Of a DNA stretch of 64,000 nucleotides, positions 1-64,000 are shown piece by piece. The translations under genes and the position numbers were made by a program. Numbering within the stretch: position 1 is the first letter of the stretch; each line of letters opens with the position of its first letter. The notes below the pieces were generated by a model, which saw only the letters and a list, made by a program, of their open reading frames with translations, was not told where the DNA came from and did no database searches. This DNA comes from Brachionus manjavacas (lineage: Eukaryota > Rotifera > Eurotatoria > Ploima > Brachionidae), in contig JAHQIY010000023.1 of the NCBI GenBank assembly GCA_019054805.1, positions 434,001 through 498,000 of the forward strand. The letters run 5' to 3'.

Positions 1-2
1 CA

Positions 3-95
3 GAAACGTTTATCTTAGGCCACAAGGAGGACTTTTTCTTTAAAATCAAAGTGGATCACTTGATTATCATCATGGAAAGGAAAGACACCAGATAA
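3..95 (+). CDS. Possible C-terminal exon of an unknown gene (partial)
   Basis: An open frame enters from the left edge and ends at TAA (93-95) after 30 codons. The encoded tail contains GHKEDFFFKIKVDH and ends MERKDTR. Base composition here is visibly richer in G and C than in the following 2 kb, which is what suggests coding. No domain is recognised. The start and any upstream exons lie outside the window, so function and even coding status are uncertain. Confidence 0.3.
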   Translation, partial: ETFILGHKEDFFFKIKVDHLIIIMERKDTR

Positions 96-2087
96 ATTTT
101 TTAGGTGAATATAAATATTTAGAAAACTACATATAAAAACGTCCTTGTTATTTTGTTTTTAATTATTATTTTTGTAAAAGTTTTTTTTTTCACTTTAATT
201 TTTCATCTTTTTGTAATGAAGATTTTCTAATATTCCTCTTTTTATTCTAAAATGAGTTTTTTATTTTTCCCGTTGTTTTACTTTTAAAAAATTTTTAAGA
301 AGGCTGGGATAAATCTTGCTCTTTTAATATAATTTCATCAAGGGAGATATTTTTATATAGATCAGAATCATTTAAACTATTCTGATCTAAAAAAAATTCA
401 ATTTTTTAACCCTCTCATTCAAATTTAATTTTAAAATCTCCTGCTTTTTCGCTCAAAATCCGAAAATCTGCTCGATTAGATTGGTCTGGCTTTTTTGACT
501 TCTGAAAAAAAAGATCTTAAAAAAGCAAATACGGAAGAGTGAAAAAATAAGCAGCTTGTTGCGAGGGACTGTAAAAAAGGAATTGGAAGTGTACAAATCG
601 TTTATTGACTGTTTGTGTAGAAAAGCAATATTTCTTTTTTTGAAAAACTTAAATGTATTAAAAATGCCTTTTGACAGGATGAAAAGATCATTCATATTCT
701 ATAGAATTCGTTATGAATTAAAAAAGAAATCCTCTCTAAAAGAAATTAGAATTGTTAGTTAAAGCAAAAAGTTGAATTTTCGAAATTCAGTTAATTCTCG
801 TTTCGACTCGATCCTTTGCTTTTTTTGCCAAAATCCAACAATGCTTGTTTTTTCCCGATCTAAACGAGCGTACTAAGAGAGAACAGGAAATGCTTACTCA
901 TTAAGCACTTAAAGCGATAAAGTAAGATATTTTAAATATTAAAAACTTTAATTGTTGAAATTACATAATTTAGCTGATTTTTTTCATCAATATTAAAGAA
1001 ATTTTATTAGTAATACAATGAGATAAAATGAAAATCGCTTTTTTGATGAAAAAGAACAATATCAGTGATTTTGAGTTTATTTACCTTCTTTTTATTTTTT
1101 TTATATGTTTATTAAATTGAAAAAAAATTATTTTTATATTAATTATTGTTGCGAACAAAAAAATATTAAGGTTTAAATAATTTTTTTTTTGATTATTTAA
1201 ATTGCACCAAAAATTAGTATTTGCTTTCATTCTGTATTTAACATTGAAAACAATTGCCAAACAAGCTGTTGAGTTAAAAAGGTGAAATGCAATTTAAATG
1301 CGGACATTGAAAAAAAAAAAGCAAAAACTATTATTTACAAAAAAAACTTTTCATTTTAGATCAAGTCAGGTAAGGTTAAAGAAAATGATTAAAATTAATG
1401 ACCTCTTAATTAATTAATTAAATTTTCTAATCCTATAAATAAAATAAAATGAAATTATCGCATTAAATTAAAAAATTTATTTGAATAGAAAATTTTAATT
1501 TTTCAATATTATGAAATAAATTTTAAATTCCTCCACTGTTAATAAAAAAATTTCAGAGTTTTTTGTTCGACCAAGTTATTTGTGAACAAATAATGTTTTT
1601 TTTTTTTGAATAATTTTTAATTCTTTTAAAGTTAGATTTTTAAAAATTTGTTTGAAATGAAAATTTTTCAATATTTATGAAATATGGATACATGGATAGA
1701 CAATGAGATTTAAATATTAAAAAAACGTCACTGTTAGTTATTGTACTTTTTGTACTTTTTCAAATGGACGAGGGGTTTTGACGCATAAATGAAAATAATA
1801 AAGCATAGAAAATTAAACCATAGCATAACGAATAAAATGTTAAGTTAACTTTTTTTTCTTGTTCTCGCATGTTTTTTTTTACTAAAGCATAAAAAATATT
1901 TTGGAAGCATTCGAATTTTTAATTTCAAGCATAAGTAATTTAAAAAAATTGACTTGTTTTAAATTATATTTTGCCTCCAAATAGTAAAATAAAATACGAA
2001 TGGTTAAAAATCAAAATTTTTAACAATGATGTAGACCTCGAAACCTTTTTAAAGAAACAATGATCATAGAAATGAGTCTAAGAATGG
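96..2087. other. AT-rich stretch with no recognisable gene
   Basis: This stretch is dominated by A and T runs. Two short overlapping open frames on opposite strands (about 453-762) have no recognisable motif and look like chance frames. I see no RNA gene, repeat family or transposon end here. Confidence 0.6.
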
Positions 2088-2101
2088 TAGATAAACATTA
2101 C

Positions 2102-2271
2102 GAAGCAGCGTGTGGTTCTAGGTCCGCACGCTTCAAATTGGAAAGATGTCACTTCGGGTGTACCTCAAGGTAGTGTGTTAGGTCCAATTCTCTTCGCAAT
2201 CTTCATCAATGACCTACCAAGCCACTTGATACACACAAGCAAGCTTTTTGCCGATGATCTAAAAATAATAG
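2102..2271 (+). pseudogene. Reverse transcriptase fragment flanked by 15-bp direct repeats
   Basis: About 57 codons of a non-LTR reverse transcriptase are present, including the RT motif GVPQGSVLGP and the catalytic FADD box. They match the longer element at 24522-24680 almost exactly. The fragment starts and stops abruptly in mid-domain. On both sides is the 15-base sequence TAGAYAAACATTACG (2088-2102 and 2269-2283, differing by one T/C). After it the sequence passes directly into the MULE. No start, tail or 3' region is present, so this is not a normal retrotransposition product. It looks like filler DNA copied in during break repair, with the flanking repeat as microhomology or target duplication. 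Confidence 0.8.
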
Positions 2272-2317
2272 ACAAACATTACGTTGCTGTGAATGTGAGA
2301 TTGGTCCATTACACAAT

Positions 2318-4156
2318 ATGGTTGTATCTTATCGCTCTTGTACGTCTTTGAAATGTCATACTGTTGTAGGTGAATCATGTCCATTTAGGTACAAAATACA
2401 AAGGTGTGAAAGCAAAAATGTGGATCACGTTTACGAAACTGTCAATCGCCACATAGACCGAGACATTACTCTACTTCACAAACCATATGGTTTACATTCA
2501 TTAATAAAAGAAGAAATTAAAGGTGCTTTAGTCAACGAACACGTAAACCAATGGATATTTGTATTACACTAACTTCGAATCATGTAAACAATGGTAACTA
2601 TGAAGGTTTAACTATGCCATCAAAAACTCAAGTCAGTCAATTGGTTCGAAAAATCAACAATCCAGATGATGAAAATGAATTTGATCGAGTAGTTCCATAT
2701 TTAGAAAATTTGTCTTTTCAACCCAATAAACTATACGATCCGAATGAAGCGTTTTGTTTTGGATGTAAATTTGGTGATGACTCTGATACTTCTCATTTCA
2801 TACTAACGTATTTGCTCGATTTTAACGACATGTCGTTAAACATGGGTATCCAGAACTAACGACAAGGTCTTATAACATTAAAAAGATTATTTAACGACAT
2901 GTCGTTAAATTCGAGCAAATAAGTTAAATCTTACATCATTAAAGCTTTTAGAGGTTATTGGAAAAATTAATTTTCAGGTGACTGATAAATCAGTCTATCA
3001 CATTGATGCAACATATAAAATTACAAAAAACAGATTTCCAATCGTTGCTATTGGTCGTTCGGATCACAATGGTGCTTTTTTTTCTATTTGTGTGTCTATA
3101 GTGAGTCATGAACAGACAGTTGATTTTATTAATATACTGAAATCTTTAAAAGAATTATGTTTGGATTTAAGCATTTCTTTTCAACCGACTTGTTTTGTTC
3201 TAGACATTTGTCCAGCAAGTAAAAACGCAATTAAGACATTTTTACTTCATGTCTAATTTAAATGTGTTGGTTTCATGTAATTAAAAATGTAAGAGACTTT
3301 CACAAACTTATACCTGTACATGAATATAATCTAAGTATGCAAGAACTACAAAATTTACATTATTGTAAAAGCGAATCTGAATTCTTTCAATCAAGACCAA
3401 AGTGTTTAGTCGAAAGGACAAAGTCGCTGATCTTTAGTCATTTGTTGACTATTTTAAAAAACAGTGGATTGAAAGTGAATGGAACAACTGGCAAATTTTA
3501 GTTTCAGTTTCCGGCTTTGCTTCAACAAATAATACTTTAGAGAGCTTTAATGGCCGTATAAAGAAGTTTTTTACAAAAAGAGAGCTTTTGTAGAATCAAT
3601 TAGCAATCGAAATTATTTGTAAAGAGTTGATAACTTTTCATTCTTGCCAAGATGCAGATTTTAAGTGGGTAAGAATTCCTGACGCAAATGTTAAAAGAAA
3701 AGCTAGTGAACATGATTCATAGTCGTTTACTAAAATGGAAAATTACACAATCGTTTATTCTGGTCACAATTCAACTCATATTAAATGTATTGCAAGTAAA
3801 ACTTGTACCTGTCGATGGTTTTTGACCTATGCTATGTGTACACACCTTTTTAAAGCTAGTGAATTATTTCATTTTCTGATTAACGACGAACGTCCAAAAC
3901 GATTCGTTACTCGTCCTAGACGAGGAAAAAAAAAAGGAAGAAAAAACCTTTCATCAAAACTTTTTTAGGGGTTCGGGTACCTGAAGTTACTCAAATATCT
4001 GGAATGGCTCAAAAATCAGATTGTGTTGAACTGACAAAAAGACGAGGTCGTCCTCCTAAACATAAGTCTAATGCTGAAAGAAATATTAAAGAAACTCAAT
4101 TTAAAAAAAAACGTGGTCGACCCCCAAAGGCTAAGTCAGCTTTAAATAATGATTAA
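2318..4156 (+). pseudogene. MULE (Mutator-like) transposase, decayed, copy 1
   Basis: The parts of a Mutator-like transposase appear in order across several frames. From about 2318 there is an N-terminal Cys/His segment of FLYWCH type (CPFRYKIQRC, then HVYE and VNRHID). At 2978-3256 is the MULE catalytic domain (VYHIDATYKI, with AIGRSDHNGAFF further on), followed from 3262 by CWFHVIKNV and then GFASTNNTLESFN. At 3735-3968 is a SWIM zinc finger (CTCRW...CTH), and two AT-hook motifs (RRGRPPK and KRGRPPK) lie just before the stop at 4154-4156. It is broken by one-base frameshifts, by in-frame TAG codons (for example after KREL at about 3590 and in EHDS at 3719) and by a foldback insertion at 2811-2919. 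I do not see terminal inverted repeats. It is a dead copy that was duplicated with the 11.2-kb unit. Confidence 0.85.
2811..2919. mobile_element. 109-bp foldback/MITE inside the MULE, copy 1
   Basis: The ends are 30-bp inverted repeats with one or two mismatches: TTTGCTCGAT followed by TTTAACGACATGTCGTTAAA, and the reverse. The 20-mer at 2821-2840 and again at 2890-2909 is itself a perfect palindrome, so each arm can fold alone and the two arms can also pair. It is flanked by TA on both sides (GTA before, TAAG after), consistent with a TA target duplication. Removing it restores GTAAGT, a good 5' splice site, and an intron ending TTTTCAG at 2977. The element therefore appears to have landed in a splice donor. 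Confidence 0.8.
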
Positions 4157-4486
4157 ATTATATTTGTTTTATGCTAAAATTTTTTTTTATGCTTAACTTG
4201 CTTTATTTTATGCGAGAAAACATTTTATAAGCTATTATGACTTATCTGATGACTTATAAAAATCCTGAGATTTTTATCGGATTAGGAATTATTTCGAAAA
4301 ACTTTTTATAAAAAATAAATCTAAAAATTCTTAAATTTTGAAAAAAATTCCAATTTAATCGTTTAATTAATTCAATACATCTAGTTAATTTACCAATATT
4401 AATAAATAAACGATATAGATTTCTAATAAACTGAGATTTACTCATTTTTGGTTATTTAAAATTATTCTTTTAGTCATCAATTTTAA

Positions 4487-4780
4487 TTAAATCATTTTAA
4501 AAATTAATTTATGATTAAACCGTTTAACCAAAAAAATAATTGCTTTAACCTTGTCTTCACAAGGCAAAAGTTCATTTCGATTTATAACATGTCCCAAATA
4601 TATATAGTATACTAAGCAAAATTTTCCATAAATATCCTTTAGAACTTTATCAATCATTCTATGAAATATTGCTGGTGCGTTTGTCAATCCAAATGGCATC
4701 ATTGTAAAATGTCAAAGTCCAAAAGGTTTCGTAATGGCCATTTTTTCTTTATCTTTTGGGTCCAATTTTATCTGATCGGA
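4487..4780 (-). pseudogene. Ty3/gypsy reverse transcriptase relic, copy 1
   Basis: Read on the minus strand, the sequence gives LDPKDKEKMAITKPFGL, a stop, then MPFGLTNAPAIFHRMIDKVL, and then YLGHVINRNEL followed by DKVKAI. These are consecutive landmarks of gypsy RT. The segment that should hold the catalytic YLDD box between KFCLVY and YLGHVI has been deleted, joining them in frame. It is a short, non-functional relic with no LTRs nearby. Confidence 0.8.
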
Positions 4781-4789
4781 AAAAAGGAA

Positions 4790-5955
4790 CAGCTTTTTTA
4801 AAATTCAATTTAAATTTTTTAATTTAATAAATCAAATTTGAAATTCTACAAATTATTGGAATTTTTCCTGATATTTTTATCGGATTAAGAATTATTTAGG
4901 AATTTTTTTTATAATAAAAATAAATCTGAAAATTCTTAAATTTTGAAAAAAATTCGAATTTTTTCGATTGATTTATTTAATACATCTCGTTAATTAAACA
5001 AAATATGAGGAAATAAATAAATTAGTCATGTCAAAATAATGTTTTATATTTTATCGTATAATTTTGAAACTTCAAAATTTAGATTTTTTGAAGATACTAT
5101 TACTAATTTTTAAAAAAACAATTAAAATTTAAATATTAAACAAGACGCGGAGCACCGCATCAAATATCCCCTGCAAAATTTTTTTATCTTATTTAAGGTT
5201 GAGCTTTGATTTTTTTAACCTTTTTATTTTTCAGCTAGTATAAAGGGTACAAAAGGATATTTGTATAATTATTTCCTTTGTATTATATTTTTGCAATTTT
5301 AAAATCAACATTTAAAATTTGAGGTTTTTGTTCATGTTTAAATTCAATAGAAAGGATTTACAAACTTTAATTGCCCTATTGAATTCTTATTATTAATGAA
5401 TTTATTATTAAGTAATAGATTTTTTTAAATTTTGGACAATTTTAGTTAATAATTTAATAAATAAACTAAATCTCAGAAATAAATAATTTAAAAAATTTTG
5501 TTAATTCATTTTTTGGTTTAAATTAAATGTGTTTTTTGTCTTGAGGAATTAAGGAAGGATAATGACTCTGGTCAAAATAGCCGCAAATTAAAAAATTTTA
5601 AGAAATATATTTGGCTTAATATTTAATTTTTGGCTTAACATGGCATACTATAGATAAACCAGACCTTATCATATGAAGTAAGCCTACTGAATTTAAGGAT
5701 AAAATTTTAGTTCTAATTTTCGAATAAATATATATCGATATTTTGTTTGAAGAACTAAATGACCATAAATGAAATTCATTACACCAATTGCCACTCTTTC
5801 GAGCATCTTTAAGAAGTTTTCTAATCGAATGATTGAATAATATTAAAAAAGAAAGCAAAAAATAAAATAGATATTGGATAATAAAAGTAAATTAGACCTA
5901 ACATTATTTTTAAACATTATTTTATTAATATTATTTTAAAAATTAATATATAATG
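4790..5955. other. AT-rich stretch, no gene recognised (copy 1)
   Basis: The interval is mostly A/T runs. A near-repeat of the 4260-4440 sequence (TTTTTATCGGATTA and the following A-rich block) recurs at about 4870-5000, so some ancient repeat is present. A minus-strand open frame at 5616-5858 has no recognisable motif. Confidence 0.5.
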
Positions 5956-5959
5956 ATTT

Positions 5960-6074
5960 GGTACAATTCGCTTCGTTAGCCTGGTTTAATTCGCTCGGTT
6001 AGCCTGGTACAATTCGCTTGATTAGCCTGGTTCAATTCGCTTATTTAGCCTGGTTCAATTCGCTTGGTTAGCCT
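5960..6074 (+). repeat. 23-bp minisatellite, five units, copy 1
   Basis: There are five head-to-tail 23-base units of the form GGTNCAATTCGCTNNNTTAGCCT, differing mainly at the three bases before TTAGCCT. It is clearly richer in G and C than its surroundings and is followed by GGTCGCGGTACGC. There is no coding sign. Confidence 0.9.
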
Positions 6075-6839
6075 GGTCGCGGTACGCAAGATTATTAATT
6101 GGATTTAACAATTGATATTAGAGGAGAAACAGCTGGAGCACTCCATTTTGAGAAAGCTTGTTTGAGTTTTCAATCCACATACAATTATTCAAATTTTTAT
6201 TATTAATTTAAATTTTTATTAGCGCATTTTTCAATTTATTTAAAAAGTGAGAGAAAGACAGTTGTGAAGTCTCTTCTTATTAATTTTATTAAATAAAATG
6301 AGAAGCACCGCCCATTCCCGTATCCAAATTATTTAACATGGCGAACGGGTTTTGATTATTTTGTCAAATACATCCATTTGAAAGTACTTCATATACATTA
6401 TTAGCAAATAAAATTTGAAATATTGCAAATTATTAATAGTTTTTTTTCGAATGAAGAGGTATTTAGGCATATTTTTATAAAAAAATAAATCAAAAAATTC
6501 TAAAATTATGAAAAAATTCAAATTTAATCGATTAATATAGAATTAGAACTTAATAAAAAATAAATCAAAAAGAAATCCCCTAAATTGTTATTGAAAAATT
6601 AAGTTTATTTAAATCGAAATTTATTCCAACGGCTCTAAAAGCAGACCCGAGATGTCATTAGATCAAATAAAAAAATTCAAATCAATGAAAATATTCAGAT
6701 TTATTAATTAATTTTAAAAAAAATATTTAGATTAAATCAATTTTGTTGTCCTTTCAAAATATTGGACTGTATATTCTGATAATTTTTAATGCTTATAAAA
6801 TTGATATTACAACTATGAGATTTAAGTTAGTTACAATTC

Positions 6840-8570
6840 ATCAAATAAAAATAAATAAAAGCACAAAATTTTCTTGCGGAGTAAATTTTGAGTAAAAAAA
6901 AATTTCTTTTGAAAAAAAAAAATTTAAGGAACAGATAAAAGGTCAAACTCAAAAATAAAAGTAATTTTTAAATCAAAATATATATTCAGCATTTTTTGCG
7001 TAAAATATTCATAAATATGCAATCAGTAACTATGTTTAATTTTTGAATTATAAATAAAAAGAATTTTATTGATAAAATCGAAAGTAGATTAGCTTAAATT
7101 GATTTATTTTAAATTCTGAAACAATGTTAAAAATTTTATTAATTTGAACCACACCAAAAACTGAAAACGTTATTTTCATTAAAAATAGATTGACACGTTC
7201 AAAATAATTTTTTTACAGCTGATTACGAATAAGAATCTATATTTTTTATAATTTTTTAAGAAAAATGAAAACCTGAAAATATGAAGAGCATTATAGATGC
7301 GCAGGTAATCAAAATTTAAAATTAGAGTTAATCGAAATTGGAACAACAATAAAAGGCAATTTTTTTTTTTTATAAAATAAAAAACCGACACCATCTAAAT
7401 TATTTTGCATCGTAAATTTAAAAAAAAAAAAAAAAACTTTTTGATTCGAAAAAAAAATAAAGAATAGATAACAGGTTTGAAAACATCAAATTAAATTAAA
7501 ATATAACATTAATTTTTACTTCAAGATATAAATTCAAGAAAATTTCAGCAACGATGTTTAATATTTCTTTTACAAATAAAGAAAATTTTAAATGACAATA
7601 GATTCACTTAAATTAACGCATTTTTAATTCAAAAAAAAATTGCTAAATGTTTGTTTATTAAGTCATACGAAAAAAGCACTGAATAATGAGCTTATTAGCT
7701 TTTTTTGCAGGAAGCAATATAAGAGTGAATCTAAATTGGAGTCAAAAGTAAGAGCATAAAGTTTTTCTTTCATCAAAAAAAAAAAGATACACTCCAAATT
7801 AATCTTGCATAGTAAATTCTTAAATAAAAAGAATATCTTTTAATTTGAATAAAAATATTGTAAAATAAAATATTTGAACTTTTCAAATCAAATTAAAAAA
7901 TAACATTAAATTTTTAGCCCAAGTTATTTATTCAAGAATTCTTTTACGTAAAATACTCATTATTTTCGAACAGCACAGATTTTCAATTTTTCAATTGCAA
8001 TCAAGGGGAATCTTTTTTATTTTTTTATATAAAATTCACTAGGATTAATGGATTTCAAAATATTAAAACAATATAATAAATTCTCTATTTCATTAGTTAA
8101 TATACAAAAGCACTAGAAAATGATCTAAAAAAGCTTTTTATGCAGGAAGCAAATTTAGAGTCAATCTAATTGGAATAATAACAAAGAGCATAAAGTATTT
8201 CTTTTATCAAATAAAAAATGAAAAAATAAATTAAATCTAGCATTCTAAATTTTGAAAATAAAAATATAATTTTTGCTTGAAAAAAATGAAAGGTTTGAAA
8301 AATCAAATCAAATTCAAATATAACATTAATTCTTACTTCAAGATTATAATTCAAGAATATTTCAGCACAGATGCTTAATATTTCTATTACAAATAAAGTG
8401 AATTTTTAATGATTTATTTGATATAAGATTCTCTAAAATTAATTCGTTTTTAATATTCAAACAATATTAGTAAATGTATATTAATTTATACTGACGAAAA
8501 ATAGAACTCTATAATGAACTAAATAAGCTTTTTGTACAGGAAGCAATATAAGAGTGAATCTAAATTGCTT
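6840..8570. repeat. Diverged tandem repeats of about 400-540 bp, copy 1
   Basis: Recurring landmarks are a TAACATTAATTTTTACTTCAAG-like segment, then ATTCA..AATTTCAGCA, then GCAGGAAGCAATATAAGAGTG followed by AATCTAAATT. They occur near 6950, 7500, 7905 and 8310 with their ends near 7340, 7740, 8170 and 8570. The units are strongly diverged. The last unit abuts the truncated non-LTR reverse transcriptase exactly after its DAS codons, which suggests the repeats arrived with, or recombined into, that element. Confidence 0.65.
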
Positions 8571-9560
8571 GCATCTATTGCACAGCTGTATACGTTTGTG
8601 TTTCTTTTTGTAAGATGATTTATTGTTTTTTTAGCAGAAATAATTGCATTAGAAGATGAGCTTTTTTCTTAAATCCAAGTTGTTTTTCAGGATCATTGCT
8701 TGTTTTTAATATTTCAATTAGCATGATTTTTCGAATATATTCGATATCACATCAGATATTGTAATCGGTCGAATATTACTGGTGTCTGGTATTCTTTTTT
8801 TATTAATTTTATTTAGTAATTGGGACAATTTAGCCAACGTTGTAAAGACTTGGTACTTCTTCAAATTGAATAATTTTCTCAAAAATTTTCTTTATAATTT
8901 TCACTAAAACGTCACCGTTACCCTACTTTTACATTTTATTCGAAACATCGCTTAATCAAATAATTTTCCAATTCTTTAGGTTGGCAATCGAATATTTAAC
9001 ATCATCTTCACTTATACTATAATAGTCACTTTTTCCAATTAGCTGTGTCTCGAAGTCCGATATCTTATTTTCAATTCTTTTTAAATGTTCTTTATGAAAG
9101 TCACCTTCTTTGACATTATTTTTGTCTTTGTAGTTCAGATTAAGAAGCTAGGCATTTTTCCCTTCTCTTTTTTAATTCTTTGTCGTTGTTCTTTTCTGAA
9201 TATTTTTTAAGCCTTTTGTAATTAAAATTAGAATGTTGGTCTTGAAAATCACTTAGTTTGCATTTTTTTAGAAAAAAACGCAGCTTTATGTGAATATTCC
9301 CCAATTCTTTGTCCCACCAAAATTTACGTTTAGTATTATTGTTTTGTATTTTCTAAGATTTAGAAAGTGTTCGTGTAGCCTTGAACATTTCACTGTGTAA
9401 CTCATTCAGAGCTTCAGTAATGACTATATTTGAATTTTCCCCGTTCATAAATTAAAGTTTTTCATTGATTTTTAGTCCTATTAGCCTTTTCTCAAGACTC
9501 AGTTTATATTCTTCTTGTATGATTAGATTTGATTCTCCTATTATTTAAAACATGTTGAAA
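8571..9560 (-). pseudogene. Non-LTR retrotransposon pol relic, copy 1
   Basis: On the minus strand a linker region reads WWDKEL, then IHIKLRFFLKKCK and KYSEKNN with frameshifts. It is followed by the RT start: VISN, IFEKIMLIEIL-like sequence (near 8735), EKQLGFKKKSSS (near 8680), then NVYSCAIDAS (near 8580). The order is that of a CR1/L2/Jockey-type ORF2 between endonuclease and RT. The RT stops at DAS, where the canonical KAFD should follow, and is replaced by a repeat unit. Many stops and frameshifts are present. The nearly intact short frame is at 19727-19933 in copy 2. Confidence 0.7.
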
Positions 9561-9599
9561 CTTTGGAATACTTTGGCTAAATTAGTTTCCATTAATTAT

Positions 9600-9840
9600 G
9601 GAGTAAAATTTTGGTAAAAAGAGAATAAATGCGCTTTAAATAGCTTGCCATTTCGCATTACCTTTTCAAGCTTGGTATCATAATATGTATCAATATAAAT
9701 AAAACTATGCAAAACTTATTAATGTTTATGCACATTAATAAGTTTCCCAGCAAGTGCAGCTGTTCCATGTTTCGCGACAAAAAATCAATTCAAGTCACTA
9801 AGTAATTGAACAAAAAAGATCCAGCGGGGCCGCAAAGAAG
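9600..9840 (-). pseudogene. PIF1 helicase fragment with damaged Walker A, copy 1
   Basis: Minus-strand sequence GCGGCCCCGCTGGATC followed by TTTTTTGTTCAATTAC aligns by eye with the Walker A region of the plus-strand relic at 26072-26120 (GPAGTGKTFLFNS). Here the ACTGGGAAAA core that encodes TGK is lost. Downstream text (ATTGATACATATTATGATACC and AAATGGCAAGC) matches 26190-26260. It is a non-functional remnant of a Helitron-type PIF1 helicase. Confidence 0.6.
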
Positions 9841-10017
9841 GACCAAATGCCGTTCTTCGCTTTTTAATCGTACATAATCTGCCATGATTATCTGGCATGC
9901 TGTAAAATGACATATTTTCGCTTAAATTCATATATTTTAACAGATAAACCCTCTAGAACTAATAATAAATTGTCGAATTCAAATTCTTCTGAATTATAAT
10001 CCATTCTCCAACTATAC

Positions 10018-12234
10018 AAATGTGTTTGCAACAACTATTATGCGAATTGACATTTTTATTAAAAAATGAATTTATACAAAAAAATTGTTGAGCAGTTGAG
10101 GGGGACATTTGGTTTGATTTACGAAGAGAATGAGAAAAAAGAGGAAGATGAAGCTGAAAATCCGCTCGATGCTCTCAAGGGTTAAAATAAAAAGATGAGT
10201 TTTATTTTGAGCATGTTTCAGCATGAGAACGAATAGAAAATTATCTTTCTGAAAATCCTATTGATTGATAAAATTGCTTTCCTGCAACCGATTCTACAAT
10301 TATTAAATAAAAAGATTGGATCTAAGAGCTACGTTTGAACAATAATTCTGAAATTGAATTAGTAATCAATGTCGACGATCGTAAAACTTATCAATATGAC
10401 TAAAAATAATCTTTTAAAATGATTAAAATTGGCGTTAATTAAAAATTTCTTTAAAAAATGTCCAAATTCATAATTGTGTTGCTAGGAGTTGTTTTAGGAA
10501 TGAAAATACATAATCGAGATATGGAAGTATGGTTTTCCGTTTCAATTATGTGATAATGATTACAATTAAGCAGACGGATACCTTAATTATTTTAAAAAAG
10601 TGAAAAAAGAGGATCAATTATTTGTTCCGTAATATGTAAGTATTCTTTTGATATGGGGTGGACATTTTAATGTACAGTACGTAACTGAGCATGGAACTGT
10701 GCAATATTTAGCCAAGAATGTTTTTTATAAAAATTGAGCCAACAATCTCAACTGTCAGCTAAACCCAAATTTCTGCTGAAGCGCGAAAATATTTTTAATG
10801 ACGTGTTGTTAGCTCTGTTGAAGCATCAACTTTAGTAATAAGCCATCACTTTTTTCAATCGAATGTAAAATAATTATGTAAATTGGCGTAAAGTAAAATT
10901 TCTGTAAAAAATGTCCAAATTCATAATTGTGTTGCTAGGAGTTGTTTTAGGAATGAAAATGAATATTCGAGAAATGCAAGAATGGTTTTCCGTTTCAATA
11001 ATGTGATTACGACCAAAATTCTGCTGACGGATACCGATATTATTTTAAAAAAGAGAAAATAGAGGATCAAGTAGCTGAAGCATCTACTTTAATATTGGGC
11101 CATCACTGCGTTTAATCGGATGCAAATGTAACTTTTTTTGCTTCTTGCTTTCCACAAAATCAATTTAAATTTCTTAATACAAAAAAGGAATTGACACGTA
11201 TTTTAAACATTCCGCGTATTGTAATTTTTTAAAGAGACCGGCTAATGGGAAATTTACTGCCATAAATTTATCTATCAGAAATACGATATTTTTGTAGAAC
11301 AGAGTCCAAAACAATTTATCCAAGGATCAACTCGGAAATCAAGGAGTGGCTAGAATTTTTGAAAAAATTGTTCGTTTATTATTATAAAATGAGCCTGATG
11401 AGTAACGTACTGTACATTAAAATGTCCACCCCATATCAAAAGAATATTGCATTGTACGGAACAAAAAATTGATCCTCTTTTTTCACTTTTTTAAAATAAT
11501 TTAGGTATCCGTCTGCATAATTGTAATCATTATCATATAATTGAAACGGAAAACCATACTTGCATTTCTCGATTATGTATTTTCATTCCTAAAACAACTC
11601 CTAGCAACACAATTATGAATTTGGACATTTTTTACAGAAATTTTTAATTAACGCCAATTTTAATACTTTTAAAAGCTAATTTTTAGTCCAAAACAACATA
11701 TTCCATATTTACCATCAGGAATCAAATGAGGAAATATTTTAGGCTCAACATCAGAATCTGTTAAACTAACTTTGTAAGATTCTATTTTTTCTCATGTTTT
11801 TTTGAAAGTTAATCCAATTAGAACACTTATGTTATCAACATATTGATAAGTTTTACGATCGTCGACATTGATTACTAATTCAATTTCAGAATTATTGTTC
11901 AAACGTAGCTCTTAGATCCAATCTTATTATTTAATAATTGTAGAATCGGTTGCAGGAAAGCAATTTTATCAATCAATAGGATTTTCAGAAAGATAATTTT
12001 CTATTCGTTCTCATGCTGAAACATGCTCAAAATAAAACTCATCTTTTTATTTTAACCCTTGAGAGCATCGAGCGGATTTTCAGCTTCATCTTCCTCTTTT
12101 TTCTCATTCTCTTCGTAAATCAAACCAAATGTCCCCCTCAACTGCTCTACAATTGTGGAAATTGATAATTTTTGTATAAATTCATTTTTCAATAAAAATG
12201 TCAATTCCCATAATAGTTGGTGCAAACACATTTG
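10018..12234. repeat. Large inverted repeat, about 0.7-0.85 kb arms, copy 1
   Basis: The left arm (about 10018-10700) is the reverse complement of the right arm (about 11391-12234). Examples are GTCGACGATCGTAAAACTTA at 10370 against TAAGTTTTACGATCGTCGAC at 11850, and the block ending GGGTTAAAATAAAAAG against its reverse at 12050. The spacer holds a further partial repeat of the left arm (AATTCATAATTGTGTTGCTAG at 10460 and 10918). The arms carry scraps of a coding frame (RGTFGLIYEENEKKEEDEAE), which suggests two opposed copies of Helitron sequence. Confidence 0.85.
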
Positions 12235-12560
12235 AAAATAGAGTGCATAACGCTAATTTTCTGATTTGTCGACACGAAATTAATCTTTTAAGAACATCGG
12301 GTTGAACAGCCAAGTCATTAAACCCTTCGGCGGTAACTTTCTTATCTACATAGTTGTATCAAGAAGAACAATTTGAATATTTAAAATTTTTAAAATTCGA
12401 ATAGTTGGAGTATTCTGGTTTACTCTTTACTCGTCTCGCACGCTGAGTTTCGTTTAACTTTTTCCATTTAAGAGCATTATTACAGACCAATACTTTACTG
12501 CAATAACTGCAATAAAAGTTTTTAATAATTTTTTAAGATTTTTTTGATCTAATTGAACAT
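11690..12560 (-). pseudogene. Helitron-like N-terminal/middle region, copy 1
   Basis: On the minus strand, from 12560 downwards, there is a Cys-rich start (FYCSYCSKVLVCNNALKWKK), then KKVTAEGFNDLAVQPDVLKR, a frameshifted acidic segment and, near 11700-11790, SLTDSDVEPKIFPHLIPDGK followed by YGICCFG. The last motif resembles the FPHLFP region upstream of the helicase in PIF1-bearing Helitrons. The frame is broken repeatedly. Assignment to Helitron rests on this motif and on the PIF1 fragments beside it, so it is an inference. Confidence 0.5.
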
Positions 12561-12974
12561 TTTTCAATATAAATTGTGAATAAATTCATTATTATACTTT
12601 AAAATGAAATTCCCATCAGGGGCTGTAACAACCGTTGAGTTTTTCGCCTGAAATGAGGATAAAGACTGTTCTTAATGGTTTTATCAACTTCAAATTCTGA
12701 TGAAAATAGTTTTTTTCCTAAACAAACTGTTTAACTCAAAATTTTTTCCAAAACTGTCCCATATTTAGAAAAATAATTATCGATTGCTTAAACTTCTTAT
12801 GATAAAGCTTAATAATATAGCAAAAAGTTCTTAATACTAAGCTGACAATTTTTAATAAAATGGTTAATAATTCCTTAAAACCGAATCACTAAGTATTCAT
12901 TTTTGATTCATTTGTAAAACTACAACCTGGACATAACCCGATCTTTAAAAAACGCACTTTATTGAATATTTTAA

Positions 12975-13260
12975 AATGATTTGAATCTTTTTATTTGATC
13001 TGGTGAAATCCGTCGGAATTAATATCGACAATTGTAAATCAGAAGCTGTTTTTACTATTGACAAAGCAACAAATGCTTGAACAACTGAGAAAATTTTGTC
13101 ATCAATTTCCACATTACATCGTTCTAAAGTTAATACTTGAACTTTATGTTTTTTTTTCTAGTCGCATCCACCACCGGAAAATGAATATTGAATAAGGTTT
13201 GTACCCCAATATTTATTTTTTCTCTTTGTCTAAGTTTGGGAATTGGAATTATCATTCCAT
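12975..13260 (-). pseudogene. PIF1 helicase C-terminal fragment, copy 1
   Basis: This is the copy-1 counterpart of the frame at 24177-24461. Here small length changes (for example ATTTTAAAATGATT and a T run near 13150) break it. It shows the same VEIDDKIFSVVQAFVALS region on the minus strand, corresponding to the last helicase motif of PIF1 (usually QAYVALSRV). Confidence 0.75.
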
Positions 13261-13265
13261 TAATA

Positions 13266-13475
13266 AATAAATTCTCGACTGGATAAAAGATTTCCTGGAG
13301 GGCAGGAAGCAGCGTGTGGTTCTAGGTCCGCACGCTTCAAATTGGAAATATGTCACTTCGGGTGTACCTCAAGGTAGTGTGTTAGGTCCAATTCTCTTCG
13401 CAATCTTCATCAATGACCTACCAAGCCACTTGATACACACAAGCAAGCTTTTTGCCGATGATCTAAAAATAATAG
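13266..13475 (+). pseudogene. Hybrid RT fragment at the duplication junction
   Basis: The left part (ILDWIKDFLEGRKQ) is present in the full RT at 24472 but absent from the fragment at 2103, while the right part breaks into the MULE exactly as at 2271. Two diagnostic bases locate the switch. At 13349 the base is T, as in the full element (24555), and not G as at 2145. At 13359 it is C, as in the fragment (2155), and not T as at 24565. The copy is therefore a recombinant between the two parents. Confidence 0.85.
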
Positions 13476-13521
13476 ACAAACATTACGTTGCTGTGAATGT
13501 GAGATTGGTCCATTACACAAT

Positions 13522-15361
13522 ATGGTTGTATCTTATCGCTCTTGTACGTCTTTGAAATGTCATACTGTTGTAGGTGAATCATGTCCATTTAGGTACAAAA
13601 TACAAAGGTGTGAAAGCAAAAATGTGGATCACGTTTACGAAACTGTCAATCGCTACATAGACCGAGACATTACTCTACTTCACAAACCATATGGTTTACA
13701 TTCATTAATAAAAGAAGAAATTAAAGGTGCTTTAGTCAACGAACACGTAAACCAATGGATATTTGTATTACACTAACTTCGAATCATGTAAACAATGGTA
13801 ACTATGAAGGTTTAACTATGCCATCAAAAACTCAAGTCAGTCAATTGGTTCGAAAAATCAACAATCCAGATGATGAAAATGAATTTGATCGAGTAGTTCC
13901 ATATTTAGAAAATTTGTCTTTTCAACCCAATAAACTATACGATCCGAATGAAGCGTTTTGTTTTGGATGTAAATTTGGTGATGACTCTGATACTTCTCAT
14001 TTCATACTAACGTATTTGCTCGATTTTAACGACATGTCGTTAAACATGGGTATCCAGAACTAACGACAAGGTCTTATAACATTAAAAAGATTATTTAACG
14101 ACATGTCGTTAAATTCGAGCAAATAAGTTAAATCTTACATCATTAAAGCTTTTAGAGGTTATTGGAAAAATTAATTTTCAGGTGACTGATAAATCAGTCT
14201 ATCACATTGATGCAACATATAAAATTACAAAAAACAGATTTCCAATCGTTGCTATTGGTCGTTCGGATCACAATGGTGCTTTTTTTCTATTTGTGTGTCT
14301 ATAGTGAGTCATGAACAGACAGTTGATTTTATTAATATACTGAAATCTTTAAAAGAATTATGTTTGGATTTAAGCATTTCTTTTCAACCGACTTGTTTTG
14401 TTCTAGACATTTGTCCAGCAAGTAAAAACGCAATTAAGACATTTTTACTTCATGTCTAATTTAAATGTGTTGGTTTCATGTAATTAAAAATGTAAGAGAC
14501 TTTCACAAACTTATACCTGTACATGAATATAATCTAAGTATGCAAGAACTACAAAATTTACATTATTGTAAAAGCGAATCTGAATTCTTTCAATCAAGAC
14601 CAAAGTGTTTAGTCGAAAGGACAAAGTCGCTGATCTTTAGTCATTTGTTGACTATTTTAAAAAACAGTGGATTGAAAGTGAATGGAACAACTGGCAAATT
14701 TTAGTTTCAGTTTCCGGCTTTGCTTCAACAAATAATACTTTAGAGAGCTTTAATGGCCGTATAAAGAAGTTTTTTACAAAAAGAGAGCTTTTGTAGAATC
14801 AATTAGCAATCGAAATTATTTGTAAAGAGTTGATAACTTTTCATTCTTGCCAAGATGCAGATTTTAAGTGGGTAAGAATTCCTGACGCAAATGTTAAAAG
14901 AAAAGCTAGTGAACATGATTCATAGTCGTTTACTAAAATGGAAAATTACACAATCGTTTATTCTGGTCACAATTCAACTCATATTAAATGTATTGCAAGT
15001 AAAACTTGTACCTGTCGATGGTTTTTGACCTATGCTATGTGTACACACCTTTTTAAAGCTAGTGAATTATTTCATTTTCTGATTAACGACGAACGTCCAA
15101 AACGATTCGTTACTCGTCCTAGACGAGGAAAAAAAAAAGGAAGAAAAAACCTTTCATCAAAACTTTTTTTTAGGGGTTCGGGTACCTGAAGTTACTCAAA
15201 TATCTGGAATGGCTCAAAAATCAGATTGTGTTGAACTGACAAAAAGACGAGGTCGTCCTCCTAAACATAAGTCTAATGCTGAAAGAAATATTAAAGAAAC
15301 TCAATTTAAAAAAAAACGTGGTCGACCCCCAAAGGCTAAGTCAGCTTTAAATAATGATTAA
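13522..15361 (+). pseudogene. MULE transposase, decayed, copy 2
   Basis: This has the same architecture and the same stops as the MULE at 2318-4156: N-terminal Cys/His segment, MULE domain, SWIM finger (14938-15189) and twin AT-hooks. The T run at about 14280 is one base shorter than in copy 1, which breaks the catalytic-domain frame that is open there. The T run after SSKL is two bases longer. Shared stops show that decay preceded the duplication. Confidence 0.85.
14015..14123. mobile_element. 109-bp foldback/MITE inside the MULE, copy 2
   Basis: This is identical in structure to 2811-2919: two 20-bp perfect palindromes within 30-bp inverted ends, flanked by TA. Confidence 0.8.
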
Positions 15362-15689
15362 ATTATATTTGTTTTATGCTAAAATTTTTTTATGCTTAAC
15401 TTGCTTTATTTTATGCGAGAAAACATTTTATAAGCTATTATGACTTATCTGATGACTTATAAAAATCCTGAGATTTTTATCGGATTAGGAATTATTTCGA
15501 AAAACTTTTTATAAAAAATAAATCTAAAAATTCTTAAATTTTGAAAAAAATTCCAATTTAATCGTTTAATTAATTCAATACATCTAGTTAATTTACCAAT
15601 ATTAATAAATAAACGATATAGATTTCTAATAAACTGAGATTTACTCATTTTTGGTTATTTAAAATTATTCTTTTAGTCATCAATTTTAA

Positions 15690-15983
15690 TTAAATCATTT
15701 TAAAAATTAATTTATGATTAAACCGTTTAACCAAAAAAATAATTGCTTTAACCTTGTCTTCACAAGGCAAAAGTTCATTTCGATTTATAACATGTCCCAA
15801 ATATATATAGTATACTAAGCAAAATTTTCCATAAATATCCTTTAGAACTTTATCAATCATTCTATGAAATATTGCTGGTGCGTTTGTCAATCCAAATGGC
15901 ATCATTGTAAAATGTCAAAGTCCAAAAGGTTTCGTAATGGCCATTTTTTCTTTATCTTTTGGGTCCAATTTTATCTGATCGGA
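15690..15983 (-). pseudogene. Ty3/gypsy reverse transcriptase relic, copy 2
   Basis: This is the duplicate of 4487-4780. It has the same MPFGLTNAP motif and the same internal deletion removing the YLDD box. Confidence 0.8.
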
Positions 15984-17162
15984 AAAAAGGAACAGCTTTT
16001 TTAAAATTCAATTTAAATTTTTTAATTTAATAAATCAAATTTGAAATTCTACAAATTATTGGAATTTTTCCTGATATTTTTATCGGATTAAGAATTATTT
16101 AGGAATTTTTTTTATAATAAAAATAAATCTGAAAATTCTTAAATTTTGAAAAAAATTCGAATTTTTTCGATTGATTTATTTAATACATCTCGTTAATTAA
16201 ACAAAATATGAGGAAATAAATAAATTAGTCATGTCAAAATAATGTTTTATATTTTATCGTATAATTTTGAAACTTCAAAATTTAGATTTTTTGAAGATAC
16301 TATTACTAATTTTTAAAAAAACAATTAAAATTTAAATATTAAACAAGACGCGGAGCACCGCATCAAATATCCCCTGCAAAATTTTTTTATCTTATTTAAG
16401 GTTGAGCTTTGATTTTTTAACCTTTTTATTTTTCAGCTAGTATAAAGGGTACAAAAGGATATTTGTATAATTATTTCCTTTGTATTATATTTTTGCAATT
16501 TTAAAATCAACATTTAAAATTTGAGGTTTTTGTTCATGTTTAAATTCAATAGAAAGGATTTACAAACTTTAATTGCCCTATTGAATTCTTATTATTAATG
16601 AATTTATTATTAAGTAATAGATTTTTTTTAAATTTTGGACAATTTTAGTTAATAATTTAATAAATAAACTAAATCTCAGAAATAAATAATTTAAAAAATT
16701 TTGTTAATTCATTTTTTGGTTTAAATTAAATGTGTTTTTTGTCTTGAGGAATTAAGGAAGGATAATGACTCTGGTCAAAATAGCCGCAAATTAAAAAATT
16801 TTAAGAAATATATTTGGCTTAATATTTAATTTTTGGCTTAACATGGCATACTATAGATAAACCAGACCTTATCATATGAAGTAAGCCTACTGAATTTAAG
16901 GATAAAATTTTAGTTCTAATTTTCGAATAAATATATATCGATATTTTGTTTGAAGAACTAAATGACCATAAATGAAATTCATTACACCAATTGCCACTCT
17001 TTCGAGCATCTTTAAGAAGTTTTCTAATCGAATGATTGAATAATATTAAAAAAGAAAGCAAAAAATAAAATAGATATTGGATAATAAAAGTAAATTAGAC
17101 CTAACATTATTTTTAAACATTATTTTATTAATATTATTTTAAAAATTAATATATAATGATTT

Positions 17163-17277
17163 GGTACAATTCGCTTCGTTAGCCTGGTTTAATTCGCTCG
17201 GTTAGCCTGGTACAATTCGCTTGATTAGCCTGGTTCAATTCGCTTATTTAGCCTGGTTCAATTCGCTTGGTTAGCCT
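17163..17277 (+). repeat. 23-bp minisatellite, five units, copy 2
   Basis: This is the duplicate of 5960-6074 with the same five units in the same order. Confidence 0.9.
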
Positions 17278-18042
17278 GGTCGCGGTACGCAAGATTATTA
17301 ATTGGATTTAACAATTGATATTAGAGGAGAAACAGCTGGAGCACTCCATTTTGAGAAAGCTTGCTTGAGTTTTCAATCCACATACAATTATTCAAATTTT
17401 TATTATTAATTTAAATTTTTATTAGCGCATTTTTCAATTTATTTAAAAAAGTGAGAGAAAGACAGTTGTGAAGTCTCTTCTTATTAATTTTATTAAATAA
17501 AATGAGAAGCACCGCCCATTCCCGTATCCAAATTATTTAACATGGCGAACGGGTTTTGATTATTTTGTCAAATACATCCATTTGAAAGTACTTCATATAC
17601 ATTATTAGCAAATAAAATTTGAAATATTGCAAATTATTAATAGTTTTTTTTCGAATGAAGAGGTATTTAGGCATATTTTTATAAAAAAATAAATCAAAAA
17701 ATTCTAAAATTATGAAAAAATTCAAATTTAATCGATTAATATAGAATTAGAACTTAATAAAAAATAAATCAAAAAGAAATCCCCTAAATTGTTATTGAAA
17801 AATTAAGTTTATTTAAATCGAAATTTATTCCAACGGCTCTAAAAGCAGACCCGAGATGTCATTAGATCAAATAAAAAATTCAAATCAATGAAAATATTCA
17901 GATTTATTAATTAATTTTAAAAAAAATATTTAGATTAAATCAATTTTGTTGTCCTTTCAAAATATTGGACTGTATATTCTGATAATTTTTAATGCTTATA
18001 AAATTGATATTACAACTATGAGATTTAAGTTAGTTACAATTC

Positions 18043-19775
18043 ATCAAATAAAGATAAATAAAAGCACAAAATTTTCTTGCGGAGTAAATTTTGAGTAAAA
18101 AAAAATTTCTTTTGAAAAAAAAAAATTTAAGGAACAGATAAAAGGTCAAACTCAAATATAAAAGTAATTTTTAAATCAAAATATATATTCAGCATTTTTT
18201 GCGTAAAATATTCATAAATATGCAATCAGTAACTATGTTTAATTTTTGAATTATAAATAAAAAGAATTTTATTGATAAAATCGAAAGTAGATTAGCTTAA
18301 ATTGATTTATTTTAAATTCTGAAACAATGTTAAAAATTTTATTAATTTGAACCACACCAAAAACTGAAAACGTTATTTTCATTAAAAATAGATTGACACG
18401 TTCAAAATAATTTTTTTACAGCTGATTACGAATAAGAATCTATATTTTTTATAATTTTTTAAGAAAAATGAAAACCTGAAAATATGAAGAGCATTATAGA
18501 TGCGCAGGTAATCAAAATTTAAAATTAGAGTTAATCGAAATTGGAACAACAATAAAAGGCAATTTTTTTTTTTATAAAATAAAAAACCGACACCATCTAA
18601 ATTATTTTGCATCGTAAATTTAAAAAAAAAAAAAAAAACTTTTTGATTCGAAAAAAAAATAAAGAATAGATAACAGGTTTGAAAACATCAAATTAAATTA
18701 AAATATAACATTAATTTTTACTTCAAGATATAAATTCAAGAAAATTTCAGCAACGATGTTTAATATTTCTTTTACAAATAAAGAAAATTTTAAATGACAA
18801 TAGATTCACTTAAATTAACGCATTTTTAATTCAAAAAAAAATTGCTAAATGTTTGTTTATTAAGTCATACGAAAAAAAGCACTGAATAATGAGCTTATTA
18901 GCTTTTTTTGCAGGAAGCAATATAAGAGTGAATCTAAATTGGAGTCAAAAGTAAGAGCATAAAGTTTTTCTTTCATCAAAAAAAAAAAGATACACTCCAA
19001 ATTAATCTTGCATAGTAAATTCTTAAATAAAAAAGAATATCTTTTAATTTGAATAAAAATATTGTAAAATAAAATATTTGAACTTTTCAAATCAAATTAA
19101 AAAATAACATTAAATTTTTAGCCCAAGTTATTTATTCAAGAATTCTTTTACGTAAAATACTCATTATTTTCGAACAGCACAGATTTTCAATTTTTCAATT
19201 GCAATCAAGGGGAATCTTTTTTTATTTTTTTATATAAAATTCACTAGGATTAATGGATTTCAAAATATTAAAACAATATAATAAATTCTCTATTTCATTA
19301 GTTAATATACAAAAGCACTAGAAAATGATCTAAAAAAGCTTTTTATGCAGGAAGCAAATTTAGAGTCAATCTAATTGGAATAATAACAAAGAGCATAAAG
19401 TATTTCTTTTTATCAAATAAAAAATGAAAAAATAAATTAAATCTAGCATTCTAAATTTTGAAAATAAAAATATAATTTTTGCTTGAAAAAAAATGAAAGG
19501 TTTGAAAAAATCAAATCAAATTCAAATATAACATTAATTCTTACTTCAAGATTATAATTCAAGAATATTTCAGCACAGATGCTTAATATTTCTATTACAA
19601 ATAAAGTGAATTTTTAATGATTTATTTGATATAAGATTCTCTAAAATTAATTCGTTTTTAATATTCAAACAATATTAGTAAATGTATATTAATTTATACT
19701 GACGAAAAATAGAACTCTATAATGAACTAAATAAGCTTTTTGTACAGGAAGCAATATAAGAGTGAATCTAAATTG
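18043..19775. repeat. Diverged tandem repeats of about 400-540 bp, copy 2
   Basis: This is the duplicate of 6840-8570. It differs almost only in the length of A and T runs. Confidence 0.65.
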
Positions 19776-20768
19776 CTTGCATCTATTGCACAGCTGTATA
19801 CGTTTGTGTTTCTTTTTGTAAGATGATTTATTGTTTTTTTAGCAGAAATAATTGCATTAGAAGATGAGCTTTTTTTCTTAAATCCAAGTTGTTTTTCAGG
19901 ATCATTGCTTGTTTTTAATATTTCAATTAGCATGATTTTTCGAATATATTCGATATCACATCAGATATTGTAATCGGTCGAATATTACTGGTGTCTGGTA
20001 TTCTTTTTTTATTAATTTTATTTAGTAATTGGGACAATTTAGCCAACGTTGTAAAGACTTGGTACTTCTTCAAATTGAATAATTTTCTCAAAAATTTTCT
20101 TTATAATTTTCACTAAAACGTCACCGTTACCCTACTTTTACATTTTATTCGAAACATCGCTTAATCAAATAATTTTCCAATTCTTTAGGTTGGCAATCGA
20201 ATATTTAACATCATCTTCACTTATACTATAATAGTCACTTTTTCCAATTAGCTGTGTCTCGAAGTCCGATATCTTATTTTCAATTCTTTTTAAATGTTCT
20301 TTATGAAAGTCACCTTCTTTGACATTATTTTTGTCTTTGTAGTTCAGATTAAGAAGCTAGGCATTTTTCCCTTCTCTTTTTTAATTCTTTGTCGTTGTTC
20401 TTTTCTGAATATTTTTTTAAGCCTTTTGTAATTAAAATTAGAATGTTGGTCTTGAAAATCACTTAGTTTGCATTTTTTTAGAAAAAAACGCAGCTTTATG
20501 TGAATATTCCCCAATTCTTTGTCCCACCAAAATTTACGTTTAGTATTATTGTTTTGTATTTTCTACGATTTAGAAAGTGTTCGTGTAGCCTTGAACATTT
20601 CACTGTGTAACTCATTCAGAGCTTCAGTAATGACTATATTTGAATTTTCCCCGTTCATAAATTAAAGTTTTTCATTGATTTTTAGTCCTATTAGCCTTTT
20701 CTCAAGACTCAGTTTATATTCTTCTTGTATGATTAGATTTGATTCTCCTATTATTTAAAACATGTTGA
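19776..20768 (-). pseudogene. Non-LTR retrotransposon pol relic, copy 2
   Basis: This is the duplicate of 8571-9560. The minus-strand frame 19933-19727 reads through EKQLGFKKKSSSSNAII and NVYSCAIDAS, then continues into repeat-derived codons (NLDSLLYCF), confirming the RT truncation. Confidence 0.7.
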
Positions 20769-20807
20769 AACTTTGGAATACTTTGGCTAAATTAGTTTCC
20801 ATTAATT

Positions 20808-21050
20808 ATGGAGTAAAATTTTGGTAAAAAGAGAATAAATGCGCTTTAAATAGCTTGCCATTTCGCATTACCTTTTCAAGCTTGGTATCATAATATGTAT
20901 CAATATAAATAAAACTATGCAAAACTTATTAATGTTTATGCACATTAATAAGTTTCCCAGCAAGTGCAGCTGTTCCATGTTTCGCGACAAAAAATCAATT
21001 CAAGTCACTAAGTAATTGAACAAAAAGATCCAGCGGGGCCGCAAAGAAGG
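20808..21050 (-). pseudogene. PIF1 helicase fragment with damaged Walker A, copy 2
   Basis: This is the duplicate of 9600-9840 with the same loss of the TGK codons. Confidence 0.55.
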
Positions 21051-21226
21051 ACCAAATGCCGTTCTTCGCTTTTTAATCGTACATAATCTGCCATGATTAT
21101 CTGGCATGCTGTAAAATGACATATTTTCGCTTAAATTCATATATTTTAACAGATAAACCCTCTAGAACTAATAATAAATTGTCGAATTCAAATTCTTCTG
21201 AATTATAATCCATTCTCCAACTATAC

Positions 21227-23441
21227 AAATGTGTTTGCAACAACTATTATGCGAATTGACATTTTTATTAAAAAATGAATTTATACAAAAAAATTGTTGA
21301 GCAGTTGAGGGGGACATTTGGTTTGATTTACGAAGAGAATGAGAAAAAAGAGGAAGATGAAGCTGAAAATCCGCTCGATGCTCTCAAGGGTTAAAATAAA
21401 AAGATGAGTTTTATTTTGAGCATGTTTCAGCATAAGAACGAATAGAAAATTATCTTTCTGAAAATCCTATTGATTGATAAAATTGCTTTCCTGCAACCGA
21501 TTCTACAATTATTAAATAAAAAGATTGGATCTAAGAGCTACGTTTGAACAATAATTCTGAAATTGAATTAGTAATCAATGTCGACGATCGTAAAACTTAT
21601 CAATATGACTAAAAATAATCTTTTAAAATGATTAAAATTGGCGTTAATTAAAAATTTCTTTAAAAAATGTCCAAATTCATAATTGTGTTGCTAGGAGTTG
21701 TTTTAGGAATGAAAATACATAATCGAGATATGGAAGTATGGTTTTCCGTTTCAATTATGTGATAATGATTACAATTAAGCAGACGGATACCTTAATTATT
21801 TTAAAAAAGTGAAAAAAGAGGATCAATTATTTGTTCCGTACTATGTAAGTATTCTTTTGATATGGGGTGGACATTTTAATGTACAGTACGTAACTGAGCA
21901 TGGAACTGTGCAATATTTAGTCAAGAATGTTTTTTTTAAAAATTGAGCCAACAATCTCAACTGTCAGCTAAACCCAAATTTCTGCTGAAGCGCGAAAATA
22001 TTTTTAATGACGTGTTGTTAGCTCTGTTGAAGCATCAACTTTAGTAATAAGCCATCACTTTTTTCAATCGAATGTAAAATAATTATGTAAATTGGCGTAA
22101 AGTAAAATTTCTGTAAAAAATGTCCAAATTCATAATTGTGTTGCTAGGAGTTGTTTTAGGAATGAAAATGAATATTCGAGAAATGCAAGAATGGTTTTCC
22201 GTTTCAATAATGTGATTACGACCAAAATTCTGCTGACGGATACCGATATTATTTTAAAAAAGAGAAAATAGAGGATCAAGTAGCTGAAGCATCTACTTTA
22301 ATATTGGGCCATCACTGCGTTTAATCGGATGCAAATGTAACTTTTTTGCTTCTTGCTTTCCACAAAATCAATTTAAATTTCTTAATACAAAAAGGAATTG
22401 ACACGTATTTTAAACATTCCGCGTATTGTAATTTTTTAAAGAGACCGGCTAATGGGAAATTTACTGCCATAAATTTATCTATCAGAAATACGATATTTTT
22501 GTAGAACAGAGTCCAAAACAATTTATCCAAGGATCAACTCGGAAATCAAGGAGTGGCTAGAATTTTTGAAAAAATTGTTCGTTTATTATTATAAAATGAG
22601 CCTGATGAGTTACGTACTGTACATTAAAATGTCCACCCCATATCAAAAGAATATTGCATTGTACGGAACAAAAAATTGATCCTCTTTTTTCACTTTTTTA
22701 AAATAATTTAGGTATCCGTCTGCATAATTGTAATCATTATCATATAATTGAAACGGAAAACCATACTTCCATATCTCGATTATGTATTTTCATTCCTAAA
22801 ACAACTCCTAGCAACACAATTATGAATTTGGACATTTTTTACAGAAATTTTTAATTAACGCCAATTTTAATACTTTTAAAAGCTAATTTTTAGTCCAAAA
22901 CAACATATTCCATATATACCATCAGGAATCAAATGAGGAAATATTTTAGGCTCAACATCAGAATCTGTTAAACTAACTTTGTAAGATTCTATTTTTTCTC
23001 ATGTTTTTTTGAAAGTTAATCCAATTAGAACACTTATGTTATCAACATATTGATAAGTTTTACGATCGTCGACATTGATTACTAATTCAATTTCAGAATT
23101 ATTGTTCAAACGTAGCTCTTAGATCCAATCTTATTATTTAATAATTGTAGAATCGGTTGCAGGAAAGCAATTTTATCAATCAATAGGATTTTCAGAAAGA
23201 TAATTTTCTATTCGTTCTCATGTTGAAACATGCTCAAAATAAAACTCATCTTTTTATTTTAACCCTTGAGAGCATCGAGCGGATTTTCAGCTTCATCTTC
23301 CTCTTTTTTCTCATTCTCTTCGTAAATCAAACCAAATGTCCCCCTCAACTGCTCTACAATTGTGGAAATTGATAATTTTTGTATAAATTCATTTTTCAAT
23401 AAAAATGTCAATTCCCATAATAGTTGGTGCAAACACATTTG
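21227..23441. repeat. Large inverted repeat, copy 2
   Basis: This is the duplicate of 10018-12234, with arms at about 21227-21908 and 22598-23441. The right arm in copy 2 reads ACTTCCATATCTCG at about 22766, which pairs better with the left arm (CGAGATATGGAAGT) than copy 1 (ACTTGCATTTCTCG). Either copy 1 has decayed here or gene conversion between arms corrected copy 2. Confidence 0.8.
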
Positions 23442-23770
23442 AAAATAGAGTGCATAACGCTAATTTTCTGATTTGTCGATACGAAATTAATCTTTTAAGA
23501 ACATCGGGTTGAACAGCCAAGTCATTAAACCCTTCGGCGGTAACTTTCTTATCTACATAGTTGTATCAAGAAGAACAATTTGAATATTTAAAATTTTTAA
23601 AATTCGAATAGTTGGAGTATTCTGGTTTACTCTTTACTCGTCTCGCACGCTGAGTTTCGTTTAACTTTTTCCATTTAAGAGCATTATTACAGACCAATAC
23701 TTTACTGCAATAACTGCAATAAAAGTTTTTAATAATTTTTAAGATTTTTTTGATCTAATTGAACATTTTT
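22900..23770 (-). pseudogene. Helitron-like N-terminal/middle region, copy 2
   Basis: This is the duplicate of 11690-12560, with the Cys-rich segment near 23700 and the FPHLIPDG motif near 22930 on the minus strand. Confidence 0.5.
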
Positions 23771-24176
23771 CAATATAAATTGTGAATAAATTCATTATTA
23801 TACTTTAAAATGAAATTCCCATCAGGGGCTGTAACAACCGTTGAGTTTTTCGCCTGAAATGAGGATAAAGACTGTTCTTAATGGTTTTATCAACTTCAAA
23901 TTCTGATGAAAATAGTTTTTTTCCTAAACAAACTGTTTAACTCAAAATTTTTTCCAAAACTGTCCCATATTTAGAAAAATAATTATCGATTGCTTAAACT
24001 TCTTATGATAAAGCTTAATAATATAGCAAAAAGTTCTTAATACTAAGCTGACAATTTTTAATAAAATGGTTAATAATTCCTTAAAACCGAATCACTAAGT
24101 ATTCATTTTTGATTCATTTGTAAAACTACAACCTGGACATAACCCGATCTTTAAAAAACGCACTTTATTGAATATT

Positions 24177-24461
24177 TTAAATGATTTGAATCTTTTTATT
24201 TGATCTGGTGAAATCCGTCGGAATTAATATCGACAATTGTAAATCAGAAGCTGTTTTTACTATTGACAAAGCAACAAATGCTTGAACAACTGAGAAAATT
24301 TTGTCATCAATTTCCACATTACATCGTTCTAAAGTTAATACTTGAACTTTATGTATTTTTTGTGTAGTCGCATCCACCACCGGAAAATGAATATTGAATA
24401 AGGTTTGTACCCCAATATTTATTTTTTCTCTTTGTCTAAGTTTGGGAATTGGAATTATCAT
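24177..24461 (-). pseudogene. PIF1 helicase C-terminal fragment, copy 2 (open frame)
   Basis: A minus-strand open frame of about 94 codons reads INIGVQTLFNIHFPVVDATT, then KVQVLTLERC and QAFVALSIVKTASDLQL. The QAFVALS motif is the conserved end of the PIF1/Helitron helicase (usually QAYVALSR; Arg is Ile here, so catalysis would be doubtful). The fragment ends beside a non-LTR insertion at 24472, and its continuation lies beyond that insertion at 25538. The mirrored plus-strand copy is at about 26930-27160. Confidence 0.75.
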
Positions 24462-24471
24462 TCCATTAATA

Positions 24472-25537
24472 AATAAATTCTCGACTGGATAAAAGATTTC
24501 CTGGAGGGCAGGAAGCAGCGTGTGGTTCTAGGTCCGCACGCTTCAAATTGGAAATATGTCACTTTGGGTGTACCTCAAGGTAGTGTGTTAGGTCCAATTC
24601 TCTTCGCAATCTTCATCAATGACCTACCAAGCCACTTGATACACACAAGCAAGCTTTTTGCCGATGATCTAAAAATAATAGCGCAGGTGGAATCCGAGGA
24701 GGCGGTGAATAGTCTTCAAGCTGATTTGGACACAGTGGCTGAATGGTGTTGGACTTGGTTGATGGAAGCAAACGAGTCTAAAATTAAGGTAATGAATATC
24801 GGTAGCAACAAGCATGTAGCAGAAACCAGGTCTTATACGCTAAAAAAGAAGGATGGCTCTCGCATTTTGCTTCAAAACACATCGGAAGAACGCGACCTGG
24901 GCATCATTCTCACGCCTAATTTTAAGTTCAGCTCACAGTCCGCTCATGCCGCATCAAAAGCTAACCAAATTCTAGGAATGTTAAAAAACACATTCGTTTC
25001 TAGGGATGTAGAACTATGGGCCTCACTCTATCGCACCTACATTCGTCCGCATCTGGAGTTTTCAGTGTCGGCTTGGAACCCGTACCTCAGGAAGGATATA
25101 AATACCCTTGAAAAAGTTCAGAGGAGAGTAACGAGAGTCCCCACTGCCTTGAAAGGCATGGAGTACGAGAACAGACTTGAGAGGATGGGTCTTACATCTT
25201 TGGAGACAAGACGACAACGTGGTGACTTAATTCAACTATACAAAGTCAGCAGAGGCAAAGATGACATAACGTGGCACAACGAGCCAAATTGGTCGGCTCC
25301 GAGAGACACGAAGAGAAGTCAACTACGGCGTGAGATCGTGGCATCTTGTCAGCAAAGACACAACTTCTTCATCAATCGAATAGCTAATGAATGGAACGAA
25401 CTGCCAGACGACATAGTCGCAACTGAGACCGTGGACTCCTTTAAAATCAAATACGACCATTATCAATTAAGACGACCGCTTTGAGGGGCATCCCTGCGAG
25501 TTATCTCGCCACGCGGTCTTACTACTACTACTACTAC
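24472..25537 (+). mobile_element. 5'-truncated non-LTR retrotransposon with 5-bp target duplication
   Basis: This is an insertion of about 1066 bp into the Helitron relic. The unbroken sequence is present in inverse orientation at 26925-26945, so the target can be read as ...CCATTAATAGTTTAAA.... The 5 bases TAATA are present on both sides (24467-24471 and 25538-25542). The 5' end starts mid-RT, typical of incomplete target-primed reverse transcription. The 3' end is a (TAC)n microsatellite tail after a short GC-rich 3' UTR (TTATCTCGCCACGCGG). A short microsatellite tail fits the CR1/L2 part of the non-LTR tree, but the clade assignment is tentative. Confidence 0.85.
24477..25484 (+). CDS. Reverse transcriptase, C-terminal two-thirds, open frame
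   Basis: An open frame of 335 codons ends at TGA (25482-25484). In order it holds WIKDFLEGRKQ, GVPQGSVLGP (RT motif B), the catalytic FADD box, a thumb region (RDLGIILTPNFKFS, HAASKANQILGML) and the C-terminal region typical of CR1/L2/Jockey pol (SAWNPYLRKDINTLEKVQRR, GLTSLETRR, DLIQLYKV, FFINRIANEWNELPDDIV). There is no start Met because the element is truncated in the RT palm, so it cannot make active enzyme. Base composition is much less AT-rich than the surroundings and the frame is unbroken, so this is the youngest coding sequence in the left half of the window. Confidence 0.9.
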   Translation: MLDWIKDFLEGRKQRVVLGPHASNWKYVTLGVPQGSVLGPILFAIFINDLPSHLIHTSKLFADDLKIIAQVESEEAVNSLQADLDTVAEWCWTWLMEANESKIKVMNIGSNKHVAETRSYTLKKKDGSRILLQNTSEERDLGIILTPNFKFSSQSAHAASKANQILGMLKNTFVSRDVELWASLYRTYIRPHLEFSVSAWNPYLRKDINTLEKVQRRVTRVPTALKGMEYENRLERMGLTSLETRRQRGDLIQLYKVSRGKDDITWHNEPNWSAPRDTKRSQLRREIVASCQQRHNFFINRIANEWNELPDDIVATETVDSFKIKYDHYQLRRPL

Positions 25538-25539
25538 TA
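25519..25539 (+). repeat. (TAC)n microsatellite tail
   Basis: About six TAC units lie at the 3' end of the non-LTR element, immediately before the target duplication. This is its polymeric tail. Confidence 0.85.
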
Positions 25540-26000
25540 ATAGTTTAAATAACTATTATTCTTTGACTAGAGTCCAAATATTTACAAACTAAACCATTTA
25601 CTACTCGACTCGCCATATAGACATTTCTGACTACCATTAATTTTGTATCTTGAAATATTCTAATTCTCGTTTTAATGTCCCTTCAACGCCGTCTATTCTT
25701 GTCCTCATGAACTCAGATATTGTTCAACAAACTGAATTAATATCGATTGACTCAATCTATTTTTTGATGAGATGAGTGTTCTAATTTGATTAACTTTTAA
25801 AAAAGCAGGAGAAAAAATAGAATCTAACAAAGTTTATTTAGCAGTTTCTGATGTTGTGCCTAAAATAATTTCTCTTTCGATTCCTCATGGCAAATATTGA
25901 ATATGTTGTTTTGGACTAAAAATAAGCTTTTAAAATGATTTAATATGGCTGAAAGAAAAAATTTCCAAATTCATAATTGTGTTGCTAGGAGTTGTTTTTG
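25540..26000. pseudogene. Helitron-like debris, mixed orientation
   Basis: 25543-25740 is the reverse complement of 26745-26930 and is the continuation of the minus-strand PIF1 relic interrupted by the retrotransposon. 25850-25990 then matches, in the opposite sense, the FPHLIPDG segment of the 11.2-kb unit: it contains TCTGATGTTGTGCCTAAAAT and ATATGTTGTTTTGGACTAAA, and then AATTCATAATTGTGTTGCTAG. Two Helitron fragments are joined here. Confidence 0.6.
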
Positions 26001-26039
26001 TTGCATGCGAGAAAATAATGGCTAATCATGTACGATTAA

Positions 26040-27160
26040 AAAGCTAAGAACGGCATTTGATCCTTGTATGGGGCCCCGCTGGGACTGGGAAAACTTTTTT
26101 GTTCAATTCTTTAGTGACCTTGATTGTTTTTGTGTCCCGAACTTGCAGCAAGTTTAGTTGTTTAAATTAATTAATTGGCAGACAGTGCATAGTTTTTTTG
26201 ATATTGATACATCTTATGATATCGAGCTTGAAAAAGAAAGTGCGAAATGGCAAGCTTTTCAAAGGAGACGCTATCATTATTGGTGTAATTAGCATACTAA
26301 ATGCAAAATTTTGTAATGAAAAGTAGTCTAGACATTATTTTCGGTGGCATGACTGTAATTTTAATTAGCGACTTCTTCCAACTGCCAGCTGTATCCACAA
26401 ATCTTTTCCCATTAGAGCAACATTTTATATCTACTCTATTTACCGAAAATTTTACTCCATTTTTGGAATCTATTTTTCGCCAACTAAGTAATCCTGAGTT
26501 TCAACAGTTTTTAAATAATTGTAAAATCGGAAAACTCAACGAAAGTGATGAAAAATTTATTAACAAGCTTATTTATGGGTTAGGTTATTCAATAACTGAC
26601 GTATGCAACGATATCTCATATCCAGTGATATCTCAAATTTGTGTATTTTACAAATATGAAGGAAAGAGACATTGGGGATAATAAATAAACAAAAATCACC
26701 ACAGCTTGTCCAAAAAATAATTGAGTCAATAGATATTGATTCAGTTTGTTGAACAATATCTGAGTTCATGAGGACAAGAATAGACGGCGTTGAAGGGACA
26801 TTAAAACGAGAATTAGAATATTTCAAGATACAAAATTAATGGTAGTCAGAAATGTCTATATGGCGAGTCGAGTAGTAAATGGTTTAGTTTGTAAATATTT
26901 GGACTCTAGTCAAAGAATATTAGTTATTTAAACTATTAATGGAATGATAATTCCAATTCCCAACTTAGACAAAGAGAAAAAATAAATATTGGGGTACAAA
27001 CCTTATTCAATATTCATTTTCCGGTGGTGGATGCGACTACACAAAAAATACATAAAGTTCAAGTATTAACTTTAGAACGATGTCATGAGAAAATGATGAC
27101 AAAATTTTCTCAGTTGTTCAAGCATTTGTTGCTTTGTCAACCGGGTCATGTCTAAGTTGT
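26040..27160 (+). pseudogene. PIF1-type (Helitron) helicase relic, plus strand
   Basis: Helicase motifs appear in order in several frames. Walker A GPAGTGKTFLFNSLVT is at about 26073-26120. A 126-codon frame at 26301-26681 holds FGGMTVILISDFFQLPAV (Walker B and following motif; the usual GDFFQLPPV is SDFFQLPAV here) and FRQLSNPEFQQFLNNCKIG. From 26940 comes the C-terminal region (VVDATTQKIHKVQVLTLERC, then frameshifted QLFKHLLLCQ). Helitron helicases unwind the transposon strand during rolling-circle transfer, and here the frame is broken by shifts and stops. No HUH replication-initiator motif was found nearby, so the element is incomplete. Confidence 0.75.
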
Positions 27161-27639
27161 AGTTTTACAAACGAAAAAAATAAATAATAACTCTTTTTGC
27201 ACAAATGAAGATGGAACATTTAATTTCAAAGGTAAAATAAAAAAATGAATTAAAAATGAATACTAAGTGATTTCGTTTTAAGGAATTATTTACCATTTTA
27301 TTAAAAATCGTAAGCTTAGTAAATATATTAAGAACTTTGAGCTTTATTGAGGTTAAACAACAAACAATCGATAATTATCTTTCTAAAAATGGGACAGTTT
27401 TGGAAAATATTTTGAGTTAAACGGTTTGATTAAGAAAAAAACTATTTTCATCAGAATTTGCAGTTGATGAAACGATTAAGAACAGTCTTCATCCTCTTTT
27501 CATAGCACTGATAGGAATTTCATTTTCATTTAGTGGGATTGTCCTTAATTGGCAGTACTGAAAAAACAACTTTTCTTAGATATCTATGTTTATCAGTTTT
27601 ATTAAAGTTTAAAAATTAATATTTAAATTTAATCAATAA

Positions 27640-27785
27640 AGAGATCGATTTAACAGGAGAAAATTATAATAAAGAAAAAATTTTCATTGAATAATAACCG
27701 TGAAATTCTTTTATCGGCAAGAAGATCTGGTTTTTGGGGAAATGAATCTAATTTGTCAGCTTTAGCAACAAGACTTAATAAATAA
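27640..27785 (+). pseudogene. OTU-like cysteine protease fragment
   Basis: A short frame ending at TAA 27783-27785 reads NNREILLSARRSGFWGNESN and then LSALATRLNK. This resembles the OTU-domain stretch around the ...G.WGG..EL.ALA motif that follows the catalytic Cys. OTU domains are known as passengers of some Helitrons, which fits the PIF1 relic just upstream. Later scraps (PIKIYYKVIFVIP, then LHRY) could be the rest of the domain. The catalytic Cys is not seen and the fragment is dead. Confidence 0.4.
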
Positions 27786-27789
27786 AGAA

Positions 27790-28242
27790 GAATTCAATTC
27801 AAGGCCGATTAAAATTTATTACAAAGTTATATTTGTTATTCCTTAGTCTCTTAAAGCCAATTAAAGCTACAAAAAAGACAGAATATAATATCACTCAAAG
27901 GTACGAAAAAAACTATTTATGTTCATTACACCGCTATACTACCTAACTCGCAATACTCAAAAGAATTCAAGCAAATCTTCTTTCGATTTAAATTATTTGA
28001 AAAAAAAAATTTATGTGAGCAATAATTTTGTAATTCCTTATTTCTTCTGTACTCTTTGTACAAAAAAGTTTAAAAAAACCCTAAACTAATCTCTTACACA
28101 TTCCTAATCCAAATTTTAAACATTTAAAGCAGGGTTGTTGGGGACAGGACGCACCTCACCCCATCCGCTTGATTGAATAGAAAATTTTAATTTTTCAATT
28201 TTATTAAATAAATTTTAAATTCATCCAAATTTTAAAAATAAT
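27790..28242. other. No clear feature
   Basis: AT-rich sequence between the Helitron remains and the LTR-like block. Only degraded scraps of the preceding frame are visible, and the block 28170-28240 resembles A/T sequence at 1480-1540 (GAATAGAAAATTTTAATTTTTC). Confidence 0.4.
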
Positions 28243-28591
28243 GTTGGCGGAGCTGTAAGCTAAGGCTGACTCTATTTCCTGGTCATATTGGACCTTTCAT
28301 ACTAGTTATAATTTGTAACAAGTCTGGTTGCTAGAATTAGATTTAAACTAAACTCGGGTAAAAAGTCAGATATGGCTAGTTACGTGGCAAGAGTTAAGGA
28401 AGGGCAACATTGAAGGCGCTGGATATGGCAGACTTGGTTAGTCGGATTAGGACTAACTGGGTTAGTGCTATGCTGTAGTGTTATGGCGGTGGTCCTGATC
28501 GCTGCTACAGTGACAGTAGGACATCCGAACTAGTACTGTACAGACTAGGGCGGATAAGCAAAGAGGACATTGCTTTTTGACCGGAAGGAGT
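28243..28591 (+). repeat. Partial LTR-like copy
   Basis: It starts with TGTTGGCGGAGCTGTAAG and matches the first ~110 bases of the LTR at 28592 closely. It then diverges into a relatively GC-rich block (GGCGCTGGATATGGCAGAC, GCTGCTACAGTGACAGTAGG) ending in TGACCGGAAGGAG directly before the next TGTTGGCGG. It could be a second, internally different LTR or a duplicated LTR start. Confidence 0.55.
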
Positions 28592-28924
28592 GTTGGCGGA
28601 GCTGTAAGTTAAGGCTGACTCTACTTCCTGGTCATATTGGACCTTCATACTATATATAATTTATAACTAATCTTGTTGCTTGAATTAGTTTTAAACTAAA
28701 CTCGTAGTTACTAGGCCATATCTGACTAATAATAATTGATTGGAATATGGAGACAATTTAGAAAATAGAATGATATTCAAAGGATATAAAAGAGAGAATA
28801 TTTTGTGTATCAAGTGTATATAATTTTCTTGGCTCAAGTTTTGGAGTTTAATAAAGTTTCTAAAAACTAGTCTATTTTTTCCAATGCCAAAATCTGAGTC
28901 CTGTCCTAAGTTAACCGCCCCAAA
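28592..28924 (+). mobile_element. Ty3/gypsy 5' LTR (probable)
   Basis: It begins TGTTGGCGGAGC, contains a TATATAA-like box and an AATAAA signal (near 28849), and ends near AAGTTAACCGCC. Directly after it lies TGGTGCCCAACG (28926-28937), a plausible tRNA primer-binding site. The gag-pol frames that follow support the assignment. No 3' LTR is present because the element runs out into satellite at about 31380. Confidence 0.6.
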
Positions 28925-28950
28925 GTGGTGCCCAACGGGTAGATCAAGCT

Positions 28951-30118
28951 CAACGTGCTGCTAAAAGAAAAAACAAATGTGCCAAGCCCAGAGGTCGTCC
29001 ACCCAAGATCGCTCGACTTGATAAGGAACCTAAGAAGCAAGAGGACCCCACAGCCACTCAAGACATTACATTAAGTCTTCATTCTAATATTCCACAGCCA
29101 AGTCACGTCAGAGCCCCCCACCTTCAATTTCTATTTGACTTTTCAATGGTAGCCCAGATGAAGACTTGGAGCAATGGATTGCCATATTTAGGATAATGTT
29201 ATATGGAGTTGCAGATGAAAAATTCAAGATTGAAGCACTCAAAGCTTACACTTGTGGACGACCCCGTGAACTTCCGAACAGCTTTAATTCTGATTTATTC
29301 GTCAGCAATAGTTTCAAAAATTTATTGGACGAACTAAGGAAGTGTTTCTTACCGCAAACGTCAACACATCATTTAAAGATTTTGGCGAATACTAGACGTT
29401 CACTAAATGAACCATTAGATCATTTTACTATTCGTGTAGGTGAACTTGTGCATTTCCGACCAATGATTCTAAGAAATTGGATCGAATGGAGACGGAATAT
29501 TTTTTAAATAGGCTAAGTGCTGATCTAGGGTCTATTGTACGGAACCGTACACCTACCAATCTATATGAATCTTTGAAGTATGCAAACCAGTACGAAGGTG
29601 AGAAGATGGCTCGCAGGAAAGATTTTAAAAAAACCAAAGGAAGCAAAACCTTTCGCTTTAGCAGCCGGATCTGATGCCGTTAGCGGTGAAGGACAAGAAA
29701 ATAAACCGAAAGAAAAGGATAATGATACTTAGAATTTGATTGAGCAATTAAACGAACAATTGAAGAAATTGCAAAGTGCTTTTAATGATGAAATTCTTAA
29801 AAAAAAGTCGGAACCAATTTAGGATATAAGTCTAGTTGGAAAGCGGGACATCAAGGCGATAAGAAGAAAATGTTTTATCAAAACAAGCCTAATTTGACGA
29901 ACCAAGGTAGGTACCATTATTCTGGTCGTTATCAAGGTCAGACCAAGCTCTGTTACATTTGCCATAAACCTGGACATCTTAAGGCATCAGGTTCTCTCCG
30001 GAAAGCACCGAGTCTGCAAGCACATGTAGCGAAGAGAACTTATATTAATAATAATTCATCTCATTCTTCTTCAAACTATATATATAACTATATATATAAG
30101 TCTATTCTAATCCAATAA
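28951..30118 (+). pseudogene. Ty3/gypsy gag, frameshifted
   Basis: An AT-hook-like KPRGRPPK segment near 28990 is followed by the capsid start FNGSPDEDLEQW, which is conserved in gypsy gag. The next open frame (29166-29507) continues EQWIAIFRIMLYGVADEKF and further capsid sequence. After a frameshift at about 29480, the next frame gives FLNRLSADLGSIVRNRTPTN. The nucleocapsid part has a zinc knuckle CYICHKPGHLKASG, where the fourth ligand (normally Cys) is replaced. In-frame stops (TGA before LFNG; TAG before NLIEQL) and frameshifts make it inactive. Gag would form the particle that packages the element RNA. Confidence 0.8.
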
Positions 30119-30289
30119 TTAATTTTGACACAGCTAATTTAGCTTCTTTTTTATTTGACTCCTACCTATTTCCCTCACCATTCAACTTGCTGGACCAAGA
30201 GGCTAAGGAAAATGAAAATATCCCTAATAATTCTAATGTTTTAAATGTTTCTCAAATTGTAACTGTGACCGTAAACCCAAACAACTTGC

Positions 30290-31380
30290 TCTAGGTACCT
30301 GCTTGTATCTTTGGCCTGTCAGTTAAAAATTGCCTTGATACGGGTTCCACCCGTACATTCATTTAAGCATCCTACCTTGATAATTTTGATCCAGCCCTTT
30401 ATGACATAATAACCTTAGACGCACCCATAAAAATTCAATAAGGTAATCAAGACTACATGATTTGCCAAGAAATGGTAATACTCCCGCTAACTATTAATAG
30501 TGGAGTCTATCCTTTGGAATTTATTGTGGCAGAAAATTTGCTTTTTGATTCCATTTTAGGTATTGACTTTATGAACACTTATGACGTAGCTTTTAGACCA
30601 GCGTCTAAAACTATTAGCTTAGACCAGGATTTTGACCCTTTGGAATCGCCACAGCATCGGTTCCACCTGGACTTGACTTTTACGAAAGACCTTTACCTAC
30701 CACCACACAATTACACATTAATGGACACTAAGCCATCACAAAAGTTTAAAAATAAGGCCCTGGTTGGGAATCAGCCGACACTAGTAGAGAAATTCGGTGT
30801 TTTTGTAGGAAAAGAGATAGTCGAACGGAGTGAAAGAGTCACTATCAATTAAAGTAATCTAACCAATCATTCTGTAGCCTTACGAAAAGGAACAATCGTT
30901 GGCCAGTTAAAGCAAGTTAAGGATAAAGATTACCATTTGATTACCTTAGAGGAGTGGACAACACCCGAGGTAAATGCAGACAAAGAAAGTGCTGAATTAC
31001 CGGAAGGAGTTGATCTCACCGACTGTGAGCCTGATGAAGAACAACTGATTGTTCTTATAGATTTACTATGTGCCGATAGGGATTTGTTTGGTAAAACGTT
31101 AGCCGAGCCAGGTAAAGCTGTAAACGTATCACATCATAGTCCCACTGAAGTAACTTACCAGTGAATAGCCCGCCGTATAAGGCAGGAATAGAAGAAAAGA
31201 AGTTTATTGAAGAACAAATAGAGTATAAACAAGTAAAAGGGATAATTCAGCCAAGTCAGAGCCCTTGGGCTTCGCCAGTGGTTCTTGTGGGAAAGAAGAA
31301 GGCTCTGTACGCTTTTGCGTTGATCATGGGAAAATAAATGCTATCACAAAAATGGATATATACCTTCTACCAAGCCAAAT
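30290..31380 (+). pseudogene. Ty3/gypsy pol: aspartic protease and start of RT
   Basis: The aspartic protease is recognisable by CLDTGSTRTFI at about 30335 and by ILGIDFMNTYDV within the open frame 30457-30852. Then comes a linker frame (30937-31164). From about 31150, in shifted frames, is the RT entry region IEEQIEYKQ, GIIQPSQSPWASPVVLVG and NAITKMDIYLLPSQ. The sequence stops there. The RT catalytic centre, RNase H and integrase are missing, replaced by satellite. Four in-frame stops in the protease/linker are TAA or TAG at places where Gln fits, consistent with C-to-T decay. Confidence 0.8.
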
Positions 31381-31389
31381 ATTAATCTT

Positions 31390-34300
31390 TACCTTAATTT
31401 AATAACTTAACGAATTATAAAAACAAGGCTTTCGAGTAGGAAATGGTTAGACTATTTCATAACTTGTACGAGAGAGTGAAATTGTTCAACCATTCTTTAT
31501 TCAAAAGCTTAATTTTAATTTTGAGCCTAATTTAATAACTTGACGCATTTCCAAAAATCAATCTTTTGAGAAGGATATGGGAAAACAATTTCATAACCTG
31601 TACGAGAGAAGTAGAATTGTTTAACTAAATTTTATTCAAAAGTCTAATTTTAATCTTAACCTTAATTTTTAAATAAACGCATTTATAAAAATAATGTTTT
31701 TGGAAAGGATATGGTTAAACAACTTTATAACCTGTACGAGAGAAGTGAAATTGTTAAGCTTTATTGTATTCAAAAGCCTTATTTTAATTATATCCTTAAT
31801 TAATTAACTCCAGGATTTAAAAAACAAGGCTTTCGAGTAGGAAATGGTCAAACAATTTCATTACCTGTACGAGAGAAGTAGAAATGTTAAACTTTATTTT
31901 ATTCCAAAGCCTAATTTTAATCTGAATCTTAATAAATTAACTAAACATTTCTATTAAAATAAGATTTTTGGAAAGTATATTGTTGAACAATTTCATTACC
32001 AGTCCGAGTAAAGTGAAATTGTTCAACTATATTTATTCCAAAGCCTAATTTTAATCTGAACCTTAATTAATTAACTTAACGCTTCTATTAAAATAAGGTT
32101 TTTGGAAAGGATATTGTTGAACAACTTCATTACCTGTACGAGAGAAGTGAAATTGTAAAACTTTATTGTATTCAAAAGCCTAATTTTAACTTAAGCTTAA
32201 TTAATTAACTTAACGATTTACAGGTTATAAAAGCTGTTTATGGTTAAACAATTTCATAACCTGTACGAGAGAAGTGAAATTGTTAAGCTATGTTATATTC
32301 AAAAGCCTAATATTAAACTTAAGCTTATTTAAATAACCAAACGGTTTTAAAAAATTAGGTTTTCCAGGACAATGAAAGAAGTGAAATTGTTTCACTATAT
32401 TTTATTCGAGAGCATAATTTAATCCTAACCTTAATTTGATAACTTAACGATTTCTAAATACAAGGCTTTCGAGGTGTACATGGTTAAACAATTTCATAAC
32501 TAATATGAGAGAAGTATAATTGTCTCACTATATTTTATTCAAAAGCCTAATTTTAATCTTAAGCTTAATTTATTAACTTAAGGCATATCAAAAATAAGGC
32601 TTGTTAGTAGGATATGGTAAAACAATTCCGTACTTAGTATGATAGAGGTGAAATTGTATAACTTTATGTTATTCGAAAGCTTAATTAATTTACTAAACGA
32701 TTTATAAAAACAAGGCTTCCGAGTAGGATATGGTTAAACAATTTCATAACTTGTATGAGAGAAGTGAAATTGTTTAACTATATTTTATTCAAAAGCCTAA
32801 TTTTAATCTTATCCTTAACTTATTGACTTAACGATTTATAAAAACAAGGCTTACGAGTAGGAAATGGTTAAACAATTCCACAACTTGAATGAGAGAAGTG
32901 AAATTGTATCACTATATTTTATTCGAAAGCCTTATTTTTATCTTGACCTTAATTTATTAACTTAACGATTTATAAAAACAAGGCTTTCGAGTAGGATTTG
33001 GTTAAACAATTTCATAACTTGTATGAGAGAAGTGAAATTGTTTAACTATATTTTATTCAAAAGCCTAATTTTAATCTTATCCTTAACTTATTGACTTAAC
33101 GATTTATAAAAACAAGGCTTACGAGTAGGAAATGGTTAAACAATTCCATAACTTGTATGAGAGAAGTGAAATTGTTTAACTATATTTTATTCGAAAGCCT
33201 TATTTTTATCTTGACCTTAATTTATTAACTTAATGCATTTTAAAAAATAAAGCTTTTTAGTAGTATATGGTTAAAAATTCCATACTTTGTATGAGAGAAT
33301 AGAAATTTTTTAAACTATTTTTTATTCGAAGCCTAATTTTAAATCTTGAGCTTAATTAATTTACTTAAGGATTTTTAAAAACAAGGCTTTCGAGTAGTAT
33401 ATGGTTAAACAATTCCATTCTTAGTATGATAGAGGTGAAATTGTATAACTTTATGTTATTCGAAAGCTTAATTAATTTACTAAACGATTTATAAAAACAA
33501 GGCTTCCGAGTAGGATATGGTTAAACAATTGTACAACTTGTAGGAGAGAAATGAAATTGTTTAACTATATTTTATTCAAAAGCCTAATTTTAATCTTATC
33601 CTTAACTTATTGACTTAACGATTTATAATAACAAGGCTAACGAGTAGGAAATGGTTAAACAATTTCATAACTTGTATGAGAGAAGTGAAATTGTTTAACT
33701 ATTTTTTATTCGAAGCCTAATTTAAATCTTGAGCTTAATTAATTTACTTAACGATTTTTAAAAACAAGGCTATCAAGTAAGATATGGTTAAACAATTTCA
33801 TAACTTGTTTGAGAGAAATTTGTAATTTTTTTTTTACCTAAATTTATTAACTTAACTCATTTTTAAAAGTAAAACTATTCAGTAGTATATGGTTAAACAA
33901 TTCCATACTTAGTATGATAGAGGTGAAATTGGATAACTTTATGTAATTCGAAAGCTTAATTAATTTACTAAACGATTTATAAAAACAAGGCTTCCGAGTA
34001 GGATATGGTTAAACAATTGTACAACTTGTAGGAGAGAAATGAAATTGTTTAGGTATATTTTATTTGAAAGCTTTATTTTAATCGTAAGCTTAATTAATTA
34101 ACTTAACGCTTTTTAAAAAATAAGACTTTCGTTTAGTATTTGGTTAAACAATTTCAAAACTTGTATGAGTGAAGAGAAATTGTCTCACTATATTTTATTC
34201 AAAAGACTCATTTTTATCTTGACCTCAAATTATCAACTTGACGATTTTTAAATACAAGGCTTTCGGGTATTACATGGTTAAACAATTCCACAACTTGTAT

Positions 34301-36825
34301 GAGAGAAGTGAAATTGTTTAACTATATTTTATTCAAAAGCTTTATTTTAATCTTAAGCTAACTTAATTCATTTAACGCATTTTAAAAAAATAAGACTTTC
34401 GTTTAGTATTTGGTTAAACAATTTCAAAACTTGTATGAGTGAAGAGAAATTGTCTCACTATATTTTATTCAAATTTCTAATTTTTATCTTGACATTAATT
34501 TATTAACTTAATGCATTTTCAAAAATAAAGCTTTTCAGTAGGATATGGTAAAACAATTCTACACTTGTATGAGAGAAGTGAAATTGTTTAGGTATATTAT
34601 TTTTGAAAGCTTTATTTTAATCGTAAGCTTAATTTATTAACTTAACTCATTTTCAAAAATTTAGCTTTTCGGTAGGATATGGTAAAACAATTCTACAACT
34701 TGTATGAGAGAAGTGAAATTGTTTTACTATATTTTATTCGAAAGCTTTATTTTAATCTTAAGCTAACTTAATTCATTTAACGCATTTTAAAAAAATAAGA
34801 CTTTCGTTTAGTATTTGGTTAAACAATTTCAAAACTTGTATGAGTGAAGAGAAATTGTCTCACTATATTTTATTCAAATTTCTAATTTTTATCTTGACCT
34901 TAATTTATTAACTTAACTCATTTTTAAAAGTAAAAATTTTCAGTAGGATATGGTTTTACAATTCGATACTTTGAATGATAGAAGTGATATTGCATAACTT
35001 TATGTTATTCGAAAGCTTAATTAATTTACTAAACGATTTATAAAAACAAGGCTTCCGAGTAGGATATGGTTAAACAATTTCATAACTCGTATGAGAGAAG
35101 AGAAATTGTCTCACTATATTTTATTCAAATTTCTAATTTTTATCTTGACATTAATTTATTAACTTAATGCATTTTCAAAAATAAAGCTTTTTAGTAGTAT
35201 ATGGTTAAACAATTCCATACTTTGTATGAGAGAATAGAAATTTTTTAAACTATTTTTTATTCGAAGCCTAATTTAAATCTTGAGCTTAATTAATTTACTT
35301 AACGATTTTTAAAAACAAGCTTTCGAGTAGTATATGGTTAAACAATTCCATTCTTAGTATGATAGAGGTGAAATTGTATAACTTTATGTTATTCGAAAGC
35401 TTAATTAATTTACTAAACGATTTATAAAAACAAGGCTTCCGAGTAGGATATGGTTAAACAATTTGACAACTTGTAGGAGAGAAATGAAATTGTTTAACTA
35501 TATTTTATTCAAAAGCCTAATTTTAATCTTATCCTTAACTTATTGACTTAACGATTTATAAAAACAAGGCTTACGAGTAGGAAATGGTTAAACAATTTCA
35601 TAACTTGTATGAGAGAAGAGAAATTGTCTCACTACATTTTATTCAAATTTCTAATTTTTTTTTTACCTAAATTTATTAACTTAACTCATTTTTAAAAGTA
35701 AAACTTTTCAGTAGTATATGGTTAAACAATTCCATACTTAGTATGATAGAGGTGAAATTGTATAACTTTATGTTATTCGAAAGCTTAATTAATTTACTAA
35801 ACGATTTATAAAAACAAGGCTTACGAGTAGGAAATGGTTAAACAATTTCATAACTTGTATGAGAGAAGAGAAATTGTCTCACTACATTTTATTCGAAAGC
35901 TTTATTTTAATCTTAAGCTAACTTAATTCATTTAACGCATTTTAAAAAATAAGACTTTCGTTTAGTATTTGGTTAAACAATTTCAAAACTTGTATGAGTG
36001 AAGAGAAATTGTCTCACTATATTTTATTCAAATTCTCTAATTTTTATCTTGACATTAATTTATTAACTTAATGCATTTTCAAAAAATAAAGCTTTTCAGT
36101 AGGATATGGTAAAACAATTCTACACTTGTATGAGAGAAGTGAAATTGTTTAACTTTTTTTTTTCAAGAGCCTGATTTTCATCTTAAGCCTAATTTATTAA
36201 CTTGACGATTTTTAAATACAAGGCTTGCGAGTAGTACATGGTTAAACAATTCCACAACTTGAATGAATGAAGTGAAATTGTTTTACTATATATTTTTTTT
36301 ATTCGAAAGCCTAATCTAAATCATAATTCTAATTTTATTACTTAACGCATTATCAAAAATCAAGCCTTTCAGCCGGATATGGTAAAACAATTCCCAACTT
36401 TTAATGAGAAGTGAAATTGTTTAACTATTTTCTTTTCGAAAGCCTAATTTTGATCTTAAGCTCAATTAATTAACTTAACGATTTATAAAAACAAGAATTC
36501 GAGTAGGAAATAGTTAAACATTTCTACAATTTGTTTAAGAGAAGTGAAATTGTTTAACTAATTTTTATTCGAAAAACTGAATTTTAATTCTAAAGCTAAA
36601 TTTATTAACTTAACGGATTTATAAAAACAAGGCTTTCAGTTGGATATATAAACAATTTCATTACCTGGATACGGGACATAAAATTGTTTAACTAAATTTT
36701 ATTCAAATTTCTTAATTTTATTCTAATCCTTTAATTTATTTAACTAAATGCATTTTTCAAAAAAGCTTTCAGGCAGGATATGGTAAAACAATTCCTCAAC
36801 TCATATGAGAAAAGTGATATTGTTT
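31390..36825 (+). repeat. 134-bp satellite array, forward block 1
   Basis: The tandem monomer of about 134 bp follows the pattern AAACAAGGCTT, CGAGTAGGATATGG, TTAAACAATTTCA, a short loop (ACTTGTATGAGAGAAG), TGAAATTGTTTAA, CTATATTTTATTC, AAAAGCCT, then a T-rich tail. The two inner 13-mers are reverse complements and so are AAGGCTT and AAGCCT, so each monomer can fold into a hairpin of about 80 bp. Monomers are diverged, strongly so at the left edge next to the gypsy relic. There is no coding capacity. Confidence 0.95.
35641..35654 (+). other. Unoccupied target site (paralogue of the transposon insertion site)
   Basis: The sequence ATTCAAATTTCTAA lies in a satellite segment. Its left 200-plus bases equal those before 47740 and its right ~175 bases equal those after 58950. 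It shows the target before insertion as AAATTT, with the cut between A 35647 and T 35648. Confidence 0.9.
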
Positions 36826-39800
36826 GACCATTTCATTACTCGAAAGCCTTGTTTTTATAAAACGTTAAGTTTTTAAATTAAGCTTAAGATTAAAATTAGC
36901 CTTTCGAATAAAAATATATAGTTAAATAATTTCAGTTCTCTCTGGTAGAGGTTATGAAATTGTTTAACTATTTTCCTACTCAAAAGCCTTGTTTTTATAA
37001 ATCATTTAGTCAATTAGTTAATGAAAAATATTAAATTTTAGGCTTTTGAATAAAATATAGTTAAAACAATTTCACAGTTCTCTGGTAGTGGTTATGGAAA
37101 TTGTTTAACCATATCCTCACTCGAAAGCCTTGTTTTTATAAAACGTTAAGTTTTTAAATTAAGCTTCAAGATTAAAATTAGCTCTTTCGAATAAAATATA
37201 GTTAAATAATTTCAAATTTCTGTAGAGGTTATGAAATTGTTTAACCATATCCTACTGAAAGCCTTGTTTTTATAATTCGTTTATTCAATTAGCAGTAAAA
37301 TATTAAAATTAGGCTTTTGAATAAAATATAGTTAAACAATTTCAGTTCTCTGGTAGAGGTTATGAAATTGTTTTACCATATCCTCCTAGAAAGATTTGTT
37401 TTTATAAATCGTTTAGTCAATTATTTAATGTAAAAATTAAAATTAGGCTTTTGAATAAAATAAAGTTAAACAATTTCAGTTCTCTGGTAGAGGTTATGAA
37501 ATTGTTAAACCATATCCTACTTGAAAAGAAAATCGTTATCAATTGTTAATGTAAATATTAAAATTAGGCTTTTGAATAAAATAGTTAAACACCTTCTCAG
37601 TTCTCTGTAGAGGTCATGAAATTTAGTAAATCATATCCTACTCGAAAGCCTTGTTTTATAAATCGTTTAGTCAATTATTTAATGTAAATAATAAATTAGG
37701 CTTTAATAAAATAAAGCAACACCAGTTCTGGTTGAGGTTATGAAATTGTTTAACCATATCCTACTCGAAAGCCTTGTTTTTAAAAATCGTTTGTCAATTA
37801 TTTAATGTAAATATTAAAAATTATATTTTTATAAAATACAGTTAAACAATTTAACTTCTCACTCATACAAATTGTGGGAATTAGGTTTGACCATTTCTAC
37901 TCGGGTGTCTTGTTTTTAAAAATCGTTCAGTCAATTGGTAAATGTAAATAATAAAATTAGGCTTTTGAATAAAATATAGTTAAACAATTTCAGTTCTCTC
38001 ATACAAGTTGTAGAATTGTTAAATTATTTCCTACTCGAAAGCCTTGTTTTTAAAAATCGTTCAGTCAATTAGTTAATGAAAATATTAAAATTAGGCTTTT
38101 TTATAAAATACATTTTAACAATTTCAGTTCTCTGGTAGAGGTTATGAAATTGTTTTACCATATTCTCCTCGAAAGATTTGTTTTAAAAATTGTTCAGTCA
38201 ATTGGTAAATGTAAATAATAAAATTAGGATTTTGAATAAAATATAGCTAAACAATTTCAGTTCTCTGGTAGAGGTTATGAAATTGTTTAACCATATCCTT
38301 CTCGAAAGCCTTGTTTTAATAAATCGTTCAGTCAATTAGTTAATGTAAATATTAAAATTAGGCTTTTGAATAAAATATAGCTAAACAATTTCAGTTCTCT
38401 GGTAGAGGTTATGAAATTGTTAAACCATATCCTACTCGAAAGCCTTGTTTTTATTAATCGTTTTGTCATTTATTAAATGTAAATATTAAAATTAGGCTTT
38501 TGAATAAAATAAAGTTAAACAATTTCAGTTCTCTGGTAGAGGTTATGAAATTGTTAAACCATTTTCTACTCGAAAGCCTTGTTTTTATAAATCGTTTAGT
38601 CAATTATTTAATGTAAATATTAAAATTAGGCTTTTGAATAAAATATAGTTAAACAATTTAAGTTCTATGGTAGAATGAAATTGTTTAACCATATCCTACT
38701 CGAAAGCCTTGTTTTTATAAATCGTTTAGTCAATTATTAAATTAACGCTTAAGATTAAAATTAGGCTTTTGAATAAAATAAAGTTAAACAATTTCAGTTC
38801 TCTGGTTGAGGTTATGAAATTGTTTAACCATATTCCTACTCGAAAGCCTTGTTTTTATTAATCGTTTTGTCAATTATTAAATGTAAATATTAAAATTAGG
38901 CTTTTGAATAAAATAAAGTTAAACAATTTCAGTTCTCTGGTAGAGGTTATGAAATTGTTAAACCATATCCTACTCGAAAGCCTTGTTTTTATAAATCGTT
39001 TAGTCAATTATTTAATGTAAATATTAAAATTAGGCTTTTGAATAAAATATAGTTAAACAATTTCAGTTCTCTGGTAGAGGTTATGAAATTGTTTTACCAT
39101 ATCCTACCCGAAAGCCTTGTTTTTATTAATCGTTTTGTCAATTATTAAATGTAAATATTAAAATTAGGCTTTTGAATAAAATAAAGTTAAACAATTTCAG
39201 TTCTCTGGTTGAGGTTATGAAATTGTTTAACCATATCCTACTCGAAAGCCTTGTTTTTATAAATCGTTTAGTCAATTATTTAATGTAAATATTAAAATTA
39301 GGCTTTTGAATAAAATAAAGTTAAACAATTTCAGTTCTCTGGTAGAGGTCATGAAATTGTTAAACCATATCCTACTCGAAAGCCTTGTTTTTATAAATCG
39401 TTTAGTCAATTATTTAATGTAAATATTAAAATTAGGCTTTTGAATAAAATAAAGTTAAACAATTTCAGTTCTCTGGTAGAGGTTATGAACTTGTTTTACC
39501 ATATCCTACTCGAAAGCCTTGTTTTTATAAATCGTTTAGTCAATTATTTAATGTTAATATTAAAATTAGGCTTTTGAATAAAATAAAGTTAAACAATTTC
39601 AGTTCTCTGGTAGAGGTTATGAAATTGTTTTACCATATTCTACTCGAAAGCCTTATTTTTATAAATCGTTTTGTCAATTATTTAATGTAAAAATTATAAT
39701 TAGGCTTTTGAATAAAATAAAGTTAAACAATTTCAGTTCTCTGGTAGAGGTTGTGAAATTGTTAAACCATATTCTCCTCGAAAGCCTTGTTTTTATAAAT

Positions 39801-42110
39801 CGTTTAGTCAATTATTTAATGTAAATATTAAAATTAGGCTTTTGAATAAAATAAAGTTAAACAATTTCAGTTCTCTGGTTGAGGTTATGAAATTGTTTAA
39901 CCATATCCTACTCGAAAGCCTTGTTTTTATAAATCGTTTAGTCAATTATTTAATGTAAATATTAAAATTAGGCTTTTGAATAAAATAAAGTTAAACAATT
40001 TCAGTTCTCTGGTTGAGGTTATGAAATTGTTTAAACCATATCCTACTCGAAAGCCTTGTTTTTATAAATCGTTTAGTCAATTATTAAATGTAAATATTAA
40101 AATTAGGCTTTTGAATAAAATGAAGTTAAACAATTTCAGTTCTCTGGTAGAGGTTATGAAATTGTTAAACCATATCCTACTCGAAAGCCTTGTTTTTATT
40201 AATCGTTTAGTCAATTATTAAATGTAAATATTAAAATTAGGCTTTTGAATAAAATATAGTTAAACAATTTAACTTCACTCATACAAATTATGAAATTGTT
40301 TTACCATATTCTACTCGAAAGCCTTATTTTTATAAATCGTTTAGTCAATTATTTAATGTAAAAATTAAAATTAGGCTTTTGAATAAAATAAAGTTAAACA
40401 ATTTCAGTTCTCTGGTAGAGGTTATGAAATTGTTAAACCATATCCTACTCGAAAGCCTTGTTTTTATAAATCGTTTAGTCAATTTGTTAATGTAAATATT
40501 AAAATTAGGCTTTTGAATAAAATAAAGTTAAACAATTTCAGTTCTCTGGTAGAGGTTATGAAATTGTTAAACCATATCCTACTCGAAAGCCTTGTTTTTA
40601 TAAATCGTTTAGTCAATTATTTAATGTAAATATTAAAATTAGGCTTTTGAATAAAATATAGTTAAACAATTTCAGTTCTCTGGTACAAATTGTGAAATTG
40701 TTTGACCATTTCCTACTCGAAAGCCTTGTTTTTATAAATCGTTTAGTCAATTATTTAAATGTAAATATTAAAATTAGGCTTTTGAATAAAATAAAGTTAA
40801 ACAATTTCAGTTCTCTGGTAGAGGTTATGAAATTGTTTAAACCATATCCTACTCGAAAGCCTTGTTTTTATAAATCGTTTAGTCCAATTATTTAATGTAA
40901 AATATTAAAATTAGGCTTTTGAATAAAATAAAGTTAAACAATTTCAGTTCTCTGGTAGAGGTTATGAAATTGTTAAACCATTTTCTACTCGAAAGCCTTA
41001 TTTTTATAAATCGTTTAGTCAATTATTTAAATGTAAATATTAAAATTAGGCTTTTGAATAAAATAAAGTTAAACAATTTCAGTTCTCTGGTTGAGGTTAT
41101 GAAATTGTTTAACCATATCCTACTCGAAAGCCTTGTTTTTATAAATCGTTTAGTCAATTATTTAATGTAAATATTAAAATTAGGCTTTTGAATAAAATAA
41201 AGTTAAACAATTTCAGTTCTCTGGTAGAGGTTATGAAATTGTTAAACCATTTTCTACTCGAAAGCCTTATTTTTATAAATCGTTTAGTCAATTATTTAAT
41301 GTAAATATTAAAATTAGGCTTTTGAATAAAATATAGTTAAACAATTTCAGTTCTCTGGTTGAGGTTATGAAATTGTTAAACCATTTTCTACTCGAAAGCC
41401 TTGTTTTTATAAATCGTTTAGTCAATTAGTTAATTAAAATATTAAAATTAGGCTTTTGAATAAAATATAGTTAAACAATTTCAGTTCTCTGGTAGAGGTT
41501 ATGAAATTGTTAAACCATATCCTACTCGAAAGCCTTATTTGTATAAATCGTTTATTTAATTATTTAATGTAAATATTAAAATTAGGCTTTTGAATAAAAT
41601 ATAGTTAAACATTTTCAGTTTTCTGGTAGAGGTTATGAAATTGTTTAACCATATCCTACTCGAAAGCCTTGTTTTTATAAATCGTTTAGTCAATTAGTTA
41701 ATGAAAATATTAAAATTAGGCTTTTGAATAAAATACAGTTAAACAATTTCAGTTCTCTCATACAAATTGTGGAATTGTTTGACCATTTCCTACTCGAAAG
41801 CCTTGTTTTTTAAAATCGTTCAGTCAATTATTTAATGTAAATATTAAAATTAGGCTTTTGAATAAAATATAGTTAAACAATTTCAGTTCTCTGGTAGAGG
41901 TTATGAAATTGTTAAACCATATTCTACTCGAAAGCCTTATTTTTATAAATCGTTTAGTCAATTAGTTAATGAAAATATTAAAATTAGGCTTTTGAATAAA
42001 ATATAGTTAAACAATTTCAGTTCTCTGGTAGAGGTTATGAAATTGTTAAACCATATCCTACTCGAAAGCCTTATTTGTATAAATCGTTTATTTAATTATT
42101 TAATGTAAAT
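36826..42110 (-). repeat. 134-bp satellite array, inverted block
   Basis: This is the same monomer in reverse complement (GGCTTTTGAATAAAAT, AGTTAAACAATTTCAG, GAGGTTATGAAATTG, CGAAAGCCTTGTTTTTATAAATCG), very regular at 134 bp from about 38400 to 42000 and more ragged between 36830 and 38200. Open frames seen here (for example 39976-40221 and 40919-41170, repeating KLNNFSSLVEVMKL) are translations of the repeat, not genes. Confidence 0.95.
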
Positions 42111-45100
42111 ATGTTATTCGAAAGCTTAATTAATTTACTAAACGATTTATAAAAACAAGGCTTCCGAGTAGGATATGGTTAAACAATTGTACAACTTGTA
42201 GGAGAGAAATGAAATTGTTAAACTATATTTTATTCGAAAGCCTTATTTTTATCTTGACCTTAATTTATTGACTTAACGATTTATAAAAACAAGGCTTACG
42301 AGTAGGAAATGGTTAAACAATTTCATAACTTGTATGAGAGAAGTGAAATTGTTTAACTATATTTTATTCAAAAGCCTAATTTTAATCTTATCCTTAACTT
42401 ATTGACTTAACGATTTATAAAAACAAGGCTTACGAGTAGGAAATGGTTAAACAATTTCATAACTTGTATGAGAGAAGTGAAATTGTTTAACTATATTTTA
42501 TTCGAAAGCCTTATTTTTATCTTGACCTTAATTTATTAACTTAATGCATTTTAAAAAATAAAGCTTTTTAGTAGTATATGGTTAAACAATTTCATAACTT
42601 GTATGAGAGAAGTGAAATTGTTTAACTATATTTTATTCAAAAGCCTAATTTTAATCTTATCCTTAACTTATTGACTTAACGATTTATAAAAACAAGGCTT
42701 ACGAGTAGGAAATGGTTAAACAATTTCATAACTTGTATGAGAGAAGTGAAATTGTTTAACTATATTTTATTCAAAAGCCTAATTTTAATCTTATCCTTAA
42801 CTTATTGACTTAACGATTTATAAAAACAAGGCTTACGAGTAGGAAATGGTTAAACAATTTCATAACTTGTATGAGAGAAGTGAAATTGTTTAACTATATT
42901 TTATTCGAAAGCCTTATTTTTATCTTGACCTTAATTTATTAACTTAATGCATTTTAAAAATAAAGCTTTAGTAGTATATGGTTAAAAATTCCATACTTTG
43001 TATGAGAGAATAGAAATTTTTAAACTATTTTTTATTCGAAGCCTAATTTTAAATCTTGAGCTTAATTAATTTACTTAAGGATTTTTAAAAACAAGGCTTT
43101 CGAGTAGTATATGGTTAAACAATTCCATTCTTAGTATGATAGAGGTGAAATTGTATAACTTTATGTTATTCGAAAGCTTAATTAATTTAATAAACGATTT
43201 ATAAAAACAAGGCTTCCGAGTAGGATATGGTTAAACAATTGTACAACTTGTAGGAGAGAAGTGAAATTGTTTAACTATATTTTATTCAAAAGCCTAATTT
43301 TAATCTTATCCTTAACTTATTGACTTAACGATTTATAAAAACAAGGCTTACGAGTAGGAAATGGTTAAACAATTTCATAACTTGTATGAGAGAAGTGAAA
43401 TTGTTTAACTATATTTTATTCGAAAGCCTTATTTTTATCTTGACCTTAATTTATTAACTTAATGCATTTTAAAAAATAAAGCTTTTTAGTAGTATATGGT
43501 TAAAAATTCCATACTTTGTATGAGAGAATAGAAATTTTTAAACTATTTTTTATTCGAAGCCTAATTTAAATCTTGAGCTTAATTAATTTACTTAACGATT
43601 TTTAAAAACAAGGCTATCAAGTAAGATATGGTTAAACAATTTCATAACTTGTATGAGAGAAGTGAAATTGTTTAACTATATTTTATTCGAAAGCCTTATT
43701 TTTATCTTGACCTTAATTTATTAACTTAATGCATTTTAAAAAATAAAGCTTTTTAGTAGTATATGGTTAAACAATTTCATAACTTGTATGAGAGAAGTGA
43801 AATTGTTTAACTATATTTTATTCAAAAGCCTAATTTTAATCTTATCCTTAACTTATTGACTTAACGATTTATAAAAACAAGGCTTACGAGTAGGAAATGG
43901 TTAAACAATTTCATAACTTGTAGGAGAGAAATGAAATTGTTTAACTATATTTTATTCAAAAGCCTAATTTTAATCTTATCCTTAACTTATTGACTTAACG
44001 ATTTATAAAAACAAGGCTAACGAGTAGGAAATGGTTAAACAATTTCATAACTTGTATGAGAGAAGTGAAATTGTTTAACTATATTTTATTCGAAAGCCTT
44101 ATTTTTATCTTGACCTTAATTTATTAACTTAATGCATTTTAAAAAATAAAGCTTTTTAGTAGTATATGGTTAAAAATTCCATACTTTGTATGAGAGAATA
44201 GAAATTTTTTAAACTATTTTTATTCGAAGCCTAATTTTAAATCTTGAGCTTAATTAATTTACTTAAGGATTTTTAAAAACAAGGCTTTCGAGTAGTATAT
44301 GGTTAAACAATTCCATTCTTAGTATGATAGAGGTGAAATTGTATAACTTTATGTTATTCGAAAGCTTAATTAATTTAATAAACGATTTATAAAAACAAGG
44401 CTTCCGAGTAGGATATGGTTAAACAATTGTACAACTTGTAGGAGAGAAGTGAAATTGTTTAACTATATTTTATTCAAAAGCCTAATTTTAATCTTATCCT
44501 TAACTTATTGACTTAACGATTTATAAAAACAAGGCTTACGAGTAGGAAATGGTTAAACAATTTCATAACTTGTATGAGAGAAGTGAAATTGTTTAACTAT
44601 ATTTTATTCGAAAGCCTTATTTTTATCTTGACCTTAATTTATTAACTTAATGCATTTTAAAAAATAAAGCTTTTTAGTAGTATATGGTTAAAAATTCCAT
44701 ACTTTGTATGAGAGAATAGAAATTTTTTAAACTATTTTTTATTCGAAGCCTAATTTAAATCTTGAGCTTAATTAATTTACTTAACGATTTTTAAAAACAA
44801 GGCTATCAAGTAAGATATGGTTAAACAATTTCATAACTTGTATGAGAGAAGTGAAATTGTTTAACTATATTTTATTCGAAAGCCTAATTTTTATCTTGAC
44901 CTTAATTTATTAACTTAATGCATTTTAAAAAATAAAGCTTTTTAGTAGTATATGGTTAAACAATTTCATAACTTGTATGAGAGAAGTGAAATTGTTTAAC
45001 TATATTTTATTCAAAAGCCTAATTTTAATCTTATCCTTAACTTATTGACTTAACGATTTATAAAAACAAGGCTTACGAGTAGGAAATGGTTAAACAATTT

Positions 45101-47739
45101 CATAACTTGTAGGAGAGAAATGAAATTGTTTAACTATATTTTATTCAAAAGCCTAATTTTAATCTTATCCTTAACTTATTGACTTAACGATTTATAAAAA
45201 CAAGGCTAACGAGTAGGAAATGGTTAAACAATTTCATAACTTGTATGAGAGAAGTGAAATTGTTTAACTATATTTTATTCGAAAGCCTTATTTTTATCTT
45301 GACCTTAATTTATTAACTTAATGCATTTTAAAAAATAAAGCTTTTTAGTAGTATATGGTTAAAAATTCCATACTTTGTATGAGAGAATAGAAATTTTTTA
45401 AACTATTTTTTATTCGAAGCCTAATTTTAAATCTTGAGCTTAATTAATTTACTTAAGGATTTTTAAAAACAAGGCTTTCGAGTAGTATATGGTTAAACAA
45501 TTCCATTCTTAGTATGATAGAGGTGAAATTGTATAACTTTATGTTATTCGAAAGCTTAATTAATTTAATAAACGATTTATAAAAACAAGGCTTCCGAGTA
45601 GGATATGGTTAAACAATTGTACAACTTGTAGGAGAGAAATGAAATTGTTTAACTATATTTTATTCAAAAGCCTAATTTTAATCTTATCCTTAACTTATTG
45701 ACTTAACGATTTATAAAAACAAGGCTAACGAGTAGGAAATGGTTAAACAATTTCATAACTTGTATGAGAGAAGTGAAATTGTTTAACTATATTTTATTCG
45801 AAAGCCTTATTTTTATCTTGACCTTAATTTATTAACTTAATGCATTTTAAAAAATAAAGCTTTTTAGTAGTATATGGTTAAAAATTCCATACTTTGTATG
45901 AGAGAATAGAAATTTTTTAAACTATTTTTTATTCGAAGCCTAATTTAAATCTTGAGCTTAATTAATTTACTTAACGATTTTTAAAAACAAGGCTATCAAG
46001 TAAGATATGGTTTAACAATTTCATAACTTGTTTGAGAGAAATTTGTAATTTTTTTTTTACCTAAATTTATTAACTTAACTCATTTTTAAAAGTAAAACTA
46101 TTCAGTAGTATATGGTTAAACAATTCCATACTTAGTATGATAGAGGTGAAATTGGATAACTTTATGTAATTCGAAAGCTTAATTAATTTACTAAACGATT
46201 TATAAAAACAAGGCTTCCGAGTAGGATATGGTTAAACAATTGTACAACTTGTAGGAGAGAAATGAAATTGTTTAGGTATATTTTATTTGAAAGCTTTGTT
46301 TTAATCGTAAGCTTAATTAATTAACTTAACGCTTTTTAAAAAAATAAGACTTTCGTTTAGTATTTGGTTAAACAATTTCAAAACTTGTATGAGTGAAGAG
46401 AAATTGTCTCACTATATTTTATTCAAAAGACTCATTTTTATCTTGACCTCAAATTATCAACTTGACGATTTTTAAATACAAGGCTTTCGGGTATTACATG
46501 GTTAAACAATTCCACAACTTGTATGAGAGAAGTGAAATTGTTTAGGTATATTTTATTTGAAAGCTTTATTTTAATCGTAAGCAAAATATATTTACTTAAC
46601 GATTAATAAAAACAAGGCTTTCAAGGAGGATATGGTTAAACAATTTCATAACTTGTATGAGAGAAGAGAAATTGTCTCATCATATTTTTTTCAAATTTCT
46701 AATTTTTATCTTGACCCAAATTTATTAACTTAACTCATTTTCAAAAATTTAGCTTTTCAGTAGGATATGGTTAAACAATTTCACACTTTGTATGAGATAA
46801 GTGAAATTGTTTTATAACTATATTTTATTCCAAAGCTCAATTTTTATTTTGACCTTAATTTATTAACTTGACGATTTTTAAATACAAAGCACTCGAGTAG
46901 TACATGGTTAAACAATTCCACAACTTGTATGAGAGAAGTGAAATTGTTTAGGTATATTATTTTTGAAAGCTTTATTTTAATCGTAAGCTTAATTTATTAA
47001 CTTAACTCATTTTCAAAAATTTAGCTTTTCGGTAGGATATGGTAAAACAATTCTACAACTTGTATGAGAGAAGTGAAATTGTTTTACTATATTTTATTCG
47101 AAAGCTTTATTTTAATCTTAAGCTAACTTAATTCATTTAACGCATTTTAAAAAAATAAGACTTTCGTTTAGTATTTGGTTAAACAATTTCAAAACTTGTA
47201 TGAGTGAAGAGAAATTGTCTCACTATATTTTATTCAAATTTCTAATTTTTATCTTGACCTTAATTTATTAACTTAACTCATTTTTAAAAGTAAAAATTTT
47301 CAGTAGGATATGGTTTTACAATTCGATACTTTGAATGATAGAAGTGATATTGCATAACTTTATGTTATTCGAAAGCTTAATTAATTTACTAAACGATTTA
47401 TAAAAACAAGGCTTTCGAGTAGTATATGGTTAAACAATTCCATTCTTAGTATGATAGAGGTGAAATTGTATAACTTTATGTTATTCGAAAGCTTAATTAA
47501 TTTACTAAACGATTTATAAAAACAAGGCTTCCGAGTAGGATATGGTTAAACAATTTGACAACTTGTAGGAGAGAAATGAAATTGTTTAACTATATTTTAT
47601 TCAAAAGCCTAATTTTAATCTTATCCTTAACTTATTGACTTAACGATTTATAAAAACAAGGCTTACGAGTAGGAAATGGTTAAACAATTTCATAACTTGT
47701 ATGAGAGAAGAGAAATTGTCTCACTACATTTTATTCAAA
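42111..47739 (+). repeat. 134-bp satellite array, forward block 2 with higher-order repeat
   Basis: Forward monomers resume. Between about 42115 and 46000 groups of monomers repeat as a higher-order unit of about 1.19 kb. The marker CCATTCTTAGTATGATAGAGG recurs near 43124, 44313 and 45503. The block ends at AAA 47737-47739, where the transposon begins. Confidence 0.95.
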
Positions 47740-48140
47740 GAACAATACACTGTTTCCATTGAAATTTTGCCCTTTTATATTTTATTTAAAAAAAGAGGGT
47801 TCAACTTAATTTTTATATCAAAATAAAGGTTTTTTACTCATCTTTCGGCAAAATTATCTAATTTTTTAGATTTCCAAAAAAATGTCAATTTTGGCAAGAT
47901 GAAAATCTACATTTTTTCATAATAAACTTTACAATTTTACTTGCAAGCAGTCGTTGTTTCTTTTTTCTTGGTGAAAAAGAATAATTCTCTATTAAGGATT
48001 TATTTTGCTTAGAATTGAATTAAATAACAATTTAAAAATAATAAAAAATATCTTTTGATAAAAGTTAGATAATTTTTAAATAAAAATTCAGATTAAAGAT
48101 GCAGAAAACTTAATGAACCTTATTAAATACTTAAAATCTT
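47740..48140 (+). repeat. Left terminal inverted repeat (401 bp)
   Basis: It runs from GAACAATACACTG to ACTTAAAATCTT and is the reverse complement of 58549-58950 with only a few differences (for example TTAGATAATTT against TTATGTAATTT). There is no coding frame in it. Confidence 0.9.
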
Positions 48141-48456
48141 CAAGAATACAACGAAAATTTTAGCGTTTGAGAGTTATTTTTCTAAAGATTTAAGTTGTAA
48201 TTTTTATTTCATTTAACAAAAAATAATTTTAGTTACAAAAAGTTTTTAAATAAGATTACATAAATATCTATTTAAAAAAGAGGATAATTTTTGAGTCATC
48301 TTCTTCGTATTTTTCAATAATCAAATTTTTTCCAATTGAAAATAGAGCATTACATATTAAATTGGACATAGCATATTTTTTAAAAATTGCACATAAATTA
48401 ATTTATATATAAATTCATTTTAAAAATTTTAGACAAAGTTTAACTGAAGCTAAAAA

Positions 48457-49085
48457 ATGAATTTAAAAATCAATGATAAAGTTTCATTTAAAAGATCAAA
48501 TGGTATAAAATTAATATCATGCATTATAATTAAATATTGTTTAAAATTTTTTTTTAAGGATTAATTCAAATAGGATTTATTAAGAGTATAAATCAAGAAA
48601 AATTAGAGCTGGTATGGAATAGTAATCAGAGGACTTTTGCAAAAAATCTTCGAATTGAGGACGTCAAGCTTGTTAAAAATAAATATTTTTCCCTTAAAAC
48701 ATTCTTAATATCATTGATGGTTGTCATTTTTAGTTTGTTTGGAATTTTGATTGGGGAAGGTGTTTATGTTAACTATGTTGAACAAGAAATAGCATATAAT
48801 AAGTGCTTGCCGTATAAAGATTTAAGTTTTTTTGTTTTTTTTTTCACAGACTTTTGTTCAAAGAGTCCTTCTTTTCTAAGAGCAATCCTTGTTACTTTTT
48901 CTGATATAGCTTCTAGTATAGGGCATTGTGGTGGTCTCTACTTAAATTTTTTTTTTAAAGGATTATTTACAAATGTTGGAATTTTTGGATTTTTTCAAAT
49001 TGTTATTTGTGTGATCACCTTTGTTATAATTTTTTTAACTTTAATTTTTTTTATATGTTTATATGCTAGAAAAAAATTAGTGTAA
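48457..49085 (+). CDS. Small membrane protein with SH3/Tudor-like N-terminus (two exons)
   Basis: Exon 1 is 48457-48502 from an ATG and exon 2 is 48559-49085. The 56-nt intron has GTATAA and TTTTTAAG ends, and the frame continues exactly across it, giving 190 residues. Residues 1-55 (KINDKVSFKRSNG, GFIKSINQEKLELVW, then LRIEDVKLV) look like a small beta-barrel of the type at the N-terminus of KIF2-family kinesins (KRSDGRIH...VEW). The rest is hydrophobic: a membrane segment near residues 65-90 (FLISLMVVIFSLFGILIGEG), a Cys-bearing loop, and a long segment at 155-185 (FFQIVICVITFVIIFLTLIF) ending in RKKLV. This is an intact frame in an otherwise frameshifted element. Its role is unknown. It is unlike any standard transposition protein, and the similarity is by eye only. 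Confidence 0.65.
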
Positions 49086-49149
49086 TATTATTGTTTTTTC
49101 TTTAAAAAATAAAATTTTTTTAAAATTTAAATAAGAAAAATATTATTTT

Positions 49150-50110
49150 ATGGACCTTGTTAATGCAGAGAAGTCCGCTATGGGTCTTACTTTCGTCCTG
49201 GGTCTCGAGACCAGCAAAAAAGTTCCGCAATATCGTTCCTATTTGATCGTTCCGCAATATCGGGATGATTCGACTATTCTGGCCTTTTAAAGAGAGACCA
49301 GCACGAGTCCTTATCCTTATCGCTGGACTAATTTTGTGCTAATAGCTCTTAATACGAGCGCAACCAGCTGCCGACCGAATCATGAGACCGTTTTGTAGAT
49401 TGGCAAAGAGCGCGTGAGTGATTGGAAATTCCTAATGGAAAGATATCTGTGGGTAGAGCGAAGTAGGCGTCCACCTTTACTTTTTCCCTAGATATAGAGC
49501 TGTGAGCTGTGAGACCCTTGGCCTGAATCTGACAATCATCGAACTGGGCGAAAATTCTTTCGACCTGGTTGCAAAAGAAGCTGGTGGTAGTAGGTGGAGG
49601 AGGCTGTTGGAGATCCCTCGCCTATTTGATCATTTTCCTTATCATTTTGCTCTTGAAGCTCGTCTTCCGAGCTTTCTGGATTGTCCATGTACCTCCACGA
49701 TTCCATAAGGAATTATGGAACATTACTAATTAATTCCATAATTAATTAATAATGTTCGTGTCTTTGTCCCAGAAGTATTTACTAATTACCGGGCGACCGA
49801 ACTTCCACTTATGAATTAATGAATAATTAGGGTGATTAGTGGTGGGTGAAAGGATATTGTTGACTAAATCGATCCCCGGTGTGAGCTTTGCTAGTTCCTT
49901 AAAACCGCATCCTGCTTTTTGAGCGAGTGCGAGACTTAGCTGTAGCTGTCTTGTTGCCTCCTGTTTTAGGAAGCCTTCCTGAGGAGCTAGCAGGCTTTGT
50001 GGCTACCACTACTACGTTGTCCCTCTGTGGGATGTAGCTTGCCTTATCTAATGAGAATATCATGATCTTCAAAAAATTTAGGGTCCTATCCCAGCTTCCT
50101 TTAGAGACTA
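49150..50110 (-). other. GC-richer nested insert with broken minus-strand coding scraps
   Basis: Base composition jumps abruptly (GGTCTCGAGACC, GACCGAATCATGAGACCG, CTTCCTGAGGAGCTAGC) and drops again after about 50110, so this is foreign to the transposon. On the minus strand a 54-codon frame (50063-49899) starts MIFSLDKASYIPQRDN and ends with a basic TAKSRTRSKSRMRF tail. A second (49688-49536) starts MDNPESSEDELQEQNDKEND. After a one-base shift the frame continues as VERIFAQFDDCQIQAKGL to a stop at 49349. Acidic and basic low-complexity segments of this kind occur in retroelement gag, but I cannot identify the source. No target duplication or terminal repeat is evident. Confidence 0.5.
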
Positions 50111-51150
50111 CTTAACTACCAAAACAAAAAACTTCAATTGTATTAGAATAAAGTCTTTTAAAGTTTATAATAGTTTTTAACCACAATTATAAAAAACGAT
50201 TAAAAAATTAAATATTAATTATTAAATTTTTCTAATCAATAAGTGGCTCAAGGATACGAGGTCAGCTTTTTTAATGACAATTGGTGCTATTTGTAGAGTA
50301 CCACAAGTAAAATTGTGATTAATTTGCAGGAGCATTAGGACTTAAAACAGTCAGCATAAAAAAATGAATAAGTCTTAGATTTGCAGGTTAAATAAAATTA
50401 TGAAAGTTTTTAAGTTTTTTAAAGTTATTAAATTCAAATGATTATTGATAATTCATTGCATATGTAAATGAGTAAAAAGAGATAATATTTTTTATTAAGA
50501 ATTCGAATCCAAATCATGTCACAAAAATATAACATTAAAAAAACCTATTTATTCTTCAGCTCAGATTTGGGCTCTTTTTGACATTTGATTTGATTTTTTG
50601 GGGTGTTGTGAATTTCAAAAAACAAATAGAAAAAAAAATTCATCATGTTTTGATAAATCAAAATTAGAGTTAATAAAAAAATATTAGAAAAAATAAGGCC
50701 ACAAACTGCAACAAAGTATGTTACACTTTATCGCCTTAAATAAAATTTTTTTATTCTATTTTCTGTTTTTTAAATTCACAATACCATTAATGGTAAATAA
50801 TTTATTTGTTTATTTGTAATTTTATATTTTTGTTAAATAAATGTGAATATTAAATATCTTATAAAAATTCCAATAAAATGATGATTCGTTCGAATTTATC
50901 CATCTATTTTCCTGAATCAAAAACCAAGTTCAGATGCAAAAATTAAGATTTTATCATTCAAGTGAAATTTAAAATTAAACATTGTTTTTTGAAATAAAAG
51001 TGATATTCTAAAAAATGATATTTTTCCTTTTCTCTAAATTTTTTTATCGCTATTAATAATCTAATAAAATATACACTATGTTTAAAAAGTTAATTATTGT
51101 ATTTAGCAAGTAAAAATTTATTTAAAAAAAAAATTTACATAAAATTAAAT
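50111..51150. other. AT-rich spacer in the transposon
   Basis: No motif, exon pair or repeat could be recognised. The sequence is A/T runs with scattered stops in all frames. Confidence 0.5.
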
Positions 51151-51154
51151 TGAT

Positions 51155-51717
51155 TTATTTTTTTTTTAATTCTTTTCTTCTTTTTCTGTAAAACCATTGA
51201 CTGATTTGTCTTCTTGTGATCTCGAGATTCTCTGCCAATTCAGATATTTGTTCTTTTTGTGGATATGCACACATTTTCAAAAAATTCATTCAGTTTTATT
51301 TCTTCGTTTAATGATATGCGTTTAGACGAATTAAATTTTTTATTTCTTGAATTTGAAATCCATCTTGATATTTGACGGACCGACAAATTTGTTTTTAGCT
51401 AATTGAATCTTTTCATTTCGAGAAAATCTTTTTGGTATATGAGTGCATCGTAAAGAATCCTGCGATTTTTAAAATTTATTCGTTTTTTTGAATTTTTTCT
51501 TAATAGGCTGATTATCATTTTTCTTGGACTGTTTTTTATTGATAAATGTATTGAAAACTTTCGATAAACTTCGAAAAGAGACTTTCGAAGAATTAAAAAA
51601 CATTTTAAAAGCATTGGTAGAAAATCTCCAGCTTAAGTTAGCTGAAGCTCTAAGTGAAGTGAGTAAAATGTTTGAATAACGAATTAATGCCATTTTAAAA
51701 ATAATCTTAAACATCAA
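51155..51717 (-). pseudogene. Homeodomain-like gene with two recognition helices (frames broken)
   Basis: Reading the minus strand: a basic stretch (NKKQSKKN, PIKKKFKK) that could be a nuclear signal, then NFKNRRILYDAL, KDFLEMKRFN, a TAG codon, and LKTNLSVRQISRWISNSRNK. That last piece has the spacing of homeodomain helices 2-3 (R-Q-I-x-x-W-I-x-N-x-R). A linker (SLNEEIKLNEFFENV) leads, after a one-base shift in a T run, to YPQKEQISELAENLEI and TRRQISQWFYRKRRKELKKK, a second and more canonical helix 3 (Q-I-x-x-W-F-x-x-K-R-R), ending at TAA 51155-51157. Homeodomains bind DNA in the nucleus. In PIF/Harbinger a Myb-like partner does this for the transposase, and this protein could do the same here. 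The N-terminal part above 51480 is uncertain because its antisense also reads as a plausible coiled coil. Confidence 0.65.
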
Positions 51718-51814
51718 GATAAAAAGATTAAAATAAAATATTGGAATAATAATTATATCAAAAAAAATCTAAAATTAAAATACTAACGACAAGAAAAAAT
51801 TTTTAAGGTAAAAG

Positions 51815-52680
51815 ATATAGAATTTGGAAGAAAAAACCATAATTTTTATCTTTTCTAAAGATATGTTTTCTGCCTTAAAATAAGTTTTTTAGTATAAAAA
51901 TCTTTATTGAGGTCAATATCGATTTTTTATGTTAAAAAATAGAATTTGGAAGAAAAAACTATAATTTTTATCTTTATTAAAGATATGTTTTCTGCCTTAA
52001 AATAAGTTTTTTAGTATAAAAATCTTTATTGAGGTCAATATCGATTTTTTATGTTAAAAAAATAGAATTTGGAAGAAAAAACTATAATTTTTATCTTTTT
52101 TAAAGATATGTTTTCTGCCTTAAAATAAGTTTTTTTAGTATAAAAATCTTTATTGAGGTCAATATCGATTTTTTATGTTAAAAAAATAGAATTTGGAAGA
52201 AAAAACTATAATTTTTATCTTTATTAAAGATATGTTTTCTGCCTTAAAATAAGTTTTTAGTATAAAAATCTTTATTGAGGTCAATATCGATTTTTTATGT
52301 TAAAAAAATAGAATTTGGAAGAAAAAACTATAATTTTTATCTTTTTTAAAGATATGTTTTCTGCCTTAAAATAAGTTTTTTTAGTATAAAAATCTTTATT
52401 GAGGTCAATATCGATTTTTTATGTTAAAAAATAGAATTTGGAAGAAAAAAACTATATTTTTTATCTTTTTTAAAGATATGTTTTCTGCCTTAAAATTTGT
52501 TTTTTTAGTATAAAAATCTTTATTGAGGTCAATATCGATTTTTTATGTTAAAAAATAGAATTTGGAAGAAAAAACTATAATTTTTATCTTTTTTAAAGAT
52601 ATGTTTTCTGCCTTAAAATAAGTTTTTTTAGTATAAAAATCTTTATTGAGGTCAATATCGATTTTTTATGTTAAAAAGTA
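51815..52680 (+). repeat. 122-bp minisatellite, seven units
   Basis: The unit starts near AGAATTTGGAAGAAAAAACT, passes ATCTTTNTTAAAGAT (a small palindrome) and GTTTTCTGCCTTAAAATAAG, and ends ATTGAGGTCAATATCGATTT. Unit starts lie near 51820, 51942, 52065, 52190, 52311, 52432 and 52557. Units are about 97% alike, differing mainly in A/T run length, so amplification was recent. It sits between the minus-strand homeodomain gene and the plus-strand genes, so it could be a shared regulatory or transposase-binding region. Confidence 0.9.
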
Positions 52681-52911
52681 AGAATTTTCGCTGAAACTTG
52701 ATTCAAAAAAGATATTCTTAAAAATATAATATTTTTTTATTTCGATAAAAAAGTTGTAGTAAAATAATTTTTTCAAACAAAATCTAAAAGGAGATGCAAT
52801 TATATATTTTTTTCTTTTTTTATTTTGTTTAAATTTCAAAAAAAGTAAAACTTTATCATCTGCCCATATAATTTCTAATAAAAAAAATGTAAACACTGAA
52901 ACATTTTCTAG

Positions 52912-53580
52912 TCATTTTCCTCAAACACTTTTCATGGTGTAAGCAACGCTGTGGCATGTGATGATAAACTTCGTTGCCTAAAAATTATTGAATTTTCAAT
53001 ATCTCCAAATCATTCATTGAATTGTTTCGACAAATATCTACCAATTATTTTTGGCGATTCTCAGATTGGTTTTTATCCACGGGATGGAGGCATTTTATTT
53101 TACCATCAAAAAAATTCAGAAACATGTCAAAAAATTAAAAGGTAATTTTTGATTGCAGTAAATTTTAATTTTCTTACTCTAATTTCTTTTGTTAGGTTTA
53201 AAATAAATGAAGAACAAGTTCTAATTATAATTAGGGAAACAATAGCAATTAGCGACATAAAAAATGTAGAAGAGACAATTGAATGGCTCTTATTTAAAAA
53301 TAATGAGTTCGCTTGTTGGCTTATGTTCTCATTTGGATTATACGATGAAGAAAAAAACAGAATTTTTTATTTTGTTGGATTAAAAGTATTTTTTTATTTG
53401 AAGATTTGAATTTAAAATTTGTTATCTATTTAGGATCTAGTGTTTATCGGAGCTTGTCTTCTTACAGTGAAATCTATTTATACAAAACTGTGCATAATTT
53501 ACATTTGTATTAAAGTTTTAACAGAAGAATCAAGAGTAAAATGTCAGATAAAAAAGTTAATGAAACCAAAAAATCAAAGT
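52912..53580 (+). CDS. Unknown multi-exon gene (partial model)
   Basis: At least three exons read in frame: 52912-53141, 53196-53385 and 53434-about 53579. The introns at 53142-53195 (54 nt) and 53386-53433 (48 nt) have GTAA/TTAG and GTAT/TTAG ends, and an upstream exon is implied by the acceptor TTTTCTAG before 52912. Recognisable text is FHGVSNAVACDDKLRCL, NCFDKYLPIIFGDSQIGFYP, EEQVLIIIRETIAISDI, NNEFACWLMFSFGLYDEE and a hydrophobic LVFIGACLLTV segment with a basic end. No family is recognised. It lies 150 bp upstream of the transposase on the same strand and could be its upstream part or a separate accessory gene. Confidence 0.5.
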
Positions 53581-53728
53581 AGATTTTTCAATTTTTTTTG
53601 TATTTTTTTCAAATAAAAGTTTAAACTATATTTATTATATCACTCTAATCGATAATAACACAAAATATTATTTTTATGAAATTTTTAAGAACTCAATCTT
53701 CATTTTTTAGATAAAAAAATAAATTAAA

Positions 53729-56700
53729 ATGTCCACGAAAAAGATAGAAACAGCTATAAATTCGCATAATTGCTGTTTTATTTGTAGACGGAAGCGTTCT
53801 GATAGGATTAAACTGCGAACAATTAATAAAAATTCAATTATTCATGCATTCAAAATGAAAAAGAATAATTATTGATGAAAATGCAAGATGCTGCAGAAAC
53901 CATCTTGATAATAATGGTTGTATTAAAGAGGAACTTTATGGTCAAATTCGTACAAAAAAAAAAAAATTATAAGAATCAATTAATAAAAATGTTTGATATG
54001 TTTGAAGTCGGTGAAAAAAGTGTGTTTGAAAAATTTAAAGATATTTCTTCTGTTCAAGACTCACATTGTATTGAAATTACAGGTTGGACAAAAAAACAAT
54101 TTTTAGACTTTTCTAAATTCATCACTAGCATAAAAAATAGTAAAAATCGTTCGAAAGAACAGCTGATTGCTCTTTATCGATACTGGTTAAGAACAGGAAC
54201 AAACCAATCAGTACTTGCTAAAATTTTTAAAAGGGATGTTCTCAACAAGCCATTAGTAAATACTTGTCTCAAATACGAAAGGCAATAAACGAAGATTTTG
54301 TTCCATTTTTTCTTGGAGCTGATAGAAAAAGAGAATTTTTTTGAAACACAACAATGAAATGGTAACAGAACTTCTATCAATTAAGAATGAAGAACTTGTT
54401 ATTGTTTGTGATGGTACCTATACTCGCATTGAAAAAAGTCAGAATAATAACTTCCAGTATAAAAGTTGGAGTGTTCAAAAATCAACATCATTACTTAAGC
54501 CTTTTATTATATGCTGTAGTGATGGATATATTATTGACTGTTATGGATCATTTTCTGCAAATATGAACGATGCTTGTATATTTGAATATATATTGAAGAC
54601 AGACTTAGCTCTAAAAGAAAAGATTCTTCTTCCTGGAAAAACAATTATCTTTCTCGATAGAGGTTTGTAAAAATTTATAATTTGCACTAAAGAATTTTAT
54701 TATGTGAATTGTTAAAAATAAAAGATTTATTTAAAAGGATTTAGAGATGTCGTATTACAACTTAGAGAAAAAATACGATTTTGATGTAAAAATTCCAACT
54801 TGTCAGCAGTTTTTAAATAATGATTTGGATGAGTCTAATTTAAAATCTAAACAGCTTTCTACCAAACAGGCTAATGAAACACGAATGGTAACAAAGGTAA
54901 ATTAAATTATGTTTTTTTTATTAAAATTTTATTTGATTAATTAAGTGTCGATTCATAGTTGAAAAAAAAATCGGCGAAATTAAAAAATTTAGGGCTTTAG
55001 AAAATGTTCGAAATACAGCTATTGGTCATATTCAAATTGACTATCGAATAGCATCAGCAATGATTAATTTCAGCCATATTAGTTGTTCCCCTGATGGAAA
55101 TCATGGAAAAAAAATTGCGCGAAGAATGATTAGAAAATCAAAAATAACCAAGAATGAATTAGAGTTTTTAATAGGAAAACATTTGGAAACAAAATTGATA
55201 GCATCTATTTCGATTTCAAGTATTGTTGATTTTCCAATTCTAAGACCAAAACAAATGATGAGAAAGTTATTTCTTGGATCATATCAGTTAAAGCAAGCTA
55301 GAGCCTACGCTGATGACCTTTTATTTAATAAAACAGCTTACATTGTTAGCTCAAGATTGATGAAGAATATGTCAAATAGGGTTTTAACTGATGAATATGA
55401 AAATTCAAAAATCCTTGCATTTGAAATAATTTCACGTCATAGAAGATCTAAAAAAAATCTAAAAGATATTGGGCAAACCAGCTATGTTAAACAGTTTAAA
55501 AATACATACAAAGTTTTTATCAAATATATACCTGGATTAAATCATTCGAAGTCAATTCAAGGTAAATTCAAAATTTTACACTATTTACTAGGTAATCTTT
55601 TGATTTTAATTTTTATTTAAGCTCATATATGCACATGTTTGTCAGGTCGTCGAATAGTCGGATGCTGTAGCCATGTCGCAACTGTGATTTATTATTTAAG
55701 CTATTTAAAATATAGAACACCTGGTATCATATCAAAAGGAAGACATTTAAACGAAATTCCTATCGATATACAGAATCAACAGTTGCCTAACAAACCGAAA
55801 AATATTAAAGGAAAGAGAAGTAGAAAAGAAAGTTCAAGTGATTCGGAATATACTACTAGTTGTTCAGATTCAAGTGATATTGAAATTGAAATCCTTCAAA
55901 AGGAATTGAATCAAACTCATGAAATATCATCAAACGATTTAACAAGTATTGAATCATTCAAAAATCACATACCAAAGTGGGGAGCTTTCATTGAATACAA
56001 AGGGAAAAAAACGTTTTTGTTTCAAAAACTTGCTCAATTGATTATATTCTTTTAGCATTCTGGTATCTTTATAAAAAAATTCTTCTTATTTTCAAAATAT
56101 AATAAGTAACAAGTTGACTATAGTTATAAAAGACATTATAGATGAAGTGGATAAAAAGAATTTCGATAAAGCTAAAGAATTATGGATTAAACAAATAATG
56201 AGCTATGATACAAAATTAAATTTTTCTGAAAATTTTATTGAAATATCACTTGATAATAATGAAGAAGATAATTTTTCAAAGAATTTAAAAGAATTTCAAA
56301 AGTATGTATTTATTCAACAAAGTTGTTCAAGATGTGAAAAAAATGAGAGAAATATTCCCAAAGAATCTGATGTCATACTTTTTAAAAAATCTAATTCAAA
56401 AATTAAGTTATCAGCTGAAAATGAAGAAAGATGCAAGTCATGCAAGTTGACTTTTGAATTCAACGTTAAATTTTTTAATCAGCCTACATTTTTGTTTATA
56501 AAATCAGCAGAGAAGAACATTTTTATCCATGAATTACCAGATGTTATAACATGTGATAATAGAAACTATAATTTTCTTTGTGCAACTTTAAACAAACCAG
56601 GCCATACTGTTTCAATTTTTAAGCTAAAAAATGATTTTTATGTGGTTGATGACATATATAAAACTGTCAAAAAATTATCTAAATATGGAAAAAATCTGAA

Positions 56701-56776
56701 AAAGAAGAGAGATCATTTTTATTTTCAAAAAGCAACCATCAGTTATTCATTTTATTATTTAATCAATAGTTTTTAA
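53729..56776 (+). CDS. DDE transposase fused to a ubiquitin-protease-like domain (frameshifted)
   Basis: The ATG is at 53729-53731. In order: a Cys/His N-terminus (NCCFICRRKR, then ARCCRNHLD); an all-helical region (SHCIEITGWTKKQFLDF, then AISKYLSQIRKAIN); a DDE_Tnp_4-type catalytic core with Asp in CDGTYT (54410), Asp in FLDRG (54656) and Glu in IVEKKIGEIK (54961); RNTAIGHIQIDYRIA; and a Cys/His motif VGCCSHVATVIYYL. A further domain has TCSIDYILLAFWYL (Cys box), paired CSRC and CKSC, and PGHTVSIFKLKNDFYVVDD (His box), resembling a C19-type ubiquitin protease. The introns 54663-54737, 54897-54945 and 55562-55645 splice in frame. Frameshifts at about 53870, 54240, 54337, 54770, 56015 and 56082 all lie in or next to short homopolymers. 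Frames join only when these are allowed, so the copy is either inactive or contains sequencing errors. Confidence 0.8.
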
Positions 56777-57044
56777 TTTTTTTTAAAATTTTTTTGAATA
56801 AACAAATTATTAATTCATTTTCTATTTACTAACATTTAAACGTTATAACAAAAAAAAATTTAGACGTATGTTGATTTTTTAAATATATGTTGATAAGTAA
56901 AAAAATTAAATATTAATTACAACTAATATATTTACAAAATTTTAATGGATCGCAGCAAATTTTTTACAATTAAATTATACAAAAAGCAACAAAGACAATT
57001 AACCAGAACAAGTTAGAAGGAAATATTAATACAAAAACAATGGA

Positions 57045-57554
57045 TCAGAAACATGAAACAGGATGAGAAACTAATTCTCTTGTTCTGGTTGAATCAGTAT
57101 CATTTAGTTTTTCTAATTTAAAATGTTCCCTTAAAAATTGAGAATTTTCATATTGGTTTTCATAAATACAAACATCCTTTTAATGAAATTGTGTAAAAAA
57201 ATGCCATTTTTTTATCTTTGTAAATTACTTCGAAGCTATCGTCATTTGTCTGATTATACACTTCTTCAGAAACGATTGCAGATTGAAGCTTAAAAAAAAA
57301 TTTTGCTTATTCTTTTATAAGATATTTTTGAAAAAACCTCGTTAAGATCTCTCAAAAATGCTTTGGCAAATTTTGGTTGTGCGCACAGACAAGGCTGTCG
57401 ATCAATTATAGGAACATTTTGGTCCTGGCCCTTTAAAAAATATTTAAAAGGAAAATGCAAGACAATTTATTACCAAAATCTGATTCCGATTATCAGCTGA
57501 AAAACGTGAGACACCATTTTGACCAATACTTAAGTTCAAATCTGAATTTGGGTT
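57045..57554 (-). CDS. Unknown minus-strand gene (two exons visible, frameshifted)
   Basis: The exon 57554-57474 is exactly 27 codons (NPNSDLNLSIGQNG to NRNQIL). It is bounded by an acceptor (AAATTAAG) and a donor (GTAATA). A 43-nt intron ending TTTTTAAAG follows, and the next exon from 57430 reads GQDQNVPIIDRQPCLCAQPK and then FAKAFLRDLNEVFSKISYKR. After homopolymer shifts near 57296 and 57184 it continues as QSAIVSEEVYNQTNDDSFEV and YENQYENSQFLREHFKLEK to TGA at 57045. The consistent splice signals and hydrophilic composition support a real gene. A minus-strand frame at 57844-57587 may be its first exon. No family is recognised. It converges on the transposase gene. Confidence 0.5.
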
Positions 57555-57849
57555 CTTAATTTAAAAATAAAAAAATTGCTCAGCTTTTAGAAAAAGAAAT
57601 TACATTTTTTTTTGAAAAATAATTTTTTCAGTAATGATACAGATAAGCAAATTAAAAATACAGTCAAAAGAACTATAAAAAATCTGGTCATTGATATCAT
57701 ATTTATATCAATTCTGATATCTATTGAATTTTTAGAATTGTTCAAAAAGTTTGAAACTGTCAAATTCGTTGAAATCGAAGACTTTTTAGCTGCAATTTTT
57801 GTACTTGACCAAAATTTCTCCAAAAACGCATTGAACGAACTCACTTTAT

Positions 57850-58548
57850 AAAAGAAATATTAATGAAAAAAAACAAGTTGAAACCGGATGGTAAAGAAAA
57901 GCTTAAAGAAACTTTTTGAGTAAAAAAAATAGATTAGAAAAGAAGATCAAAATACAAAGAAATCGGTTCAAACTTCTTTTAAAACAGATTTCATAAGGCC
58001 ATTAAAATTTTGAGCTAGGTTAAAAAGAGACTGACTGAAATTTCAAAATCAAAAAATTCATTTTTTAAAATGACTAATCATTTTTTGAAAATTTTGTTTC
58101 AATAAACAATTAAAAAAATTTTTCTTGAGATGTATGCTATAATTTTTTATTAATTTTAAATCATTAATATGGAAAAAATAAATTGAAAATAATATTTCAA
58201 AATGAATATTGACAAATGAAACAAAATAAAACTTAACAAAAAGTTTAAATATTTTAGATTATATTAAATTTTTAATTGCTTTTGCTTTCCTCTGCGTTAC
58301 TGGTTTAAATTCATTTTTTTTCATTTTTATTTCTTTTTAAAAAGTAGTCGATAATTGATGAAAAAATTTATGATCAAAAATAAGTAAATTATTGATAATC
58401 CAAAATACTTTAAATTATTTACCTTTTTATTTTGGTAAAGCCTTTAAAGGGAAATAATCATTTAGATAAAAAATTTTTCAAATCATGAATATCATCCCAA
58501 ATAAAATAAATCATTGTTTTTTAAAAATAAATTAAATAAATATAAAAT
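57850..58548. other. AT-rich subterminal region of the transposon
   Basis: This lies between the last gene-like unit and the right terminal repeat. Only A/T runs and short frames are present, and no motif is recognised. Confidence 0.5.
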
Positions 58549-58950
58549 AAGATTTTAAGTATTTAATAAGGTTCATTAAGTTTTCTGCATCTTTAATCTG
58601 AATTTTTATTTAAAAATTACATAACTTTTATCAAAAGATATTTTTTATTATTTTTAAATTGTTATTTAATTCAATTCTAAGCAAAATAAATCCTTAATAG
58701 AGAATTATTCTTTTTCACCAAGAAAAAAGAAACAACGACTGCTTGCAAGTAAAATTGTAAAGTTTATTATGAAAAAATGTAGATTTTCATCTTGCCAAAA
58801 TTGACATTTTTTTGGAAATCTAAAAAAATTAGATAATTTTGCCGAAAGATGAGTAAAAAACCTTTATTTTGATATAAAAATTAAGTTGAACCCTCTTTTT
58901 TTAAATAAAATATAAAAGGGCAAAATTTCAATGGAAACAGTGTATTGTTC
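58549..58950 (-). repeat. Right terminal inverted repeat (402 bp)
   Basis: This is the reverse complement of the left terminal repeat, ending in TGTATTGTTC at 58950 immediately before satellite TTTCTAATTT. The near-perfect identity of the two ends suggests recent activity. Confidence 0.9.
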
Positions 58951-60790
58951 TTTCTAATTTTTTTTTTACCTAAATTTATTAACTTAACTCATTTTTAAAA
59001 GTAAAACTTTTCAGTAGTATATGGTTAAACAATTCCATACTTAGTATGATAGAGGTGAAATTGTATAACTTTATGTTATTCGAAAGCTTAATTAATTTAC
59101 TAAACGATTTATAAAAACAAGGCTTCCGAGTTGGATATGGTTAAACAATTGTACAACTTGTAGGAGAGAAATGAAATTGTTTAGGTTTATTTTATTTGAA
59201 AGCTTTGTTTTAATCGTAAGCTTAATTAATTAACTTAACGCATTTTAAAAAAATAAGACTTTCGTTTAGTATTTGGTCAAACAATTCTACAACTTGTATG
59301 AGTGAAGAGAAATTGTCTCACTATATTTTATTCAAAAGACTAATTTTTATCTTGACCTCAAATTATCAACTTGACGATTTTTAAATACAAAGCACTCGAG
59401 TAGTACATGGTTAAACAATTCCACAACTTGTATGAGAGAAGTGAAATTGTTTAGGTATATTATATTTGAAAGCTTTATTTTAATCGTAAGCTTAATTAAT
59501 TAACTTAACGCATTTTAAAAAAATAAGACTTTCGTTTAGTATTTGGTCAAACAATTCTACAACTTGTATGAGTGAAGAGAAATTGTCTCACTATATTTTA
59601 TTCAAAAGACTAATTTTTATCTTGACCTCAAATTATCAACTTGACGATTTTTAAATACAAAGCACTCGAGTAGTACATGGTTAAACAATTCCACAACTTG
59701 TATGAGAGAAGTGAAATTGTTTAGGTATATTATATTTGAAAGCTTTATTTTAATCGTAAGCTTAATTAATTAACTTAACGATTTATAAAAATCAAGCCTT
59801 TCAACAAGATATGGTCAAACAATTCTACAACTTGTATGAGAGAAGTGAAATTGTTTTACTATATTTTATTCGAAAGCTTTATTTTAATCTTAAGCTAACT
59901 TAATTCATTTAACGTATTTTAAAAAAATAAGACTTTCGTTTAGTATTTGGTTAAACAATTTCAAAACTTGTATGAGTGAAGAGAAATTGTCTCACTATAT
60001 TTTATTCAAATTTCTAATTTTTATCTTGACATTAATTTATTAACTTAATGCATTTTCAAAAATAAAGCTTTTCAGTAGGATATGGTAAAACAATTCTACA
60101 CTTGTATGAGAGAAGTGAAATTGTTTAACTTTTTTTTTTCAAGAGCCTGATTTTCATCTTAAGCCTAATTTATTAACTTGACGATTTTTAAATACAAGGC
60201 TTGCGAGTAGTACATGGTTAAACAATTCCACAACTTGTATGAGAGAAGTGAAATTGTTTTTACTATATATTTTTTTTTTATTCGAAAGCCTAATCTAAAT
60301 CATAATTCTAATTTTATTACTTAACGCATTATCAAAAATCAAGCCTTTCAGCCGGATATGGTAAAACAATTCCCAACTTTTAATGAGAAGTGAAATTGTT
60401 TAACTATTTTCTTTTCGAAAGCCTAATTTTGATCTTAAGCTCAATTAATTAACTTAACGATTTATAAAAACAAGAATTCGAGTAGGAAATAGTTAAACAT
60501 TTCTACAATTTGTTTAAGAGAAGTGAAATTGTTTAACTAAATTTTATTCGAAAACTGAATTTTAATTCAAAGCTAAATTTATTAACTTAACGATTTATAA
60601 AAACAAGGCTTTCGAGTTGGATATGGTTAAACAATTTCATTACCTGGACGGGACATGTGAAATTGTTTAACTAAATTTTATTCAAATTTCTTAATTTTAT
60701 CTAATCCTTAATTTATTAACTAAATGCATTTTCAAAAAAAAGCTTTCAGCAGGATATGGTAAAACAATTCCCAACTCATATGAGAAAAGT
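58951..60790 (+). repeat. 134-bp satellite array, forward block 3
   Basis: The satellite resumes at TTTCTAATTTT right after the transposon. The first ~175 bp match 35648-35822, and 59860-60790 matches 35880-36825, showing that the two regions are duplicates of one array segment. Monomer structure is as in the first forward block. Confidence 0.95.
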
Positions 60791-63700
60791 GATATTGTTT
60801 GACCATTTCTTACTCGAAAGCCTTGTTTTTATAAAACGTTAAGTTTTTAAATTAAGCTTAAGATTAAAATTAGCCTTTCGAATAAAATATAGTTAAATAA
60901 TTTCAGTTCTCTGGTAGAGGTTATGAAATTGTTTAACCATTTCCTACTCAAAAGCCTTGTTTTTATAAATCATTTAGTCAATTAGTTAATGAAAATATTA
61001 AAATTAGGCTTTTGAATAAAATATAGTTAAACAATTTCAGTTCTCTGGTAGTGGTTATGAAATTGTTTAACCATATCCTACTCGAAAGCCTTGTTTTTAT
61101 AAAACGTTAAGTTTTTAAATTAAGCTTAAGATTAAAATTAGCCTTTCGAATAAAATATAGTTAAATAATTTCAGTTCTCTGGTAGAGGTTATGAAATTGT
61201 TTAACCATATCCTACTCGAAAGCCTTGTTTTTATAATTCGTTTATTCAATTAGTTAAGGAAAATATTTAAATTAGGCTTTTGAATAAAATATAGTTAAAC
61301 AATTTCAGTTCTCTGGTAGTGGTTATGAAATTGTTAAACCATATCCTCCTCGAAAGATTTGTTTTTATAAATCGTTTAGTCAATTTGTTAATGAAAATAT
61401 TAAAATTAGGCTTTTTTATAAAATACATTTAAACAATTTCAGTTCTCTGGTAGAGGTTATGAAATTGTTTAACCATATCCTACTCGAAAGCCTTGTTTTT
61501 ATAAAACGTTAAGTTTTTAAATTAAGCTTAAGATTAAAATTAGCCTTTCGAATAAAATATAGTTAAATAATTTCAGTTCTCTGGTAGAGGTTATGAAATT
61601 GTTTAACCATTTCCTACTCAAAAGCCTTGTTTTTATAAATCATTTAGTCAATTAGTTAATGAAAATATTAAAATTAGGCTTTTGAATAAAATATAGTTAA
61701 ACAATTTCAGTTCTCTTGTAGTGGTTATGAAATTGTTTAACCATATCCTACTCGAAAGCCTTGTTTTTATAAAACGTTAAGTTTTTAAATTAAGCTTAAG
61801 ATTAAAATTAGCCTTTCGAATAAAATATAGTTAAATAATTTCAGTTCTCTGGTAGAGGTTATGAAATTGTTTAACCATTTCCTACTCAAAAGCCTTGTTT
61901 TTATAAATCATTTAGTCAATTAGTTAATGAAAATATTAAAATTAGGCTTTTGAATAAAATATAGTTAAACAATTTCAGTTCTCTGGTAGTGGTTATGAAA
62001 TTGTTTAACCATATCCTACTCGAAAGCCTTGTTTTTATAAAACGTTAAGTTTTAAATTAAGCTTAAGATTAAAATTAGCCTTTCGAATAAAATATAGTTA
62101 AATAATTTCAGTTCTCTGGTAGAGGTTATGAAATTGTTTAACCATATCCTACTCGAAAGCCTTGTTTTTATAATTCGTTTATTCAATTAGTTAAGTAAAA
62201 TATTAAAATTAGGCTTTTGAATAAAATATAGTTAAACAATTTCAGTTCTCTGGTAGTGGTTATGAAATTGTCTAACCATATCCTACTCGAAAGCCTTGTT
62301 TTTATAAAACGTTAAGTTTTTAAATTAAGCTTAAGATTAAAATTAGCCTTTCGAATAAAATATATAGTTAAATAATTTCAGTTCTCTGGTAGAGGTTATG
62401 AAATTGTTTAACCATATCCTACTCGAAAGCCTTGTTTTTATAATTCGTTTATTCAATTAGTTAAGTAAAATATTAAAATTAGGCTTTTGAATAAAATATA
62501 GTTAAACAATTTCAGTTCTCTGGTAGTGGTTATGAAATTGTTTAACCATATCCTACTCGAAAGCCTTGTTTTTATAAAACGTTAAGTTTTTAAATTAAGC
62601 TAAAGATTAAAATAAGGCTTTTGAATAAAATATAGTTAAACAATTTCAGTTCTCTGGTAGAGGTTATGAAATTGTTTAACCATATCCTACTCGAAAGCCT
62701 TGTTTTTATAATTCGTTTATTCAATTAGTTAAGTAAAATATTAAAATTAGGCTTTTGAATAAAATATAGTTAAACAATTTAACTTCACTCATACAAATTG
62801 TGGAATTGTTTGACCATTTCCTACTCGAAAGCCTTGTTTTTATAAATCGTTTAGTCAATTAGTTAATGAAAATTTTAAAATTAGGCTTTTGAATAAAATA
62901 TAGTTAAACAATTTCAGTTCTCTGGTAGAGGTTATGAAATTGTTTAACCATTTCCTACTCGAAAGCCTTGTTTTTATAAATCATTTAGTCAATTAGTTAA
63001 TGAAAATAATAAAATTAGGCTTTTGAATATAATATAGTTAAACAATTTAACTTCACTCATACAAATTGTGGAATTGTTTGACCATTTCCTACTCGAAAGC
63101 CTTGTTTTTATAAATCGTTTAGTCAATTAGTTAATGAAAATATTAAAATTAGGCTTTTGAATAAAATATAGTTAAACAATTTAACTTCACTCATACAAAT
63201 TGTGGAATTGTTTGACCATTTCCTACTCGAAAGCCTTGTTTTTATAAATCGTTTAGTCAATTAGTTAATGAAAAAATTAAAATTAGGCTTTTTAATAACA
63301 TATAGTTAAACAATTTCAGTTCTCTGGTAGAGGTTATGAAATTGTTTAACCATTTCCTACTCGAAAGCCTTGTTTTTATAAATCATTTAGTCAATTAGTT
63401 AATGAAAATAATAAAATTAGGCTTTTGAATAAAATATAGTTAAACAATTTAACTTCACTCATACAAATTGTGGAATTGTTTGACCATTTCCTACTCGAAA
63501 GCCTTGTTTTTATAAATCGTTTAGTCAATTAGTTAATGAAAATACTAAAATTAGGCTTTTGAATAAAATATAGTTAAACAATTTCAGTTCTCTGGTAGAG
63601 GTTATGAAATTGTTTAACCATTTCCTACTCGAAAGCCTTGTTTTTATAAATCATTTAGTCAATTAGTTAATGAAAATAATAAAATTAGGCTTTTGAATAA

Positions 63701-64000
63701 AATATAGTTAAACAATTTAACTTCACTCATACAAATTGTGGAATTGTTTGACCATTTCCTACTCGAAAGCCTTGTTTTTATAAATCGTTTAGTCAATTAG
63801 TTAATGAAAATTTTAAAATTAGGCTTTTGAATAAAATATAGTTAAACAATTTCAGTTCTCTGGTAGAGGTTATGAAATTGTTTAACCATTTCCTACTCGA
63901 AAGCCTTGTTTTTATAAATCATTTAGTCAATTAGTTAATGAAAATAATAAAATTAGGCTTTTGAATATAATATAGCTAAACAATTTAACTTCACTCATAC
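60791..64000 (-). repeat. 134-bp satellite array, inverted block 2 (continues past the window)
   Basis: Reverse-complement monomers begin at the same junction as at 36826 (CATATGAGAAAAGTGATATTG, then TTTGACCATTTC). Two variants alternate: one with TTCAGTTCTCTGGTAGAGG and one with TTTAACTTCACTCATACAAATT. From 62750 onward they alternate to form dimers of about 270 bp. Confidence 0.9.

Follow-up and report, generated by a model that had tools for sequence, protein, structure and literature searches.

The locus examined here raises the question of whether a DNA transposon of the Spy type, a group of small one-gene elements now being made into gene-transfer tools (PMC4482050 and PMC11304231, both drawn on in part), can hold a lasting set of additional genes. 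The candidate is an element of 11,211 bp (47740–58950) in a 64-kb stretch of the Brachionus manjavacas genome (hereafter the window), which a first-pass annotation had proposed to be a giant member of the group. The reading that we favor, with a probability of roughly 0.85, is that of a young Spy-type DNA transposon in a rotifer which has been enlarged into a conserved four-gene element.

Ends, target site and genomic copies

The element is bounded by inverted ends of 401 and 402 bp with 99.25% identity over 402 aligned columns, in line with the ~401 bp first proposed, and an alternative inverted-repeat listing gives one arm of 279 nt at 99% and one of 146 nt at 96%. The host context is a satellite array with an unbroken counterpart in the same window. 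When the two 70-bp flanks were joined without the element, they matched this uninterrupted satellite (35578–35717) at 140 of 140 bases, giving an empty site of TTCAAA/TTTCTA with zero target duplication; the AAA and TTT are thus bases of the target and not of the element. An Rfam scan of 47000–59500 (E up to 1) and a tRNA scan gave zero matches.

A genome search with the left end yielded at least 40 scored matches among 89 candidates. After pairing of the ends there were 15 complete copies, in which 30 of 30 ends are bordered by AAA on the left or by TTT on the right, and as two copies on C26 have both flanks in common, the number of independent sites is 14. Left ends without a partner at C16:42.4k and C7:6115.6k each repeat the 30-bp flank of a neighbor, and a further eight diverged left-end matches lie on C24, outside the copies read here. 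Given that AAA and TTT each occupy ~7.5% of window positions, a chance origin for 14 such sites is negligible. Tabulation of the flanks bore out the earlier claim of insertion at AAA/TTT without duplication, as no duplication and no other target was found at any of the 14 sites. The same AAA or TTT border was seen in diverged relatives, namely at both ends of C10, the left ends of C50 and C4:34.6k, and the right end of C13. The window element shares 99.79–99.93% identity with nine other aligned copies; the differences are mostly in homopolymer lengths and for this reason are likely to be assembly error.

Table 1. Positions of the features of the element within the window.
Feature	Position	Strand	Remarks
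Target half AAA	47737–47739		host satellite; exact empty site at 35578–35717
Left terminal inverted repeat	47740–48140	+	starts GAACAATACAC; 402-column alignment to right end; 15 complete copies
Gene g1	48457–49085	+	2 exons; KIF2A-like short domain, then two hydrophobic segments (by eye)
GC-rich stretch	49150–50115	-	probable passenger fragment of dispersed repeat; not cargo
Gene HD	51158–51631	-	double-homeodomain protein; Pfam PF05920, PF00046
124-bp tandem array	51800–52687		~7 units (TRF); between divergent HD and g2
Gene g2	52788–53616	+	3 exons (intron signals); signal-like hydrophobic start, Cys-rich region, hydrophobic C-terminal segment (by eye)
Transposase gene	53729–56776	+	3 short introns; frame interrupted in window copy
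Most of USP-like domain	56075–56776	+	first annotated as ubiquitin-protease gene; frameshift severs rest in window copy
Right terminal inverted repeat	58549–58950	-	finishes GTGTATTGTTC; aligned to left end
Target half TTT	58951–58953		host satellite; exact empty site at 35578–35717

The transposase and its C-terminal domain

The transposase consists, in order, of a Cys/His N-terminal motif and an HTH-like region (both recognized by eye), a DDE_Tnp_4 core, a SWIM-type motif and a C-terminal USP-fold domain. The DDE_Tnp_4 likeness noticed at the outset was confirmed by Pfam, with an E value of 5.7e-07 for a single window exon and of 6.9e-15 for the joined reading (PF13359, residues 228–385), and the enzyme is thus a DDE transposase of the PHIS type, as in Spy. 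No fetched copy was seen to have all of its transposase exons unbroken, and the frame of the window copy is interrupted. The PF13359 profile gave 46 matches in the B. manjavacas genome, of which seven loci were retrieved and those on C1 and C9 classified, and it gave matches in one of 14 control genomes. In a DDE tree of 45 rows, the transposase lies near other SWIM-DDE proteins; this tree omits P0011, P0013, P0014, P0016, P0045 and P0046, has no verified Spy, ISL2EU or PIF/Harbinger references (its insect rows are not confirmed Spy), and indicates nearness only, with no clade assignment.

The unit initially taken for a ubiquitin-protease cargo gene is actually part of this transposase. A separate gene is ruled out by a single open exon of 385 aa encoding both SWIM and USP in two copies (C2:1849k and C16:51k), and by a distant relative in which the DDE-SWIM-USP transposase forms one frame of 1073 aa. 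The USP (peptidase C19) fold was recognized across the domain. Among 12 proteins named Brachionus, several of them partial, the USP Cys box is found in eight and the His/Asp box in six, with Ser replacing Cys in P0001 of B. plicatilis. A protein-database search with the C-terminal region returned four proteins including the query, all named Brachionus. A PDB sequence search with the SWIM-USP exon gave zero matches and a profile search with the transposase alignment gave four weak ones (E 0.089 or worse). Querying a collection of phages with an insect protein also gave zero, a result that is uninformative. Judged from its fold or sequence, the domain may be an active isopeptidase, at somewhat less than even odds.

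Extra genes, other stretches and tandem arrays

At least five extra gene-like units had been proposed. Three of these stand as real cargo genes, encoding a membrane protein (g1), a double-homeodomain protein (HD) and a Cys-rich protein (g2), and are retained by other copies and by diverged relatives alike; of the remainder, one is the transposase C-terminus and one is the GC-rich stretch discussed below. The order of g1, HD and g2 is unchanged in relatives at 34–56% amino-acid identity. Their third codon positions are the most variable, as in the transposase, which is the codon pattern of protein constraint in a test that is protein-guided and biased towards constraint by construction.

Both g1 and g2 are predicted to be membrane proteins. 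The short domain of g1 weakly resembles the N-terminal region of kinesin KIF2A (PF22923 scores g1 at E 0.0017 and P0006 at 8.8e-06, neither reaching the curated cut-off). This gene is present in the C50, C4:1049k and C4:35k relatives, was searched for in the C10 element and not found, and outside the B. manjavacas genome is hinted at only by P0006 (31% over 74 aa, E 0.005). HD matches PF05920 (E 2.2e-12) and PF00046 (E 6.3e-11) in two stretches each, and in seven copies is 99–100% identical with no stops. It is present in the C50, C4:1053k and C4:36k relatives and, at only 31–39% identity, in the C10 element; none was found in the stretch around the g2 of C41, and a single outside homolog, P0046, was identified. 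The gene g2 adjoins the transposase in C13, C10 and C4:1058k, and has partial matches to Brachionus DDE proteins (P0006, P0010, P0011, P0013, P0016), among them ones of B. plicatilis and B. calyciflorus. In the C1 relative, DDE-SWIM-USP is present and a search for the cargo genes and inverted ends found none, indicating that not every lineage requires the cargo.

The GC-rich minus-strand stretch, previously counted as a cargo gene, occurs in 17 copies of ~100% identity with partial matches elsewhere in the genome (e.g., C11, 74%; C19, 67%). With its dispersed partial copies and split reading frames it is unlikely to be functional cargo; a piece of a dispersed repeat, carried as a passenger, is the probable reading. 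Frames at 57.0–57.9 kb are not counted as a gene, having no match at E<0.05 at C13, C10, C4, C4:34k, C41 or C50; their single match, a weak one, is in C1 (E 0.009).

The number of 124-bp units in the array between HD and g2 differs among copies. In the C13/C50 relative the same position is occupied by an array of ~122-bp units, 46 kb plus 35 kb in length at two contig ends, which seem to be parts of one relative split between them. Two other relatives have a single ~122-bp unit in this spacer. The window unit and the C13 unit match at best at 71–73% over 56–69 bp, with no convincing likeness.

Origin of the element and comparison with known systems

To judge by its sequence, the window family is probably an autonomous cut-and-paste transposon. 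Its transposase would cut at the ends, flush or with zero offset, and insert the element at the center of AAATTT. HD could tentatively be cast as a DNA-binding partner or regulator encoded by the element, similar to the putative role of the Myb/SANT protein in PIF/Harbinger. The repeat array that separates HD from g2 perhaps serves as a binding region or a divergent promoter. The USP-type domain might deubiquitinate or deSUMOylate either the transposase to which it is fused or host proteins that act in silencing.

A one-gene Spy that lately took in unrelated host genes as functionless riders would leave passengers such as the GC-rich stretch, and perhaps the fragment in the C10 element that bears a weak, sub-threshold resemblance to the host gene Hobbit (PF10344, E 0.00058); the complete copies are also so young (nine at 99.79–99.93%) that presence in every copy proves nothing alone. 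Against this origin, the order of g1, HD and g2 is kept at 34–56% identity with third positions most variable, and segments of DDE proteins from two other Brachionus species are matched by g2, so that it is largely refuted for these three genes and is very unlikely overall. Long inverted ends, several genes and two proteins with hydrophobic segments also recall a Polinton-like element or an endogenous virus-like one, in which g1 and g2 would encode proteins of the envelope type. This is even less likely, given the DDE_Tnp_4 transposase, the lack of duplication, and the absence of polymerase, integrase and capsid matches among the frames given to Pfam.

Least probable of all is an ISL2EU or PIF/Harbinger element with an overlooked duplication. 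The DDE_Tnp_4 family is common to these groups, and ISL2EU is placed as the sister clade of Spy in section 2.1 of PMC11304231. Set against this, neither the AT duplication of ISL2EU nor the TWA duplication of PIF/Harbinger was present at any of the 14 sites, the empty site is exactly AAATTT, and THAP, YqaJ and Myb/SANT matches are absent from the Pfam listing of the readings given, in which the second DNA-binding protein scores as a homeodomain.

For the favored four-gene transposon, the three extra genes and the transposase–isopeptidase-like fusion, kept over long divergence, suggest a durable multi-gene program in a non-viral cut-and-paste element. The fused enzyme offers a concrete test case of transposons against ubiquitin- or SUMO-based silencing, and the spacer unit, which is single in two relatives and forms a long array in a third, offers a traceable birth of a satellite within a transposon. 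In this genus, variation in genome size is driven by satellite arrays. It is a long shot that these elements form a class of giant animal transposon with its own deSUMOylase or deubiquitinase against host silencing, a homeodomain regulator acting on an internal divergent promoter unit, and a pair of membrane proteins aiding passage between cells or germ lines, with the promoter unit amplifying inside the element to an array of at least 80 kb and so seeding satellites and altering genome size in rotifers.

MULE, KDZ and Helitron transposons can carry Ulp1 or OTU proteases. They likewise place a ubiquitin- or SUMO-directed protease in a mobile element, whereas here a USP-type fold is fused to the transposase itself. 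ISL2EU has a related DDE core and an AT-rich target; it differs in its 2-bp AT duplication at A/AT/T and in its THAP and YqaJ domains (PMC4482050, in part). PIF/Harbinger also has a related DDE core and encodes a DNA-binding protein in a second gene, but with Myb/SANT in place of homeodomains and a TWA duplication in place of none, its candidate autonomous elements averaging ~4.1 kb (same part of PMC4482050). Within the same genus, B. asplanchnoidis has large elements rich in long satellite arrays (rotiSat1/2 monomers of 154 and 143 bp, raised GC), with no mention of transposon ends in the part of PMC8447722 drawn on, and a link to the arrays described here is speculation.

With Spy, the window element shares the AAA/TTT target, the absence of duplication, the DDE transposase of the PHIS superfamily and long inverted ends (5–691 bp in Spy). 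Spy elements, as covered in the portion of PMC11304231 used here, have one open frame in 1165–5910 bp and come from Arthropoda, Cnidaria and Mollusca, whereas the present element is from a rotifer, has four genes and a C-terminal USP-fold domain, and at 11.2 kb is indeed giant, lying outside what is a reported range (one frame, 1.2–5.9 kb) and not a stated criterion. No prior description of a four-gene Spy-type element was found in open-licence PMC papers. On account of its 11.2 kb and four conserved genes, we file the element as a Spy-type variant and not as an ordinary Spy.

Ends, target site and copies

The 114.2-Mb assembly (61 contigs) was searched with the terminal inverted repeat of the Spy-type element. 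The left and right ends of the window copy align with each other at 99.25% identity across 402 columns, and the surrounding host sequence is a satellite array with a period of ~134 bp. When the two 70-bp flanks were joined by script and compared within the window, all 140 bases matched an uninterrupted site, TTCAAA/TTTCTA (slash, junction). The insertion therefore made no target duplication, and AAA and TTT are host bases lying outside the element. This array changes orientation at about 36.8-42.1 kb and again after 60.8 kb, and the window also holds an 11.2-kb tandem duplication (99.6% identical) with no relation to the element.

The left-end search gave at least 40 scored matches among 89 candidates and, once these were paired, at least 15 complete copies, each about 10.7-11.2 kb long, nine of the 14 besides that of the window being read whole and five at their ends only. 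AAA preceded or TTT followed the end in 30/30 cases. As two copies on contig C26 have both flanks in common and each of two lone left ends repeats the flank of its neighbour, the independent insertion sites number 14, all AAA/TTT, with eight diverged left-end matches on C24 left out of the count. Each triplet is present at about 7.5% of positions in the AT-rich window, which excludes chance. The ends and duplication-free insertion described in the first-pass annotation are thus borne out. The lone left ends (C16:42.4k and C7:6115.6k) each have a 30-bp flank identical to that of their own neighbouring complete copy, which suggests local duplications taking in part of the element. C24:688-775k holds a cluster of broken, diverged copies with ends 91-94% identical.

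The nine other copies are 99.79-99.93% identical to the window copy in alignments with gaps left out. The differences listed are largely in homopolymer lengths, so many of the broken frames, those of the window copy among them, may be assembly errors.

Gene set and its conservation

Coordinates of the element, its genes and its diverged relatives (contigs of the same genome)
Feature	Position	Content
Element	window 47740-58950
g1	window 48457-49085	short N-terminal domain, two hydrophobic segments
GC-rich stretch	window 49150-50115	~100% in 17 copies, 91% in C24 cluster; frames split
HD	window 51158-51631, minus strand	two homeodomains
124-bp unit	window family, between HD and g2	about 7 repeats
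g2	window 52788-53616	hydrophobic start, Cys-rich part, hydrophobic end
Empty site	window 35578-35717
Satellite array	window 31372-64000	~134-bp period
Tandem duplication	window 2102-24681	2102-13475 and 13306-24681
C13/C50 relative	C13:3160937-3213355, C50:1-39200	g1, HD, g2, transposase
C10 relative	C10:2277596-2293801 (16.2 kb)	HD, g2, transposase; g1 not found
C4 relative	C4:1049-1061k	g1, HD, g2, transposase
C4 relative	C4:34.6-38k	g1, HD, g2; transposase not found up to 42 kb
C41 relative		g2, short transposase match; HD not found in the stretch
C1 relative	C1:123.4-126.7k	transposase only

The surroundings of six diverged relatives were compared, with matches in the C24 cluster, C33, C2:9.03-9.10M, C4:1071k and C9 left out of the counts. 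Cargo proved to be kept elsewhere: g2 was present in 5/6, HD in 4/6 and g1 in 3/6, the C41 stretch excluding the g1 side. Wherever present the genes kept one order, namely g1(+), HD(-), spacer, g2(+), transposase(+). Five DDE proteins of Brachionus from other species (P0011, P0010, P0006, P0016, P0013) contain stretches that match g2, P0011 at 43% over 140 aa (E 4e-33); P0006 also shows a weak match to g1 (31% over 74 aa, E 0.005). The N-terminal domain of g1 weakly resembles kinesin KIF2A (E 0.0017), as does P0006 (E 8.8e-06), both scores falling below the cut-off.

Divergence between codon positions ran 3rd > 1st > 2nd in all 11 comparisons that spanned 25 codons or more, eight of them on cargo genes and three on the transposase. 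Because the protein-guided alignments used lean towards this pattern by their nature, the count was redone on nucleotide alignments, where the third position was the most diverged in 7/7 (6 cargo, 1 transposase exon), the first and second being about equal in some. A non-coding control, the end repeats of two families, was flat (0.43/0.47/0.46). Stops interrupt the C4:1058k transposase (11), its g2 (4) and its HD (1), and the C13 g2 (1), so not all relatives are alive.

Several further matches were observed. Those like g2 at 33% (with one HD-like match at 37%) at C2:9032681, 9078726 and 9100461 and C33:178450 are possibly other branches of the family. Within the C10 relative lie a stretch with weak similarity to Hobbit/FMP27 (PF10344, E 0.00058, below cut-off) and an open frame of 478 aa that matches no Pfam family, possibly host-gene capture or nested insertions. 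The C1 relative consists of a single intact DDE-SWIM-USP frame of 1073 aa, for which neither inverted ends nor cargo turned up in 14 kb, and is a candidate domesticated gene.

Satellite array apparently within one relative

HD and g2 point away from each other on either side of the 124-bp array. On C13, a ~122-bp array starts beside g2 and was present in 4/4 further samples up to the contig end, 46 kb off; on C50 this array is already present at base 1, recurs in 3/3 samples and reaches HD at 35 kb, beyond which lie g1 and, at 39200, a left end. Aligned over 383 bp, this left end is 98.96% identical to the right end on C13 in inverted orientation, and AAA and TTT flank the pair. A single element of at least about 91 kb that the assembler broke is the simplest interpretation; they could also be two separate elements. 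Single ~122-bp units were matched in the HD-g2 spacer at C4:36953 and C4:1053520, and adjoining g2 at C41:48144 (4/6 candidates scored). The array appears to have arisen by amplification of part of a divergent intergenic region, itself a putative promoter.

Proposed mechanism and comparison with Spy

The ends, target, near-identical copies, gene set, gene order, codon pattern and fold were observed directly. A mechanism may be proposed in which the element would integrate into AAATTT with zero offset, HD would be a partner or regulator, the USP domain would act on ubiquitin or SUMO, and the g1 and g2 products would sit in the membrane.

The best-scoring named relatives of the transposase are proteins of Brachionus plicatilis and B. 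calyciflorus. In a tree of 45 rows, holding no verified Spy or ISL2EU reference, it lies with Brachionus proteins, Diabrotica further out, and the butterfly Euphydryas and rotifer Rotaria opposite across the midpoint root. No multi-gene Spy element was found in a search of open-licence PMC papers.

The earlier view of a giant Spy-like element with cargo stands in its target, transposase type and the g1, HD and g2 genes kept in relatives, but two supposed cargo units fall away: the USP domain is a fusion to the transposase, and the GC-rich stretch, which has partial, more diverged matches dispersed in the genome and split frames, is probably a passenger. Interest centres on three features: a gene set that has been conserved, a transposase fused to a USP domain, and a satellite array inside one relative. 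As described in PMC11304231 and PMC4482050, Spy makes no duplications, inserts at AAATTT, measures 1165-5910 bp with one open frame and ends of 5-691 bp, and occurs in Arthropoda, Cnidaria and Mollusca. The window element shares its target and transposase type with Spy so described, but is larger, has more genes, carries a USP domain fused to its transposase and resides in a host of another phylum.
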